A stretch of 64,000 bases of DNA from Tunturibacter empetritectus. GTDB taxonomy: Bacteria; Acidobacteriota; Terriglobia; Terriglobales; Acidobacteriaceae. Position 1 is the stretch's first letter. Each line of letters starts with the position of its first letter. The stretch lies in assembly GCF_040358985.1 (NCBI RefSeq), contig NZ_CP132932.1:1860001-1924000 (forward strand). Reading direction: 5' to 3'. This document shows positions 1-64,000 of the stretch, piece after piece. The notes below the pieces were generated by a model. That model searched no databases, was not told the origin of the DNA, and was given only the letters and a program-made list of their open reading frames with translations. The translations under genes were made by a program, and so were the position numbers.

Positions 1-1
1 C

Positions 2-1294
2 ATCGTCCGCCTCTCCGGCCCCGCCGCCCGCACCATCGCCGAACCCCTCCTCAAACTCCGCCATCCCCTCGCCCCTGGTCAGGCGCGCTTCGCAGAGGTC
101 CTTGATTCCACAGGGGAAATCCTCGACGAAGCTGTCGTCACCTACTTCCAGTCCCCCCACTCCTACACCTCTGAAGACGTAGTAGAGATAGCCGCCCACG
201 GCTCCCCCGTCCTCCTCGATCAGCTCCTCCGCCAATGCGCCGCCAACGGTGCCCGCCTCGCCGAACCCGGCGAATTCACCCAGCGAGCCTTCCTCTCCGG
301 CCGCCTTGACCTCACCCAGGCCGAAGCCGTCCACGACCTCATCGAATCCACCACCCTCCACCAGGCCCGCATCGCCGCTCAGCAGCTTGGCGGCTCCCTC
401 TCCCGCCAGATAACTCCAATAAAACAACAACTTATAAGCCTCATCGCCGCAATGGAAGCTGGCATCGACTTCGCCGAAGACGACATCGACCTCCTGCCCC
501 AAGCCCAAATCATCACCCAAATCGCAGCAATCGAAGCCCCCCTGACCGCGCTCGAACACTCCTTTTCCTACGGCCGCATCGTTCGCGAAGGCTTCTCCAT
601 GGCCATCGTTGGTCGCCCCAACGTCGGTAAATCTTCTCTTTTCAACTGTCTGGTCGAACGCGATCGCGCCATCGTCACCGCCTCACCGGGTACAACCCGA
701 GACCTGGTCACAGAACGCGTCTCCCTCGACGGCATTCCAGTAGAACTCATCGACACCGCAGGTCTGCGCGACTCCGCTGATGAGGCCGAGTCAATCGGCA
801 TCCAGAAATCTCGTGAAGCCATGTCAGAAGCCGACATAGTGCTTCTCGTCCTCGATGCCACCGCTGCGCCCCACGAAGAAGATAAAGCAACGGCAGCTGC
901 TTTAGTGGGCCGCCCTTCCCTTATTGTTTACAACAAGCAAGACCTCGAACACTCGCAATCGCAGACCTGGGAAGGTGCTCTTCAAGTGGTTGGGACGTCC
1001 GCTCTCATGGGATCGGGTATCCCAGAGTTGCGTCGCGCAATCCTGTCACTAATGACAAAAGTGGTCTCCAACATTGAAACCGCAGTTCTAACAAACCGAC
1101 GGCAACAGCAATCAATTTCGGATGCGTTGCAAGCTCTTAATCAAGCACGACGTGCCGCAGCCGAAATCATCCCTCACGAGATGATCCTCCTCGATCTCTA
1201 CGAAGCTCTCCGCGCTCTCGATGCCTTTACTGGCTCTACAACGACCGATGACATCCTGAACCTCATCTTCACCAAGTTCTGCATCGGCAAATAA
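2..1294 (+). CDS. mnmE: tRNA modification GTPase MnmE, 5' end outside window
   Basis: MnmE works with MnmG to install the (carboxymethyl)aminomethyl group on wobble U34 of certain tRNAs. The frame is open from base 2, so about 430 residues are visible and only a short N-terminal piece is missing. The N-terminal tetrahydrofolate-binding domain includes PGEFTQRAFLSGRLDLTQAEA. The GTPase domain shows G1 GRPNVGKSS, G3 DTAGLRD and G4 NKQD. The protein ends in the family-specific FCIGK, whose cysteine is functionally required in the family. The only ATG seen at 452 is internal and is not the true start. The partner gene mnmG lies at 17884-19959 on the same strand. Confidence 0.97.
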   Translation: MVRLSGPAARTIAEPLLKLRHPLAPGQARFAEVLDSTGEILDEAVVTYFQSPHSYTSEDVVEIAAHGSPVLLDQLLRQCAANGARLAEPGEFTQRAFLSGRLDLTQAEAVHDLIESTTLHQARIAAQQLGGSLSRQITPIKQQLISLIAAMEAGIDFAEDDIDLLPQAQIITQIAAIEAPLTALEHSFSYGRIVREGFSMAIVGRPNVGKSSLFNCLVERDRAIVTASPGTTRDLVTERVSLDGIPVELIDTAGLRDSADEAESIGIQKSREAMSEADIVLLVLDATAAPHEEDKATAAALVGRPSLIVYNKQDLEHSQSQTWEGALQVVGTSALMGSGIPELRRAILSLMTKVVSNIETAVLTNRRQQQSISDALQALNQARRAAAEIIPHEMILLDLYEALRALDAFTGSTTTDDILNLIFTKFCIGK

Positions 1295-1402
1295 CTTTAC
1301 CTAAACGACAGTTCATGTCAGTGATACTTGGTGGAACTGGCCTACCCGTGAAGATACTTCAGCCGGAAGAATTGTTGAATCCGCGAGAACAAACGCCGCA
1401 GA

Positions 1403-2704
1403 CTAGTCGATCCTCGTCAGTGGCAGCGGGTCACTCATCACCGAAATCCTATGTCGCCTGGAGGAGGAAGACGGCTGGTTTTGCCTGATCGCTAATTCGC
1501 CCCAGCATACCCGGTTGCGACCCAGCGCCTTTGCCTGGTAGAGCGCCTTATCGGCCGCCTCAAGCAGGTCTTCCTTGCAGCTCGCGGCACTCGGGTAGCA
1601 GGATGCTCCGCCGCAGCTTACCGTTGAAAGCCTGGGATGACTGCCCGGCTCAGGCAGCGCTGGAGAACCAGCTACCTCGACGAGTTTGCGGATGCGCTCA
1701 GCAACGATCGCCGCTCCTTCCTCGGTTGTGCCGGGAAGCAGAACGACGAACTCTTCACCCCCGAATCTGGCTGCGAAGTCGTCCTTGCACCGCAGGCCTT
1801 GCAGCAGTAGAGAAGCTACTCGCACCAGGACGCGGTCGCCGTACAGATGCCCGCGTGTGTCGTTTGTGAGCTTGAAATGATCGATATCGATCACGATGGC
1901 GGATAAGCATGTGCCGGAGCTAACAGCCCCGCTCCACAGTTTGGCAAACTGCAACTCATAAGCATGTCGGTTGGCTAGTCCGGTCAGACTATCGATGCTA
2001 GAGATTCTCTGCAGCTCAACGTTCAGGAAGGAGAGCTCTTTGCTTTGAATCTCGCTGCGCAGCCGCATCAAAAAGCCGAGCCGCTCTTCTCTGCCGGTGC
2101 TGTAGTTCGCAATCACTGTCATGGAGATGGCGCAGACCGCCAAGGTAATTCCGAGCAGCTTTTCCGAAGAGTTCAGGAAGTGATCGTGTTTAATGAAGAT
2201 AAGATCGCTTGCCAGCATAACGACCGATGCGCTGAGAGCGTAAAAGAACTGAAGTCGCATCACGACATTGACAAAGATGACCGCAACGATGAGGCCTACC
2301 TGAGCGTACGCGGAGGAGGCCGCATTTTTATTGCTCTCGAGGTAAAGGTGCACGACTCCTATGAGACAGCTCGCCCCGGCGATGCTCGTTTCGCGATAGA
2401 TCTTGTTTGGACTCCAGCGCATGGTGAGATTAATCAGGAGGGCCAGAGGGGTGACGATGCACAGGCGAAGTTGTAATGGAAGCCAGGAGCGACCGCCCTG
2501 AAGAAGGTGATCGACGAGGACATAAGCATTGAAGAGACCAATCGCAACCAGGCCTTCCAGCCAGAGACGTTCGGATCGGCGAGCGAGCGTCGACTGCTCG
2601 AAGGCGTTTTCAAGAGGAACCGGCAGCGCCAATCTCTGAAAACCTCGTCGTGAAAGCCGCTCGATCTGCTGAATCGCAAGCTCGTGAATGGAAGTGCTCG
2701 GCAT
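1403..2704 (-). CDS. membrane-anchored diguanylate cyclase (GGDEF)
   Basis: A predicted diguanylate cyclase making c-di-GMP. Residues about 45-215 contain several hydrophobic segments (for example LLALLINLTM-like and VGLIVAVIFVNVVM), so it is an integral membrane sensor without a recognisable ligand domain. A short helical linker leads to a C-terminal GGDEF domain that begins at DSLTGLANR and carries the active-site motif RFGGEEF. The canonical inhibitory-site arginine (nine residues before the motif) is replaced by cysteine, with an arginine one position further upstream. The ATG at 2704 follows an AGAGG-like ribosome site. It is convergent with mnmE, and no operon partner is seen. Confidence 0.9.
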   Translation of the reverse strand: MPSTSIHELAIQQIERLSRRGFQRLALPVPLENAFEQSTLARRSERLWLEGLVAIGLFNAYVLVDHLLQGGRSWLPLQLRLCIVTPLALLINLTMRWSPNKIYRETSIAGASCLIGVVHLYLESNKNAASSAYAQVGLIVAVIFVNVVMRLQFFYALSASVVMLASDLIFIKHDHFLNSSEKLLGITLAVCAISMTVIANYSTGREERLGFLMRLRSEIQSKELSFLNVELQRISSIDSLTGLANRHAYELQFAKLWSGAVSSGTCLSAIVIDIDHFKLTNDTRGHLYGDRVLVRVASLLLQGLRCKDDFAARFGGEEFVVLLPGTTEEGAAIVAERIRKLVEVAGSPALPEPGSHPRLSTVSCGGASCYPSAASCKEDLLEAADKALYQAKALGRNRVCWGELAIRQNQPSSSSRRHRISVMSDPLPLTRID

Positions 2705-2913
2705 CGAAAGTCGCCTCTACTCAGCGGTGTGTCTTGCATCCCTGAAGGTTCGTGTTTCTATGGCGGCGGTTCAGAGACAAATCGTAACCATAAAGATGCT
2801 GCCTGCATGTTACTAAAGCGGAGACGAAATACACGCGTAATTACAAGGGTTGCATGGTACTTCCGTGTCATTCTCTCTGAGCCTGCTCAATCGCTATCAG
2901 CGGTTTGACAGGC

Positions 2914-3756
2914 TTAAGAGACGAGAAGATTGTCGATCAGACGCGTGCGGCCCACATAAGCCGCTACTGCGATGAGCACACCGCTCTTAGCCGATGACTC
3001 AGGGAGAAGCGATCGGGCGTCGACGATTGCGAGGTAGTCCACTTTTATGCACGTTGCGGTCTCCAAAGTGGTTCTTCCAATTTGCAGGAGCAATGCACTG
3101 CGGCGTTCGCCCTGGATGATGCTTTGTTCGATTGCAGTCAGCGCACGATGCAGGACTAATGCCTGTTCACGCTCCGAAACGCTAAGGTATCTATTTCTAC
3201 TGCTCAGAGCCAGGCCGTCGGCGTCTCGCACGATAGGGCAACTGACCAGCTCGAGGTCAAAGTTGAGATCCTGAACCATCTGGCTCAAGACGGCGATCTG
3301 CGCGGCATCTTTTTGACCGAAGTAGGCGCGATGCGGCGCGACGATGTGAAACAGCTTGGCAACAACGGTGGTTACCCCGGTGAAGTGTCCTGGGCGGGAG
3401 GCTCCGTCCAACCGGTCGCCGATGCCGGATACGGTGATGGTGGTTACGGCGCCGCTAGGGTACATCTCTTGAGCTTCGGGGGCAAAGAGGATGGCCACAC
3501 CTTCCGCCTCAAGCTGCCTGCAGTCTGCCTCGAAGGTTCGTGGATACTGGGCGAAGTCTTCTCCTGGCGCGAACTGCAGGGGATTGACGAAGATCGACGC
3601 CACGACAGTCTGGCATTCAGAGCGGGCTCGCTGGACCAGGGAGAGATGACCCCTATGGAGCGCACCCATCGTCGGCACAAAGCCTATTGAGACGCCCTGC
3701 GTCCGGAGATCGCGGCAGATGCCTTGCATCTCCGCAACACTCTTTATGATCTTCAT
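2914..3756 (-). CDS. panC: pantothenate synthetase PanC
   Basis: PanC condenses pantoate with beta-alanine using ATP, the last step of pantothenate (vitamin B5) synthesis, in the cytosol. The N-terminus carries the nucleotide-binding signature FVPTMGALHRGHLSL, followed by SIFVNPLQFAPGEDF, PGHFTGVTTVVAKLF and GQKDAAQ, all typical of the family. The length of about 280 residues is normal. An in-frame TTG lies one codon upstream of the ATG at 3756, and the ATG is preferred. It lies 138 bases downstream of panB on the same strand, so the two probably form a pantothenate operon. Confidence 0.97.
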   Translation of the reverse strand: MKIIKSVAEMQGICRDLRTQGVSIGFVPTMGALHRGHLSLVQRARSECQTVVASIFVNPLQFAPGEDFAQYPRTFEADCRQLEAEGVAILFAPEAQEMYPSGAVTTITVSGIGDRLDGASRPGHFTGVTTVVAKLFHIVAPHRAYFGQKDAAQIAVLSQMVQDLNFDLELVSCPIVRDADGLALSSRNRYLSVSEREQALVLHRALTAIEQSIIQGERRSALLLQIGRTTLETATCIKVDYLAIVDARSLLPESSAKSGVLIAVAAYVGRTRLIDNLLVS

Positions 3757-3894
3757 CAAATAACAGCTCCTCTCTACCGCATAGCTGCGGGATTCTCTCT
3801 TTGATTCTTCTGATCTTCTTTAGACGGACACGCACCGCCGTCGACGGGCTCGAATTGACGTCGAGATCGTTTGTGTGTGGCTGCGGTCTGGTTG

Positions 3895-4836
3895 CTACCC
3901 AACTGCTTCGATCGGGTCGGCCGGCTCGGTTGATTCGGCCGATTCATTCATCAATTCGCGAACCTCGCGGGAGAAGTGGTAGCTTTCGGCGTCCGCGGGG
4001 AAGGTTCGGGCGTCTACGTCGTGCCGGTACTCTTCCAACGCCTTGCGCATGACTCCCGCTACGTCGGCGTATCGCCGGACAAACTTTGCCGGAGGCGAGA
4101 AGGTCATGGTCATCATGTCGTGGAGGACGAGGATCTGTCCGTCGCAGTCGGGGCCGGCACCGATTCCGATGGTGGGGATGCGGAGCTCTTCGGTGATGAT
4201 GTGGGCGAGTTCGCGGGGAACCCCTTCGAGGACGACTGCGAAGCAGCCAGCCTCCTCGAGAGCCAGCGCGTCGGTGCGCAACTCGTCGATCGCCTGCATC
4301 GTCTTGCCCTGGACTTTGTAGCCTCCCATGCGGTGGACGCTCTGGGGGGTGAGTCCGATGTGTCCCATGACGGGGATCTCGGCGGCGGTGATTCTGCGGA
4401 TGAGGTCGACGCGGTCGCGGCCACCTTCGAGCTTGACGGCTTCGGCTCCTGACTCTTTGACGAAGCGGATTGCGTTGGCGAGGGCTTCGCGGTCGCCGGT
4501 GTGATAGCTGCCGAAGGGCATGTCGGCCACGAGCAGGGCGCGTTTTACGGCACGTCGGACGCCGCGGGTGTAGAGGAGCATCTCGTCCATGGTGACGGCG
4601 AGGGTGTTCTCGTGGCCCTGCATGACCATGGCGAGCGAGTCGCCTACGAGGAGAACGTCGAGGCCAGCCTCGTCGATGAGCCGGGCGCTGGCGTAGTCGT
4701 AGGCGGTGATGGCGCTGATGGGCCGGCGTAGAAGTTTCTTTTCGAGGAGGGAGGGGACGGTGACTTTGGCGAGGGAATCGGCCTGTCGCCCAGCTTGGGC
4801 ATCGGCTCGTTCCGTTGAGAACGTGGTCAGACTCAT
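3895..4836 (-). CDS. panB: 3-methyl-2-oxobutanoate hydroxymethyltransferase PanB
   Basis: PanB transfers a hydroxymethyl group from methylene-tetrahydrofolate to alpha-ketoisovalerate, the first committed step to pantothenate. Family motifs are plain: ITAYDYASARLIDEAG, LLVGDSLAMV, ADMPFGSYH, VKLEGG, MGHIGLTPQS and PTIGIGAGPDCDGQILV. The frame is open 21 codons further upstream to 4899, but the ATG at 4836 has a TGGAG ribosome site at good spacing and is chosen. The resulting 313 residues exceed the usual 260-270 because of a leader of about 30 residues and a C-terminal tail. It probably precedes panC in one transcript. Confidence 0.95.
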   Translation of the reverse strand: MSLTTFSTERADAQAGRQADSLAKVTVPSLLEKKLLRRPISAITAYDYASARLIDEAGLDVLLVGDSLAMVMQGHENTLAVTMDEMLLYTRGVRRAVKRALLVADMPFGSYHTGDREALANAIRFVKESGAEAVKLEGGRDRVDLIRRITAAEIPVMGHIGLTPQSVHRMGGYKVQGKTMQAIDELRTDALALEEAGCFAVVLEGVPRELAHIITEELRIPTIGIGAGPDCDGQILVLHDMMTMTFSPPAKFVRRYADVAGVMRKALEEYRHDVDARTFPADAESYHFSREVRELMNESAESTEPADPIEAVG

Positions 4837-5399
4837 TGCAATCTCCAGTGCAGCTCCGCCGCGTGTCGTCTTAGGAAGGCGACTTTGGCTGGATACCACC
4901 TGTCCCAGAAGGTACCTGGGCCGTGATTGACTTTACGCGTCTTGTGGCCCGAATGGCAAGGCGTCTATCGAATCCCCGAAAGTTAGGGGGGTACCCCCCC
5001 CTATTACCCGCGCGCAACTCTTTTATTGTCAGTAGCTTACAGAAGAAAGCCACATTCAAATACGTCATTCTAAACGGCTTACGCGCAGATACGTGCAAAC
5101 AAAAGGGTTAGATTGCTTTTTGGTCTCTGGCAGGTGACAGAGTGCCCTTGCAACGATCTAACTATACTAATTATAGCGGTTGAACGGAAACTAATGCGCA
5201 CGGGATAAACCTATGATTGCAATTGGTTTGCATGAGGCTGGGGCTTGACAGCTTTTAGGATTGCTCTCTGAACTGACATTTATCATCCTTGCTGTCCAAG
5301 GCGAAGAGGAGAATACTCTTGAGGCGCTGAGTATATGTCTGAAGACAAAAAGACTTATGGGGTGCATCAGCGCTAAGCTCAGCAGAGATCGCTGCGGGC
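4837..5399. other. gene-free stretch between panB and a membrane protein
   Basis: No convincing gene is seen in about 560 bases. The stretch must hold the panB promoter and perhaps that of the rightward gene at 5400. The only structure is a GC-only palindrome at 4984-5003 (listed separately). The sequence is lower in GC than its neighbours around 5020-5200. Confidence 0.6.
4984..5003. repeat. G-run/C-run palindrome
   Basis: Six G, then TA, then eight C, flanked by TA on both sides. The central 14 bases are a perfect palindrome and the whole can fold as a hairpin made only of G-C pairs. It lies in the leader region upstream of panB. Function is unknown; such runs are also prone to length variation. 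Confidence 0.6.
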
Positions 5400-6407
5400 G
5401 TGATCTCAAACAAGTTTAGTAGCCAATTAAGCTGGTGGGGCTTATTGCTAATATGTGCCATTCCATTGGTACTGACTTTTGTCTGGATTTATAGGAGAGA
5501 ACGCGAAAAGGGAAGGTTGCGGAGTCTCTGGCAGGTACACCCCATCTCATATTCGATAATTGCCCTAATCGCACTCGTTTTTTTTTGGACATCGGGGTCT
5601 CTCTTAATTGCGAAGCTGCGCACACCTTCGAAATCACAGATCTCAGCACAGTCTTTGGAACCGATGGCCAAACCTGTAAATCCCGCTCCTGTCCCAGCTG
5701 TCATTCCACAAACTGTGGCAATCAAACCAGTCGCCCCTGACGTTACCGTATCGCCTAAGGTCAAACTGACCCCGCGATCAAAAGAACAAAAGACTGATCC
5801 CCCTGTTACGCGAAACCCGCAACCCGCACCTCCGACCGAAAACCTTTCTCCCGCACCGACTCCCATGCAGCAGCCGTCCAACGTGGGGTGTATTGGCGGC
5901 AGCGGTAATGCCTGTGTAGGAACAAATCAACCGGGCGGGGTTGTGATCGGGACACTGGGAAGCGTTCCTCCTCCCGATCGAACCTTGAGTCCAGATAATG
6001 TAACAAAGGCAGTAGATCTCCTGAAGCGAGCAGGAAGTGAGACTCGGATATTCTTCATTACGTTCCCCACTCAAGCTAGTGACGATGGAGAGATAGGAAA
6101 ATTCACGCTAACCTTGGAAAACGTCTTCAATAAGGCCGGGTGGAATCCATATCGCGAGAGAAATGTTCAATTAGGACAGTTTCGTTCCATATCTGAGCGT
6201 TCATCGTCGGAAGGAGAGGGGATTGGGTGTAGCCTGCCTGATCCCCCGACACGCGAGTCTCAGTTAGCAATGCAGGCCTTATCGCTGTTGGGTTATCCAT
6301 GCACTCACCCGTCGGTATATCAACCATTTGCAAATCCAGGTCAGCAATCAAATTTTGGGTTTGCGTTATATGTATCTGTCGGAACAAGAATAAAGCCAGA
6401 ACAATGA
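5400..6407 (+). CDS. proline-rich membrane protein of unknown function
   Basis: I do not recognise this 335-residue protein. It has two N-terminal hydrophobic segments (LLLICAIPLVLTFVWIY and IIALIALVFFWTSGSLLI) separated by a basic loop. A long proline/valine/threonine-rich linker covers residues about 75-155. A C-terminal soluble part (from about 190) contains two pairs of cysteines and is probably exported. The start is a GTG at 5400, the first start-like codon after an in-frame stop at 5340; no strong ribosome site is visible, so the start is uncertain. It stands alone between panB and obgE, which are both on the other strand. Confidence 0.65.
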   Translation: MISNKFSSQLSWWGLLLICAIPLVLTFVWIYRREREKGRLRSLWQVHPISYSIIALIALVFFWTSGSLLIAKLRTPSKSQISAQSLEPMAKPVNPAPVPAVIPQTVAIKPVAPDVTVSPKVKLTPRSKEQKTDPPVTRNPQPAPPTENLSPAPTPMQQPSNVGCIGGSGNACVGTNQPGGVVIGTLGSVPPPDRTLSPDNVTKAVDLLKRAGSETRIFFITFPTQASDDGEIGKFTLTLENVFNKAGWNPYRERNVQLGQFRSISERSSSEGEGIGCSLPDPPTRESQLAMQALSLLGYPCTHPSVYQPFANPGQQSNFGFALYVSVGTRIKPEQ

Positions 6408-6565
6408 AAACGAACACGAATACCACGAAGGCCCGGAAGCCTAGAGCGGTTTGAAAAGGGAATGGCCTCACTGGTTCGTTCGCTGAAGCCATGGTCGAAG
6501 TCGACCGCGAGGAAGACAGTCCGCAAGCGGACTATCAAGTTTCAAAGAAGTTAAACTGCACTCTG

Positions 6566-7696
6566 CTAGGCGCGGCCGCGGGCGGAGCCTGGGGGTGGGG
6601 GGTAGTTGGGTTTTAGCTTTACGGGCTCTACGATCTCGGGTTCGAGGGCGATGGGGCGGTGGGCGGCGACCATCTCGGCGATGGCGTATTTTAGCGGCTC
6701 GATGCCCTCGCCGGTAACGGCTGAGATGGTGAAAAAGGGGAGCTTGCGGCGCTTGGCCATTGCGGTGAGCTTTTTGAGCTTTTCGGGATTGGCTACATCG
6801 GCTTTGGCGGCTACGAGGATGGTGGGCTTGGCGGCAAGCGCGGGGTCGAAGCTTTTGAGCTCTTCGGTGATGACTTTGTAGTCGGCGACGGGGTCGGGAC
6901 GGGCTGATCCTACTGCCGCGGCGCTGCCTTCCGCGGCGCCGGAGTCGGAGACGTCGACGAGGTGGACGATGACGCTGGTGCGTTCGATGTGTTTGAGGAA
7001 CTGGATGCCGAGGCCAGCGCCGAGGTGTGCGCCTTCGATGAGGCCGGGGAGATCGGCGACGGTGAAGGACTCGGTGTGGGGGAAGTCGCCGACCTGGACG
7101 ACGCCTAGGTTGGGCTCGAGGGTGGTGAAGGCGTAGTTGGCGATCTTGGGTTTGGCGGCGGAGAGGCGGGAGATGAGGGTGGACTTGCCGACGTTGGGAT
7201 AGCCGACGAGGCCGGCATCGGCGAGGAGACGGAGCTCGAGGCGATAGGCGCGCTCTTCGCCGGCGCGGCCGAGCTCGTGTTCTCGGGGTGCTTGATGGGT
7301 GGACGTCGCAAAGTGCTGATTGCCGCGACCGCCGCGACCGCCCTTGGCGATGACGATGGTCTCGTTGGGTCGGGCGAAGTCGTGGATAAGCTCGCCGGTG
7401 GCGTCGTCGTAGAGGAGGGTGCCTACGGGAACTTTGAGGGTGGTGCTTTCGCCGGAGTATCCGGAGCAGTTTGAGCCGAGGCCGTGGCCTCCGCGCTGAG
7501 CCTTGTGCTCGGGGTTGAAACGGAAGTGGACCAGGGTGTTGTGGCTGAGGGAGGAGGACATGAGGACGTCTCCCCCATGGCCGCCGTCGCCGCCCGAGGG
7601 GCCGCCTTTGGGAACGAACTTTTCGCGGCGGAAGGCCATGCAGCCGTTGCCGCCGTCGCCGGCCTTGATGCGAATTTTTGCTTCATCAATAAACAT
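6566..7696 (-). CDS. obgE: Obg family GTPase (ObgE/CgtA)
   Basis: Obg is an essential GTPase that binds the 50S ribosomal subunit and links growth, ppGpp and ribosome maturation. The N-terminal glycine-rich Obg fold is evident ([39 protein letters not shown]). The G domain has [12 protein letters not shown], the TTLEPNLG switch region, [10 protein letters not shown] and AAKAD in place of NKxD, which is unusual for G4 (normally N/T-K-x-D). A short C-terminal tail replaces the longer variable domain of some Obg proteins. The ATG is at 7696. Confidence 0.96.
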
Positions 7697-8005
7697 TCTT
7701 CAGTGTCTAGTGTACTAGGGTCTGCGCTAGACTGGGATTGTCCGAGCAAGATCGCCGGTTGCGCACGAGATTGCGGAACGGGTTTGACTGTTTGACTCTT
7801 GACTGTGGCACTCCTCCTTTATTGATTCAGTTTGTGACAGAAGAGATCTTTCGTCAGAGATCCTGCGTCAGAAAATCGTTGGGTCGCGCTTGTAATCACG
7901 TGTTAATCGCGATGTGACAAGGTTAAGACAAATACATGACATTCCGAATGTCAGGCGCGGAACGAACGAATGCGCCTGAGGCGGCAGCAATTTTTGAGGA
8001 GACAG
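7697..8005. other. divergent intergenic region obgE / TonB receptor
   Basis: A spacer of about 310 bases between two divergently read genes. It should hold both promoters. The only clear structure is the palindrome at 7937-7953. No additional gene is supported. Confidence 0.6.
7937..7953. promoter_or_regulatory. 17-bp palindrome upstream of TonB receptor, candidate operator
   Basis: TGACATTC-C-GAATGTCA is a perfect 8-bp inverted repeat with a single central base. It ends 52 bases before the ATG of the receptor at 8006. The size and symmetry suit a dimeric regulator site, but the regulator is not known. Confidence 0.45.
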
Positions 8006-11000
8006 ATGACACGATATTTAGGGAAGAGCGTTTTTTTGGCGTTGGCGTGCTTGATGGTGCGGCCGATGGGGGCGCAATCGACGACGCAGGGTGCGATTGT
8101 GGGGACGGTGTTCGACAATACCGGCGCGGTGGTGCCGGGGGCGGCGATCGAGATTCGCAATAACGGCACGAACGCGACGCTGACGTTGACGTCGGATTCG
8201 GCGGGACTGTATCGCGCGCCGCAACTGCCGCCGGGAAGTTATACGGTTACGGTCAAGGCGACGGGATTCGATGTGCAGCGCGAGAGCAATGTGACCGTGG
8301 AGGTGAGCCTTGCGACGCAGTTGGATGAACATCTAAAGACGGGTTCAGAGAGCCAGACGGTGGAGGTGACGGCGACTGCACCGGTGCTGAACTTTGAAGA
8401 TGCGACCTATGGTGGCCATCTTTCGAATACGGAGATCGAGAGTATTCCGATCAACAATCGCCGCTGGTCGACGCTGGCGCTGCTGACGCCGGGCGCGACG
8501 GTGGACGCGAATGGATATGGATTGATCCAGTTTCGCGCGATCAGCCCGCTACTGAATAACGTGGAGATTGACGGCGCGGATGACAACCAGGGCTTCTATG
8601 CCGAGGAGCGCGGGCGCACGCGGGAGGGCTACTCGACCTCGCAGGCCGCGGTGCGCGAGTTTACGGTGAACAGCGGAGTGTATTCGGCGGAGTATGGACG
8701 CGCGGTTGGCGGCGTGATCAATTCTGTAACCAAGAGCGGCACAAACGCTCTTCATGGTGAGTTGTACTTCTACAATCGGGACAGCTCGCGCTCGGCTTAC
8801 GGGTTCCAGACTAATAACACGACCTTCGACGCAACGACGGGCAAGTATGTGACGGCGCCCTTCAAGCCGACGGATAAGCGCAATCAGTACGGTTTCGGTG
8901 CTGGCGGAGCGTTGATCAAGGATAAGCTGTTCTGGTTTTATTCCTTTGATGTCTTCCACCGGAACTTCCCTGGCGTCTCGAAGGCAAACAATCCGAGTGC
9001 GTTCTTTACGACTCCGGATGCGGCGCTTCCGGCGGGGCAGACCTGCAGCGCAACGACCGGCACGATTGCGGGAAGTGGATCGAGCACGATCGATCAGCAG
9101 ACCTGCCTGCTGGCAGCGCGATTAAAGGTGAGCTATGCGCAGGGAGCGGCGGACTACAACCAGCAGCTGCAGAATGCGTTGACGGATCTTGGTTCGGTTC
9201 CGCGTTACGGCAACCAGGACATCAATACGCCGAAGCTGGACTACCAGATCAACGGCAAGAACCATGTGAGTGTGCTGTATCACCGGCTGCGCTGGAATTC
9301 GCCGGGCGGGGTGCAGACCCAGGCGACGAATGCGTATGCGGTGGACGCGTTTGGTACGGACTTTGTGAAGCTGGATTATGGCCTGGTGGAGTTGGAGAGC
9401 CTGTGGGGTCGATTTAGTAACGAATTGCGTTACCAATATGGTCGCGAGCTGAATGACGAAGGGCGACAGACTCCGAGCGCTTATACGAATCAGTTTCTGA
9501 CGCCGAATAACTCGGGCGGCGTTCCGGTTGCCATTGCTCTCTACACCGCGGTGTCGGGCTTTACTGCGGGGACGCCGTACTACAGTTTCCGGACGGCGTA
9601 TCCGGACGAGCGGAAGTGGCAGGTGGGTGATACTGCGGCGACGATCTTTGGGCGGCACAGCATCAAGTTTGGGATCGACTTGCTGCACAACTATGACATT
9701 CAGAACAATCTTTATGAGGGCAACGGCCAGTACAACTACACGAGCAACATCGTTAATTACTTCAGCGATTTGATTGCACAGCATGGGACGTGCAACGCGG
9801 CGCTGAGCGGTGTGGGGACGCTGCCCTGCTACAACAGCTTTTATCAGGGCTTTGGGCCGGCGGTGTTCGATCTGAGCACGCTGGACTATGGCTTTTTCTT
9901 TCAGGATGACTGGAAGGTGACTCCGCGGCTGACGGTGAACCTGGGGGTGCGGTATGACTATGAGCATCTGCCTGGGCCGTTTACCGGAGTTCAGAATGCG
10001 GCTATGTTTCCGCAGTCGGCGATCACGCCGAGCGACAAGAACAACATCGGGCCGCGGGTGGGATTTGCCTACGATCCTTATGGTCAGGGCAAGACAGTGA
10101 TTCGCGGCGGCGTGGGGATGTACTACGGACGCCTGTGGAATGCGCTGTTGCTGAATGCCCGCTACCAGACGGGCGCAGCGAATACGCAGTTGTCGGCAAC
10201 GTTCAACAACAGCACGTCGGTGAATGGGGTGTCGATTGCGCCTACGTTCCCGAATGTTGCGACGACTGCTCCGGCAGCGTCGGCGGGCGCTCTGAGCGTG
10301 CAGTATCTGGATAAGAATCTGCAGAACCCGATGACGTATCAGTTCGATATGGCGCTGCAGCAGGATCTGGGCAGAGGGATGGTGTTTTCGGTGAGCTATA
10401 TCGGCGCGCTTGGCCGGGAGCTGCCGAATTATCTGAACCTGAACCTGGATCCGACGAAGACGTATACCTTCAACTACGTGGTGGCTCCTGCGGCGAATAC
10501 GACCAACTGCGGGCCGGTGGCTTGCGGTACGGTGATACCGGAGAAGGTCTACTCGACGCGGACGCAGTCTGTCTCGTGCGCGGCGGGTGCAAGCTGCACG
10601 GGAAGCTATAAGGCCAACACGCTAAACCCTGCGTTCAATGGGGTGACGGATGTGATCAGCAACATCAACTCCAGCTACAACGGGGTGACGGCGGAGGTTC
10701 AGAAGAGGGCGAATCATTTTCTGACCTTCGATGTGAACTACACGTGGTCGCATGCGCTGGACTTTGCGCAGAACGCGGTGACGCAGGCGAGCACGAATGG
10801 ATGGTTTGATCCTTATGGCAATGCGCGGGCAAACTACGGGAACTCAAGCTTCAACATTCCGCATCGCGTCGTGGCGTGGGGGTTGTTGAACTTTCCTGGG
10901 GTGAACGAGGGTAGTCCGTTGAAGTGGATTGCCAATGGCTGGTCGTTGAAGCCGCTGGTGCAGTCGCAGTCGGGGCTTCCTTACAGCTTGACGGTTGGGG

Positions 11001-11398
11001 GTACCACGCCGAATCAGTGCTACTACACGGCAGGCTGTTTGCAGTCGGCGGGGTCGGGGCTCTCGGGGACGGGTGTCAGTTACGTGCCGCAGATCGGACG
11101 CAACACTTTCAAATATCCGGTCACGGTGCAGTCCGATCTGCGCGCGGAGAAGGACTTCACGTTTGCGGAGAAGTACAACCTGCAGCTGATCGGTGAGGCG
11201 TTCAACCTGCCGAATCATCTGAACGTGACGGGGGAGACGACGCAGGGCTACTCTAGCACGGTGACGCAGGGGTCCCCGACGACGGGGCCGAGCGCGAAAC
11301 TGGTCTTCCAGCCTGGGTTCCAGTCGATCACCTCGGCTAACTCGAACTACGCGTACAGCCCGCGGCAGATTCAATTGGCTTTGCGGCTGTTGTTCTAG
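8006..11398 (+). CDS. TonB-dependent receptor, Oar-like, with N-terminal carboxypeptidase-regulatory domain
   Basis: A large outer-membrane receptor predicted to import a substrate (in acidobacteria often inferred to be carbohydrate-derived) using TonB energy. The ATG at 8006 is chosen because GAGGAGA lies just upstream and it begins a signal peptide ending near MGAQS; the frame also opens 12 codons earlier. Residues about 30-115 are a carboxypeptidase-regulatory beta-sandwich (GAIVGTVFDNTGAVVPGA). A plug region follows (INNRRWSTLALLTPG, VKSAEYGRAVGG-like), and the remainder is beta-barrel. The protein ends in an aromatic residue (LRLLF), typical of outer-membrane barrels. The next gene is a paralogue, suggesting duplication. 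The ligand cannot be deduced. Confidence 0.93.
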   Translation: MTRYLGKSVFLALACLMVRPMGAQSTTQGAIVGTVFDNTGAVVPGAAIEIRNNGTNATLTLTSDSAGLYRAPQLPPGSYTVTVKATGFDVQRESNVTVEVSLATQLDEHLKTGSESQTVEVTATAPVLNFEDATYGGHLSNTEIESIPINNRRWSTLALLTPGATVDANGYGLIQFRAISPLLNNVEIDGADDNQGFYAEERGRTREGYSTSQAAVREFTVNSGVYSAEYGRAVGGVINSVTKSGTNALHGELYFYNRDSSRSAYGFQTNNTTFDATTGKYVTAPFKPTDKRNQYGFGAGGALIKDKLFWFYSFDVFHRNFPGVSKANNPSAFFTTPDAALPAGQTCSATTGTIAGSGSSTIDQQTCLLAARLKVSYAQGAADYNQQLQNALTDLGSVPRYGNQDINTPKLDYQINGKNHVSVLYHRLRWNSPGGVQTQATNAYAVDAFGTDFVKLDYGLVELESLWGRFSNELRYQYGRELNDEGRQTPSAYTNQFLTPNNSGGVPVAIALYTAVSGFTAGTPYYSFRTAYPDERKWQVGDTAATIFGRHSIKFGIDLLHNYDIQNNLYEGNGQYNYTSNIVNYFSDLIAQHGTCNAALSGVGTLPCYNSFYQGFGPAVFDLSTLDYGFFFQDDWKVTPRLTVNLGVRYDYEHLPGPFTGVQNAAMFPQSAITPSDKNNIGPRVGFAYDPYGQGKTVIRGGVGMYYGRLWNALLLNARYQTGAANTQLSATFNNSTSVNGVSIAPTFPNVATTAPAASAGALSVQYLDKNLQNPMTYQFDMALQQDLGRGMVFSVSYIGALGRELPNYLNLNLDPTKTYTFNYVVAPAANTTNCGPVACGTVIPEKVYSTRTQSVSCAAGASCTGSYKANTLNPAFNGVTDVISNINSSYNGVTAEVQKRANHFLTFDVNYTWSHALDFAQNAVTQASTNGWFDPYGNARANYGNSSFNIPHRVVAWGLLNFPGVNEGSPLKWIANGWSLKPLVQSQSGLPYSLTVGGTTPNQCYYTAGCLQSAGSGLSGTGVSYVPQIGRNTFKYPVTVQSDLRAEKDFTFAEKYNLQLIGEAFNLPNHLNVTGETTQGYSSTVTQGSPTTGPSAKLVFQPGFQSITSANSNYAYSPRQIQLALRLLF

Positions 11399-11420
11399 AT
11401 TGCAGGCGTTTGTGGGAAGG

Positions 11421-11450
11421 AGGGCGGCGGCTTCGGCTGTTGCCCTTTTT
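11421..11450 (+). terminator. Rho-independent terminator after first TonB receptor
   Basis: An 11-bp stem (11421-11431 with 11436-11446, including G-U pairs) closes on a TTCG tetraloop and is followed by a run of T at 11446-11450. It lies 22 bases after the receptor stop and so separates the two receptor genes. Confidence 0.85.
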
Positions 11451-11608
11451 CGGTTAACACGGAAGTGGTCTTTCATAATTGCTGTGTCTGCGGCTAATCT
11501 CATAGTGTGGCTGCGACGCTTTGCCTGGATAGCGAGGGGCATGGCGAGCTTACTTTTCAATCTTCCCGTGGTTGCGGCGTAGAGCGGTACAGAATCCGCG
11601 GAGAGTGC

Positions 11609-14600
11609 ATGTCGTTCTGTCTGGGACGCGCGAGGTTGAGCGCGGGTGTGAGGAACGTGGTCCGGGCCTGCTTGCTGTGGTGTAGTGCCGCTGCTGCCGT
11701 GGGGGCGTGCGCTTGGGGACAGACGCCGGTGGATGGCGAGGTCAGCGGATTTGTGGTGGATGCGACGGGCGCTGGACTCAAGGGCGCGGTAGTGCAGGTG
11801 CAGAATCTCGCCAACGGTTTGACTGCAGTTGCGAAGACCGAGGGCAGAGGCGAGTTTGTGGTGGCACACCTGCCTGCGGGAGAGTACCGGGTGCTGGTTG
11901 GTTATGAGCGATTCGCGAATCTGACGCTGGAGCCTGTGGAGGTCGAGGTTGGCGGGGTGACTTCGGTGGAGGCCAGGCTCAAGGTTGGCGGAGTCGTCAG
12001 TTCGGTGAATGTGACCGCGATGCCGGAGACACCGGCTTCAGTGAGCGTTGATGAGGCGGCGGCCACGGCAACGGCGAGTGTCGTGACCCCGGAAGAGATG
12101 GAGCGAACGCCGGTGAATGGGCGGCGATGGCAGACGTTTGCGCTGTTGACGCCGACGGTCAACGCCGATCCGGGGGGGGACGGGTTGTTGAGCTTTCGTG
12201 GGGTGGCTTCGACGCAGAATAGCAGTCGAGTCGATGGCGGAGATGATGACCAAAGTTTTGGCGCGGTGCCGCGAGGGACGGGCGGGGAGAGCGGCGCCGA
12301 GATCGAAGATGCGGCAGAGACTGGGTCGTCAAAGCGAGTGAGTGCGGGTAGTGTGGATGGCGGTGGCGGATATGGGCGTCATGCGGGTGCGGCTTCCACG
12401 TTTTCTCAGGAGGCGGTGAAGGAGTTTCGTGTGAGCGGACAGAACTACTCGGCGCTGTATGGGCATGCGGCGGGAGGGATTATTACGACTGTTTCGAAGA
12501 GTGGAGCAAACACGCTGCACGGGACGGGTTTTTACCTGGTGCGGTCTAGTGCGTTCGGCGCGACGAATCCCTTTTCGATTGCTACGACTTATGTGGATGG
12601 TGTGAGCATGAGCACGGCGGTGAAGCCAAGCGATCTTCGGCAGCAGTTTGGAGGCAGCGTTGGCGGGGCGGCGGTGAGGGATAGACTCTTCTACTTTTAT
12701 GCCTACGATCAGCAGCGGAGATCGTTTCCGGCTGTCTCGACTCCCGACGATCCGAACTTTTATTTGCTGACGCCGACTCAGAGTGCACTGCTGGGCAATC
12801 GGGGCGTGACGCAGACGAAGATAGATGCTGCACTGACCTACCTGGATAGTTTGACGGGGACGGTGCCGCGGCGACATGACCAGACGATCAACTTTGGCAA
12901 GGTGGATTGGCAGGCGGCGGCGCGTCATCGCGTGAGTTTGCAGTATGACCGGGCGCGATCGAGCTCTCCGTCCGGGGCGCGGTCTGCGCCGGTGGTGGAT
13001 CTGGGAGCGGCAAGCCTGGGGAGCAGCTATGCGAAGGTGGATTCGGTGTTGGGGCGATGGATGTGGTCGGTGTCGCCGAAGCTGAGCCATGAGCTGCGTA
13101 TTCAGTATGGGCGGGATCTTCAGTTTGAGACGGCATCGAAGCCGCTGCCGCAGGAGCCGGCGGTGGGTCCCGAAGGATATGCTCCCGAGATTGCGATTGG
13201 GCCGGATGGATTTACGTTTGGCACTTCGACCTCGCTGGGGCGCACGGCGTTCCCGGACGAGAATAAGGTTCAGGTGGCCGACCTATTGACGCTGGTGCGG
13301 GGGCGCCATCAGATCCAGGCGGGGGTGGATGTCAGCTTCGTTCATGACGATATTTCGAGTCTCAACAATCCGCAGGGAGCGTTTCACTACGACAGCGGGA
13401 TTACTTCGGGACACGCGGGTGGACTGGTGGACTGGATTACCGACTATACGTTCAATGTGAACGCGTATCCGAATGGCGGGTGTCCGTCGATCACCGCGAA
13501 GGTGCATGATTTCTGCTTTCGCTCGTTTACGCAGAGCTTTGGGCAGAAGACGGTGACATTTGATACGCAGGAGTGGGCAGGTTTTTTGCAGGATGACTGG
13601 AGGGTGAGGCGGGGGCTGACAATAAGTGCCGGATTGCGTTACGAATACGAACTGTCTCCGCTGCCGCAGCAGCCGAATGCAGTGCTCGACGCGGTGTTTG
13701 GGCAGAAGGGCGCGACGAGCGTGTTTCCAGAGGATCGCAATAACTTTGGCCCAAGGGTGGGGGTGTCGTGGGAGCCGTTCGGGTCGGGACGGGGGGTGGT
13801 GCGAATTGGTTACGGGCTATTTTATGGCAGGCTGCCTGGCGCTACTGTGAGCAGCGCGTTGACAAGGACTGCACTGCCCTCATCTACGACCAGCGTTTTG
13901 ATCTTGCCTACGACGGTTACAAATTGTCCACAGGTTGCGAACCAGGGTTTTGGCTATGCCTGCTCTTACGTGACGCCGCCGCCGGCAGCTGTGGGGAAGA
14001 CGACTTCGGCGATGGTATTCGATCGGAGATTTCGGCTGCCAGCGGTGCAGCAGGGCAGTTTTTCGATTGAGCGTGAAATGGGTGCGGGGACGATTGCGAG
14101 TGCGACGTACTTACTGAATCTCGACCGGCAGCTGCCGAACTCGGTGGATATTAATATTGCGCCGGCGGTGGCGACGAAGGAGTTTCAACTGCAAGGTGGG
14201 ACAAGTGCAGTGGGTGTTCGGGATGGCGAGACGTTTGTGGTTCCGTTTTATTCGCAAAGGCTGAATACGAACTTTGGACCTGTAACCGACATTGTTTCAA
14301 ATGCCGATGCGACCTATAACGCGCTGGTGTTGGAGGCGCGGCGTCGGAGCCGTGGTGGGGTGGAGTTTAGGGCGAGCTGGACGTGGGCCAAGGCGATCGA
14401 CTATGGACAGAGCGGTGGCGCGACGCCGCGGACGAATGGGCAGTTCGATCCGTTTGACGTGCGTTACGACAAGGGCCTATCTGCGTTGAACTATCCGCAT
14501 AAGTTTGTAGCCAGTGTGGTGTGGGAGCCGAGGTTTACGATCGAGCAACACTGGCTGAGGAGCACAGTGAATGGCTGGGCTGTGGCTCCTATCTTTACGG

Positions 14601-15028
14601 AGACGAGTGGGAGACCTTACAGCCTGGATATCTTTGGCGGCACGAGGCTGACCGGTGGACATGAGAGCATCAACGGTGCTGGCGGGGCAGCTTATCTGCC
14701 GACGGTGGGGAGAAACACGCTGCGGCTGCCGGATACGGGGCGTATTGATCTGCGATTGAGCAAGGCGGTGCGGGTGAGCGAGGGCGTGAAGGTGCGTGGG
14801 GTTGCCGAGGCGTTCAACCTGACGAACCGGGTGAACTACTCGGCGATTATGCAGCGGGCCTATCTGGTGGGGACGGAGGCGAATGGGATTACGCCGCTGG
14901 TGTTTCAAAGCGCTGCGACGGTTGCGGCGGAGGGGCTGAATGTGCGGCCGTTCGGGACGTTTACGGCGGCGTCGACGGGGCAGTCGCCGGAGCGGCAGGT
15001 GCAGTTGGGGGTTAGGGTGGAGTTTTGA
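11609..15028 (+). CDS. second TonB-dependent receptor, Oar-like
   Basis: Paralogue of the preceding receptor: about 1,139 residues with the same order of signal peptide, carboxypeptidase-regulatory domain (VSGFVVDATGAGLKGA), plug (VNGRRWQTFALLTP, YSALYGHAAGGII) and barrel, ending in VRVEF. The ATG at 11609 has a GGAGAG ribosome site and starts a signal sequence (CLLWCSAAAAVGACAWGQ); the frame is open 34 codons earlier without good signals. Relative to the first copy it has a glycine/serine-rich insertion at about residues 215-255. It follows a terminator, so it is probably transcribed on its own. Ligand unknown. Confidence 0.92.
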   Translation: MSFCLGRARLSAGVRNVVRACLLWCSAAAAVGACAWGQTPVDGEVSGFVVDATGAGLKGAVVQVQNLANGLTAVAKTEGRGEFVVAHLPAGEYRVLVGYERFANLTLEPVEVEVGGVTSVEARLKVGGVVSSVNVTAMPETPASVSVDEAAATATASVVTPEEMERTPVNGRRWQTFALLTPTVNADPGGDGLLSFRGVASTQNSSRVDGGDDDQSFGAVPRGTGGESGAEIEDAAETGSSKRVSAGSVDGGGGYGRHAGAASTFSQEAVKEFRVSGQNYSALYGHAAGGIITTVSKSGANTLHGTGFYLVRSSAFGATNPFSIATTYVDGVSMSTAVKPSDLRQQFGGSVGGAAVRDRLFYFYAYDQQRRSFPAVSTPDDPNFYLLTPTQSALLGNRGVTQTKIDAALTYLDSLTGTVPRRHDQTINFGKVDWQAAARHRVSLQYDRARSSSPSGARSAPVVDLGAASLGSSYAKVDSVLGRWMWSVSPKLSHELRIQYGRDLQFETASKPLPQEPAVGPEGYAPEIAIGPDGFTFGTSTSLGRTAFPDENKVQVADLLTLVRGRHQIQAGVDVSFVHDDISSLNNPQGAFHYDSGITSGHAGGLVDWITDYTFNVNAYPNGGCPSITAKVHDFCFRSFTQSFGQKTVTFDTQEWAGFLQDDWRVRRGLTISAGLRYEYELSPLPQQPNAVLDAVFGQKGATSVFPEDRNNFGPRVGVSWEPFGSGRGVVRIGYGLFYGRLPGATVSSALTRTALPSSTTSVLILPTTVTNCPQVANQGFGYACSYVTPPPAAVGKTTSAMVFDRRFRLPAVQQGSFSIEREMGAGTIASATYLLNLDRQLPNSVDINIAPAVATKEFQLQGGTSAVGVRDGETFVVPFYSQRLNTNFGPVTDIVSNADATYNALVLEARRRSRGGVEFRASWTWAKAIDYGQSGGATPRTNGQFDPFDVRYDKGLSALNYPHKFVASVVWEPRFTIEQHWLRSTVNGWAVAPIFTETSGRPYSLDIFGGTRLTGGHESINGAGGAAYLPTVGRNTLRLPDTGRIDLRLSKAVRVSEGVKVRGVAEAFNLTNRVNYSAIMQRAYLVGTEANGITPLVFQSAATVAAEGLNVRPFGTFTAASTGQSPERQVQLGVRVEF

Positions 15029-15040
15029 TGCGAAGAGGTA

Positions 15041-15141
15041 TCCTGCCGGACGGGCCCGCTACGCGCGAGGCGGTCACTTCGTGACTGGTATACCTTGTTT
15101 GGGAGAGGCTGACTGCTTCGGTCCTCCCTTTGGTCGGAGAC
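15041..15141 (+). repeat. gene-end repeat family A, copy 1
   Basis: An element of about 100 bases starting TCCTGCCGGACGGGC, containing the hairpin GTCAC-TTC-GTGAC (15073-15085) and ending near GGTCCTC...CGGAG. It begins 13 bases after the stop of the second TonB receptor. Two further copies occur in this window in the same orientation. Confidence 0.8.
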
Positions 15142-15148
15142 GGGCGGC

Positions 15149-15523
15149 TTAGTGTTGTGAGAGAGAGAGGGTGTTGCCGTCGGGGTCGGCGAACCAGGCT
15201 ACCTTGGCTGCGCCGCCGGGTGCGGTCCAGACGCCGTCGGGACTTTGCTCGAAGTGGGGATAACGGGTGAAGGTGAGGCCTTTGGCGGTGAGGTCGGCTA
15301 CGGACTGGTGGATGTCCTGGACCTCCCAGCCAAGGATGGTGAAGGGCGCGGGAGTAAAGTTGCCGACGCGAACGATGCGGATCATGATGCCGTTGGCGTC
15401 CATGACGAGAGCGAATTTATCGTCGTCGATGAAGCGCAGGCCGAGGAGGCCCTCGTAGAAGGTGCGAGACTGGGCGGCGTCGCGGGTGGGGATGAAGGCG
15501 ATGATCGGAGTTTGACCAAGCAT
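15149..15523 (-). CDS. VOC (glyoxalase/bleomycin-resistance fold) protein
   Basis: A 124-residue single-domain vicinal-oxygen-chelate protein. The paired beta-alpha-beta repeats are recognisable: IAFIPTRDAAQSRTFYEGLLGLRF at the start and VAWFADPDGNTLSLSQ at the end. Such proteins are metal-dependent lyases, dioxygenases or resistance proteins and act as dimers; the substrate cannot be assigned. The ATG is at 15523. It is probably monocistronic, lying between repeat copies 1 and 2. Confidence 0.88.
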   Translation of the reverse strand: MLGQTPIIAFIPTRDAAQSRTFYEGLLGLRFIDDDKFALVMDANGIMIRIVRVGNFTPAPFTILGWEVQDIHQSVADLTAKGLTFTRYPHFEQSPDGVWTAPGGAAKVAWFADPDGNTLSLSQH

Positions 15524-15581
15524 GGGGACCTCGATGGACGGCTAGTTTATAGCTTGTTTGCTGGCTTGAGAAAAGATTTTG

Positions 15582-15680
15582 TCCTGCCGGACGGGCTCCC
15601 TACGCGGGAGGCGGTCACTTCGTGACTTGTATACCGGTCTTGATGGGGTAGATGGTTGGGTCCTCCCGCTGATCGGAGGG
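15582..15680 (+). repeat. gene-end repeat family A, copy 2 (overlaps mscS 3' end)
   Basis: Same element as copy 1: TCCTGCCGGACGGGC start, GTCAC-TTC-GTGAC hairpin at 15614-15626, CCTCC...GGAGG end. The stop codon and last codons of the leftward MscS gene lie inside the element, so the repeat has become coding sequence. Confidence 0.8.
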
Positions 15681-16841
15681 AAGGTTGTTTTCTTCTTGCG
15701 GTTTAGCGGCAAAGCGGGTGGTGGGAAAGGCTCCGGGGTAGTTCTGCTGGATCCATGCGGTCATCTTTTCGCGGACGAGGCAGCGCAGGTCGAAGTTTTC
15801 GCTGGAGTTGCGGGAACTCATGAGGCAGCGGAGTTCCATGGAGCGGTCGGTGAGGTTGGTGACATGGAGGCCGCAGACCTGTTTGTTCCAGAGCGGCGAG
15901 GGGTGGACGATGGATTCGAGTTGCTGACGGAGGGCTTCGACGGGGATGGAGTAGTCGACGTAGAGGAAGGTGGTGCCCATGATGTCGGAGGACTCGCGGG
16001 TCCAGTTCTGGAAGGAGTTTTCGATGAAGTAACTCAAGGGGACGATAAGGCGGCGGAGGTCCCAGATGCGAATGACGACGTAGGCGGAGTTGATCTCTTC
16101 GATGCGTCCCCACTCGCCCTGGACCACGACGACGTCGTCGATGCGGATGGGTTCGGTGAGGGCGATCTGGAGGCCGGCAAGGAAGTTGGCGGCGGTGGAC
16201 TTGGCGGCGGTGGCGAGGATGAGCGAGGCGATGCCGGCGGAGGCGAGCAGGCCGGAGCCGTAGTGCCAGATGCGTGGGTCGTTGAAGGTCCAGAGGAGGG
16301 CGCCAATGTCGATGATGACGACGAAGGCGATGAGCATGCGGCGGAAGAGTTGGAACTGGGTGTGGACGCGGCGGGCCTGAATGTTGTTTTCGGCGTTGAG
16401 GTCGTAGCGCCGCAGCATTACGGATTGGAGGACGTAGATGCAGCCGATGGCAAACCAGCCGAGAGAGGCAACCATCGCCATGATGAGGCCCTGGCGGATG
16501 GTGTCTTCGAGCTTGTCGGAAAGGCCAGGTGCGGCTGGGAGGATGAGAAGGAGGCAGGTGAGGAAGAAGATGGCGCGGGCGGGTTTGCCGAGGTAGCGCT
16601 GGAGGCCCCAGCCGAGGCCTTTGCTCTTCTCTTCTTTGCGGCGCAGAAGACGGAACAGGACGTAGTGCACCACGTTTGCGAGTACGATGGCGGCGCAGAA
16701 CAGGAAGATGGCGAAGAACCAGGTGTGGCGGAAGTGCGGGAATGCCTGCGCGAGCAGATTCAGATGCGGTGCAGGAAGGTTGGCCGGGCTGAGCGCGAGT
16801 TGGTTCAAGGTTGCTCCGTCTACTTCGCTGCTTAGATGCAA
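15615..16841 (-). CDS. small-conductance mechanosensitive channel, MscS family
   Basis: A predicted pressure-gated channel of 408 residues. The N-terminal half holds four to five membrane helices (WFFAIFLFCAAIVLANVVHYVLF, AIFFLTCLLLILP, LIMAMVASLGWFAIGCIYVL, MLIAFVVIIDIGALL). The pore helix is SAGIASLILATAAKSTAANF, with the small-residue packing of MscS. The beta domain carries DDVVVVQGEWGRIEEINSAYVVI and the interface sequence IVPLSYFIENSFQNWTR. The start at 16841 is TTG; no nearer ATG exists, so it is provisional. The final residues (about the last 20) are encoded by repeat family A copy 2. Confidence 0.93.
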   Translation of the reverse strand: MHLSSEVDGATLNQLALSPANLPAPHLNLLAQAFPHFRHTWFFAIFLFCAAIVLANVVHYVLFRLLRRKEEKSKGLGWGLQRYLGKPARAIFFLTCLLLILPAAPGLSDKLEDTIRQGLIMAMVASLGWFAIGCIYVLQSVMLRRYDLNAENNIQARRVHTQFQLFRRMLIAFVVIIDIGALLWTFNDPRIWHYGSGLLASAGIASLILATAAKSTAANFLAGLQIALTEPIRIDDVVVVQGEWGRIEEINSAYVVIRIWDLRRLIVPLSYFIENSFQNWTRESSDIMGTTFLYVDYSIPVEALRQQLESIVHPSPLWNKQVCGLHVTNLTDRSMELRCLMSSRNSSENFDLRCLVREKMTAWIQQNYPGAFPTTRFAAKPQEENNLPSDQREDPTIYPIKTGIQVTK

Positions 16842-16890
16842 CGTAGCTGAGAGCAGTTTAATCGCCGGCGGCGTTGCTGGTGTGACAACG

Positions 16891-17802
16891 CTATTTATGT
16901 TGAAGGTAGTCGAGGCCGTCGAGGACAGCTTTTTCGAGGGCGATGCGCTGGTCGGAGTAGGAGTGGTCGGTTGCCATGTGGATGGCGGTGATCTCCTGGT
17001 TGCCGGCTTTACGGAGGGCTTCGACGAAGGCGTCGTTGGAGGGTGCGAGGCCGTCGTCGGAGGTGATGACGAGTACGGGGCGGGTGGCTAGCTTTGGCGC
17101 GAGGGCCGGGATGTTCCATGCGGTTGCATTTGCAGCAACCTCTTTGGCGAGGCTTTCGGGGGTGCATCCGGCTAGCGGGGCCATGCCCTCTTCGGCGAGA
17201 TGTGCGGCGAGGGCGGCGACGGCTGCATCTCTCTGATCGGATTTGAGTGATTGGAACTTGTCGACGCCCATATCGGCGGCGGAGATGAGGCCTACGGCTT
17301 TGATGGCGGGATCCTGCGCTGCGACGTAGCGAGCCATAAAGCCGCCCATGCTGTGTCCTATGAGGACGATGTTGGACGGGTCGGAGTGAAGTTTCTTGGC
17401 GTTTGCGGGATCGCGCAGGTAGGCGATGGCGGATTGGGTGTCTTCGATGGAGTGGGTGAAGGAGAAGTCGCCGGGAGAGCCCCAGGAGCCGCGGTAGTCG
17501 AAGTAGACGACGTCCCAGCCGTCGCGGCGGATGGCCTGGGCGAGGTCGAGATTCTTTTCGTTGCCGGGGAAGCCGTGGAGGAGGAGGACGACGGGATGTG
17601 GTGCTGGCCCGGGAGCGATGTAGGCGAGGGCGTTGAGGAGCGCGCCGTGGCTGGGGATCTGGAAGGTTTCGAAGGCGGCGGGATTGGTCTTGTCGTGGGC
17701 GGGGTCGGTGGTGATGGCGGTGGGGAGTTGCTGGGCATTGAGAGAGAGGTGCAGTGAGGCGCAGAGAAGAGCGAGAGCGACAAGATGGCGATGAGGGCGC
17801 AT
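16891..17802 (-). CDS. secreted alpha/beta hydrolase
   Basis: A 303-residue hydrolase with a signal peptide (LVALALLCASLHLSLNAQ) and a standard alpha/beta-hydrolase fold. It has an oxyanion-hole strand VVLLLHGFPGNEKN, the nucleophile elbow GHSMGG, an acid in ITSDDGLAP and a histidine in ATDHSYSDQR. The catalytic Ser-Asp-His triad is therefore complete. The substrate is unknown (esterase or peptidase-like). The ATG at 17802 is clear. The gene is divergent from mnmG, with 81 bases between. Confidence 0.9.
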   Translation of the reverse strand: MRPHRHLVALALLCASLHLSLNAQQLPTAITTDPAHDKTNPAAFETFQIPSHGALLNALAYIAPGPAPHPVVLLLHGFPGNEKNLDLAQAIRRDGWDVVYFDYRGSWGSPGDFSFTHSIEDTQSAIAYLRDPANAKKLHSDPSNIVLIGHSMGGFMARYVAAQDPAIKAVGLISAADMGVDKFQSLKSDQRDAAVAALAAHLAEEGMAPLAGCTPESLAKEVAANATAWNIPALAPKLATRPVLVITSDDGLAPSNDAFVEALRKAGNQEITAIHMATDHSYSDQRIALEKAVLDGLDYLQHK

Positions 17803-17883
17803 GGTTGATTGTTGTTTGGGGAGGGTGATTTGTAAAGCTGCTGCAATTGCAGAGAATCATGCCGTTACGCCTAGAATAGACGG

Positions 17884-19959
17884 GTGAGCTTTTCGGAACA
17901 GTTCGATGTGGTGGTGGTGGGTGCGGGGCACGCTGGCTGCGAGGCGGCGATGGCGGCTGCGCGGATGGGATTGCGCACGGCGATCTTTACGTTGAATCTG
18001 GATTTGATTGCGCAGATGAGTTGTAACCCTGCGATCGGTGGGATTGCCAAGGGGCATCTAGTGCGGGAGGTGGATGCGCTGGGTGGCGTGATGGGCGAGG
18101 TTGCGGATGCTACGGGGATACAGTTTCGTCTGCTGAATACATCGCGGGGGCCGGCGGTGTGGTCGCCGAGGGCGCAGTGCGATAAGGCGCTGTATCGCGT
18201 GAAGATGCGCGAGGTGCTGGAGGGGCAGAAGAATCTCTTCATCAAGCAGGCTGAGGTGGTGGATCTGATTGTGGAGGACGAGAATTCCGATATCCCACTC
18301 TTCGCAAACAACGCGAAGGATGGGGCACCCGGCGAGTTTTCTCCGAAGCGAGTTGTGCGTGGTTTGAAGTTGCGGGATGGGCGTCTGATTCATGCTGCGG
18401 CGACGATTGTTACGACTGGGACGTTTCTGAATGGGTTGATTCATTGTGGAGAGGAGCAGTACACGGCGGGGCGGAGTGGCGAGCCGGCGAGTGTGCTGCT
18501 GGGAGAGGCGCTGAAGCGGCTGGGGCTGCGGGAGTGCAGGCTAAAGACGGGGACGCCGCCGCGGCTCGATGGACGCACGATTGACTGGAGTCAGTTTCAG
18601 GAGCAGCCGGGGGATGAAGACCCGACGCCGTTCAGCTTCAGATCAGCGAGTCAGCGAGTTAGCGAGTCAGCGGGGCAGCGGTGGGTTCCGAACCTGCGGC
18701 AGGTCAACTGCCATATCGCGCATACGACGCCGGGGACGCTGCGGCTGATTCGCGAGAATGTGCATCGCTCGCCGATGTACACGGGGCAGATCGAGGCGAT
18801 TGGACCTCGGTACTGTCCTTCGATTGAAGATAAGATTGTGCGGTTTCCGGAGAAGACGCGGCACCAGTTTTTTCTGGAGCCGGAGGGATTGAATACGCAT
18901 GAGGTCTACATCAATGGCATGAGTACGAGCCTGCCGATGGAGATTCAGGCGGCGATGGTGAGGTCGATACCTGGGCTTGAGAAGGCGGAGATGCTGCGGC
19001 CGGGGTACGCGATTGAGTACGATGCGATTGACCCGACGGAGCTGGATCGGACGCTGCGGGTGAAGTCGTTTGCGGGGCTTTATCTGGCGGGGCAGATCAA
19101 TGGGACGAGCGGGTATGAAGAGGCGGCTTGTCAAGGTTTGATGGCGGGAATCAATGCGGCGCTGGCGGTGAGGGCAGACCTGAGCGGCGAACTTGAGGAT
19201 GGTTTTACTCTGGACCGGACTGAGGCCTATACGGGGATTCTGATTGACGATTTGATCAGCAAGGGAACCAATGAGCCTTACCGGATGTTTACTTCGCGGG
19301 CGGAGTTTCGGCTGCATCTGCGGATCGATAACGCGGATAGCAGGCTGACTCCGCATGGGCGGCGGCTGGGGCTGATCGATGATGCGGCGTGGGCGGAGTA
19401 TGAGGCGAAGCAGGCTCGGGCGGATGCGTTTGAGAGGCTGTTGGGTTCGGCTCGGGTGCGGGCGGAGGAGTTGCCGGTTGCGCTTCGGGAGAGGCTGGAT
19501 GGGGACGCGGCTGGGATTAGCGGGCAGACGTTTGCGCAGCTTTTGAAGCGTCCGGAGGTGCCGGTGGAGGAGATTGCGCCGGTGCTGCGGGAGAGGCTGC
19601 GGGATGGGGATGAGGTGCTGGGCGGTTGGGTGGCGGCGATGGATGCTGCGGGCGATGCGAGGTTGCCGGCGTGGGTTCGGAATGAGATGAAGACGGTGGA
19701 GACGGAGATCAAGTACTCGGGGTATCTGGACCAGCAGCGGCGCTCGATGGAGAAGATGCGGAGGGCGGAGAAGCGGGCGATTCCGGGGTGGTTCGATTAC
19801 TCGACGGTGAGCGGGCTCTCGAGCGAGATGAAGGAGATTCTTTTGCGGGTGCGGCCGCAGACGATTGGGCAGGCAAGCCGGATTGGTGGGGTTACGCCTG
19901 CTGCGGTTAGTTTGATTCATGTTTATATCGAGATTCAGGGTAGGGCTCGGGTGGCTTAA
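17884..19959 (+). CDS. mnmG: tRNA uridine 5-carboxymethylaminomethyl modification enzyme MnmG
   Basis: FAD- and NADH-dependent partner of MnmE in wobble-uridine modification. The N-terminal dinucleotide-binding motif is [20 protein letters not shown]. Family blocks follow: [52 protein letters not shown] and the C-terminal helical domain. It starts with GTG at 17884 and reaches 691 residues, longer than the usual 620-640. Part of the excess is a serine/arginine-rich insertion created by an 8-bp tandem repeat (18645-18680). A family A repeat starts six bases after its stop. Confidence 0.96.
18645..18680 (+). repeat. 8-bp tandem repeat inside mnmG
   Basis: Four tandem units of AGCGAGTC (units 1 and 3 identical, unit 2 with one and unit 4 with two changes) plus a half unit. 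Because 8 is not a multiple of 3, gain or loss of one unit would shift the mnmG frame. It encodes the local insertion [11 protein letters not shown]. Confidence 0.75.
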
Positions 19960-19965
19960 GACTTG

Positions 19966-20067
19966 TCCTGCCGGACGGGCCCACTGCGCGTGGGGCGGTC
20001 ACTTCGTGACTTGTGTACCTTGTTGCGGCAAGTGTAGTGCGTTGGTCCTCGCGATGCTCGGAAGGAA
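19966..20067 (+). repeat. gene-end repeat family A, copy 3
   Basis: Same element as at 15041 and 15582: TCCTGCCGGACGGGC start, GTCAC-TTC-GTGAC hairpin at 19998-20010, GGTCCTC...CGGAAGG end. It begins six bases after the mnmG stop. Confidence 0.8.
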
Positions 20068-20122
20068 GATGTAACCGTGGGTGCGGTTTTGGCGTCCAAG
20101 CTTGTGTGGATTGGAGAAGGCG

Positions 20123-20821
20123 ATGACGGCTGGGTTGAAGACGGGGTTGATCGTGTTAGGGCTTGTGGTTGTTGCGTTTATTCTTTTGGGAGGAGGAAAA
20201 AGAATGGTGATGGGGGCAGAGAGAAAAGAGCCGATTCCGGCTCCTGCGATGGATGAGCCGCATGTTGCGGCAACGCATGAGACTGCGGTGTTTGCGGGTG
20301 GCTGTTTCTGGGGCGTGCAGACGGTGTTTCAGCGGGTGAAAGGGGTTACGGCTACTACTGCGGGTTATTCGGGTGGAAGCGCGTCTACAGCTACTTATGA
20401 TCAGGTGTCGTCGGAGGGCACTCGGCATGCGGAGTCGGTGAAGATTGTGTTTGATCCGGCGAAGGTTAGTTATGGGACGCTGCTGCGGATCTTCTTTTCG
20501 GTGGTGCATGATCCTACGCAGTTGAACCGGCAGGGGCCGGATGTAGGGACTTCTTATCGGTCGGTGATCTTTTACACTTCGCCGGAGCAGGAGAAGGTGG
20601 CTAAGGCCTATATCTCTCAGCTGGATGCGGCGCATGTGTTTGGAAAGCCGATTGTGACGGAGGTTACGCCTCTGAAGGCCTTCTATGATGGGGAGGACTA
20701 TCACCAGGACTATGCGGAGAAGAATCCCAACAATCCGTATATTCAGGTCTGCGATGTGCCGAAGATGGCGGCTTTGAAGCAGCAGTTTCCAGATCTTTTT
20801 CAGGATTACAAGCACAAATAA
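20123..20821 (+). CDS. msrA: peptide methionine sulfoxide reductase MsrA, membrane-anchored or exported
   Basis: MsrA reduces methionine-S-sulfoxide in proteins using thioredoxin. The active-site motif GGCFWGVQTVF with the catalytic cysteine is present, as are YSGGS, HAESVKIVFDP, HDPTQLNRQGPDVGTSYRS and YHQDYAEKNP. The ATG at 20123 is chosen for its GGAG ribosome site and because it starts a hydrophobic segment (TGLIVLGLVVVAFILLGGG); the frame is open to a GTG at 20081. The segment suggests export or anchoring in the inner membrane facing the periplasm. Confidence 0.95.
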   Translation: MTAGLKTGLIVLGLVVVAFILLGGGKRMVMGAERKEPIPAPAMDEPHVAATHETAVFAGGCFWGVQTVFQRVKGVTATTAGYSGGSASTATYDQVSSEGTRHAESVKIVFDPAKVSYGTLLRIFFSVVHDPTQLNRQGPDVGTSYRSVIFYTSPEQEKVAKAYISQLDAAHVFGKPIVTEVTPLKAFYDGEDYHQDYAEKNPNNPYIQVCDVPKMAALKQQFPDLFQDYKHK

Positions 20822-21040
20822 TTTCGGCTGGTGGGACTGGGTTAGGGACCTGTTTTTGCTGGGGTTTTTGCGAAATAGTGGTGCCTGAACGTGGTTTTTT
20901 GTGTGGCTGGATGTGGTGGAATGTGTGGTGAACGTGGTGTCGTTGCACCACACATTCTGGCCGCTAAGAATACGCCAGGGTTTCGGGATTTATTTTGGAT
21001 GGCGGTTCGGGCGAACTGGTGGCGTTCGGGCGAAGATGCG

Positions 21041-21212
21041 GGGGGCTTGACGGATACCGTGCATCGGCTCGCTGCAACAGAGAGATGTGGCCGCAATCCA
21101 CTACGTCACGCGTTGAGGCTGCGTGACTTCGGTCGAGATGACGGGGATTGGGGTGGGGATAGAAGAACGAACAAGGCAAAGGACGAAATGCGGGGATCCT
21201 TCACTCCGTTCA
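21041..21212. repeat. intergenic repeat family B, copy 1
   Basis: A stretch of about 170 bases with the shared blocks CTTGACGGATACCG, CGGTCGAGATGAC, GAACGAAC and GGATCCTTCACT...GTTCAGGATGA. A rearranged second copy lies at 21773-22035. No gene fits the stretch; it lies in a gene-free interval from 20822 to 21384. Confidence 0.7.
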
Positions 21213-21340
21213 GGATGACGACTTCAAAAAAAAGTGGCGGCCTTACGGGGTAATACAGCCAGGGCCAGGATGACGACTTCAAAAGATGGTGGCGGCCTTA
21301 GGGGGCAATACCAGCCAGGGTCAGGATGACTTCAAAAAGG
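21211..21340. repeat. 55-56-bp tandem repeat
   Basis: Units begin CAGGATGAC at 21211, 21266 and 21322, giving periods of 55 and 56. Each of the first two contains GACTTCAAAA, GTGGCGGCCTTA and a CAGCCAGGG end; the third is partial. It directly extends repeat family B copy 1. Confidence 0.75.
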
Positions 21341-21384
21341 GCTGGGGATCTGGGCGGGGATGGGTTTCACGTAGAGAGTGCGGG

Positions 21385-21684
21385 TTATTGGGTGACTTCG
21401 CCCTCGGGTTCGTCGGTGGGGTTTTCGATCTCGGCCTCGAAGCCTTCGAGGAGGCGGTTGAGGAAGGCTTCGGGGTTGGTGTCTTTGTTTTGGAGCTGGT
21501 GGGCGAGAGCGATGTGGCGGGCGAGGTCGGCGAGGACGATGCCCCAGGCGAAGGGGTCCTCCCAGGCTCCGCTGCGGATGCTGACGTGCTGTCCCTGTTC
21601 GGCGATCCAGACGCGGAGAACCTCGAAGGAGGCTTTGTCGCGCTGGGCTTGTTCGGGGATGGCTAAGGTTTTTTCTGCTCCCAT
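21385..21684 (-). CDS. small conserved-looking protein of unknown function
   Basis: A 99-residue acidic protein without signal peptide or membrane segment. The central sequence GAWEDPFAWGIVLADLARHIA looks like the core of a small domain family of unknown function (possibly DUF5076, from memory, not checked). The C-terminus is glutamate-rich. The ATG is at 21684. It stands alone between two copies of repeat family B. No function can be given. Confidence 0.6.
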   Translation of the reverse strand: MGAEKTLAIPEQAQRDKASFEVLRVWIAEQGQHVSIRSGAWEDPFAWGIVLADLARHIALAHQLQNKDTNPEAFLNRLLEGFEAEIENPTDEPEGEVTQ

Positions 21685-21772
21685 GAAGCTTCTCTTTTCT
21701 TTGTGCTATTCGGTTAGCTTTCCGGCTGCTAAAGATGTGCCAGGTTTTCGGGGCTAATTTGGCCTAGGTGGC

Positions 21773-22035
21773 TGGCAAAGGACGAAATGCGGGGGTCTTG
21801 ACGGATACCGCAGAGTGTATCGGTTCGCTGCGACTGAGAGATGCGGTCGCAATCCGCTTCGCGACAGACGGTGTGACTGTCTGCCGCTTCGGTCGAGATG
21901 ACGATGTTTTGGGTGGGACGAAGAACGAACAACGGCAAAGGTCGAGATGACGATGTTTGTTTGGGTTTGGACTGGGGCATAAGAGCGAACAACGGCAAGG
22001 ACGAAATACGGGGATCCTTCACTCGTTCAGGATGA
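21773..22035. repeat. intergenic repeat family B, copy 2; last chromosomal sequence before the island
   Basis: The stretch shares GGCAAAGGACGAAATGCGG, TCTTGACGGATACCG, GAGAGATGCGG, CGGTCGAGATGACGATGTTT and GGATCCTTCACT...GTTCAGGATGA with copy 1. The CGAGATGACGATGTTT block is itself present twice. The repeat ends abruptly at about 22035, where a strongly AT-rich sequence upstream of the integrase begins. Confidence 0.7.
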
Positions 22036-22180
22036 GAACTGTATCATAAATAACTAGAAATAAAACACATAATTTATTATAATATTCTATACAAAGTATG
22101 CACAGCCATAAAGAATCAATGGCTTGCACGAGGAATCTACACGGAAACTGCACAGAACGGAATAACCGCAGGAGGCGAAC

Positions 22181-23602
22181 ATGGCGTTTATTACCGAGAA
22201 AGAGGAGCTGAAACCCGGCCTGATTCTCTTCCGGCGCGGCGACGTGGATCATCGCATGTGGTACTGCCGCATGAAGATGCCGAAGGCCGACCGCTATAAA
22301 ACGGTTTCGCTCAAAACAACCGACATTAGCGCGGCCCGCGAGCGGGCCTTCGACCAGGATGCGGACGTGCGGTTCCGCATCAAGCATGACGTTCCTGTAT
22401 TCAATCGCCCCTTCCGTGACGTAGCGCGAGAGTATCTGTTGACGCAGGAGGCGCGGGCGAAGCGCGGAGAGATCAGCGCCGCACGGCCCAAAAAACTCCG
22501 TGCCGTTATTGAAGGCACTTTAGACAGATACGCAGGTTCCACGCAGGTACACCTTATCGGTGATGAACGGTGGGGCGGCTATCCGGCATGGCGGCGGGAG
22601 AACGGCGCGGGACGCCACCGGCGCAATGGCGTGAGGGAAGTTACCGCCGACGCAGCGCAATCCTTCGCGGACCATGAAGCCGAGCGCCGTACCAAGGTTC
22701 AGCAAACCCTGGGTATCAGAGTATTGAAGCCGATTGAAGTCAAACCTTCCGAAGAACGGGAAGTTCCTTTTATCAGCGATTCCACCATCCGCTTCGAGAT
22801 GTCCATCTTCGGGGCGATTATGAACTATGCGGTGAAAAAACGCTATGTTCCGGCAAGCCAGCGTTTCGACGAGCGCCCCAAGCTCAAGACGATGCGGCGG
22901 GACGAGTTCACGCTGGAGGAGTACCGCAAGCTCCACACCGTAGGCCGCAAATGGATTGGCGAGGCCGACAAACCGTCAAGCATCTGGTATCGCACCGTTA
23001 CCTACAACATGATTCTGATTGCCTGCAATACAGGCATGAGGCCAGCGGAGATGAAGAACCTGCGCTGGCGCGACATTATGCCCGCGAAAGACCGCGAGGG
23101 CCGCGAGATCGTTGTCTTATTCGTGCAGGGCAAGGGCAAGTCGCGCAAGCTGGTCGCGCCTAAGAGCGTCGGAGACTACCTAGACCGCATCCGCGCAATC
23201 TCCAAAGCCACGGAACAGGACGACAGAGTGTTTACCAACATCACGGGCAAGCCTGCGAAGACACTCTATAGTTCCTTGATTGCCGATCTGCTGAACCAAG
23301 CGAAGCTGCGCGAAGGAACGCAGGGCGTTCCACGCTCGACGTATTGCTTCCGGCACACGTATGCCACGCTCCGCTTGCAGGAAGGCGTGGACGTGTATTT
23401 CCTCGCCGAGCAGATGGGAACTTCCGTCCACATGATCGAAAGCCACTACGGACACGTGAACACCATCAAGCACGCCGACCGCGTATTGCAAGGCATGGCA
23501 GGTTGGGAACTGCCGCAACCGGACGACACCAAGGCCAAGGCGTCGAAAGCGGCGGAGACACATGACAAAGGCAAGAGAGGTCAGCGCCACAAGCTGCGCT
23601 GA
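22181..23602 (+). CDS. tyrosine-type site-specific integrase
   Basis: A 473-residue tyrosine recombinase, the probable integrase of the island. The N-terminal arm- and core-binding regions are followed by a catalytic domain. It has the first arginine in NTGMRPAEMKNLRW, the RHTYATLR box (Arg-His context), and SHYGH supplying the late histidine and the nucleophilic tyrosine. The ATG at 22181 has a perfect AGGAGG ribosome site. The 145 bases upstream (22036-22180) are strikingly AT-rich (many TAAT/ATAA words) and contrast with the GC-rich chromosome to the left. A tRNA-end-like sequence lies 225 bases downstream. Confidence 0.93.
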   Translation: MAFITEKEELKPGLILFRRGDVDHRMWYCRMKMPKADRYKTVSLKTTDISAARERAFDQDADVRFRIKHDVPVFNRPFRDVAREYLLTQEARAKRGEISAARPKKLRAVIEGTLDRYAGSTQVHLIGDERWGGYPAWRRENGAGRHRRNGVREVTADAAQSFADHEAERRTKVQQTLGIRVLKPIEVKPSEEREVPFISDSTIRFEMSIFGAIMNYAVKKRYVPASQRFDERPKLKTMRRDEFTLEEYRKLHTVGRKWIGEADKPSSIWYRTVTYNMILIACNTGMRPAEMKNLRWRDIMPAKDREGREIVVLFVQGKGKSRKLVAPKSVGDYLDRIRAISKATEQDDRVFTNITGKPAKTLYSSLIADLLNQAKLREGTQGVPRSTYCFRHTYATLRLQEGVDVYFLAEQMGTSVHMIESHYGHVNTIKHADRVLQGMAGWELPQPDDTKAKASKAAETHDKGKRGQRHKLR

Positions 23603-23826
23603 CTGTGAACCTCCCGAAGCCGTCTTTGGCCGGAGCCGCTGGCGGAGGCTGGCGTAGGGAGGCAATCGTCTCAATGTCCGGCCCGGACGTTCCTTGCTGA
23701 GATGGTTTTGATTTGCCGCTGCCCCGCCGGGGCGTTCTTAGCGGAAAATCTCCGCGCACGAGCCGCCGCTGGCGGCTGTTCTTAGTGCGGCACTGGTTGC
23801 TTGATGACAGACAATCCGGAGGCCGG

Positions 23827-23854
23827 GAGGGTTCAATTCCCTCCGCCCGCACCA
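23827..23854 (+). other. tRNA 3'-end-like sequence, candidate attachment site
   Basis: A T-arm (GAGGG-TTCAATT-CCCTC, 23827-23843), an acceptor strand CGCCCGC and ACCA follow in the right order and spacing for a tRNA 3' end. No matching 5' acceptor strand (GCGGGCG) or D-arm is found upstream, so it is a fragment. Such fragments mark attachment sites of tRNA-targeting integrases. The second copy is not in this window. Confidence 0.55.
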
Positions 23855-23934
23855 AACAACGGTTCACAATCTCGGCAAGGATGGAACCATCCTGTCTTGT
23901 TTTGAAGCCGGACTAGGGCCACTCCGGCCCGCGC

Positions 23935-24105
23935 TCAGTACGGCGCTTTCATTGGATTCGAGCTGTTGATTCTGACGAAATCTCGATGACAGCAATCGCA
24001 ATAGGCTAAATGGATTTGCAGCAGAGCCCATTCCTCTTCTGAGAGCTCTCCAGAGGAAAAGTGGGTGCATAAAGCAGCTAACTCCTCGTGCAATTGAGTG
24101 GTCAT
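23935..24105 (-). CDS. small zinc-finger protein (anti-sigma zf-HC2-like)
   Basis: A 56-residue reading frame. The sequence includes LCTHFSSGELSEEEWALL followed by HLAYCDCCHRDF. This has the HxxxCxxC zinc-binding motif of zinc-finger anti-sigma factors, and the helix before it resembles their N-terminal 'L..G.L...E...L..HL..C..C' pattern. No transmembrane or sensor part follows, so it would be a cytosolic minimal form. The ATG at 24105 has a GCGGAGCGAG ribosome site. It sits at the left end of the island, reading towards the tRNA fragment. A real gene is likely; its role is inferred only. Confidence 0.6.
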   Translation of the reverse strand: MTTQLHEELAALCTHFSSGELSEEEWALLQIHLAYCDCCHRDFVRINSSNPMKAPY

Positions 24106-24423
24106 GGACTCGCTCCGCTTCTGGGCATTCTGAATCTCCTTATAACTTGCCTGTCAGAACAGTTGGAATCAACACTGAGATGCGAGTTTGGCCAAACTTA
24201 CTTGTAGGAAGCTGCGATCAGGAAAAATGTCCAAGCGAGGCGAGACATCTGTCGTCCGGACGGGAGCCGCTGGTCCCGCTTAGTCCGGTCCGGAACGTAT
24301 TTTGCATACGAGCGTATGCAGTTCCCATTGTGCCCGGTCTCAAATCATCCTGCACTCTTGATGCTGGTCCGAGCGCATACCATTCACAAATTACATTTGA
24401 GCTTGTGACTCCAATCGTCAGAT
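24106..24423. promoter_or_regulatory. divergent intergenic region with an 18-bp dyad
   Basis: About 320 bases between two divergent genes without a supported gene. TGCATAC-GAGC-GTATGCA at 24303-24320 is a perfect 7-bp inverted repeat around four bases, about 100 bases before the HEPN-like gene. It is a candidate regulator site. Confidence 0.4.
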
Positions 24424-25518
24424 ATGATTCGGGGCGAGGCGACTATGAATAATAATGTTGAACCAATAGGAGAAGAGCTGTGCATCTTCAGCCCATACGC
24501 GCCAAAGCCGGGAATGCTGGCTGCAATGGCACGGCCAGAGAGATTGGAAGAGATCAAAGAATTAGAGACCTCTGGACTAAAGATTGTCTGGAAAGTGCGC
24601 GGCATCATCTCTGATTCGGTCCCACTTTCTGGAGAAATCCTCGAAGCGCTCAACCGCCCAGCGCACAATCTGCTCTTTCTAAACGAAGACCCGCTTACGA
24701 TTTACCTCCATGCTGGCGGCAAGAGGGCTGTCTACTATGATTTCGTTGGTGACGAGAAGCACAACTTGCAATATATAGAGGTTCAGGTCGAATCACGCCT
24801 CCCTAGTGTTGCTTTGCTTTTGGCGCGACGGCCATTGAATGCCATGCTTGATGTCATCGCCCGCAACTTCAATCTTCCTCTGACCCTTCAACGTCTAGAA
24901 CTTATATCCCCCAAAGATGACGGCGCATTAATCTCGCAAGCCTTATTACCAACGAACACGAAAATCGTTGCAGGGCCGCTAGGAGGAATTGTGCAAGCTG
25001 TCCCGTTCGCGCCTTACGATGCCATATACCGCGAAGCTCTCACATCGAGCAGTCCTTTCTACCGACTGCTATGTGCAGCGCGAATGTATGAAGGGACAAA
25101 TACGATTCGGAAATGGATGAAGGAGCGTTGTGTCGAACGCGGAATCCAAGACAAGCTGCCATCCGACCCACCCGTAACCCAAGAGGAATTGAAAGAGTTT
25201 GGCTTTGCCCCCGAGATCATCCAAGGAGTTAAGACAACGCAGGATCTATTTCATAAGCTCAAGGACATGCGAGATGCGATCGCCCATTTTCTGATTGAAC
25301 GAGAGACTGGCGACGTTCATGTCTATCTGGCCGAAGGAGTCGAGCTTGAGCGATATGCCACTGCTGCCGTCGCATTGCTGCATTATGCTCACAATGCTCT
25401 GGAAAGCCTCAGACGCTTTTACACTAACAAACTGGAATCACATCGCGGCATGGTGCTTCCAATGGTTCAGAACAGACACGAATTCATTGTTCGCGCATCG
25501 GATCTGGGGTACGAGTAA
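24424..25518 (+). CDS. HEPN-like protein of unknown function
   Basis: A 364-residue protein that I cannot place in a named family with confidence; it recalls MauJ-annotated hypothetical proteins (from memory only). The visible clue is LKDMRDAIAHFLIE at about residues 278-291. This is an R-D-x-x-x-H motif inside a helix with another long helix after it (ALLHYAHNALESLRRFY), the pattern of HEPN domains, many of which are RNases in defence or toxin systems. The N-terminal 200 residues look like mixed alpha/beta. Starts at 24424 or 24445 are both possible. It is isolated on its strand beside the regulator block. Confidence 0.6.
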   Translation: MIRGEATMNNNVEPIGEELCIFSPYAPKPGMLAAMARPERLEEIKELETSGLKIVWKVRGIISDSVPLSGEILEALNRPAHNLLFLNEDPLTIYLHAGGKRAVYYDFVGDEKHNLQYIEVQVESRLPSVALLLARRPLNAMLDVIARNFNLPLTLQRLELISPKDDGALISQALLPTNTKIVAGPLGGIVQAVPFAPYDAIYREALTSSSPFYRLLCAARMYEGTNTIRKWMKERCVERGIQDKLPSDPPVTQEELKEFGFAPEIIQGVKTTQDLFHKLKDMRDAIAHFLIERETGDVHVYLAEGVELERYATAAVALLHYAHNALESLRRFYTNKLESHRGMVLPMVQNRHEFIVRASDLGYE

Positions 25519-25524
25519 CGCAGA

Positions 25525-25854
25525 TTATGGTTCCCCTTTTTCGTTGTCTAGGAGCCAAGGGGGCGGTCCTACGCTTTCCTCTGTCATCTCGTCCACGCGT
25601 TTGTAGAACTGATAAATTTCCATAACACCGAAACCCAAAGCCTGAACCATCTGCATTTGAAGGCGCATGGAATAGTTCGTTGTAAGCTGGTTCTCCTCAA
25701 ACTTCCTGAGCCGGGGAACGGAAATTCCTGTCTCCCTTGAAAAGTCTGCAAGACTCCAGCCCTTTTCGGTGCGAAGCTGGCGAACCAGATCACCACAACA
25801 ACGGTGGTATTCCTCTCTGTACCGTTGCATCGCGGCATTGTTCCGTGGCCTCAT
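25525..25854 (-). CDS. XRE-type HTH regulator
   Basis: A 109-residue DNA-binding protein with an XRE helix-turn-helix at residues about 22-55 (LVRQLRTEKGWSLADFSRETGISVPRLRKFE). A hydrophobic helix follows (MVQALGFGVMEIYQF) that may dimerise. The ATG at 25854 overlaps the stop of the upstream gene by four bases (ATGA), so it is the last gene of a four-gene leftward operon. Confidence 0.85.
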   Translation of the reverse strand: MRPRNNAAMQRYREEYHRCCGDLVRQLRTEKGWSLADFSRETGISVPRLRKFEENQLTTNYSMRLQMQMVQALGFGVMEIYQFYKRVDEMTEESVGPPPWLLDNEKGEP

Positions 25855-26195
25855 TTCCTAGACCTCCTCACAGGCTTTCGCTGTTTCGGCGGTTGCTCAA
25901 TCTGGTCGTATTGGGGGTAACAGTCTGGATGATTCGGTAAGAACATCTGTCCGCTTTCGGCAATTGGGTCGTCTTCGATGGAGATAAAGTGCGAAACCCT
26001 CGCTGTAGGCAGGGAAAAAGGCTCGATAGAGATGGACCACTCGGTGCGATCAGCAAACACCACGGTCACATAAACTATGCTGCGCTCCGCTTGAGAGAAC
26101 CTTATGTGATCGACCTCCTTCCCCTTCACGCTGTAATCGAAGAGAGCGCCGTGCTTATGCTCTAGGCGAATCGTCTTCACCCGTGCTCTGCTCAT
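25851..26195 (-). CDS. hypothetical protein in regulator operon
   Basis: A 114-residue protein that I do not recognise. It is mainly beta-strand in pattern (VKTIRLEHKHGALFDYSVKG, VYVTVVFADRTEWSISIEP) and has a basic tail (PPKQRKPVRRSRK). Four-base overlaps with both neighbouring HTH genes show that it belongs to their operon, and it may be an accessory or anti-repressor partner. That role is a guess. Confidence 0.6.
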   Translation of the reverse strand: MSRARVKTIRLEHKHGALFDYSVKGKEVDHIRFSQAERSIVYVTVVFADRTEWSISIEPFSLPTARVSHFISIEDDPIAESGQMFLPNHPDCYPQYDQIEQPPKQRKPVRRSRK

Positions 26196-26611
26196 GATTG
26201 CTCCCCATCTTCCTTGGCTTCGTTCACCAGAAGCACTTCATCGGGAATATCCGATAGCTCTTCAGCCCGGTGCGCAAATTCCATAAAAGAGAGATCGAAA
26301 CCGATGCTTAGGCAGTAGAGAAAATAAAAGTCGGGATTAGGGTCTTTTCCAGCTTCGAGATCGCACACGAATTCAACCGGCACCTGGCTACGCTTTGCCA
26401 GCTCTTCCTGCGTCAGACCCTGCTCGTTCCGCAAAATGATAGAAAGAGCGGCATAAGCAGCAACAGCGCGTGTGCTCCGCTCTTGCCTGTCAACTTCGGG
26501 AATCGCGTTGATGCCCTCCGCGACCTCTGCTTGTGAGAAACCACGTTCTACCCGCAAAGCACTCAGAGCTTCCCCTATGGCTTGGTTGAACTCCTCACGG
26601 CTGATCCTCAT
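26192..26611 (-). CDS. XRE-type HTH regulator
   Basis: About 139 residues. Two helix-turn-helix-like stretches are visible: ALSALRVERGFSQAEVAEGI near the start and IILRNEQGLTQEELAKRSQV at about residues 57-75. The second continues into a typical XRE recognition pattern (VEFVCDLEAGKDP). The ATG at 26611 is chosen for its GAGGGA ribosome site, although the frame opens further upstream; it overlaps the 3' end of the previous gene by 17 bases. Part of the four-gene leftward operon. Confidence 0.8.
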   Translation of the reverse strand: MRISREEFNQAIGEALSALRVERGFSQAEVAEGINAIPEVDRQERSTRAVAAYAALSIILRNEQGLTQEELAKRSQVPVEFVCDLEAGKDPNPDFYFLYCLSIGFDLSFMEFAHRAEELSDIPDEVLLVNEAKEDGEQS

Positions 26612-27368
26612 ATTCCCTCGTTTCCAGCTCGGCGAACTGTCGTTCCGCATAAAATTTCAGGCCAGCGTAGAGGTTCTTCACCAGCTTGGCGTCATTCTTG
26701 AATGGGACAGACCTGTCACCAACCAGCTCAATACCTGCTCTTCTGGCCCAGGTATAGGCCGCCGATACCATCAACTGCCTCGCGCGCTCCCCACTGATGC
26801 CGTGCATGGCTCCGATGGTTCTTTGCGATTCGCCGTCATGAACGAACTGCATCAGCATTCTGTAAGCCCGCGCAAATTGCTGCCTTCCCTCCGGCGTCGA
26901 CTTCGGGGTGCTGTGGGAACCGAAACTGAGGCGCGGTGTTTTACGAGGGAGTATGTCTGCATACTTCTCACGGATGATGGTCATAGGAGAGGGGTCAGGG
27001 GGAACGCGATTGGCTGGAAGCCGCGCAATCCGGGAATATTGCCGCCACTGGCGGTACGCTCGGTGCCTGATCCACTCCACCGCGTCTTTGTCAGACAGGC
27101 GTGGCGGCACTCGCAGGCCACACGCAATAGCCCATTGTTCGGCCAGAACTCGCGGACAAATGCTGAGGGCTTTGGCAAGCTGATTGAAGTCGCGTTCCAG
27201 CAAATGAACCTTGCCAGCAACATATCGAGCGAGATAGCGTTCCGTTACATCTCCCAGTCTCTTGCTTAGCTGTTCATGGGAAGTATCGCCCCGCAACATT
27301 TCAATCTGCGCGAGCAGATGAAGGCTGAAATCGCCTCTCATGACCGGAGGATGCTGAGAGTCTCGCAT
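26595..27368 (-). CDS. HTH protein, sigma-region-4-like, unknown role
   Basis: About 257 residues from the ATG at 27368; the frame extends to 27404, but that would place codons inside the palindrome, so the later start is preferred. The N-terminal third (LSKRLGDVTERYLARYVAGKVHLLERDFNQLAKAL) resembles a repressor HTH. A second HTH near residue 190 (GESQRTIGAMHGISGERARQLM) resembles sigma-70 region 4. It heads the four-gene leftward operon and is a likely regulator of the island. No exact family was recognised. Confidence 0.65.
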   Translation of the reverse strand: MRDSQHPPVMRGDFSLHLLAQIEMLRGDTSHEQLSKRLGDVTERYLARYVAGKVHLLERDFNQLAKALSICPRVLAEQWAIACGLRVPPRLSDKDAVEWIRHRAYRQWRQYSRIARLPANRVPPDPSPMTIIREKYADILPRKTPRLSFGSHSTPKSTPEGRQQFARAYRMLMQFVHDGESQRTIGAMHGISGERARQLMVSAAYTWARRAGIELVGDRSVPFKNDAKLVKNLYAGLKFYAERQFAELETREYEDQP

Positions 27369-27385
27369 GGCCAGAATAATCTCAT

Positions 27386-27406
27386 AGTTGATTATGATAA
27401 TCAACT
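27386..27406. promoter_or_regulatory. perfect 21-bp palindrome, candidate operator between divergent regulators
   Basis: AGTTGATTAT-G-ATAATCAACT is a perfect 10-bp inverted repeat with one central base. It lies 18 bases before the start of the leftward regulator operon and 63 bases before the rightward XRE gene. A second, weaker dyad GTATAT-N7-ATATAC follows at 27411-27429. The site is well placed for autoregulation by one of the adjacent HTH proteins. Confidence 0.7.
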
Positions 27407-27468
27407 ACTTGTATATCATATTCATATACTTGGGCTTATCTAGGTATGCGTGTTAGCTTTCCCTTGTT

Positions 27469-27708
27469 TTGATTATCACGGGAAGACAGTTACGGGCTGC
27501 ACGCGCTCTGCTTGGCATGGAGCAGATTGAGCTGGCAAAGCGCTCACGCGTGGCGGTAGGAACCATCCGAAGGATGGAGTCCTTTGATGAAGAAGTTGGC
27601 GCGCGCACGTCAACGCTCTCTCAAGTGCAGAAGGCATTGGAAAAGGCTGGAGTCGAATTCCTAAACGACGGACAACCGGGTGTCCGGTTGAAACGTCAGC
27701 CTCATTAA
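27469..27708 (+). CDS. small XRE-type HTH regulator
   Basis: A 79-residue repressor-like protein that is nearly all helix-turn-helix: GRQLRAARALLGMEQIELAKRSRVAVGTIRRME, followed by a short C-terminal segment (KALEKAGVEFLNDGQPGVRLK) common in this subfamily. The start is TTG at 27469. It is divergent from the regulator operon across the 27386-27406 palindrome and lies 227 bases upstream of the defence operon, so it may control either. Confidence 0.8.
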   Translation: MIITGRQLRAARALLGMEQIELAKRSRVAVGTIRRMESFDEEVGARTSTLSQVQKALEKAGVEFLNDGQPGVRLKRQPH

Positions 27709-27924
27709 AAGTTTGCCTGATGAGTTGCACCGGGTCGTCCTAATCCCTCCCATAGTCGTTTGCCTTGGACAGGAGTAAGTCACGGCACATGCCGCTTTGA
27801 ACGCGGCTGGGGCCAGGAAGCACGTACCAATCAAGGTTCAGACGAACTTAGATCGCTGCTACCTTTGTTTTCTCGCTATCCGTGAGATTCTCTAATTTTC
27901 TCCAATTTTCTCTTCTCGCCGTGC

Positions 27925-27930
27925 TATAGT
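27925..27930 (+). promoter_or_regulatory. -10 element of the defence operon promoter
   Basis: TATAGT lies only five bases before the ATG at 27936. Transcription would start at about the A of that ATG, so the mRNA may be leaderless. Upstream, TAATTTTCTCCAATTTTCTC is a direct repeat over the -35 region. No ribosome site at usable spacing is present, in agreement. Confidence 0.5.
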
Positions 27931-27935
27931 GAGGC

Positions 27936-30900
27936 ATGTCGGAAAATGTTCTCACCATTCGGGAGGTTGCTGACCTCCTGAAAATCAACGAGAAAACGGT
28001 CTACAAGCTGGCCGCCGCCGCGAAGATACCAGGCGTGAAGGTTGGCGGATCGTGGCGATTCGACCGCACGACGCTTTCGGCATGGCTCAAGACCAAAACT
28101 ACTGCCGACTTATCCTCGTCCAGCGACGATGCGGATATCGAGCCGGAGCAGCTCGCAATCAGCGCCCACTATTCCCCCCAGCAGGGAACATTTTTCGCCC
28201 ACCGCATCACGCTGGAGGGTACAGGCGAGGACGCGCTCGCCCAATCGCTCTCGACTGCGCGCGTGGATATGAACCCGCATCAGGTGGACGCCGCTCTCTT
28301 CGCGCTCGCCTCACCACTCACCAAGGGAGTTCTGCTTGCCGATGAAGTCGGCCTTGGCAAAACCATCGAGGCGAGTCTCGTGATTGCGCAGCGTTGGGCC
28401 GAACGCAAGCGCCGCATCCTGCTTGTTGTGCCCGCGTCGCTACGCAAACAGTGGAGCCAGGAGCTTTACGACAAGTTCTCTCTTCCCTCCGTGATTGTCG
28501 AACGCAATAGCTATAACGACTTGCGCAAAAAAGGTATTGCCCGTCCCTTCGAGCACGTTGACCGCGTCGTGATCACGTCCTACGAATTCGCAGCGCTCAA
28601 GGCAGACGAAGTTCGCGCAGGTCAATGGGACTTGGTGATCTTTGACGAAGCACACCGTCTCCGCAACGTCTACAAGAACGACGGTGCATCGCGCGCGAAG
28701 CGCCTGAGCGATGCGACACGTCCATTCTTCAAGATTCTGTTGACAGCCACTCCTTTACAGAACTCTTTGATGGAACTCTACGGCCTCGTCTCCGTAATCG
28801 ACGAGCGTCACTTCGGCGACGAGGAATCTTTCCGCAGCCAGTACGTTGCGGGGCCGGGTGCACGAAACGGTCATATATTCCTTCGAAAGCGGCTGGAGCC
28901 GATCTGTAAGCGCACATTGCGTCGCCAAGTCCAGCAGGCGGGCCTGATTCGGTACACCGAACGCAGTCCGGTGACGATGGAATATGCGCCCTCGCAGAAC
29001 GAGCTGAAACTCTACGCCGATGTTTCCGCCTACCTCCAACGCCAAGACACGATTGCCTTCGGCAACAAGCCAAACCAACTCATCACGATGGTCGTGCGCA
29101 AAATACTCGGCTCATCAACCTTCGCCATCGCCGATACGCTTAAAAAGATCATTGACCGGCTCACGCAGATGGAACCGCCGACGGTAGAAACTATCGCCGA
29201 TTACGATGTGATCGAAGAGCAAGACGAGGAGCTTGAAGAAAGTGAGAGCGACGACGCTGAGGCACCCATTGACCTCGTCAAGCTCAAAGCCGAAATAGCC
29301 GAGCTTGAGGAATACCGCAAGCTTGCGCTTGCCATCGGCGAGAACGAGAAAGGCAATAAGCTCGTTAAGGCGCTTCCCGGCGTGCTTGATGAAATCGTCA
29401 AGAAGGGCGGCGAGCGCAAGGCCGTCATTTTCACCGAATCCGTCCGCACTCAGCGATACCTGGTACAGCTTCTCACTGACGAAGGCTATGCTGACGAAAT
29501 CGTTCTTCTCAACGGACAGAACAGCGATCCGCAGAGCAAAGTGATCTACCAGGATTGGCTGACACGGCACAAAGGCAGTGATGCCGTGTCAGGTTCGAAG
29601 ACGGCGGACATGAAGGCCGCCGTCGTCGAGGCGTTTCGCGACCGCAAGACCATCCTCATCGCGACGGAATCCGGCGCGGAGGGCATCAACCTTCAGTTCT
29701 GCTCGCTCCTGGTCAATTTTGACCTGCCCTGGAACCCCCAGCGCGTAGAGCAGCGCATCGGGCGGTGTCACCGGTACGGCCAGAAGATCGACGTGACCGT
29801 CGTCAACTTTCTCAACCTCAAGAACCATGCCGAACAGCGAATCCACCAGCTTCTCGATCAAAAATTTACCCTGTTCAAAGGCGTATTCGGCGCGAGCGAC
29901 GAGGTGCTCGGCGTTATCGAGCGCGGCGTCGATATCGAGCGCCGTATCTTTCAGATTGTGCAGAGCGCACGCACCGAAACCGAGATCGACGCCGAATTTG
30001 ACAAGCTCCAAGAGGACCTTCAGGAGCAGATCGACGAACAGATTCTCGACGCACGAAAGCGTCTTCTCGAATCCGTCGATGAAAAGGTGATCGACCGACT
30101 TAAGTCCCGCAAGGATGAGATCAAGAGCCAACTCTCGGATTTAGAAAAACAGCTTCTCTATGTCGCGCGGGCGGAACTACCCGACGCCCGCTTTCACGCA
30201 AACAACGAGCGCCGCTTCGACTATCGCGGCGACACCTATACAACTGAATGGCCGCTTGCCGACGAAAAGGGCTGGAAGTTTTTTCGCCTGCTTGAAGGCA
30301 CGCTGGCAACGGATGTCGTCAAGAGGGCAAAGGACCGCCAGTTCGACGCCACCTCCTGCCTTCGCTTCGACCTGTCTGCCTATCGCAATGGACGCCTCGC
30401 CGATGTCGAGCTGCTACGCGGCAAGGCCGGATGGGCGCGCGTTGCCAAACTCAATATAAAGACTCCTGCCCTTACACGTGAACACCTCGTCATTTCGGCA
30501 GTCGCAGATGATGGAAACACCGTTCATTCCGAAACCTTCGAGCGCCTGTTCCGGGTTCCGGCACACAACGAACCACCGGGAGGCACGCCGCCCGAGGACG
30601 CGCTGCAAAGCTGTGAAACCGGACGGCGCAAAGACCTGCTCGACGAGGCAGAAAAGCAGAACGCCGAGTGGCTTGATGTTGAAAGCGAAAACCTAGACCA
30701 CTACGCCGAGGACCTGGAGCGCGCCTTCGAGACGGAAATCAAGACAGCCGAAGCGGAGATTAAAGCAGCAAAGAAGGCCATGCGCGGCTCGACTCTTCCG
30801 ATGGCCGAAAAAGTTGCCGAGAAACGCCGGATCAGCTCCCTGGAAGGCAAACGCGACAAGTTGAAAGCGGAGTTCTTCGACCGGCGCGCAAAAATCCGAG

Positions 30901-30995
30901 CCGATGTCGAAGTCATGCTAGACAAGATTCAGGAGAGCCTGAAGCTCGAACCCTCTTTGACCCCACTCTTTACAATCCGGTGGGAGGTGTTATGA
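27936..30995 (+). CDS. SNF2-family helicase with N-terminal excisionase-type HTH
   Basis: A 1,019-residue DNA translocase. Residues about 4-52 form an AlpA/excisionase-like winged helix (LTIREVADLLKINEKTVYKL...GGSWRF). The ATPase follows: motif I LADEVGLGKT (about 134-143), DEAH at 237-240 and motif III LTATPLQNS. The second RecA domain has ATESGAEGINLQ and QRIGRCHRYGQ. The last 250 residues are charged coiled coil. The layout resembles RapA/HepA-like helicases and defence SNF2 proteins such as DrmD. As first gene of the operon it probably supplies DNA translocation to the restriction module. Its stop overlaps the next small frame (ATGA). Confidence 0.88.
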   Translation: MSENVLTIREVADLLKINEKTVYKLAAAAKIPGVKVGGSWRFDRTTLSAWLKTKTTADLSSSSDDADIEPEQLAISAHYSPQQGTFFAHRITLEGTGEDALAQSLSTARVDMNPHQVDAALFALASPLTKGVLLADEVGLGKTIEASLVIAQRWAERKRRILLVVPASLRKQWSQELYDKFSLPSVIVERNSYNDLRKKGIARPFEHVDRVVITSYEFAALKADEVRAGQWDLVIFDEAHRLRNVYKNDGASRAKRLSDATRPFFKILLTATPLQNSLMELYGLVSVIDERHFGDEESFRSQYVAGPGARNGHIFLRKRLEPICKRTLRRQVQQAGLIRYTERSPVTMEYAPSQNELKLYADVSAYLQRQDTIAFGNKPNQLITMVVRKILGSSTFAIADTLKKIIDRLTQMEPPTVETIADYDVIEEQDEELEESESDDAEAPIDLVKLKAEIAELEEYRKLALAIGENEKGNKLVKALPGVLDEIVKKGGERKAVIFTESVRTQRYLVQLLTDEGYADEIVLLNGQNSDPQSKVIYQDWLTRHKGSDAVSGSKTADMKAAVVEAFRDRKTILIATESGAEGINLQFCSLLVNFDLPWNPQRVEQRIGRCHRYGQKIDVTVVNFLNLKNHAEQRIHQLLDQKFTLFKGVFGASDEVLGVIERGVDIERRIFQIVQSARTETEIDAEFDKLQEDLQEQIDEQILDARKRLLESVDEKVIDRLKSRKDEIKSQLSDLEKQLLYVARAELPDARFHANNERRFDYRGDTYTTEWPLADEKGWKFFRLLEGTLATDVVKRAKDRQFDATSCLRFDLSAYRNGRLADVELLRGKAGWARVAKLNIKTPALTREHLVISAVADDGNTVHSETFERLFRVPAHNEPPGGTPPEDALQSCETGRRKDLLDEAEKQNAEWLDVESENLDHYAEDLERAFETEIKTAEAEIKAAKKAMRGSTLPMAEKVAEKRRISSLEGKRDKLKAEFFDRRAKIRADVEVMLDKIQESLKLEPSLTPLFTIRWEVL

Positions 30996-31045
30996 GCATG
31001 AATTTGCTTTATTCAACTACAAAGCATGACGGAGCCGCCATTTGA
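30992..31045 (+). CDS. possible 17-residue coupling peptide
   Basis: A 17-codon frame starting at the ATGA overlap with the helicase stop and ending at a TTGA overlap with the methyltransferase start. The GGAGGTG just upstream is a good ribosome site for it. It may exist mainly to carry ribosomes across the 46-base gap. Whether the peptide has its own role is unknown. Confidence 0.35.
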   Translation: MSMNLLYSTTKHDGAAI

Positions 31046-32730
31046 GCAACCGCAAGCAACGCCTCGAACTTACATGGATAGGCAAAGACGAACGCCCACG
31101 CCTTGAGCCGCGCGTCCTCCTTGAGGATTCGGATAAGTCGTACCACGCGAAGGCCCGCGTCACCGGCCACGACATCTTTGACAATCTACTGATCTTTGGC
31201 GACAACTTGCTCGCACTGAAGGCCCTGGAGCAGGAATTCGCTGGCAAGGTCAAGTGTGTTTTTATTGATCCTCCATATAACACGGGGTCGGCTTTTACCC
31301 ATTACGACGATGGCGTTGAACACTCCATTTGGCTCTCACTAATGCGTGACCGTTTGGAGCTGATTAAACGCCTACTTTCGGAAGATGGCTCGATTTGGAT
31401 CACAATTGATGACAATGAGGCTCACTATCTCAAGGTGCTTTGCGATGAAATCTTTGGGAGGTCATGCTTCGTAACCTCCATAATCTGGGAAAAGGCTGAC
31501 TCTCCCAGGAATTCCGCGCGCCAGTTTTCAAATGACCACGACTACATCCTCGTGTTTTCGAAGAATCCAGATTGGAGTCCTCAGCGACTGCCCAGAACTG
31601 AAGAGTCTGATTCGATCTATTCCAATCCGGACGATGACCCGCGTGGCGTGTGGCTCCCCGGTGATCCATATGCCAATAAGCCCTACTCCAAGGGGCTATA
31701 TACGATGAAGGGGCCGACCGGAAGAGAGTTTAAGCCACCACCAGGGCGCTTTTGGCGTGTCTCAGAAGAGAAGCTCCGCGAGTTAGACAGCGATGGGCGG
31801 GTTTGGTGGGGACCAACTGGAGAAGCTCGACCGAGTATCAAGCGCTATTTGAATGAGGTTTCTGATCTCGTACCTCGCACTCTCTGGCACAAGCAAGATG
31901 TAGGAAGCAATCGCACTTCAAAGAATGAAATGCGCGCACTCTTTCCGGGCGATGAATCCTTCACGACTCCTAAACCCGAGAAACTTTTAGAGCGCCTGCT
32001 GCGGATCGCCACTCAAACTGGTGATGTTGTCCTGGACTCCTTCGCCGGATCAGGCACAACAGGCGCTGTCGCTCAGAAGATGGGCCGTCGTTGGATCATG
32101 ATCGAGCTGGGAAATCATTGCCACACTCACATCATTCCGTGCCTTAAGAAGGTCATTGACGGAGAAGATTCAGGCGGCGTAACTGATGTGACCGCATGGA
32201 AAGGTGGAGGGGGCTTTCGTTATTATCGTCTCGCGCCTTCGCTCCTTGAAAAAGATGAGTGGGGGAATTGGGTTATCTCGAAGGAATTTGATGCGGCGAA
32301 GCTCTCCCAGGCCGTGTGCAAGCTCATGGGTTTCGTCTATCAGCCGGACGAAACGTGTTATTGGATACAAGGTCGCTCGTCCGAGACGGATTTCATTTAC
32401 GTCACAACACAGAACTTAACCCACCAACAACTCGCCGCCATTTCGGAGGAAGTCGGGGAGGAGCGCACGTTGCTCGTCTGTTGCAAGGCGTTCCGCGCCA
32501 ACGCTGACGCATTTCCCAACCTCACCATCAAGAAAATTCCGCAGGCCGTGCTCCGCAAATGCGAGTGGAGCCATGACGATTACAGCCTCAACGTCGCCAA
32601 TCTGCCGCAAGCGCCTCGTGATACGGAGACCCCGGACAATGCCTTTCTGACAGGCAAAGCGCACAAGAAGCGCAGCAATGGCAAAGATGCGTTGCAGAAC
32701 GACCTTTTCACCCAGGAGGTCGGTAAGTGA
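31042..32730 (+). CDS. type III-like DNA adenine methyltransferase (Mod)
   Basis: A 562-residue beta-class N6-adenine methyltransferase. The catalytic motif DPPYNTG (residues 76-82) precedes the SAM-binding motif DSFAGSGTTGAVA (about 332-344), the order found in type III Mod subunits. The region between would hold target recognition. It starts with TTG at 31042, overlapping the small frame upstream by four bases, with GGAG as ribosome site. Its stop overlaps the res start (GTGA). Mod modifies the recognition site and, with Res, forms the restriction complex. Recognition sequence unknown. Confidence 0.92.
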   Translation: MSNRKQRLELTWIGKDERPRLEPRVLLEDSDKSYHAKARVTGHDIFDNLLIFGDNLLALKALEQEFAGKVKCVFIDPPYNTGSAFTHYDDGVEHSIWLSLMRDRLELIKRLLSEDGSIWITIDDNEAHYLKVLCDEIFGRSCFVTSIIWEKADSPRNSARQFSNDHDYILVFSKNPDWSPQRLPRTEESDSIYSNPDDDPRGVWLPGDPYANKPYSKGLYTMKGPTGREFKPPPGRFWRVSEEKLRELDSDGRVWWGPTGEARPSIKRYLNEVSDLVPRTLWHKQDVGSNRTSKNEMRALFPGDESFTTPKPEKLLERLLRIATQTGDVVLDSFAGSGTTGAVAQKMGRRWIMIELGNHCHTHIIPCLKKVIDGEDSGGVTDVTAWKGGGGFRYYRLAPSLLEKDEWGNWVISKEFDAAKLSQAVCKLMGFVYQPDETCYWIQGRSSETDFIYVTTQNLTHQQLAAISEEVGEERTLLVCCKAFRANADAFPNLTIKKIPQAVLRKCEWSHDDYSLNVANLPQAPRDTETPDNAFLTGKAHKKRSNGKDALQNDLFTQEVGK

Positions 32731-35449
32731 GCGATCGCACTGTTCGTAACATCAGCCAACGGCTTTCCCTTCGTAAACCGCAGTCCGATTCCCTCGAAAT
32801 TCTCGCTGATGTCGCGAGCAGAATAGCGCTCTCCAAGAGTAGCGATACCACCGCCGCGCTCGCCGCCATCCAGGACTTCTATCCAAGCGTTGAAGACTTC
32901 GAGCGTGAGTTTACCTCGCTGTGCTTCGCATTGGCGACCGGCGTCGGCAAGACGCGCCTTATGGGCGCTTTCATTACCTATCTCTATCTCACGGGTAAGA
33001 GCCGCCATTTCTTTGTCCTCGCCCCGAACACGACCATTTACGAGAAGCTGATCTCCGACTTCTCTCCCGAAAGTCCTAAATACGTCTTCAAAGGAATTGC
33101 CGAGTTCGCAGCCAATCCGCCGCTCATCATCACCGGCGACAACTACGAAAGCGGTGTTGGGGTTCGATATGAGTCTGGTCGCTCAACAACCCTTTTCGAC
33201 TCGGACGTTCATATCAATATTTTCAACGTCGATAAGATCAACAAGGAAGAAAGCCCGCGCGGAAAGCCGCGCATGAAGCGCCTCCAAGAGACTATCGGCG
33301 AGAGTTATTACCAATACCTCTCTAAGCTGGACGACCTTGTGTTGCTGATGGACGAAGCCCATCGTTACCGCGCCAGTGCCGGGGCCACGGCCATAGACGG
33401 CCTAAAACCATTCTTGGCCTGGAGCTGACAGCCACGCCCAAGACCGTCGGCGCTCATCCGGTTCAATTCAAGAACGTTATTTACAGCTACACGCTCGGAC
33501 AGGCAATGGCCGACGGGTTCGTCAAAGAACCTGCCGTCGCCACCCGCAAAGATTTCGATCCGAGATCCGTGGGTGAGAAAGAGTTGGAGCGCATCAAGCT
33601 TGAAGATGCCGTCCACTATCACGATCATGTGGCCGTGGAGCTGGATCGCTATCACCGTACAACCGGCGCACCGAAGGTTACGCCCTTCATTCTCGTCGTT
33701 GCATCAGACACGACCGAAGCAAAGAGGCTGCGGGATTTCATCGAATCCGAAGACTTCTTTAAAGCTCGCTTCAAAGGCAAAGTCGCCGAAGTTCACTCCG
33801 CCCTCAGGGGTGAGGAGAGCGAACAAGCGACGGAGCGTCTTGTAGCACTGGAAAAGGATGGGCGCACCGAGATCGTCATTCACGTCAACAAACTTAAAGA
33901 AGGTTGGGACGTAACCAACCTCTACACCATCGTGCCACTGCGTGCTTCGGCGTCCGAAATCTTGACGGAACAGACATTGGGGCGTGGCTTGCGCCTCCCA
34001 TTCGGCAGGCGTGTGTCCAAGGGCGGTGATGATGAGTTCGCCGCCGTTGACCGGCTCACGGTCATCGCCCACGAGCGTTTTGACGACATCATTTCCAAAG
34101 CCCGTGAGCCCGGTTCCATCGTCATGAGGACGCTCGAAATCGGCGAGGGTGGCGACATCTCCCCGGCCGGATCAACACTCGTCACCGCGCCGTCCGTAGC
34201 GGAAATGATCGTGACCGGGGCGAAGCCTGAGATTCCCGGCTTCGTCCAGCCGGAGCGCTCCGGCTTTGCTCTGAACTCCGCACAGGAAGGCAAGGCCGCC
34301 GAAGTCACCCTTGAAGTCATCAAGCGTTACGAACGCAAGCTCGGGAGCGCCGAGGGCCTCCGTGACGAGGCCGTTCAAAAGCAAATTGCCGACGAGGTGC
34401 AGGAGCTTGTACGCCCAGTGCAGGGAACTCTTGAAGGCTTCATTGAAGCGCCGCGCATCGACGAGATCGTGAAGACCGTCGCGGACACCGTCGCCGACCG
34501 TACTATTTCGATTCCCCAAATCGTAGTTTTGCCGAAGAAGCTGGTCACGTTCACGTTCGAGGATTTCGACCTCGAAAACCTTTCGACCATCAATATGAGG
34601 CCGATTGAGGACGGCCTCATCATTGAAGACATTCGCACCCAAGCCCGCGTCTACCTTGCGCGTACGCTGGACGATCCTCGTGAGACCCGCGCAGAGGACT
34701 ATCTCGTACGCCACCTCATCGAGCGCAACGAGATCGACTACGACGCCCATGCCGCCTTGCTTTATAAACTCGCAGGACAGGTCGTCACGCGCGTAAAGTC
34801 TTACCTTGCGGACGACGCCGAGGTTGAAAACGTTCTGCTACGTCACGGACGCCAGCTTGCGGACTTCGTCTTAGCGCAGATGATGAACCACTACCGCGAA
34901 ACTCCGCTTGGCGAGAACGACTATGAGGTAACCGTCACGCGCGGATTCATGCTGCTCCAGGCGCAGGCTATGAACGTGCCGACGGGCCAGCGCGTGCGAG
35001 ATTTCAAGCAAGCTATCGCACCGTTATCCGAGACGCGTAAGCACGTCTTCGGCGGCTTTAAGAGGTGCTGTTACCCACTCCAGAAATTCGATACGGACCC
35101 GGAGCGGCGGCTCGCCGTCGTCATCGACGGCGACTCTTGCACGGAGAAGTGGATAAAGCCCGCGCGCAACCAGTTCCGCATCGACTACCGTTCCGGGGAA
35201 GCCTACGAACCTGATTTCGTCGTCGAGACAAAAACGAAAATGCTCATCTGCGAAGTGAAGGCGCAGAACGAACTCGATGACGCGGACGTGAAAGCCAAGG
35301 CCGCCGCCGCGACGAAGTGGTGTAAGACAGCGACGGAGTTCGCACCCGGCGGCGGCACTAAGCCGTGGGCCTATCTGCTCATCCCTGATGACCAGATCAG
35401 GGCCAATTCCACTCTGGACGGCTTGGTAGGGACGTTTGCTACAGCGTAA
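32727..35449 (+). pseudogene. type III-like restriction subunit (Res), frameshifted
   Basis: The ATP-dependent helicase/nuclease subunit. Fragment 1 (32727-33428) holds motif I ALATGVGKTRLM and the DEAH box LLMDEAHRYRA, then runs out of frame. The protein resumes in the -1 frame with LGLELTATPKT and continues to 35449. Helicase motif VI lies near EQTLGRGLRLPFG. A C-terminal PD-(D/E)xK nuclease site has YEPDFVV and ICEVKAQ. One missing base near 33401-33411 would restore LKPILGLELTATP. The GTG start overlaps the Mod stop. It is inactive if the deletion is real; a sequencing error or -1 slippage at A-AAA cannot be excluded. Confidence 0.85.
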
Positions 35450-35460
35450 GGGAGCGTCGG

Positions 35461-38400
35461 ATGACTGGCGAAGAGAATCACAACTCGGATTTCCGGCGGT
35501 TGATTGAGCGCCGCCGCAAGTTCATAGACGGGCTTGAGGCCAATCGGGGCGAGATCAATCTCGATATTTTCGAGGACTTTTACCCCGACCGCGCTCACTT
35601 CGTTTATGAGCTTCTCCAAAATGCCGAGGATGCAGGCGCGACGGAAGTTTCGTTCACTCTCATGGCCGACCGGGTCATCTGTGAACATGACGGGCGCATG
35701 TTCACCATCGAGGATGTCACGTCGATTACCGGCATCCATGACAGCACAAAGGCAAAATCAAAGGACAAGATTGGAAAATTCGGCGTCGGCTTCAAATCCG
35801 TGTTCGTCTACACGCAGGTCCCGGCCATTCTGTCCGGAGACTTCGCTTTTCAGATCGTCCAACAGGTTCTCCCGGAGCAGATTGCCAGCGATACGTCGCT
35901 CGGACACCGGACCCGGTTCGAGTTCCCATTCAACAATCCGAAGAAGCCGCCCCAAGAAGCCTACGCGGAAATCGGGGCGGGGCTGAACGGACTGGATGAA
36001 AAGACCCTCTTGTTCCTGTCCAACCTTCAATCGGTCAAGTGGCGGATCGGGACGGACGCCCCCGGAGAAGTCTTGCGCCACAAGCACTCGGACTTTCACT
36101 TTGAAGTCCTGAAACAAACAGACGGCAGGACGACCTCAAGCTCCCATTTCCTCAAGTTTGACCAGGCCGTTCCCGGCCTTGAGAAGCAATGTGTCGCAGT
36201 CGCCTTTCCATTGGACCTTCTTCCGGCCATGCCTCAGTTCGATCAGCGGAAACACCTGTCCGAGCAGATGAAGATTATTCCCGCAGAGCCGGGCAATGTG
36301 GCCGTGTTCTTCCCGGCGGTGAATGAAACGTCCGGCTTGAGATTCCATCTTCACGGCCCGTTTGTTCCGGCCATGAGCCGCGCCAGCATCAAAGATTCGG
36401 AAGCCAACACTCCGCTGTACGAGCAAATTGCGACGCTGGCCGCGCATACATTACATCGAATCAAGGAACTTGGCCTCTTGAGCACAGAGTTTCTTTCCGT
36501 GCTCCCGAATCCGCAGGACCAGATTTCGCCGCGCTACAAGGGCATCCGCGCGGCGATCATCGAGGAAATGAAATCCCAACCGCTGACGCCGACGTATGCA
36601 CGCGAACATGCGCCCGCGAACCGCCTTATTCAGGCAAGGGCCTCTCTCAAGGAACTACTTTCCGAAGACGACATTGAGTTTCTCGTAGATTACGACGACG
36701 CGACGCCCCTATGGGCCATCGGTGCGACGCAGAGAAGCAGCCGCATCGACAATTTTCTGACGGGATTGAGCATCCGCGATTGGGGACTTGACCGCCTCAT
36801 CGAAACCTTGCGCCAGAAAGCGCGCGAAGAAGATGGATTGTTCCCGACAAAGCCCGACGAGAAGTTTCTCTCCTGGCTCAAGTGCAAAGACCAATCTTGG
36901 ATGCAGGAGTTTTATGCGCTCATGTACGACGAGGTGAGCCTTAAGTCTTACCTCACATCGTGCGCCTTGCGGACGGGACTTTGAGCAGGGCCGACCGCGC
37001 TTTTTTCGCCACGGAAAATACAAGTGGCGACATACCCGTCGTGGACAAGGCCGTCTTCACGTCCGGCACAAGCAAGAAGCAACAGGACAGCGCCAAGAGC
37101 TTCTTGTCCCAGATAGGCGTGCGCGAAATCGGCAAAGCCGAAGAAATCGAAATCATCCTCAAGCGTCGCTACACCAAAGAATCGGAATTGCCCGATGACG
37201 CTACCTATCTTGACGACTTGAAGCGTTTTATCGCGCTCACCGAGGAGAAGCCGGATACGGCAACCATCTTCGGCGACTTCTACATCTTTCAGGCCGAAAA
37301 CGAGGCGTGGTATCGGCCAGTAGACACTTACCTCGACCAGCCCTACATGGATACTTGTCTGTCTGCCTATTACAAGGCGCTCAAGCAGGATCATGAGCCG
37401 GAAATGATTCATGCCCGCTACCGCGAGTGCGGGATCGAAGCCAAGCGGTTCGTCAAGTTCGCACAGGCCGCAGGTGTCAGGGCTCGGCTGGAAATCAAGG
37501 AAGACGGCTGTTCCAAAAACCCCGACCGGAATCATCTCTTTTCTGCTGGAGGTAGCTGGACGGCATATGGAATCAATCGGGACTATTTCATCCCCAAGCT
37601 CGACGAATTGCTCAAAACGCCATCTCTTGAACTCTCGCGGCTGATTTGGCGCACGCTTACGTCGCTCCCGGCTCATCCCGACTACTTACAGGCAATGTTC
37701 CGCAACAACTCAGCGCACAGTCCCCGCGTTGCAGACTCCCGGCTTGTTCACCAACTTCGGGCGGCGAGTTGGGTTCCGCAGAATGGAGGCGGGTTTGTCC
37801 GGCCCGCAGACGCATTACGGGAGTTGCTCCTGGAGGGGTTCCCATTCGATCCCGGGTTTCGGTGGCTCAAACCCGTCCAATTCGGCGAGACGGTGGTGCG
37901 GCAGTCTTCCCAAGCGCTTCAAAAGGACGAAGCCGCAAAGAGCCTCGGATTCGCAGATGCCGCCGCCGCAGAGCGCGCCCGGCGCTTCAACGATCTGCCG
38001 GAGTCTGAACAGGAGAAGATTCTTGCCGAGTATGAAAACAGCGGCAAGTCGGCTGTACCCGACCGCGATCTTGCCAGTCCCATACGCCGCGCCGACAACG
38101 TGAGCGAACAAGCTAATAAGGCTCCTGATAAGGAAAGTGAAATCCGCGAGCGTTCCGTCTCTATTGGTAGAGATGAGGTCAAAGAGCAGGCCGACACATA
38201 TCTGCGGGAGCATTACCGGAATGAAGACGGCGAGATGACGTGCCAGATATGCAAGGGACCGTTGCCCTTCAAGCTCGACGACGGCAGCGAATTCTTCGAA
38301 ACCGTCGAGTTCTTGCCGGGACTGAGGAAGCGTCACTTCCAGAACTATCTCGCGCTCTGCCCAAATCACTCGGCCATGTACCGCCACACAAACGGGGCGA

Positions 38401-38609
38401 GAGAAATCATCCGCGATATGGTCGAGAACCTCACTGGCAATGCACTTGCGGTCATTCTCGCGCAGAGAAACATAACCATATACCTCAGCACCATACACGT
38501 CATCGACCTAAAGGCAGTTTTAGCGGCGGAAGCAAAACTTCCTCCATTGGTTGGGCACGGGAACATGGACAATATTCAACAGGAAGCTCCGGGAGTGACG
38601 CAGGCTTGA
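35461..38609 (+). pseudogene. GHKL (Hsp90/sacsin-like) ATPase, frameshifted
   Basis: A protein of about 1,050 residues in two frames. The N-terminal ATPase of the Hsp90/sacsin type shows ELLQNAEDAGA (N54 box), DGRMF and GKFGVGFKSVF. The frame breaks near 36945-36954; adding one T would read KSLPHIVRLADG and join the second frame, which runs to 38609. The C-terminus has a probable zinc site, CQICKGP followed by ALCPNHSAMYRH, that resembles HNH-type fingers. The start ATG at 35461 has a GGGAGCG ribosome site. Proteins of this kind accompany restriction-like genes, but their mechanism is not known to me. Confidence 0.8.
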
Positions 38610-40021
38610 GCGATACGCAAGGAAGTGTCAATACGGTTGTGGGTGCTAGTAAAGGAACGCGGGAGGTCGTGTTCATAAGTAAAGCCACGCCCGAAGACGA
38701 TGAATTCGTGCTCTGGCTCGCCCCTCGCCTCGAAGCGGCTGGATATAAGGTTTTTGCAGATATCCTTACCCTTGAGCCAGGTGATCGTTGGCGTAGGGAG
38801 ATCACTGGTACGCTGCAGAACAAGGCAGTGAAGATGCTTCTATGTTGCCGAGATGCCACACTCGATAAGATCGGTGTCCAAGAAGAAATCGGTATCGCGT
38901 CCGACCTAGTTAAGGAGTTGAAAGACCCACGCTTCATCATCCCACTCCGCCTTGAACCTTATAAGAAGCTGTTTGGCATCGGTGAACTTCAATGGATTGA
39001 CTTTTTAGGCAGTTGGGCCAGTGGCCTCCATGACCTGTTGGACGCGCTTGAGAAGCAGGACGTTCCTCGTGCTACAGGCCGAGCCGCGATCAATCCGAAC
39101 TGGGAGCATTATCGAAAGCGACTTGCAATCAGGGTCGAGAAAGCGCCAGAGGTTCTGACATCGAACTGGCTTCGTGTCGCCGGCCTCCCCGACGTGATTC
39201 ATTACTACCACCCGCCGGGACCAATCAATCTTGAGTTGATGGAACGAGCTTGCCGTGAGAGCGTTACACCTGCCGAAGTCTATCAACGTGGCTTTTTTTC
39301 GTTCGCCTCGCCGGAGGAGATCGAGCGCGATTTCGCTAACGTCGCCATCTTTGAGATCCATTCCGAGCATAAGTTAATAGACTTGCTCGAATTCGGCAGT
39401 CAATCACCAAACATAAAGCCGCGCGAGGTACAGAACCTTGTGTCGTCCATGTTCCGCCGTGCGTGGGAGAACTTCTGCCGCTCAAAAGGCCTGTATGAGC
39501 ATCTCTTCTCTTCGCAAACGGCGTTTCACGTCGGCGAGTCACAAATGCCGTTGGGCAAGAGAATTTCCTGGGGCCAGCAGGGTCAACGGCGGTCCTCGAT
39601 GTTGCGAAATGGAGCAGGTGGCAAGGTTTGGCAATATGGTATGTCCGCAACGCCTTCCTTTTGGCCCTTTCCCCACTTCAAGCTCAAAGCGCGCGTCTTG
39701 TTTTTGGAACTGGTTGCGAATAATCGTGCGGGTTCCGTCATCGGAGACAGTGGAACGCAACACCGTCTGCGGCGGACGATTTGCAAAGGCTGGCGCAATA
39801 AAGCATGGCACGGTCGATTGATGGCTTTTATCGGGCTGTTGTCCACTGATACGCCGCAAATTTCAGTGCCCCTTGCCGCGGTGTGCGCCATCGTTCTCGA
39901 CCCTAGACCGATGCTGTTTACGTCGCCGGTGAGCACCGCAATATCGGACGCGATGGGAGATGATGCAGAGGAGTCTGACGATTCCACGCTAGGGATGTTC
40001 AACCCGGAGGATGAGGATTGA
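38606..40021 (+). CDS. TIR-APAZ protein of a SPARTA defence system
   Basis: A 471-residue partner of short Argonaute. Residues about 17-150 are a TIR domain ([22 protein letters not shown]; a candidate catalytic glutamate in VQEEIG), which in known SPARTA systems hydrolyses NAD(P)+ after activation. The rest is the APAZ region ([35 protein letters not shown]), which stands in for the N/PAZ part and holds the guide/target duplex. The TTG start at 38606 overlaps the previous stop (TTGA). The frame is open upstream, but that would bury it in the GHKL gene. An acidic tail ends the protein. The Argonaute follows with a one-base overlap. Confidence 0.9.
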
Positions 40022-41574
40022 TGGATCTGCCTGAGCAACATCTGGAAGTCATTCATGTTGAAGAACCCGAGTTGTCTTTCGGCCACGGGCAGACCTGCGA
40101 TCATCCAAAGGACGGTCTTTTCCTTTACGGGCCTCATACTGCTCTAGCTCGTTCACGCGAAGTTTCGATTGGGGTTGTCGGGACAAAAGATGGCTTGTCG
40201 TATTTTCTGAATTGGGCTATCGCGCTCGGTGGTTTTGTACCTGTTCCTCCACCGAAGAAGACCGACAAGGCTAACCGGCTGCATCTCTCAAATTTCCCAG
40301 GCTTGGAGGAAGCATTCGGGCTGATCGTTAGTCCTGGAGAGTTCGTGCAGCGCACGATCGATCTTAAGGCGCTCGACGAAGCCACGCGCACACTGAATCA
40401 GCACGAAGCGGTGCGAAAAGCAGTGGACCTCTATGTGAATGAGATAGAGCGTTATGACAAGAACGAGGAGAAGACAGTCGATGTCTGGATATTCGTTCTC
40501 CCTGAACTCATTTTTGAGCGTTGCAAACCGCTCGCGCGACGTTCCGGGCTTGATCTAACAATGGGCGAGTTCTCGAAGGGGAAAAGGGAGAAGTCTGATC
40601 TCCCGCTCTTTCGCGATGTCATCGACCAGACCGCAGAGGAGATTTTCGACGATGTGCCGGATTTTCATCGGCAGGTAAAGGCGCGTCTACTCAAGCTCGG
40701 ACACACATCACAGCTCATCCGCGAGACAACGCTGGCACCCGACAAGTTCCTCAATCGTGCTGGCTATCCGATCCGTGGACTGCAAGATCCAGCGACCGTG
40801 GCGTGGAATATGGCGACGGGGCTTTACTACAAGACCCAGGCAGAACCCCCGTGGAAGTTGGCGCATGTGAGACCCAGCGTTTGTTACATCGGGCTAGTCT
40901 TCAAGATGATCCCGAACGATCCGCAACAGCACGCGTGTTGCGCCGCACAGATGTTTCTCAATGAGGGCGATGCGGTCGTCTTTCGAGGAGCGAATGGCCC
41001 ATGGAAAACTGGTGATTACGAGTTCCATCTCAAGGCTCCTGAAGCGAAAAAACTGATTGCCAAAGTCCTGGAAACATTCAAGGACAAGCACGGTGAGCCA
41101 CCGAAAGAGTTCTTTATCCACGGACGCACCACTTTCAGCGAGGACGAATGGAATGCCTTCGAGGAGGCCGCGCCGGAAGGCACAAATGTCGTTGGAGTTC
41201 GCATTAAGGAGACTCATGGCGAGTCAAAACTGTTTCGTGACGGTGATTATCCTGTGATGCGGGGAACCGCAATAATCCTTAATGACCGTAATGCCTTATT
41301 GTGGACGAATGGCTTCGTACCCCGGCTCGATACCTATATTGGCCCGGAAACACCAAACCCGTTATCGGTCACGATTCTGCGCAGTTCGGGGGAGCTCCCC
41401 GACATACGCACTGTGCTCGCCGACATCATGGGCCTAACCAAGATCAACTACAACGCTTGCAACTACAATGACGGTCTTCCCGTCACTATTCGTTTTGCGA
41501 ATAAGGTCGGAGACGTGCTGACGATGGGTTCGGCTCGGGATGCCGACAGGCAGCCCCTCAAATTCTACGTCTAA
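40021..41574 (+). CDS. short prokaryotic Argonaute (MID-PIWI), SPARTA
   Basis: A 517-residue short Argonaute comprising MID and PIWI domains only. Family sequences are clear: [61 protein letters not shown] and [19 protein letters not shown]. The position of the first PIWI catalytic aspartate reads CYIGL, so slicing is not expected; known SPARTA proteins are likewise slicer-dead and use guide RNA to sense invading plasmid or phage DNA. An ATG at 40021 overlaps the TIR-APAZ stop (TGATG). It is the last gene of the defence operon; a GC hairpin without a T-run lies at 41595-41609. Confidence 0.93.
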
Positions 41575-41861
41575 TACGCGAACTCAAGCCGAGGCGGTGC
41601 TGCGCACCGGGTGGATGCCTGACACATCACCCCCAAATGGGTGCTGCAAGTAAACCAGAAGTTCCTGGCGGTGAACGCGATTACCATCAGCTACTTAGCC
41701 ATTCCGCGTTTACGTCCGTAAACGCAAGCTGCCGCCGGGGACCATTGTGTAGCGTTCGCGTAAACACATTGAATACCAAAGCACTTGACCGGCAAGTGCG
41801 GTTTTCATGGGTTGACTATTGCCTTCGTCGGATGCACTCTGTTTTTGAGGTGGCCCTCCCC

Positions 41862-42299
41862 ATGACCACTCCTCGCATCCCGGCCCCAGCGCATCCTCCA
41901 TCGCCAACCGACGATGAAGTTCGCCCTGGTCTCCGCGCCAAAACGGTAGCAACCAGACTCACGCCGGAAGAGCTGCGCGAGGTCGAAGTCGCCGCCAGCC
42001 GCGACGGGAAGTCGCTGGCCGAATGGCTGCGCGAACTGGCCCTGAAGACAGCGCGGCAGCGTCCGGCGGACCCGATGGAGCTGCTGCTTTCGGAGGTTTC
42101 GGCGACCCGGTACATGCTCCTGAATCTCTTCCATGCGACCGGCCAGGCGAACGCCGAAGGCAAGCATCTGCTCCCTGAGTCCGTGCTAAAAATCCGTGAC
42201 CAGGCCGACGTTCGGAAGCTCGAAAGCGCCCGGAAGTTGATGGCGGATTTTCTCGCCCAGGGAGGGCAAGACGGGAGTCAGAACGGGGGCAAACCCTGA
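41862..42299 (+). CDS. ribbon-helix-helix mobilisation accessory protein
   Basis: About 145 residues from the ATG at 41862; the frame opens at 41637, but the extra part has no protein-like character. The middle (KTVATRLTPEELREVEVAASRDGKSLAEWLRELAL) has the strand-helix-helix pattern of MobC/CopG-type DNA-binding proteins that help relaxases at oriT. It lies eight bases upstream of the coupling-protein gene, consistent with a mobilisation operon. Confidence 0.65.
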   Translation: MTTPRIPAPAHPPSPTDDEVRPGLRAKTVATRLTPEELREVEVAASRDGKSLAEWLRELALKTARQRPADPMELLLSEVSATRYMLLNLFHATGQANAEGKHLLPESVLKIRDQADVRKLESARKLMADFLAQGGQDGSQNGGKP

Positions 42300-42307
42300 G
42301 CCGCCCG

Positions 42308-44284
42308 ATGCAGTTTCCGAGCCGGACAGGGAGGCTCTTCTGGCTACTTGTCTGGGTCACGCTGGGGCCGCTCGCGCTCATTGTTTCGGTCTCGGCCTGG
42401 CTCGCTTGGACACTCCCCCCGCTCCAGAAAATCTATCTCCCGGTGTACTCCGCGAGCACCGTTGGTGCTCGCCTGCCCGGCAATCTGATGACCATCCGGT
42501 GGGTGATGAAAACCGCTCCCGGACGAAAACCCGAGAGGATTTTGCCCGAGGATGCGGTCTCTGGGCCGAGTCCAAAACTGCCAGTCAGCCTCTCGGCCAA
42601 GGCCATCGAAGAGGGTTGGCGCGAAGTGGTTCAGACCCCTCCGGAGAAGGTTCGCTCCTCCGAGCTGGCTCCGTATCTCCAGGCTACGATCTACGACGGC
42701 GAGAGCGTTTTGTGGCTCTTCGCCCGGCCCATGATCTACGGCTTGGCTGGGATTTTGTTGCTGTACGCGCTCCGGCTTCAGCTTAGACGAGGACGTAGTG
42801 GGCAGCACGAGGAGCGGCACGGACGGCGGACCAAAGGTCCCGAATTGCTGTCAAGCGGCTGGCGTCGCCGACTCGGAACGGATGGGATTTCTTTTCACTT
42901 GCGCTTTGAAAAGGCTCCTTGGAGCTGGCTTCCGTTCGGGCCGAATTTCCGGATTCCGCGCCGTCTGGAGTCCAGCCATATCGAGCTGATCGGCGACACC
43001 GGTTCGGGTAAATCGACGGCCATCCGGCAGATTCTCCGCCATGTCCAGCATCGCGGCGAGACGGCCATCGTCTACGACCCAGCAATGGATTTCGTGGGGG
43101 AGTTCTATGACCCCAGTCGCGGCGACCTGATCCTGAACCCTCTCGACGCCCGGTGTCCCTACTGGAGTCTCGATCAGGAGATCGTGCGCGATGAGACCGC
43201 CGCTACGATCGCCGCTGCTTTTCTTCCAGAGAAGGAGTACGAGAAGGCATTCTTCACCGACGCTCCGCGTCGGTTGCTTGCCGCCATGCTGCGGCGTCGG
43301 ATGCCGACGCACTTCCTTTTGCGGTGGATGAGCGATCCTGAGTCGCTTGCTTCCATGGTGGTGGGAACACCGTTGGCTGCGCTGATCGACCCGGCAGCTC
43401 CGGCGCAGAGGGCCGGGGTGCTGTCGAGCCTCAACTTGGTAGCGGACTGCTTCGAGCTACTGCCCGAGGGTGGCAATGGACGGGCGAGTTTCGCAACGGC
43501 GGATTGGAGGAAGGAGCGCAAGCGCTGGGTGTTTCTGACCTCCAGCCCCGACTACCGGGAAAAGGTCTTGCCGCTCCATTCGGTATGGCTCGATCTTTTC
43601 ATCCTGCGGATGCAAGGCCCCTGCGATGATCCCGCCGCCAAACCGGTATGGTTCGTTATTGATGAGCTGGCCAGCTTGAACAAGCTACCCCAGCTCCACG
43701 CTGCCGTGACTGAAAATCGCAAGTACGGCAATCCCGTCGTGCTCGGCTTCCAGGGGCGTAGCCAACTCGAAAAACGCTACGGCCATGACGCCGAAGTCAT
43801 GCTCTCTCAGCCCGCTACGAAGGTATTTTTCAAGACCTCCGAACCGCGCGCGGCCAAGTGGATTTCTGACGCGATTGGCGAGATCGAGGTGGAGCGATTG
43901 AAGGAGTCGCGCAGCATCGGGCTACTTGGCAGCAAGAAGTCTTATGCGATGGAGATTGCCACCAAAGCGCTCATCATGCCGTCGGAAATTTCCGGCCTTG
44001 AGCCGCTGCACGGTTTCATCAAACAAGAAAATCGCGTTGTGCCCGTCGTTTTCCGATTGGCAACGAAACGCTCGAAAGAACCTGATTTTGTAGAGCGGAA
44101 GATTCGGCAGGCCGCGCCCAGGCCGACTTCCCCTGTGCCAGCGTCGTCGGCACGCACGTCGCATCCGAAACAAGCCGAGCCGACGGCGGCAGTCCAGGCT
44201 TCACTACCCCTTGCCGATCCGCCGTCCACTAACAGAAGACCCAGGGAAGGGTTTGTATGGGATGAGAGCAAAGGGATTGAGTGA
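42308..44284 (+). CDS. TraD/VirD4-like type IV coupling protein
   Basis: A 658-residue DNA pump that links a relaxase-DNA complex to a type IV secretion channel. Two membrane segments (LFWLLVWVTLGPLALIVSVSA at about 10-30 and MIYGLAGILLLYAL at about 142-155) anchor it. The ATPase has Walker A GDTGSGKST (229-237) and Walker B PVWFVIDELASL, followed by GFQGRSQLEKRYG. The family is TraD/TrwB. The C-terminal 70 residues are proline/alanine-rich and could bind the relaxosome. The partner relaxase is at 46814. No secretion-channel genes are visible. Confidence 0.9.
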   Translation: MQFPSRTGRLFWLLVWVTLGPLALIVSVSAWLAWTLPPLQKIYLPVYSASTVGARLPGNLMTIRWVMKTAPGRKPERILPEDAVSGPSPKLPVSLSAKAIEEGWREVVQTPPEKVRSSELAPYLQATIYDGESVLWLFARPMIYGLAGILLLYALRLQLRRGRSGQHEERHGRRTKGPELLSSGWRRRLGTDGISFHLRFEKAPWSWLPFGPNFRIPRRLESSHIELIGDTGSGKSTAIRQILRHVQHRGETAIVYDPAMDFVGEFYDPSRGDLILNPLDARCPYWSLDQEIVRDETAATIAAAFLPEKEYEKAFFTDAPRRLLAAMLRRRMPTHFLLRWMSDPESLASMVVGTPLAALIDPAAPAQRAGVLSSLNLVADCFELLPEGGNGRASFATADWRKERKRWVFLTSSPDYREKVLPLHSVWLDLFILRMQGPCDDPAAKPVWFVIDELASLNKLPQLHAAVTENRKYGNPVVLGFQGRSQLEKRYGHDAEVMLSQPATKVFFKTSEPRAAKWISDAIGEIEVERLKESRSIGLLGSKKSYAMEIATKALIMPSEISGLEPLHGFIKQENRVVPVVFRLATKRSKEPDFVERKIRQAAPRPTSPVPASSARTSHPKQAEPTAAVQASLPLADPPSTNRRPREGFVWDESKGIE

Positions 44285-44470
44285 CGAGATGTTCGTTTGT
44301 CGTTACTATCTGATCGACACACACGATGCTCAGAAGCCTCATGTCCATTGCATCACTGGATACTAAGTTTCGCCGCCACCCGTGCCGAAGGTGTCATGGC
44401 AGGAAAGGATTTCTTACAGAATGCAGCCGAAGAGAGATTCATATCGTCTACCCTCCAGAAGAACAGCCAT

Positions 44471-46624
44471 ATGAATCGTTGCTCGTTCAGCATCGACCCG
44501 TCGCGACGCACAGCGCTCCGCAACCTGTTGGGAGGCTTGCTTCTTGTGTCGTGCGCTCCCTTTTCAGACTCAAAGGCCCACTGCCAGACAAACGACGTTC
44601 CTGAATGCACTCAAGCCATGCTGGATGTCAGCATGCTCCTTCCCTCTGATGATGCATCTTCATCGCCTGCCGGACTTTTCGCAGTGGTCTTTCAGAATCG
44701 TAGCGCCTCGCACTGCACGTTCTCAGGGGTAAATGCAGACTTAAGTGGTGATACAGAAAGCTCCCAATTCCCATACGCACGTGGTAACGACAACAGCGAC
44801 GAAGCTCGGCTGTTTACGTCGGCCCACAATCGGCTTGCTCCCGGTGAACAGGTACATCTAACGTTCGGGTGGTCGGCGGTGCCGGGAGTCTATCAGAACT
44901 TCGCCTGGGGCGGCTGTTCAAGCTACGAAGACCTTACTCTCTCACTGGAGCGACAGGGGAATCCCAAGCTGCTCCGCACCCATCACCTCTGGCTGCGCAG
45001 TTGCGGGGGAATCTGGACATCAAGGCTTCGCGCTGGGCCCTTCCTTGCTACAGAAGATGTCCCCGCGGAGTGGCTAGACAGTTACAAGATCAAGCCCAGT
45101 GATGTTGCTCGCCCCGTTCTGCCACTGGAAGGCACCGCACCCCTGCACCTCCGCACCCTTCATGCGGTCGAGTATCTCAAGAGCACGTTCGAATCCGGTT
45201 ACGCCGAGTTCATGGTCCTCTTGCTTTCCGAGTCGCCAACCGCGCTCGCCACCTGTCCGTTTCGCACTCTGCAGCGGCGCGAAGAGGATGGTGAGAACAC
45301 CATCTATGTGAATCACTGTGCAAACATCGCGCACGGCAGCCCGGCTATTCACGACGGTCTGCAGGAGCTTCTTCTGCGGGATTACGGTCTGCTAGCCCAG
45401 CGCACCGGTAATGTGCAGTACCGCATGACCACCGTCACCACGCAGCGAGGCGCTCCCACTCTTCAAACCGCCGAGGTGAGCTTTGACGTTCGTGACTCTA
45501 CGCAGCCAATGCTGCCAGTGGTCGAAGCGTCGGTCCCGGAGTGCACGGCCGGTCAGCTTGGGTTCAGCCCGCCGTCGGTTAATCTCGGGGTGCACTGGAG
45601 CACCGCCACGAGCTACGCCGACGATGGACAGCAATGGCAAGATGGCCGGGCTTTCCAGGTCACCAATACCTCTGCGCAGACTTGCAGGCTCGGCGGTCTT
45701 CCGGACGTCCACTTCCTCATTCCAGGTGCCCAGCCGTCGAACCCCTATTGGGCGGGAGACATATGCAGAAACTGCGCCACTACATTGTTTCAGCCGCGCG
45801 AAAGTCGCTGGATTGACCTCCGCCCTGCCGAATCTGCTCACTTCCTTGTCGCCGTTACGCTGCTGCCGCAGCGCTTGGCCAACAACTGCACTGTGTTGGC
45901 CGCTGTCGATCTTAAAATCGGCGGCATCAGACTACCGAAGCTTTCCTTCGATACCGCTGATTGCGGGCAGATCGCTGTGTCCGCCTGGCGAAGCGGCGCT
46001 TACGATCACGATCCGCTCAATCTCGCCTACAACCGGCAACGATCTTTACAACAGCAGCACTTCCAGCCTTCGCTGGCGAACGTACCAGACGACTGTAGGA
46101 AAAACGTGAGCGACGAAACCGGCATGCCCGTCATGTTCCTCACTCGCGGCGATCTGGAGTGGGGTCTGGCAACTCATCCAGGAGCGTTGGACAAAGGGGT
46201 TCCGGTCACAGTTTGGGTACATAACCGCTCGGATAGGCCGGTTTCGATTTTCACCTGCATGGACGTGGAGAACTACCTTTACTCGGCCTTCGACGTGCTC
46301 GACTCTTCCGGGCGTCTCGTACTAACCCGGCAGGAGGTCGAAAAGGGGAAAGCTGGTAAGGGTTTGGCCGCCCGGATTCGTGGCGTGATGGCCTGCGACA
46401 GCAACATCGATTTTCCGGTCCCCCCACACAGCTGCATCTCCGGCAGTCTCACGCGGCCCAGTCCGTTCTTCACGATGCGCCTGGATTCAAAATATGCAGT
46501 CGCGCCCGGGACCTACTTCCTTATACCTCCGCCCGCAGCGCCGGAACCAATGCAAACAACGCCCGCGCCGCGTAGCGGTCTTCCGTCCTCCGGCCCCATC
46601 CTTCCAGTGACAATCACACCCTAA
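44471..46624 (+). CDS. large exported DUF4232-like protein
   Basis: About 717 residues from the ATG at 44471, which begins a twin-arginine-containing signal sequence (SRRTALRNLLGGLLLVSC, a possible lipobox). Two or three repeats of a beta-rich unit follow, each with paired cysteines (ECTQAMLDVSML...HCTFSG; ECTAGQLGFSPP...TCRLGGLPDV). These match the general pattern of DUF4232 domains. A proline-rich tail ends the protein. It sits between the coupling-protein and relaxase genes but has no obvious transfer function; perhaps a cargo or surface protein. Confidence 0.65.
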   Translation: MNRCSFSIDPSRRTALRNLLGGLLLVSCAPFSDSKAHCQTNDVPECTQAMLDVSMLLPSDDASSSPAGLFAVVFQNRSASHCTFSGVNADLSGDTESSQFPYARGNDNSDEARLFTSAHNRLAPGEQVHLTFGWSAVPGVYQNFAWGGCSSYEDLTLSLERQGNPKLLRTHHLWLRSCGGIWTSRLRAGPFLATEDVPAEWLDSYKIKPSDVARPVLPLEGTAPLHLRTLHAVEYLKSTFESGYAEFMVLLLSESPTALATCPFRTLQRREEDGENTIYVNHCANIAHGSPAIHDGLQELLLRDYGLLAQRTGNVQYRMTTVTTQRGAPTLQTAEVSFDVRDSTQPMLPVVEASVPECTAGQLGFSPPSVNLGVHWSTATSYADDGQQWQDGRAFQVTNTSAQTCRLGGLPDVHFLIPGAQPSNPYWAGDICRNCATTLFQPRESRWIDLRPAESAHFLVAVTLLPQRLANNCTVLAAVDLKIGGIRLPKLSFDTADCGQIAVSAWRSGAYDHDPLNLAYNRQRSLQQQHFQPSLANVPDDCRKNVSDETGMPVMFLTRGDLEWGLATHPGALDKGVPVTVWVHNRSDRPVSIFTCMDVENYLYSAFDVLDSSGRLVLTRQEVEKGKAGKGLAARIRGVMACDSNIDFPVPPHSCISGSLTRPSPFFTMRLDSKYAVAPGTYFLIPPPAAPEPMQTTPAPRSGLPSSGPILPVTITP

Positions 46625-46651
46625 TAATCTAGTAGAGCGCCTAGGAGGCTT

Positions 46652-46665
46652 CCTGCTGTAGCAGG
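46652..46665. promoter_or_regulatory. perfect 14-bp dyad upstream of relaxase
   Basis: CCTGCT-GT-AGCAGG lies 27 bases after one gene and about 150 bases before the relaxase start, directly preceded by GCCT-AGG-AGGC. It could be part of an oriT or a transcription signal. No nick-site consensus was recognised. Confidence 0.35.
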
Positions 46666-46813
46666 TGCACGGAGTGGCCTACCGGAAGCGTCCCTCGTGG
46701 TCTTCGCCCTTCACTCTTGGATAGTTCAAGCATTAGTGACGTGAAGTCGGCATGTGTTTACCAACGTGAGTAGAATTTTGCTGTGGCTCATCTAGTCGTT
46801 TGGAGCAAGCCCC

Positions 46814-49585
46814 ATGCTCTCGATGTCTCCAAAACCGTTGTCAGCAGGGCAAGCGCGGACGTATCACGAGCGAGAGTTCGTGTCCCAGAAGCAGAGCTAC
46901 TGGAGCCGGGATCGGCAGGGCCACAGCGAGTGGCAGGGCAAACTGGCCGAGAGGTGGGGCCTGCAAGGTCCGGTCGGCAATGAAGAGTTTGCCCGACTGA
47001 CAGAAGGCCAACATCCTCTGACTGGCGAACAGCTCGTTCGCCATCAGCCGCAGAAGACCTACGAAAACCAGATTGGCAAGGAAGTCATTAGCGTGGAGCA
47101 CCGTGCTGGATGGGATGGAACCATCTCCGCGCCGAAGTCGGTTTCGATCACCGCGCTTGTGGGCGGTGATGAACGCGTAAGAGAGGCACACCGTGAGAGC
47201 GTCCGTGTCGCCCTAGGGGAGTTGGAACAGTTCACCCAGGCGCGGATCGGCAACGTCCATAAGCCCGAGACGACGGGGAAGTTCGTTGCCGCGACCTTCG
47301 AGCACGACACGGCGCGGCCCGTCGATGGCTATGCTGCGCCTCAACTCCACACCCATGCCGTTATCTTCAACGTCACCGAACGCGACGGCGGCCCCGGCAA
47401 GCTGACCCGCTCCGTGCAGTCGCACGAACTGTACGCCGCCCAGAAGTACGTGACGGCTGTCTACCGGTCGGAGCTGGCGACACGATTGCAGGGGTTGGGG
47501 TATCAGTTGGAGCGTGGGGAATACGGGCAGCCCGAGATCAGGGGCTATACGAAGGAGTATCTCGAAGCCTCGAGTTTGCGCCGGGAACAGATTCAGGATT
47601 ACAAACGTGAGCAGGGTTTGGATGGCTCCTCGGCGGCGCAGATCGCCGCGCATCGGACGCGTGATCGCAAGGAGCTGCTATCGCCTGAAGAGGTGTTGCA
47701 GCGGCACCGGGATCTTGCCGCGCAGTACGGCCATCAAGCGGATCGCATTGTCGCCCAGGCCAGGGAGCAAGGGCAGCAGCAGACCCGGGAACCGGAACGA
47801 GGCGGGAACCAGGCGCAACAAGCCGTGACCTACGCCCGCGATCATCTCTTCGAGCGCGGGGCTGTGCATGCGAAAAAGGACATTCTGGCGGCGGCCCTTG
47901 ATCGTGGCATCGGCGAGGCAACTTCGAGCCATGTGCGGGAGGAGTTTGAGTGCCGCGTACAAACCGGGGAGTTTCGCCAGGTTGAGAACATTGGCACAGG
48001 ACCGCAGTACACGACCGCCGCGATGCTGCGCATGGAACGCGAGACCATCGCCCACATGCAGGCAGGCAACCGGCGCGGCTTCGAGGACCCGATGCTAGTT
48101 TCTCCAGACATTCGAATTGCGACGGAGGATCGCCACCGGGAGCTGAACTCCGGTCAACTCCGCGCCGTCGATGAAATCTTTCTCTCGCGCGAGAAGATCG
48201 TCGGTTTGGATGGAGTCGCGGGCGGGGGCAAGACAACGACGCTGGCAGTCGTGCGCGAGGGTGCGGAGAGTGCTGGATATACCGTGGAGGGTTTTGCGCC
48301 CACATCGAGGGCCGCGCAGAAGCTCGGTGAGGCCGGGATCGAGACCAGGACCTTACAGTCACATCTGGCCCAAGGCCAGAGGGTAGACACCGGCGAGCAC
48401 CGGCTCTATATAGTGGACGAGAGTTCGCTCGCGTCCACGAAACAGATGCACGAGTATGTGTCTCGCCTGCATCCGAACGACCGCGTTCTCTTAGTGGGCG
48501 ATACCCGGCAGCATGAGTCAGTAGAGGCAGGACGTATCTTCGCCCAGCTTCAGGACGCAGGCATGAAGACGGTGAAGCTGGATGAGATCGTGCGGCAGCG
48601 CGACCCGGAGCTGAAACAGACCGTCGAGCAACTCGCGAGAGGCGATGTCCGCGCGGCGCTGGCAGGGTTAGAACAGCAGGGCCGCATCCATGAAATGCAG
48701 GGCCATGACGAACGCGTAGCAGCCATCGCAAAAGAGTATGCGAGGTCGCCGGAGAGCACGTTGGTTGTCTCTCCCGACAACCGCTCTCGAGTGGAGATCA
48801 ACCAGGCGATTCATGTGGAGATGCAGTCTAAAGGCGTTGTCAGTCAGGAAGAGCATCGCGTGCAGGTCCTCGTTCCCCGTCAGGATCTTACCGGCGCAGA
48901 TCGTACATGGGCCGAGCGGTACAACGTCGGCGACGTGCTGCGTTACTCGCGCGACTCCAAAGAAACCGGCATCCACAAAGGCGAGTACGCAAAGGTGACC
49001 GAGATCGACGCAGCCAGCAACCGGCTTACCGTCGAGATGAAGGACGGTATGGAGAAGACCTACGACCCGCGCCGTCAACAGGGTGTCTCCGTTTATCGCG
49101 AAGAGGAGCGAGCGTTCTCCATCGGAGACCGGGTGCAGCTCACCGCGCCTTCCCATGAGCTGAAGGTTGCCAATCGCGAGCTGGGGACCGTGGAGGTTAT
49201 CGGCGAGGATGGGAGGCTGTCCCTCAAGATTGATGGGGGCCGCGCGGTCGAGCTTGATCCGGAGAAGCACCCGCATCTCGATCATGGCTATGCGGTGACC
49301 AGTCATTCCAGTCAGGGTCAGACCGCCGACCGCGTGTTGATCCACGTCGATACCGAGCTGGGGGCCAAGGACCTGCTCAACAATCGCATGGCCTACGTGG
49401 CCGTCTCGCGCGGAGCGCAGGACGCGCAGCTCTTCACCAACGACCGGCAGAAACTCTCCTCTGCTCTCGGCCACGATGTATCGCACCAAAGCGCCCACGC
49501 AACAGAGACCACTACCTCAAAGTCGATTCAGCAGGAGATCGCACCTAAGCATGAACAGCAATACGAGCATGGAATCGGTCTGTAG
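46814..49585 (+). CDS. MobF-family relaxase/helicase (TrwC/TraI-like)
   Basis: A 923-residue conjugative relaxase. The N-terminal relaxase domain has the three-histidine metal site of the TrwC type (FEHD with H164; PQLHTHAVIFN with H179 and H181) and KSVSITALVGGD. Y17 and Y29 are nucleophile candidates. A superfamily I helicase follows, with Walker A GVAGGGKTTTL (about 470), VDESSLAS and the late motif GYAVTSHSSQGQTADRV. The ATG at 46814 has GGAG at suitable spacing. It nicks oriT and leads the strand into a recipient, with the coupling protein at 42308 as partner. Confidence 0.93.
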   Translation: MLSMSPKPLSAGQARTYHEREFVSQKQSYWSRDRQGHSEWQGKLAERWGLQGPVGNEEFARLTEGQHPLTGEQLVRHQPQKTYENQIGKEVISVEHRAGWDGTISAPKSVSITALVGGDERVREAHRESVRVALGELEQFTQARIGNVHKPETTGKFVAATFEHDTARPVDGYAAPQLHTHAVIFNVTERDGGPGKLTRSVQSHELYAAQKYVTAVYRSELATRLQGLGYQLERGEYGQPEIRGYTKEYLEASSLRREQIQDYKREQGLDGSSAAQIAAHRTRDRKELLSPEEVLQRHRDLAAQYGHQADRIVAQAREQGQQQTREPERGGNQAQQAVTYARDHLFERGAVHAKKDILAAALDRGIGEATSSHVREEFECRVQTGEFRQVENIGTGPQYTTAAMLRMERETIAHMQAGNRRGFEDPMLVSPDIRIATEDRHRELNSGQLRAVDEIFLSREKIVGLDGVAGGGKTTTLAVVREGAESAGYTVEGFAPTSRAAQKLGEAGIETRTLQSHLAQGQRVDTGEHRLYIVDESSLASTKQMHEYVSRLHPNDRVLLVGDTRQHESVEAGRIFAQLQDAGMKTVKLDEIVRQRDPELKQTVEQLARGDVRAALAGLEQQGRIHEMQGHDERVAAIAKEYARSPESTLVVSPDNRSRVEINQAIHVEMQSKGVVSQEEHRVQVLVPRQDLTGADRTWAERYNVGDVLRYSRDSKETGIHKGEYAKVTEIDAASNRLTVEMKDGMEKTYDPRRQQGVSVYREEERAFSIGDRVQLTAPSHELKVANRELGTVEVIGEDGRLSLKIDGGRAVELDPEKHPHLDHGYAVTSHSSQGQTADRVLIHVDTELGAKDLLNNRMAYVAVSRGAQDAQLFTNDRQKLSSALGHDVSHQSAHATETTTSKSIQQEIAPKHEQQYEHGIGL

Positions 49586-49777
49586 CCTGCCTGCCCACAT
49601 GTATTGAGTCCGCGCTTGCCGCCACCGCCTGCCTCACGACCGTGTGAGATAAATTCGGGCCAGCGATCAGCGCATTCTCCGGGTTCAAACCGAGGCAAGG
49701 TTTCGGACGGGGCATCGAGTTATCCTACTTTGGGGAGACCTGGTGGTAGAACACTACCTTCGCATGATAAGGGCCTT

Positions 49778-50161
49778 ATGAAAACCACGATTATGGTCAT
49801 GGATGTATTCGTGAGATTCCGCTTAGTCGCCATCGTGCAATCGGAGCAACAGACGCAGGCATGGGAAATGCAGGTAATGGTCATCCAACAGGTTGCAGAC
49901 ATCCTGATTTCCCTTGGTTTTTTGGATTCCAAAGCTGCTGCGCTGCTTACGGAAGCTAGTACCACCATCACGCCTCAGCCAGGCATCAAAACGATTCCGT
50001 TTTCGGATTTTGTCACTTTAACCGAACTCGTCTACCCTGACTCCGAGCCAGTAAGCCTGGAGGCTCAACAGGGCCATGCGCTCATCGCTACTGGCGAAAC
50101 GACAGAAGAAGCCCTCGCCTCCGCAGGCTTTGTATTGAAGATGGACGGCCCGTTGCAGTGA
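49778..50161 (+). CDS. small hypothetical protein after relaxase
   Basis: About 127 residues from the ATG at 49778; the longer frame from 49604 looks non-coding at its N-terminus. The sequence (VFVRFRLVAIVQSEQQTQAWEMQVMVIQQVADILISLGFLDSKAAALL) is helical and amphipathic, with a beta-like C-terminal half. I do not recognise it. It is the last gene before the transposon-like stretch. Confidence 0.45.
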   Translation: MKTTIMVMDVFVRFRLVAIVQSEQQTQAWEMQVMVIQQVADILISLGFLDSKAAALLTEASTTITPQPGIKTIPFSDFVTLTELVYPDSEPVSLEAQQGHALIATGETTEEALASAGFVLKMDGPLQ

Positions 50162-51042
50162 CACTGTCTTGAACAGACGCAATTCTTCCAAATGAAGGAT
50201 GTGTCCGACCTATAGTTCCGCCAGAAACTTCATTAGTGCCTTGTCGTCACGCCATCTTCTCTTTCCTCGAATTGGGCTCAGCTTGTTCAGTTGTGTTCGA
50301 AATCGTTCCGGTGTCAGCGATAAATACCTCTCCGTAGAGCCAATGCCCGCCTGTCCTATATGGGGTCACGTCAGAAAACGGACAATACAGCACGCTAACG
50401 CTTTTTAAATTGTTCCGGGCTGAGACAGTTCATTGCAGAAACGCACGTTTCAGAAAGTAGAAGCGTCTACATTCGCCGAGAGCCATCCGTAGCCGTCGTT
50501 ATCGCGACACCTCAAGAAAAGGAAATTTGTTTACGCTGAGGGTGGCTTTGATGGAGTCGCTATACCAAACGTTAGAAGTTGTGTGATAAGAACTACGCTC
50601 ACTGATTTGAGGCCGCAGGGGTCGTAGCGCTCTGTCAACAAGTAGGATCGTCCGCCTGGTTGACGGCGGGCGACGCCATCTGAGCCGTCTCTTCTGAGGG
50701 ACGGAGAACCGGGAATGCTCGCGGTCGCCCGGCTTACTCATGCGTGAAAACACGCAATATCATCCTGAGAAAAATGCCCCTTACTTGAAGGTTTTGGGTG
50801 GTTTCACAAAAAAATTATAAAAACAGCTTGACACGGATTCAGGGTCATGGCAATGTATGCAGGCTGCTGAACAACAGTCTTCATACGTGCAAAGTTGAGT
50901 AAAGATCGTTCCTGCTGACTGAACTACCTGTGGCTCCTTCTCTCAGACTCAATCACTACAAACTAGCTCTTATTTGCATTCCACCTGTTAATGGAATGCT
51001 CCTGTTGAACTGCGCCTCGAAGCCCGAGATGGGACTCATACC
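50162..51042. other. gene-poor stretch with a Tn3-like terminal repeat
   Basis: About 880 bases with no convincing gene. It holds the repeat at 50362-50399, a 6-bp hairpin TGCGTG-AAAA-CACGCA at 50741-50756, and a TTGACA at 50828 in an AT-rich surrounding that could belong to a promoter for the secreted-protein genes from 51043. Confidence 0.5.
50362..50399 (+). repeat. Tn3-type terminal inverted repeat, second (divergent) copy
   Basis: It begins GGGGTCACGTCAG and ends CGCTAAC. It matches the repeat at 56484-56520 over nearly its full length, with one inserted A and a few changes, in the same orientation. It is probably the end of a related transposon or a relic of an earlier insertion. Confidence 0.7.
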
Positions 51043-52470
51043 ATGGTTGATTCAGAGAAGTTGCCTCATCGAACGCTCCCTAGACTTTTCTTTGCTGCCC
51101 TCCTCACAGCGTGCCTATTCGCCTTCAGCATCTCGCACGCTGCTGCGCAAAGCGGCAAGATTCATTACACCAAGACGACGGCGAATAAGGGTGGCCTGAC
51201 CCCTCTAGTCGCGCCTACTGCGACGGGATCGCGAGTTTATTGGTTTGCTATGAGCACCAATGGCTACGGCTCGCCTCCCATTTCAATGATCTCTTCCTCG
51301 GCGACTGGAGCTCAGACCGATCCCGCTGGAAGTGTCTACGTCATGTCAGATGCGCAAGGAAATTTTCACATCAGTGCTTCGAACAATTGTCCGACTTCCG
51401 AGTCTTTCATGTATTTCCTAATTAGCGGGGGCGAGGTCGGGACGGCTCCCAATAATCCCTCAATCGCAATGGTTGCTGTCATTCCTACGCTCTGCGGCGG
51501 AGGTCATTTCTTCGTTGATATTTCCGAGACCACAACAATTGCAGCAGCCTATGCATTAGGTAGTTTTGCGACGCTCTCAACAGACTCCTTCGCCACGAAT
51601 AGCGATAGCACGTCTGCTTTGCAGAGCGCAGTGGGCTATTCGAGCACTCTCATCGATACTGCGAACGCAGTCATTCCCAACGGCAGCGCCTGGCAGACAA
51701 CGCTAAACACTCTTGGTGACATGATCGAAGCTTGCGTCAATTCGGCGAGCGAATGTCCTACCCTCTTTGCGGCTGCAACACCGCCCGGCGGAACCGCTCC
51801 TACCGATACCTTTCAAGCTGCACTAAACATCGCTCTTAATCCAAATATGAATTTGACTACGCTGTTCAATGCGATACCGTCGTCTCCCGACTTCGGCCCC
51901 ATTTTAAGCACTGTTCCTGCCTCGTGGACGTTGCCTGGCTCCTCCGTTCAGATCACTGGGGTGACTCCAAATCCCGCGCCTGCGGGAACGCCGGTCACTA
52001 TCGTTGGATCCGGCTTTGGAGCTGCCCAGGGTAACGGCGTTGTAATCATAGGCGGCATTCAAGCAAGCGCTTCAAGTTGGAGTGACACGGCGATCGTCGT
52101 GACTGTCCCGGCTGGTGCTGCGAGTAATGGTGTGACGCAGGTCTTTCAAAACGGCTTCCCTAGTAATCCATTTCCCTACAGTATCGGGCCGCTCATCGGT
52201 CCAACCATCATAGGGCTATCGCTTCCCCAAGGTCCGGTAGGAATGGGATTTGTCATTACAGGCAGCAATTTTGGCCCGGCGAGCACAGTCTCTATGGGTG
52301 ACCCCCTTCAAGGTCTCCTCATGGTTCTGAGCTGGAGTCCCACGGCAATCACGGTGCAGATTCCCCAGACGATTGTTTCAGGTGGAAACGTGGTCGTCAC
52401 AGACGGTGGCTTGCCAAGTAATGGGGTCAACTTCACGCTTACAGCTCCTTTTGGCTGTTCTACGCCTTGA
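51043..52470 (+). CDS. secreted IPT/TIG-domain protein
   Basis: A 475-residue exported protein. A signal peptide (LFFAALLTACLFAFSISHAAAQS) is followed by a domain of about 260 residues rich in serine, threonine and alanine that I do not recognise (VYVMSDAQGNFHISASNNCPT). Two C-terminal IPT/TIG immunoglobulin-like folds follow (ITGVTPNPAPAGTPVTIVG; IIGLSLPQGPVGMGFVITG). Such folds serve adhesion or binding at the cell surface. It is the first of five same-strand genes between the two Tn3-like repeats. Confidence 0.8.
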   Translation: MVDSEKLPHRTLPRLFFAALLTACLFAFSISHAAAQSGKIHYTKTTANKGGLTPLVAPTATGSRVYWFAMSTNGYGSPPISMISSSATGAQTDPAGSVYVMSDAQGNFHISASNNCPTSESFMYFLISGGEVGTAPNNPSIAMVAVIPTLCGGGHFFVDISETTTIAAAYALGSFATLSTDSFATNSDSTSALQSAVGYSSTLIDTANAVIPNGSAWQTTLNTLGDMIEACVNSASECPTLFAAATPPGGTAPTDTFQAALNIALNPNMNLTTLFNAIPSSPDFGPILSTVPASWTLPGSSVQITGVTPNPAPAGTPVTIVGSGFGAAQGNGVVIIGGIQASASSWSDTAIVVTVPAGAASNGVTQVFQNGFPSNPFPYSIGPLIGPTIIGLSLPQGPVGMGFVITGSNFGPASTVSMGDPLQGLLMVLSWSPTAITVQIPQTIVSGGNVVVTDGGLPSNGVNFTLTAPFGCSTP

Positions 52471-52539
52471 CTCGGCAACGCCTTTCTGACTCTTTGGGTT
52501 TCACCATCAGTGGGCTTCTACAAAAAATGAGGACTGGTT

Positions 52540-53169
52540 ATGAAGCGAATGCACAGCACGGCAATTTTTCAAGTTTTGTGTTTTTGGGTTTGTCTTCAAT
52601 GCTCCTTGCTTTTGAGCCCAGCAGCGGCCCAGTCCCCTACCAGCGCTCCGTCCGTTGGTCATGGTCACGAAGTGCCACTGGAGCATCTCTACTGGCACTT
52701 TCTCGATTATCAGTTGTTCCTGGACAAAAAAGCAGACGCTCTGCCTCCGTCGCATCCAGACGTGCAGATGCTACGCACCCATTACCAGAGCCGACTTGGG
52801 TTCAACGATTCTCAGTATTCTCTAGTTCGTCAAGCGGCTCAGACCTTGGCAGCTCGCCTTAAGCAAAAAGATGAGCAGGCTAAATCGGTAATAGACGCGT
52901 TTCACCATAACTATCCACCCGGCAAAGTACTCACATTGCCTCCGCTACCTCCGGAATTAAGTCGGCTTCAGGCCGAAAGAGAAGCAATCATCTCTGAAAC
53001 AGTTGTCGATCTAAAGAACCAGCTGGGGGCTAAAGCATCAGCGACGATGGATGCGTTTCTTCATAAAGACTTTCTCCCAACGGTCGCATTCAAGCCTATG
53101 CATCCTCCGGGGCCACCGCATCTCCCCCAAACGTCGAACGATCAAGTCTTCACGGCGGTGAAGCCATGA
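52540..53169 (+). CDS. secreted helical protein of unknown function
   Basis: A 209-residue protein with a signal peptide (FQVLCFWVCLQCSLLLSPAAAQ). The mature part is mostly alpha-helical and charged (SLVRQAAQTLAARLKQKDEQAKSVIDAF; LQAEREAIISETVVDLKNQL) with a proline/histidine-rich C-terminus. No family recognised. Its stop overlaps the next start by four bases (ATGA), so the two are co-translated. Confidence 0.7.
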   Translation: MKRMHSTAIFQVLCFWVCLQCSLLLSPAAAQSPTSAPSVGHGHEVPLEHLYWHFLDYQLFLDKKADALPPSHPDVQMLRTHYQSRLGFNDSQYSLVRQAAQTLAARLKQKDEQAKSVIDAFHHNYPPGKVLTLPPLPPELSRLQAEREAIISETVVDLKNQLGAKASATMDAFLHKDFLPTVAFKPMHPPGPPHLPQTSNDQVFTAVKP

Positions 53170-55421
53170 ACATTGTGCTCAAAGCGTGTGTACGTCTCTA
53201 TCTCTTCGTAGTTTTAGCAGCCGTTTTCATCTTTGCCACTGCCGCGCATGCTCAGAGCTATGTCGAAGGCATTTCTGAAGTGCTCCCCTCTACGACTTCC
53301 ACCACTATCTACACCTTTACCAATACCTACATCACCTACGATCTCACGGCCTACTACTCGCCTTACACCGAAGCCTATTTGTACGACAACGGAAGTTTCC
53401 TTGTCAGCAATTACACTTACACAACCGATGGGCAGAACGCTCCGTTGGACGGTCGTATTCCAAACATCAAAACTGGTGACGATTACGAGGTAGATGGTGC
53501 TCATTACCTCACTCAGCTCTACGTGTTCGACGATGGAAATGGAGGCACTTACTACGAAAACCCCTACCAATATGGCTTTACAGAAGGGAATCAAAGTTCC
53601 GGCTACGACTACTCCAGCGGCGGCGGCGACTACTATACCTACGTGAGTAACCTTTTTCTTGGCTACACGGCCGCCGCCATCTCGACTGCCGTTCCGCAGA
53701 TTACCGGGGTCTCACCTTCGGGCGCAGCCAGAGGAACATCTGGTCAAATCACTGTCACAGGATCACATCTTGTAGACGTGTTCGATGGCACCACAACGCC
53801 AACCGTTCTATCAGGTTCCGGGCTTTCTCTGACCACCGGTAGCCTCAGTGCAACCCAGGTAACCTTGAATTACTCGATAGACGGCAGCGCCGCGACGGGC
53901 GCGCGTCAATTCACCCTCAGCAATCGCTTCGGTCAGAGCGAGCCACAAACATTTACTGTCGGCGATCCCTCTCCGGTTGTCGCTGATGTGGAACCGCATC
54001 TCTGGCCGGCCGGTACGGTCATACCGCTTACCATTACCGGATCGGGCTTCGGCATTGCGCCTACTGTCACCATCGCTGGAGTGGGTGTGCTCACTCCCAG
54101 TCCTGCGGCAACGGGTTCGGACACCAGCATCTCTACAAGCGTTTCCATAGCGCTCGATGCGCCGGACGGTCCCGCTACTGTGACCGTGCAGTCCCACGGT
54201 TCAGGAGGAAATGGATTCGTCCAAGGGACACCGGGACAATCGTCGTCAGGTAGCAACGGGGCTGTGATCGTTGCGTTTCCGGCCCCTGCTCCAACCATTG
54301 TCCTGGGATCTGGAACTACGGGCGTGTGCACGTCGGGATCACCTGTAACGTCAAGTCAGAACGTTGTAGTTGGGCAACCGATAACATTTACCGGCTGTAT
54401 TCCACCTTCAGGCACTCCTCTTGTTGCAAGTGAAACTTGGAGTCCAGATGGTAAATTCTCTGCACAGACAGCGGTTGCGGGCTTTACCGTAAGCTTTGAC
54501 GGAACCTCGCAATTCACTGAGGCTCTGACGCAGATATCGAATACTTCATGCGCAGCAGGGCAGTATTGTGATTTCAACAAATTCTATTTTGTCACTCCTG
54601 GCACTTACACCTTCACTTTTTCCTACCTTGCAAACAATGGAACCACCCCACCGTCGGTATCAATTACGTTCGTAGTGGCCGGTCCAAATTTAGATTCCCG
54701 AGGTAATTTCATGGAGGGCCCCGACAACAATACGCCGCCGACGGCTGGCCCGGTACAGATATACGGCGTCGGCCAGTATTTTGGCCAATTAACTGCAAAC
54801 ACTACGCCCGAGCTTGCGAATGGAAATAACGAAGACACCAATGGGATGGAACTGACAGTCACGGGAACGGCTCCGACCGGATTCTCTGGTGGTGATTGGA
54901 GGTTCGTACAGGTAATCAATCAGTTGTCATATTCGTACACATCTTCGCCAACAAGCAGCCCATTCGTTTTACAGCCCGGTTTGGATACGTTGTACCCTCA
55001 TAGCAGCGCGAACATCTTGTTCATGGATTCTCCCGGTATGGTGCTTGATCCAACTCACTTTGGCAGAACTCAATTTGTTTCGGTGGGAGAGGAATCCGAA
55101 AGCGCAAAATTCACAACCTATCTTTTGTGGGACCCTCAGATCGCGACGGATGGGTCGCATGATTGTAGTTTGGCATCGAGTCAACAGGCCTCTAACGGAT
55201 CTATAAGTTATAGTGACTCGACGTGCGTCTCCATCCCAATACCTATGGCTTCGCTCTCATGGGGTTTCGCAGGAGATGCGCTCAAGACTCTTAATCCGGG
55301 ACAAGGGGCAGGAACAAATACATGGATTCTTCAGTGTGGAACAGCCAATACACCCGGTTTAGGAGCAGCTGGCTACCCAAACTGGACATTCACAGAAAAT
55401 GCGCGCTACTTTAATCAGTAG
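53166..55421 (+). CDS. large secreted IPT/TIG-domain protein
   Basis: A 751-residue exported protein with signal peptide (LYLFVVLAAVFIFATAAHAQS). The N-terminal 170 residues are tyrosine/threonine-rich. Then come two IPT/TIG folds (ITGVSPSGAARGTSGQITVTG; VEPHLWPAGTVIPLTITGSG) and a C-terminal half with several cysteines and aromatic strands. It resembles the first gene of the set in layout and may act with it at the surface. The start overlaps the upstream stop. Function unknown. Confidence 0.75.
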   Translation: MNIVLKACVRLYLFVVLAAVFIFATAAHAQSYVEGISEVLPSTTSTTIYTFTNTYITYDLTAYYSPYTEAYLYDNGSFLVSNYTYTTDGQNAPLDGRIPNIKTGDDYEVDGAHYLTQLYVFDDGNGGTYYENPYQYGFTEGNQSSGYDYSSGGGDYYTYVSNLFLGYTAAAISTAVPQITGVSPSGAARGTSGQITVTGSHLVDVFDGTTTPTVLSGSGLSLTTGSLSATQVTLNYSIDGSAATGARQFTLSNRFGQSEPQTFTVGDPSPVVADVEPHLWPAGTVIPLTITGSGFGIAPTVTIAGVGVLTPSPAATGSDTSISTSVSIALDAPDGPATVTVQSHGSGGNGFVQGTPGQSSSGSNGAVIVAFPAPAPTIVLGSGTTGVCTSGSPVTSSQNVVVGQPITFTGCIPPSGTPLVASETWSPDGKFSAQTAVAGFTVSFDGTSQFTEALTQISNTSCAAGQYCDFNKFYFVTPGTYTFTFSYLANNGTTPPSVSITFVVAGPNLDSRGNFMEGPDNNTPPTAGPVQIYGVGQYFGQLTANTTPELANGNNEDTNGMELTVTGTAPTGFSGGDWRFVQVINQLSYSYTSSPTSSPFVLQPGLDTLYPHSSANILFMDSPGMVLDPTHFGRTQFVSVGEESESAKFTTYLLWDPQIATDGSHDCSLASSQQASNGSISYSDSTCVSIPIPMASLSWGFAGDALKTLNPGQGAGTNTWILQCGTANTPGLGAAGYPNWTFTENARYFNQ

Positions 55422-55431
55422 AAAGGGATGT

Positions 55432-55914
55432 ATGAAATTTTATCCGCGTGGATATGAAATGGTCATAGGTCTTGCGTCCATTCTATTAATATTAGGTTCG
55501 CCTACAGTGGCACAGCAGAAGCCCTCAACGTTCGAAATGACAGTTTCTTTGCCCGAACCGACTATGCACGTTGGGGAGGACTTGATTGTGAAAGTGATTA
55601 CATCAAATTCAACTGATGATACTGTGTCCGCCGGTAGCGGATATGGGGTGGGTGTTGAAGTGGAGCTGATGAACAACAAGGGCGAAGACATTGGAATCCA
55701 CGCCATGGGCGGTAAAGGGGTGGAACCAGTCGTAACTCTTCACACCAACAAGCTGATACTAAAGCCACACAGCAAAGACGATTTTACATGGCGATTCAAA
55801 CCAGAGCCTGGATTTTTGATGCCTGGAGTTTATAGGCTCCGGGTTCACAGACGCGATCTAAAATCTCGCATGGATGTGTACTCAAATACCGTTGTGCTTA
55901 CGGTGGTTCCTTAG
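55432..55914 (+). CDS. small secreted beta-type protein
   Basis: 160 residues from the ATG at 55432, which has an AAAGGGA ribosome site. A signal peptide (MVIGLASILLILGSPTVAQ) is followed by an immunoglobulin-like pattern (MHVGEDLIVKVITSN, LKPHSKDDFTWRFKPEPG, GVYRLRVHRRD). No named family is assigned. It is closely related in pattern to the next gene. Confidence 0.65.
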   Translation: MKFYPRGYEMVIGLASILLILGSPTVAQQKPSTFEMTVSLPEPTMHVGEDLIVKVITSNSTDDTVSAGSGYGVGVEVELMNNKGEDIGIHAMGGKGVEPVVTLHTNKLILKPHSKDDFTWRFKPEPGFLMPGVYRLRVHRRDLKSRMDVYSNTVVLTVVP

Positions 55915-55919
55915 CTCCG

Positions 55920-56474
55920 ATGCTGATTTCGACATCTATCCGTTTCGATAATTTTCGATGCCGGATAGCGCAACTGCTGATGTTTCCAATTGTGGGATCT
56001 ATCTCGGCATCGCAGCAAGCTCTTGCAATTGTGCCTTCTGCTCACGATGATTTTCAGAAAGCCTCAAGCAACGATTCCCCAGGAGTCAATCAGCGGTTCT
56101 CTCTTAGTATTAAACAAGTTGAGCTTCCATCAGTAAAAAAGGAAGAAATGCTACTTCAGATAACCGTGACCAATTTAACAGATAAAGTGCTTGTTATTCG
56201 AACGTTTAGGGGAAGCGTGAGTGATCACAGAATCGTACTAAAGCAGGGCTCTTCTCAAATCATGCAACGCAATGATACGTCCGAGGGGGAGGCCCCCCTC
56301 GGACGTGAAGGGGCTGGTACGATGGTTCAGCCACACTCGAACACACAAGAGTTGGTTGGTCTTAAGCGGTTATATAGCTTGAGTAGCGGGAGCTACAACG
56401 TCTACGTAGTAGATCGCGATCCAGTTACGAAAAGCCTAGTCAGGTCAAATACCCTAACTGTGGAAATACCATAG
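55920..56474 (+). CDS. small secreted beta-type protein, relative of the previous one
   Basis: A 184-residue protein with an N-terminal hydrophobic segment (LLMFPIVGSISASQQALA). Its fold pattern is the same as its neighbour's: LLQITVTNLTDKVLVIRTFRG, VQPHSNTQELVGLKRLYSL and GSYNVYVVDRD. Only five bases separate the two genes. It ends ten bases before the transposon repeat at 56484. The function is unknown. Confidence 0.65.
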   Translation: MLISTSIRFDNFRCRIAQLLMFPIVGSISASQQALAIVPSAHDDFQKASSNDSPGVNQRFSLSIKQVELPSVKKEEMLLQITVTNLTDKVLVIRTFRGSVSDHRIVLKQGSSQIMQRNDTSEGEAPLGREGAGTMVQPHSNTQELVGLKRLYSLSSGSYNVYVVDRDPVTKSLVRSNTLTVEIP

Positions 56475-56483
56475 GATCATCCT

Positions 56484-56520
56484 GGGGTCACGTCAGAAAC
56501 GGACAATAGAGCATACTAAG
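56484..56520 (+). repeat. Tn3-family left terminal inverted repeat
   Basis: 37 bases starting GGGGTCACGTCAG and ending ACTAAG, the usual G-rich outside and TAAG inside of Tn3-family ends. The resolvase stop codon lies within its last bases. Confidence 0.8.
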
Positions 56521-57073
56521 GGTGATTCGAGGCTGGAATCCATCTGTAGAGTGTTGGGACGGAGACGCCAAGATTGCCAGCCACGTCACGAGGTGGCACT
56601 CCGCTGGCGAGCAGCTTCTTGGCTGATTTGATCTTGCTGTCGGTCATCTGCCGCCTCCGGCCACCTTTTCGGCCGAGCAGGCGGGCAACTTCAAGTCCCG
56701 CGCGGGTTCGTTCGATGGTGAGCTCCCGTTCCATCTCCGCGAGGCTGGCCATGACGTGGAAAAAGAAGCGCCCCGAAGCGGTGCCGGTGTCGATCGCGTC
56801 GGTGAGGCTCTTGAACTGCACGCCCTCGTTGTGAAGTTTGCCAACCAGATCCACGAGATGCCTGACGCTTCGGCCTAGTCGGTCCAGCTTCCAAACGACA
56901 AGCGTATCGCCTTCGCGGAGAGCTTCCTGCGCTTTAGTCAGCCCAGGCCGTTCGGCCCGGCTGCCGCTGATCTTGTCCGAGAAGATCTTCTTGCAACCAG
57001 CTTTGGTTAGGGCTTCGGTTTGGAGTTCGAGGTTCTGATCCTGGGTGGAGACACGAGCGTAGCCGATCAGCAT
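56516..57073 (-). CDS. serine resolvase (TnpR-like)
   Basis: A 185-residue serine recombinase that resolves cointegrates at res. The N-terminal catalytic domain shows IGYARVSTQDQ, with the nucleophilic serine, then VVWKLDRLGRS and the E-helix AEMERELTIERTRAGL. A C-terminal HTH (GVPPRDVAGNLGVSVPTLYRW) binds res. The ATG at 57073 has a GGGGAG ribosome site; an in-frame TTG precedes it by two codons. It is divergent from tnpA across the res-like region. Confidence 0.93.
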   Translation of the reverse strand: MLIGYARVSTQDQNLELQTEALTKAGCKKIFSDKISGSRAERPGLTKAQEALREGDTLVVWKLDRLGRSVRHLVDLVGKLHNEGVQFKSLTDAIDTGTASGRFFFHVMASLAEMERELTIERTRAGLEVARLLGRKGGRRRQMTDSKIKSAKKLLASGVPPRDVAGNLGVSVPTLYRWIPASNHP

Positions 57074-57139
57074 GAACAACTCCCCTCATTCTCAGAACTC
57101 ATCGATTTGCGAGTTGATTGAGAATAGCATTTGAGAACT

Positions 57140-57207
57140 GTTTATGAGAACGCAGAACGTGAGGTTTCAGCCACTTTCCCCGATGTTCGTTGAGTGTTCT
57201 CATAAAC
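57140..57207. promoter_or_regulatory. res-like region between resolvase and transposase
   Basis: GTTTATGAGAAC at 57140-57151 and its exact inverse GTTCTCATAAAC at 57196-57207 lie in the 156-base gap between the divergent tnpR and tnpA genes. Several related TGAGAAC words occur nearby. Position and repeats fit the resolvase binding subsites and shared promoter. Confidence 0.65.
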
Positions 57208-57229
57208 CTCTGTTTTCAAGAGGAGCCTT

Positions 57230-59995
57230 ATGCCCCGTCGTTCCATCCTTTCCGCCGCAGAGCGGGAGAGTTTGCTTGCCATTCCCGACAGCCGAGATGA
57301 CCTGATCCGGCAGTACCCCCTGAGTGAATCCGATCTCTCGATCATTCGGCAACGCCGCGGCGCGGCGAACCGGCTCGGTTTTGCGGTGCAGCTCTGCTAT
57401 CTACGGTTTCCTGGCGTTGTGCTCGGTGTCGATCAGCTGCCTTTTCCACCTCTGCTTCACCTTGCCGCCGGACAGTTGAAAATCCCGGTCGAGCACTGGG
57501 CCGAGTACGGCAGCCGCGCCCAGACGAGGCGAGAGCATCTGGTCGAACTTCAAACAGCTTTCGGCTTTGAACCATTCACGGCGGCCCATCACAAGCTCGC
57601 CGTCCAGGAACTGATTGAAACGGCGATGCAGACGGACAAAGGCATCGTGCTTGCGAACCAACTGGTTGAGAGACTTCGCCAACGAACGATTCTTCTTCCA
57701 CGCCTGAACGCCATCGAACGTGTCTGCGCAGAGGCGATTACCCGCGCCAATCGCCGCATCTACAAACAGCTGACCGATGGGCTGACAGATATCCACCGCG
57801 AGCGGCTGGACCAACTGCTCGCGCGGAAAGAAGACAGCAGCATGACCCGGCTCGGATGGCTTCGCCAGTCGCCGCTCAAACCAAACTCCAAGCACATGCT
57901 CGAACACATCGACCGGCTCCAGACATGGCGTGCTCTCGATCTGCCCTCCGGGATCGAACGCCAGATTCATCAGAACCGCCTTCTGAAGATTGCGCGGGAA
58001 GGCGGCCAAATGACTTCGGCTGACCTTATGAAGTTCGAGCGAGAGCGCCGGTACGCAACGCTCGTCGCGCTGGCCGAAGGAACGGCCACGGTTACTGATG
58101 AGGTGATCGACCTGCATGACCGGATCGTCGGCAAGCTGTTCAACACTGCGAAGCACAAGCATCAGGATCAATTTCAAGCTGACGGCAGAGCGATCAATGA
58201 CAAGCTCCGGCTTTATGGGCGTGTCGGTCAGGCGTTGCTCGAAGCAAAGCAAAACGGCGGCGATCCATTCCTGGCCATCGAGCAAATCGTCTCCTGGGAT
58301 GACTTTGCCGCGAGCATCACAGAAGCGCAGAAGCTCGCGCAACCGGAAGGTTTCGACTTTCTCTTCCGGATCGGCGAAGGGTACGCAACTCTACGGCGCT
58401 ATGCGCCCGATCTGTTGAACGTACTCGGATTGCACGCCGCTCCCGCCGCCAAGCCGGTCCTAGATGCCATCGGACTGCTGCGGGAGATGAATGCCGCCAA
58501 TGCTCGCAAACTGCCTGACGATGCTCCTCTCGACTTCATCCGCCAACGCTGGTCCAAGCTCATCTTTACCGATACGGGCATTGACCGTCGCTACTACGAA
58601 CTGTGCGCCTTGGCGGAACTAAAGAACGCTCTGCGTTCCGGTGACATCTGGGTTGAAGGCTCTCGCCAGTTTAAGAACTTCAATGAATACCTGTTGCCTG
58701 CTCAGAAGTTCGCGGCGCTTAAGGGCGCACATGAGCTCCCTCTTGCTGTCGCTCCAGACTGCGAAGAATATTTGAAAGTGCGGCTCGAAACGCTAAATGA
58801 GCAACTCAAATTGGTCGATCAGATGGCCGCCGCCAACGACCTGCCGGATGCGATCCTGACCGACTCAGGCTTGAAGATCACGCCGCTTGACGCGACGGTG
58901 CCGCAACCGGCACAGAACCTGATCGATCAGATTGCGGCATCACTGCCACACGTCAAGATTACTGAGTTGCTTCTCGAAGTCGACACCTGGACAGGTTTCA
59001 CGAAGCATTTTGTTCATCTGAAAAGTGGCGATATGGCAAAGGACCGGATACCTCTGCTGACTACGATCCTGGCCGATGCGATCAATCTCGGCCTGACCAA
59101 AATGGCGGAATCCTGCCCTGGAACCAGCTACGCGAAACTCTCGTGGCTGCAAGCCTGGCACATCCGCGACGAGACCTACGCCGCGTCCTTGGCCGAGATC
59201 GTCAATACCCAGTTTCGGCAACCCTTCGCGGAGCATTGGGGCGACGGAACCACGTCGTCCTCAGACGGGCAGCGTTTCAAGGCTGGAGGCAAAGCCGAAA
59301 GCACCGGCCACATCAATCCCAAGTACGGAGCCGAACCGGGCAAGCTCTTCTATACCCATATCTCGGATCAATACGCGCCGTTCAGTTCCAAAGTCGTCAA
59401 CGTCGGTGTGCGCGACTCCACCTACGTCCTTGACGGACTCCTTCACCATGAATCCGATCTGCGGATCGAGGAGCATTACACCGACACTGCGGGCTTCACC
59501 GACCACGTCTTCGCTCTCATGCATCTGCTCGGCTTCCGCTTCGCTCCACGTATCCGCGATCTGAGCGACACCAAGCTGTACCTTCCAAACGGCAAGACCA
59601 AGTATCAGGCACTCGCGCCCATGATCGGCGGGGCCATCAATCTCAAAGCGATCCGCAACCACTGGAACGAGATCCTCCGCCTCGCCACTTCGATCAAGCA
59701 GGGTACCGTGACGGCTTCGCTCATGCTTCGCAAGCTGGGCAGCTACCCTCGCCAGAATGGCCTCGCAGTCGCCCTGCGCGAGTTGGGCCGGATCGAAAGA
59801 ACCCTATTCATCCTCTCCTGGCTTCAAAGCGTCGATCTCCGCCGCCGCGTTCACGCCGGCCTCAACAAAGGGGAGGCCCGAAACGCGCTCGCAAGAGCCG
59901 TCTTCCTCTGCCGTCTTGGAGAGATCCGAGATCCCCTGTACCATGCCTGGTCGGCACCAGCCACGTTCCTCTGCATAGCCGAAGAACGTTCGTAA
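57230..59995 (+). CDS. tnpA: Tn3-family transposase TnpA, C-terminally truncated
   Basis: A 921-residue DDE transposase; full-length relatives have about 960-1,000. The N-terminal DNA-binding region ([25 protein letters not shown]), the central helical part and the catalytic domain ([57 protein letters not shown]) are normal. The late helix [12 protein letters not shown] is present, but after RLGEIRD the usual continuation is replaced by foreign residues ending IAEERS. The catalytic glutamate region (NKGEARNA) is kept. The ATG has AGGAG upstream. Confidence 0.92.
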
Positions 59996-60580
59996 CGCCT
60001 GGCACTGCGTTGCGACTGTTGCGAGCTGCCAACCTTCATCGCGCTTGGACATCAGAAACCGATCCACATCATTCATCGAAATGAGCGCCAGCTCGCTGTG
60101 CCACGATGATGCCCACCGCAGAAAATCCTGAGTCCTTCGGGTGTAGCTGCGAACGGTGGCCGGTGAGAGTCCCCGCTTGGATGTCAGCGCGTCTCGGAAG
60201 TCGTCGATGATGGGATCAAACCCTGACCCTGAGGTGGGAGGAAGAGTAAGACATCCATGGAAACTGAGCCAGGCCTTCGCGATCCTGGCAAAGTTCTTAG
60301 GAGTCGCTCCGGCACCGATTCCCGTCTTCCTTCGCTGCGGACTGCGATACTCAATCCAGCGATTGCTCGCTTCTGCGATCTCATGCTGCTCCACATCACG
60401 AAGTGTGTCTAAGGCCATGAGTTGAACGATGTGAATAAGAAAGGCCGCAACACACCGGACTTGAGTTGCTCCCAAACCCTTTTCTAAGAGGTGCGTAAGA
60501 TACTCATCCCGTTCTCTAAGGAGCGGAGCAGCACGATGGCGGGCGTGAACGCTTGGATAATATGAGACGCTTTCAATCAC
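59804..60580 (-). pseudogene. tyrosine recombinase, N-terminal part only
   Basis: A XerC-like recombinase fragment. The core-binding domain is clear ([56 protein letters not shown]). From about 59925 leftward, the frame reads antisense tnpA ([11 protein letters not shown]...), and no catalytic Arg-His-Arg-Tyr residues exist. The start is GTG at 60580. The junction with tnpA shows that the two elements recombined or that one was deleted into the other. Confidence 0.8.
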
Positions 60581-61194
60581 TTTGGTCTACCTCCGGGGCG
60601 ATGAATTTGGAACATACCGTTCGTCCACAGTTCTCAAAGACTAATCAAATCCTGCGATAGGCTTGCTAATTCTGTCCGGAAGCCTCCCTGCCTCGACCGC
60701 TTACACGTTCTGCTTCTCCGGATACAAGAGTTGAGTCGCGAGCCATAGCAGATTCGGAGTTGTGCTCAGGGACAAGATTGAATTCCTGGAAGTTATGGAA
60801 GAATTGAACGCAGAGGCCGCGCTTTGTTGCGGTCGGGGCACTCTGTCTTTCTTGGCGCGGCGCACATCGTCGCAGGAGGACGTAGGCATGATGGTAGAGA
60901 GCATGAGGTATGAAGAGAGTTTGGCCCGAGAGCATGGGCCTGTATTCAGCTTCGCTCGCTCTATCTTCGAGACGAGGCGACTCCCTAAGGTTGGCACTAC
61001 ATGGAATGTGGAGGCGGAAGCAGTGACTCTCCGAGAGCTGCCTTTTGGTTTATGAATCCAAGAAGCGCGATTCTCTGACTAAGCCGAAAGACGGAGATCA
61101 CAAACCTAAATCGGGTTCTAGATCGATGCGGTCACGGTGCGGAATATTGCTCGACTTGGCGAAGCAGGATTACCGTTACTCGATCATCCGTTGT
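60581..61194. other. gene-poor stretch after the transposon
   Basis: About 610 bases. One 97-codon frame (60762-61055, + strand, LEVMEELNAEAALCCGRGTLSFLARR) is possible but matches nothing I know and lacks a good ribosome site; a similar-sized frame exists on the other strand. I regard the stretch as degraded sequence. Confidence 0.4.
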
Positions 61195-63027
61195 TCACAG
61201 GACCCGACTAGGAACTTCCGAGGAAGGCATTACCAGGTTGGCTCGCTCCAAGGCGTCCGCATAAGTGCTTTCTCCCAAACCGTTCCAGCGCGACTCAACT
61301 AACAAGAAGACAAGGCGCACATCGTTCTCACCGAATGCTTCTTCGATCATCTCGAGGGCAGTGGAATGAGCACCGACAGCCATTGCAGCCAGCCCGCGAT
61401 GCAGTGGTGGGGACGGCGTGCTTGAGTGCATCTCCAGCATTGTCCGGAAAGCCTCGTCGGCCTCACCGTTTCGGCCCATTGCAGCTAGAGTATGGATGCG
61501 AAAAGCCAACGGTTCGCTATTGCCCATGGCAAAACGCTCTGAAACCTGGAATGAGCTGATCGCCTCACCGGAGGTAGCCGACAGACCGGGAATTTGCCCC
61601 GGAACATGATCAGGCGTAGCGAGCGCCTTCCCGCGCATCAGATGGGCGACCCAGAACTGAGGTGCCATCTCCAAAACCTGTTCGAGCGGACGAAGTGCCT
61701 CCATCGACCGGCCCGCATTGTAGAGGAAATGGCCATGATGGGTTCTAACAATAGGGGAGATTGGGTCCAGGATAAGCGCTGAACCCAGAGTCGTCAGCGC
61801 CTGTTCGTGCTCGCCCAGAATCGAATGAAGATGAGCCAAGAACATTGGGGGAGCGCTGTCGCCTGGGTTCAGTGTGGAAGCGTGGAGGAAGTGGTGCCGG
61901 GCGGCATTCCAGTCACGCCGATACCAGAAATCCACTAGTCCTAACGCAATGTGCGCATCCGTCTGCGATGCGTCCAGCGACAGCGCGTCGCTTGCCAGAT
62001 GCTGTGCCGCCGGGAAGCAATCATGCGGGCGCAAGAGGCTGGTAATCGGCAGCACCGCATAGCAGAAGGCGAGACTCGCCATGGCCGGAGCGAAGACCGG
62101 ATCGATAGCAAGAGCCTCTCGCAGATAGCGCATCGCCGCCTGGATAGCAGGCTTCGTACGCTGACTCAAGAGATGTCGTGCTCGGAGATAACGGTCGTGC
62201 ACCTCGGCGTTTATTGGGCCAGCTCTACCTGTGTGAATGCTCGCTGCGGCATGCGGCGCTATCTGGATACCGATAGCGGTTGCGGTGGCAAGTGCAATTT
62301 CCGACTGCATAGCGAGCGCGTCACCGACCACGCGCTCAAAGTTCTCGCTCCATAGCGCTGTACCGTCGATCGAACGTAAGAGCTGAACAGTGACGCGAAC
62401 TCTTTCAGAGTCACGCTTCACGCTCCCCTCTACTAAGTAATCGACCTTAAGTTCGTGGGCAATCTCCTCAACCGGCTTGCTCACATTGCGATACCGCATC
62501 ACCGACGTCCGTGCAATGACCGCCATCTGTCCACGCAGTAGACGCGAGACGGCGCTGATCAGTTCTTCAGTCAATCCATCAGAGAAATAATCCTGCTCCG
62601 GATCGTTGGAGAGATTGAGCAACGGAAGAATGGCGAGTCTCTGACCTTCCTGTGCATGCCGCGTGATGTCAGGACGGCCGCCTTCTGATTTGGGGGCGAC
62701 CGGCATCCGGAGCCGGTAACCTCTGCCCGTGACAGTCTCGATCAGGGTCGCATCGCCTAGCGCCTGGCGAATCTTCTTTACCGCCGTGTAAAGCGCCGCT
62801 TCTCCGTTTACAAATACGCCGTCGCCCCATACCCGGCGTAGGGCCTCGTCATGAGATACCACGCCGCCCCGGCTTTCGACCAGGAGGAACAATAGCTCCA
62901 GCGGCTTTGGGTCCAGACGCACGATCGTTCCATCACGGCGTAGCGAAAAGCTTCGTCTGTCGAGTTCCATGCCGTCCATCTTCCATATACCATCGCTCAC
63001 CGCTCGTTCTCCGATATTCAGAAACAT
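61195..63027 (-). CDS. winged-helix regulator with TPR repeats (CadC/OmpR-type DNA-binding domain)
   Basis: A 610-residue transcription regulator. Residues about 15-105 form an OmpR-type winged helix (RLDPKPLELLFLLVESRGGVV, VFVNGEAALYTAVKKIRQALGD, IETVTGRGYRL). A segment like the TolB-related AMIN region follows (LAILPLLNLSNDPEQDYFSDGLTEEL; VDYLVEGSVKRDSERVRVTVQLL). The last 350 residues are tetratricopeptide repeats. No transmembrane helix is seen. This architecture is frequent in acidobacteria; the signal and targets are unknown. It is divergent from the SnoaL-like gene, with 80 bases between. Confidence 0.88.
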   Translation of the reverse strand: MFLNIGERAVSDGIWKMDGMELDRRSFSLRRDGTIVRLDPKPLELLFLLVESRGGVVSHDEALRRVWGDGVFVNGEAALYTAVKKIRQALGDATLIETVTGRGYRLRMPVAPKSEGGRPDITRHAQEGQRLAILPLLNLSNDPEQDYFSDGLTEELISAVSRLLRGQMAVIARTSVMRYRNVSKPVEEIAHELKVDYLVEGSVKRDSERVRVTVQLLRSIDGTALWSENFERVVGDALAMQSEIALATATAIGIQIAPHAAASIHTGRAGPINAEVHDRYLRARHLLSQRTKPAIQAAMRYLREALAIDPVFAPAMASLAFCYAVLPITSLLRPHDCFPAAQHLASDALSLDASQTDAHIALGLVDFWYRRDWNAARHHFLHASTLNPGDSAPPMFLAHLHSILGEHEQALTTLGSALILDPISPIVRTHHGHFLYNAGRSMEALRPLEQVLEMAPQFWVAHLMRGKALATPDHVPGQIPGLSATSGEAISSFQVSERFAMGNSEPLAFRIHTLAAMGRNGEADEAFRTMLEMHSSTPSPPLHRGLAAMAVGAHSTALEMIEEAFGENDVRLVFLLVESRWNGLGESTYADALERANLVMPSSEVPSRVL

Positions 63028-63107
63028 TCCAGACCATGTTCAGGAGTTATGGAAAGGTTCTTGTCATTATCAATGACAAGTCGACTCATCAGCTGAGGGA
63101 TGCCAAA

Positions 63108-63605
63108 ATGCGAATTCGAAATTGGATAGGTGCACTCATCATGACGCTTACATTCGGAACCACTGGTTGCAGCGGGGTAAAAGCCGCTGAAGATACCCCT
63201 CAGGTTGCCATCGAGAAGATGCTCGCCAGGGAACAGTCAGCTTGGAACACTGGCGATAGCGCGTCATACGCCGACGAGTATACCGAGGACGCAGACTTCA
63301 TCAATATTCGAGGTCAAGTCTTTACCGGAAAGACAGCGGTTCAGCAACAGCACGCGAAAATATTCGCCGGACCATTTAAGGGAAGCGCCATTGGCATCGT
63401 TCTGCGCAAATTTGCCCAAATCTCTGACTTGGCCGTCCTGATCGACACCGACCAGACCGTCATCAACTTCGCGGGTCTACCACCGGGTATCGTCGAGTCT
63501 TCTCCAGGCACGCTTGTCACCCACTTCAAATATCTGGCAATCAAACAGACCGATGGTACTTGGAAGTTTACCTCCGGGCAGAATACTGTCGCGCTTCCGA
63601 ACTAA
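63108..63605 (+). CDS. SnoaL-like (SgcJ/EcaC-type) exported protein
   Basis: 165 residues from the ATG at 63108, chosen because it begins a signal sequence (IGALIMTLTFGTTGCSG, possibly a lipoprotein) after a GAGG-like site; the frame extends upstream into the regulator. The mature part is an NTF2/SnoaL cone: MLAREQSAWNTGDSASYADEY, EDADFINIRGQVFTGKTAV and HFKYLAIKQTDGTWKFTSGQ. Proteins of this type are often called SgcJ/EcaC oxidoreductases, but the activity is unproven. It may be controlled by the divergent regulator. Confidence 0.85.
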   Translation: MRIRNWIGALIMTLTFGTTGCSGVKAAEDTPQVAIEKMLAREQSAWNTGDSASYADEYTEDADFINIRGQVFTGKTAVQQQHAKIFAGPFKGSAIGIVLRKFAQISDLAVLIDTDQTVINFAGLPPGIVESSPGTLVTHFKYLAIKQTDGTWKFTSGQNTVALPN

Positions 63606-63670
63606 GGGCATGGATCAGTATCGGCTCTGTTCATTGACTCGCCTGCACGCAGTGGCTTGACGGCCCTAGC

Positions 63671-63967
63671 TTGAATCGAGCACCAGACAATTGGCCGATT
63701 GTTCAGGTATCCAAGGAGACCGATTGGTCATTGGCATGTATGTTCGTCAGGCGTGAGTTCCGCAAGACGGGACTCGTTCCACAAATCATTCAAGCTGCGG
63801 TTGTCCATGCAAAGGCGAATGGTGCAACGATTGTGGAAGCGTATCCCGTCGATCGTAACTCGCCCAGCTTTCGTTTTATGGGTTTTGTCGACACGTTTTT
63901 ACAAGCCGGATTTTGCGAAGTGGGAAGAACTGGCCAACGAAGACATGTAATGCGATTGAGCGTCTAA
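63671..63967 (+). pseudogene. GNAT acetyltransferase, C-terminal fragment
   Basis: A 98-residue piece of a GNAT acetyltransferase. The acetyl-CoA-binding stretch VRREFRKTGLVPQIIQAAVVHAKANGA and the following VEAYPVDRN and GFVDTFLQAGFCEVG are typical, but the N-terminal strands that normally precede are absent. No frame upstream supplies them. The TTG start at 63671 is only the frame limit. Confidence 0.6.
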
Positions 63968-64000
63968 AGTGCTTGACGACCCACAGAGCAGGACGACGGT

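Follow-up and report, generated by a model that had tools for sequence, protein, structure and literature searches.

How did five genes for probably exported proteins come to lie between two transposon ends that face the same way? The question arises from a stretch of the Tunturibacter empetritectus genome, the window, which comprises 64,000 nucleotides (G000:C1:1860001-1924000 of a 5.03-Mb genome; positions below are those of the window). The preliminary description of this DNA had reported almost the same repeat of 37-38 bases at 50362 and 56484, both copies facing right, with five genes between them. The coordinates proved correct. The first copy, IR1 (50362..50399, + strand; GGGGTCACGTCAGAAAACGGACAATACAGCACGCTAAC), is a Tn21-like end of 38 bp and the outer left end of an inserted unit. 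The second, IR2 (56484..56520, + strand), the inner left end, differs from IR1 by a 1-base deletion and four substitutions, which leaves 33 of 38 aligned columns identical. Shuffling ruled out chance as the origin of this repeat: the local alignment of IR1 with the following 9.6 kb scored 28, as compared with a maximum of 15 among 200 first-order Markov shuffles.

IR1 also resembles ends found on plasmids. In a plasmid collection, 4,488 records matched it at E values up to 10 (best 5e-6), and the best match, on pDCAR1, is a transposon end on inspection. Among the matches listed, one adjoins merR of NC_002134, which we take to be Tn21, and agrees with IR1 at 33 of 37 bases. At positions 9 and 22, IR1 and IR2 have the same bases as each other and other bases than the ends of pDCAR1 and of the Acidovorax transposon of pEP1; judged by these shared bases, the two probably derive from one lineage. 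No second copy of IR1 was found in its own genome, either within 3 mismatches or with a relaxed pattern, none within 3 mismatches in 249 other genomes of the family, and no exact match to its first 26 bases in viral contigs.

To find further ends, the region 50340-60640 was scanned with a profile of four ends, IR1 itself included, and 40 shuffles served as the null. Three right-facing places exceeded the shuffle maximum of 17.0: 50362 (46.3), 50503 (24.4) and 56483/4 (21.4). No left-facing Tn3-type end in this region rose above the null (best score 6.3 with the same profile and shuffle maximum), and a hidden left-facing partner end was dismissed on these grounds. The preliminary description, which counted two ends only, had overlooked the one at 50503. 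This end, IR3 (50503..50540, + strand), faces right as well and is a degenerate Tn3-type end of a kind other than IR1 and IR2; with a purely Tn21-type profile it lies just at the null limit (13.6 vs 13.4). An element in G284 (L037) has two ends that are each identical to IR3 at 31 of 38 positions; the best chance match in 60 shuffles was 22. The G284 element is flanked by TATCT at both ends, and its tnpA lacks the N-terminal part and adjoins an IS6-like gene. Although not intact, it retains both ends and the target duplication, and an exported-looking gene (L037 8948-10156) lies between its tnpR and one end.

The five genes between IR1 and IR2 are open frames, as had been proposed, and all lie on the + strand. 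Their N termini resemble signal peptides when judged by eye, that of gene 5 least clearly. Gene 1 (51043..52470, 475 aa) contains two IPT/TIG stretches. For gene 2 (52540..53169, 209 aa), gene 3 (53166..55421, 751 aa), gene 4 (55399..55914, 171 aa) and gene 5 (55920..56474, 184 aa) no reliable Pfam family was found. G148 and G128, which belong to one other genus, have relatives of genes 1, 2 and 3 in unchanged order. Ahead of these stands a large protein predicted to be exported, and behind them follows a small gene which by eye resembles gene 4 or 5 (in G148 with alignment scores of 37 and 47 to these two, raw scores without significance values). A third genus (G035) has a diverged, partly duplicated version of the operon. 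In these three loci, of 13-14 kb each, no Tn3-type end scored 15 or more with a three-end profile.

The operon is rarely met with. Among 250 family genomes, gene 3 found a match in its own and five others: nearly full-length relatives in G148 (34%) and G128 (32%), a large part in G035 and about 120-130 residues in G055 and G022. No relatives of gene 3 were found in genome contigs and viral contigs with a method for close relatives, nor in plasmids by tblastn. A DNA search of 299 family genomes, its own included, with two candidates scored per genome, revealed no other copy of the five genes. Because relatives of genes 1-3 are found elsewhere in the same order and with no Tn3-type end detected, the operon is, on the evidence of these comparisons, older than the present insertion. 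It is best described as a rare accessory set encoding probably exported, Ig-like-domain proteins that became a passenger here. These proteins likely reside at the cell surface or are released from there.

Behind the operon follows a transposition core. Its first gene is tnpR (56516..57079, - strand, 187 aa), a serine resolvase (Pfam Resolvase, 1.1e-46) that the ten best of the listed plasmid records match at 84-89%. IR2 overlaps the last tnpR codons. Divergent from tnpR lies tnpA (57230..59930, + strand), which is truncated at its 3' end. Its product matches both the NCBIfam model of Tn3 transposases (transpos_Tn3, 1132.5 bits against a cut-off of 500, covering model positions 2-887 of 954) and Pfam DDE_Tnp_Tn3 (7.6e-129), the matches that mark it as a Tn3-family transposase. 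The last 67 positions of the NCBIfam model are missing, and the frame departs from the family right after GEIRD, the motif in which the last of the three DDE residues lies. This triad has been described for Tn3-type transposases (PMC9579193). TnpA is 78.0% identical to TnpA of the pEP1 transposon (701/899), and in genome contigs relatives of TnpA were found at one locus only. The Tn21-type end sequence and this closely related TnpA (by identity) place the element in the Tn21/Tn1721-type subgroup. The gap between the diverging genes (57080..57229) contains a pair of 20-bp inverted arms (57140-57159/57188-57207). Such a gap is where res is located according to PMC7157771, and from this position and the arms we presume a res site here. 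Since the left end of the pEP1 transposon likewise abuts tnpR, IR2 is the left end of a core consisting of tnpR and the truncated tnpA, and the five genes lie outside this core.

The whole arrangement is embedded in a larger mobile island of about 43.8 kb, which reaches from about 22018 to C1:1925801, just beyond the end of the window. At its left end an integrase-type gene (22181-23602) was recognized by eye, and the island also encodes a TraD-like coupling protein and a MobF relaxase. In G209, a genome of the same species, the chromosome is continuous and without the island at that place; the island flanks overlap there by about 23 bp, with the common core CGTTCAGGATGA(C/G)AACT. Related islands exist in G209 and G191 at other places. 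The empty sites described in the following are those of related islands, not of identical ones.

In G191 a relaxase gene is followed by a small gene and by two overlapping integrase genes (named by likeness). Remnants of this pair lie on both sides of the block in question. To the left, 49745-50364 corresponds to G191 L033 6801-7419 (84.7%) and includes the 3' remnant of integrase gene 1 (50210..50361, - strand), classed as a tyrosine recombinase gene from its similarity to its G191 counterpart and interrupted by the insertion. To the right, 59930-60612 corresponds to L033 8836-9519 (81.3%) and includes the 5' remnant of integrase gene 2 (59930..60580, - strand), a tyrosine recombinase gene with a SAM-like integrase domain that is 81.3% identical to the intact G191 gene. 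The G209 match (46744-50361, 92.2% over 3,621 bp) stops one base before IR1, and the G191 alignment ends within three bases of its start. Integrase sequence crosses the insertion point in both relatives, as whole genes in G191 and for about 50 bp in G209, where it then breaks off (by eye). At this point the relatives read CCATATA, the window CTATAT and then IR1.

Since the G191 matches flank both sides with continuous integrase genes, the DNA from IR1 to about 59929 is, by this comparison, inserted; and since IR1 coincides with the insertion point, it was by the same token the left end that functioned in the most recent insertion. The last five bases of the integrase 1 remnant, TATAT, are presumably the sole surviving copy of the target duplication: a check of the 5-bp flanks found TATAT on the left only, and the stretch where a right copy would have stood is absent. 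AT-rich target sites have been reported for Tn1721 (PMC8725868), and TATAT is likewise AT-rich. The proposal that the five genes are a passenger captured by inserted DNA was borne out in that they are absent from this spot in G209 and G191; looked for in place without the repeat in these two relatives, they were not found. The extent originally given (50362-56520) is right on the left side, where IR1 is the boundary, and too short on the right, where inserted DNA continues to about 59929.

These empty sites bear on the idea that the island had long carried the operon and that the Tn3-type ends are later, unrelated debris around it. The operon does have a leader stretch of its own, partly common to G150 (see below), and its relatives elsewhere have no Tn3-type end found nearby. 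Yet the islands of G209 and G191 hold integrase sequence at the position of the operon block, with the break exactly at IR1, and among the 299 family genomes no island with the operon and without IR1 was found at the DNA level. We therefore regard this idea as highly improbable.

The right boundary is of a different nature. Here tnpA is fused in mid-gene to integrase 2, with an overlap of GATC(CC) at the junction (59926..59934). Comparison with G191 shows what is missing: the tail of tnpA together with the right end and its target copy and, from the integrase pair, about 1.4 kb (1,416 bp as measured between the ends of the alignments). This junction looks like a deletion and not like a transposition end. 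The point matters for one-ended transposition, which had been offered as an explanation of the two like-oriented ends: IR1 alone would have carried the DNA to its right, up to a random stop within tnpA, into the integrase gene. The process is known for Tn21, with variable end points (PMC4133298, citing Avila 1988), and the left boundary at IR1 fits it. In such a product, the variable end should be followed by the target duplication and an unbroken target, whereas the right flank picks up about 1.4 kb later, in another gene and with a short overlap; moreover, the transposase would have been needed from another copy. The missing part of the integrase pair and the GATC overlap speak against plain one-ended transposition as the placing event, and we consider it quite unlikely. 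One-ended transposition may have brought about the first capture, or may have taken place here with a deletion afterwards. In any case, same-facing ends are not proof of this process.

A second explanation which had been suggested, successive insertions, was right insofar as several Tn3-type ends, IR3 among them, have accumulated here. As an account of IR1 and IR2 themselves it would mean that an older transposon left only IR1 and that the core inserted later, independently and in the same orientation, behind gene 5. IR3 as the trace of at least one other Tn3-type element at the locus is in line with this, as is the stop codon of gene 5, which lies 9 bp upstream of IR2. It would, however, require an additional event by which the older transposase and right end were lost; neither a second transposase gene nor a left-facing end above the null was found between IR1 and IR2. 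Furthermore, the two ends are alike, and the target immunity of Tn3-type elements (PMC9579193) speaks against a second such insertion at a distance of 6 kb. Two independent insertions thus appear unlikely.

We think it likely that a single extended transposon with two left ends, of the Tn21 kind of the Tn3 family and now decayed, makes up the DNA from 50362 to about 59929. Its core would have consisted of IR2, tnpR, res, tnpA and a right end, now lost. The five-gene operon lies outside the left end of this core, and beyond the operon lies the second, same-facing left end, IR1. In this scheme the transposase would have paired IR1 with the right end, and operon and core would have moved together into the integrase 1 gene of the mobile island at a TATAT target. 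One later deletion would then have removed all that is now missing at the right junction, namely the tnpA tail, the right end with the second target copy, and about 1.4 kb of the two integrase genes. The layout of IR1, passenger and IR2 with the abutting tnpR is that of an extended transposon, and the left boundary at IR1 agrees with a joint movement. The partner of IR1 was most likely the right end beyond tnpA, which has gone together with the target copy, so that the joint movement of IR1 and the right end is itself reconstructed. The extended unit was not encountered in intact form, either in the own genome or in the family genomes searched. Since transposase and right end are gone, no autonomous movement is expected, and the element is now probably immobile by itself.

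Upstream of the operon, the inserted DNA is composed of further pieces. A non-coding piece (50541..50732) is 80% identical to a sequence in G271, whose counterpart is situated between the 3' end of an integrase gene and an IS110-type gene (both by eye). It is followed by a promoter- or leader-like stretch upstream of gene 1 (50827..51048, + strand) with 74% to G150, where the match lies upstream of a different gene, exported by eye. G150 also has a lone Tn3-type end (L036 1089), about 4 kb from exported-looking genes. IR3 and the pieces common to G271 and G150 show, as far as such matches go, a patchwork upstream of the operon, and the degenerate IR3 close to IR1 suggests earlier Tn3 insertions there. 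The leader motif was rejected as a widespread element, being present in only 2 of 299 genomes, its own and G150. Two Rfam hits in the non-coding region 50100-51200 were both far under the gathering scores. In the piece shared with G271, a possible fourth end was indicated at L035 6870, where the three-end profile gave 21.7, as against 16.7 in one shuffled window; the corresponding place in the window, 50553, scores only 5.1 and was not counted as a fourth end.

The locus thus appears to be a natural case of passenger capture through a second same-facing end by a Tn21-like transposon, with a passenger other than a resistance gene. The empty sites order the steps, the insertion at IR1 coming first and the loss of the right end later, and a rare secreted-protein operon is found to be carried by a transposon that itself lies within a larger mobile island. 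A more general idea is that Tn3-type elements in this bacterial family repeatedly capture genes for exported proteins, in the present case by way of an extra same-facing end, and move surface-protein genes between islands. The exported-looking gene in the G284 element and the lone end in G150 would be further instances. Since that element is not intact and that end is about 4 kb away from the genes concerned, we give the idea little credence.

Among known elements, the pEP1 transposon (Acidovorax, NZ_CP117194.1) is similar in having 38-bp ends of the same type, presumably the Tn21 type, a tnpR abutting the left end and a divergent tnpA. It differs in having two ends only, with matching 5-bp flanks (ATGGA), and in that genes for a permease and a regulator separate its tnpR from its tnpA. 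A vestigial end is known from Tn501. Our literature search on Tn3-family elements in acidobacteria surfaced no paper on the subject. TIMEs and mosaic transposons resemble the present element in that foreign DNA is moved by Tn3-type ends, but TIMEs are described as miniature elements with inverted ends, in contrast to two same-facing ends and a core here (PMC4133298). Closer is Tn1721/Tn1722, likewise a core transposon with a passenger and a third, same-facing end (PMC5756416). According to the same source, the extra end there is another right end next to an incomplete copy of tnpA, whereas here it is a left end in a mirror-image layout, and neither a further tnpA nor a further tnpR was found next to IR1. 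The same order as here, judging from the text of PMC8725868, is found in Tn1721-blaKPC-2-IRL2, in which a passenger and an extra left end are added to the core of Tn1721; its passenger is a resistance gene with other elements, and its movement was measured. The B type with the additional left end transposed at a frequency of 1.13e-5, the A1 type without it at 0.95e-6 (PMC8725868). A1 still moved the gene, about 12 times less often, and the extra end in that system is, by these figures, helpful but dispensable for movement. An extra same-facing end is a known route by which such elements acquire passengers.

The mobile island of about 43.8 kb is bounded by the same core, CGTTCAGGATGA(C/G)AACT, which is present at both of its ends (window ~22018 and G000:C1:1925801 on the genome's own contig). 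In another genome of the same species (G209) the island site is empty. Within the island, PADLOC identified a TIR-type protein and an adjoining short prokaryotic Argonaute (window 38240-41574), with values of 9.1e-176 for Aga_TIR and 2.1e-210 for pAgo_I; we take the two genes to be a SPARTA-like defence pair. The same island carries a second set of defence genes. The consecutive genes at window 27936-36984, which code for a DrmD-like helicase, a type III methyltransferase, a type III restriction enzyme and a TmtA-like protein, are a defence cluster, in which the restriction enzyme, judged by eye, appears to be split between two frames.

A short intergenic repeat at window 19964-20062 has dozens of matches among those listed in the family genomes G209, G250 and G271, and similar short repeats are found at window 15041 and 15580. 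In G271 (L035 6783-7439), the counterpart of the non-coding piece at window 50541-50732, near the outer left end of the decayed transposon, is likewise embedded in an integrase gene, towards its 3' end, and adjoins an IS110-type gene; both genes were named by eye.

Relatives of the resolvase gene tnpR were found directly 3' of PIN-like genes in a family genome (L057 337-1278; PIN-like by eye) and in an insect-symbiont plasmid (L084 5398-6558; annotated as DUF433 and DUF5615 PIN-like). No Tn3 transposase was seen in these two stretches.

In the family genome G284, a Tn3-family element (L037 4984-10213) has both ends and a target duplication, TATCT. Its tnpR is adjoined by a gene with the look of an exported protein, an IS6-like gene is located between tnpR and tnpA, and tnpA is shortened N-terminally. 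Plasmid pDCAR1 has Tn21-type ends with the duplication AACAA (L083 9001-16566), which flank a Tn3 transposase and a resolvase gene, the latter adjoining one end; this transposase is quite unlike the product of the window tnpA (27.6%).
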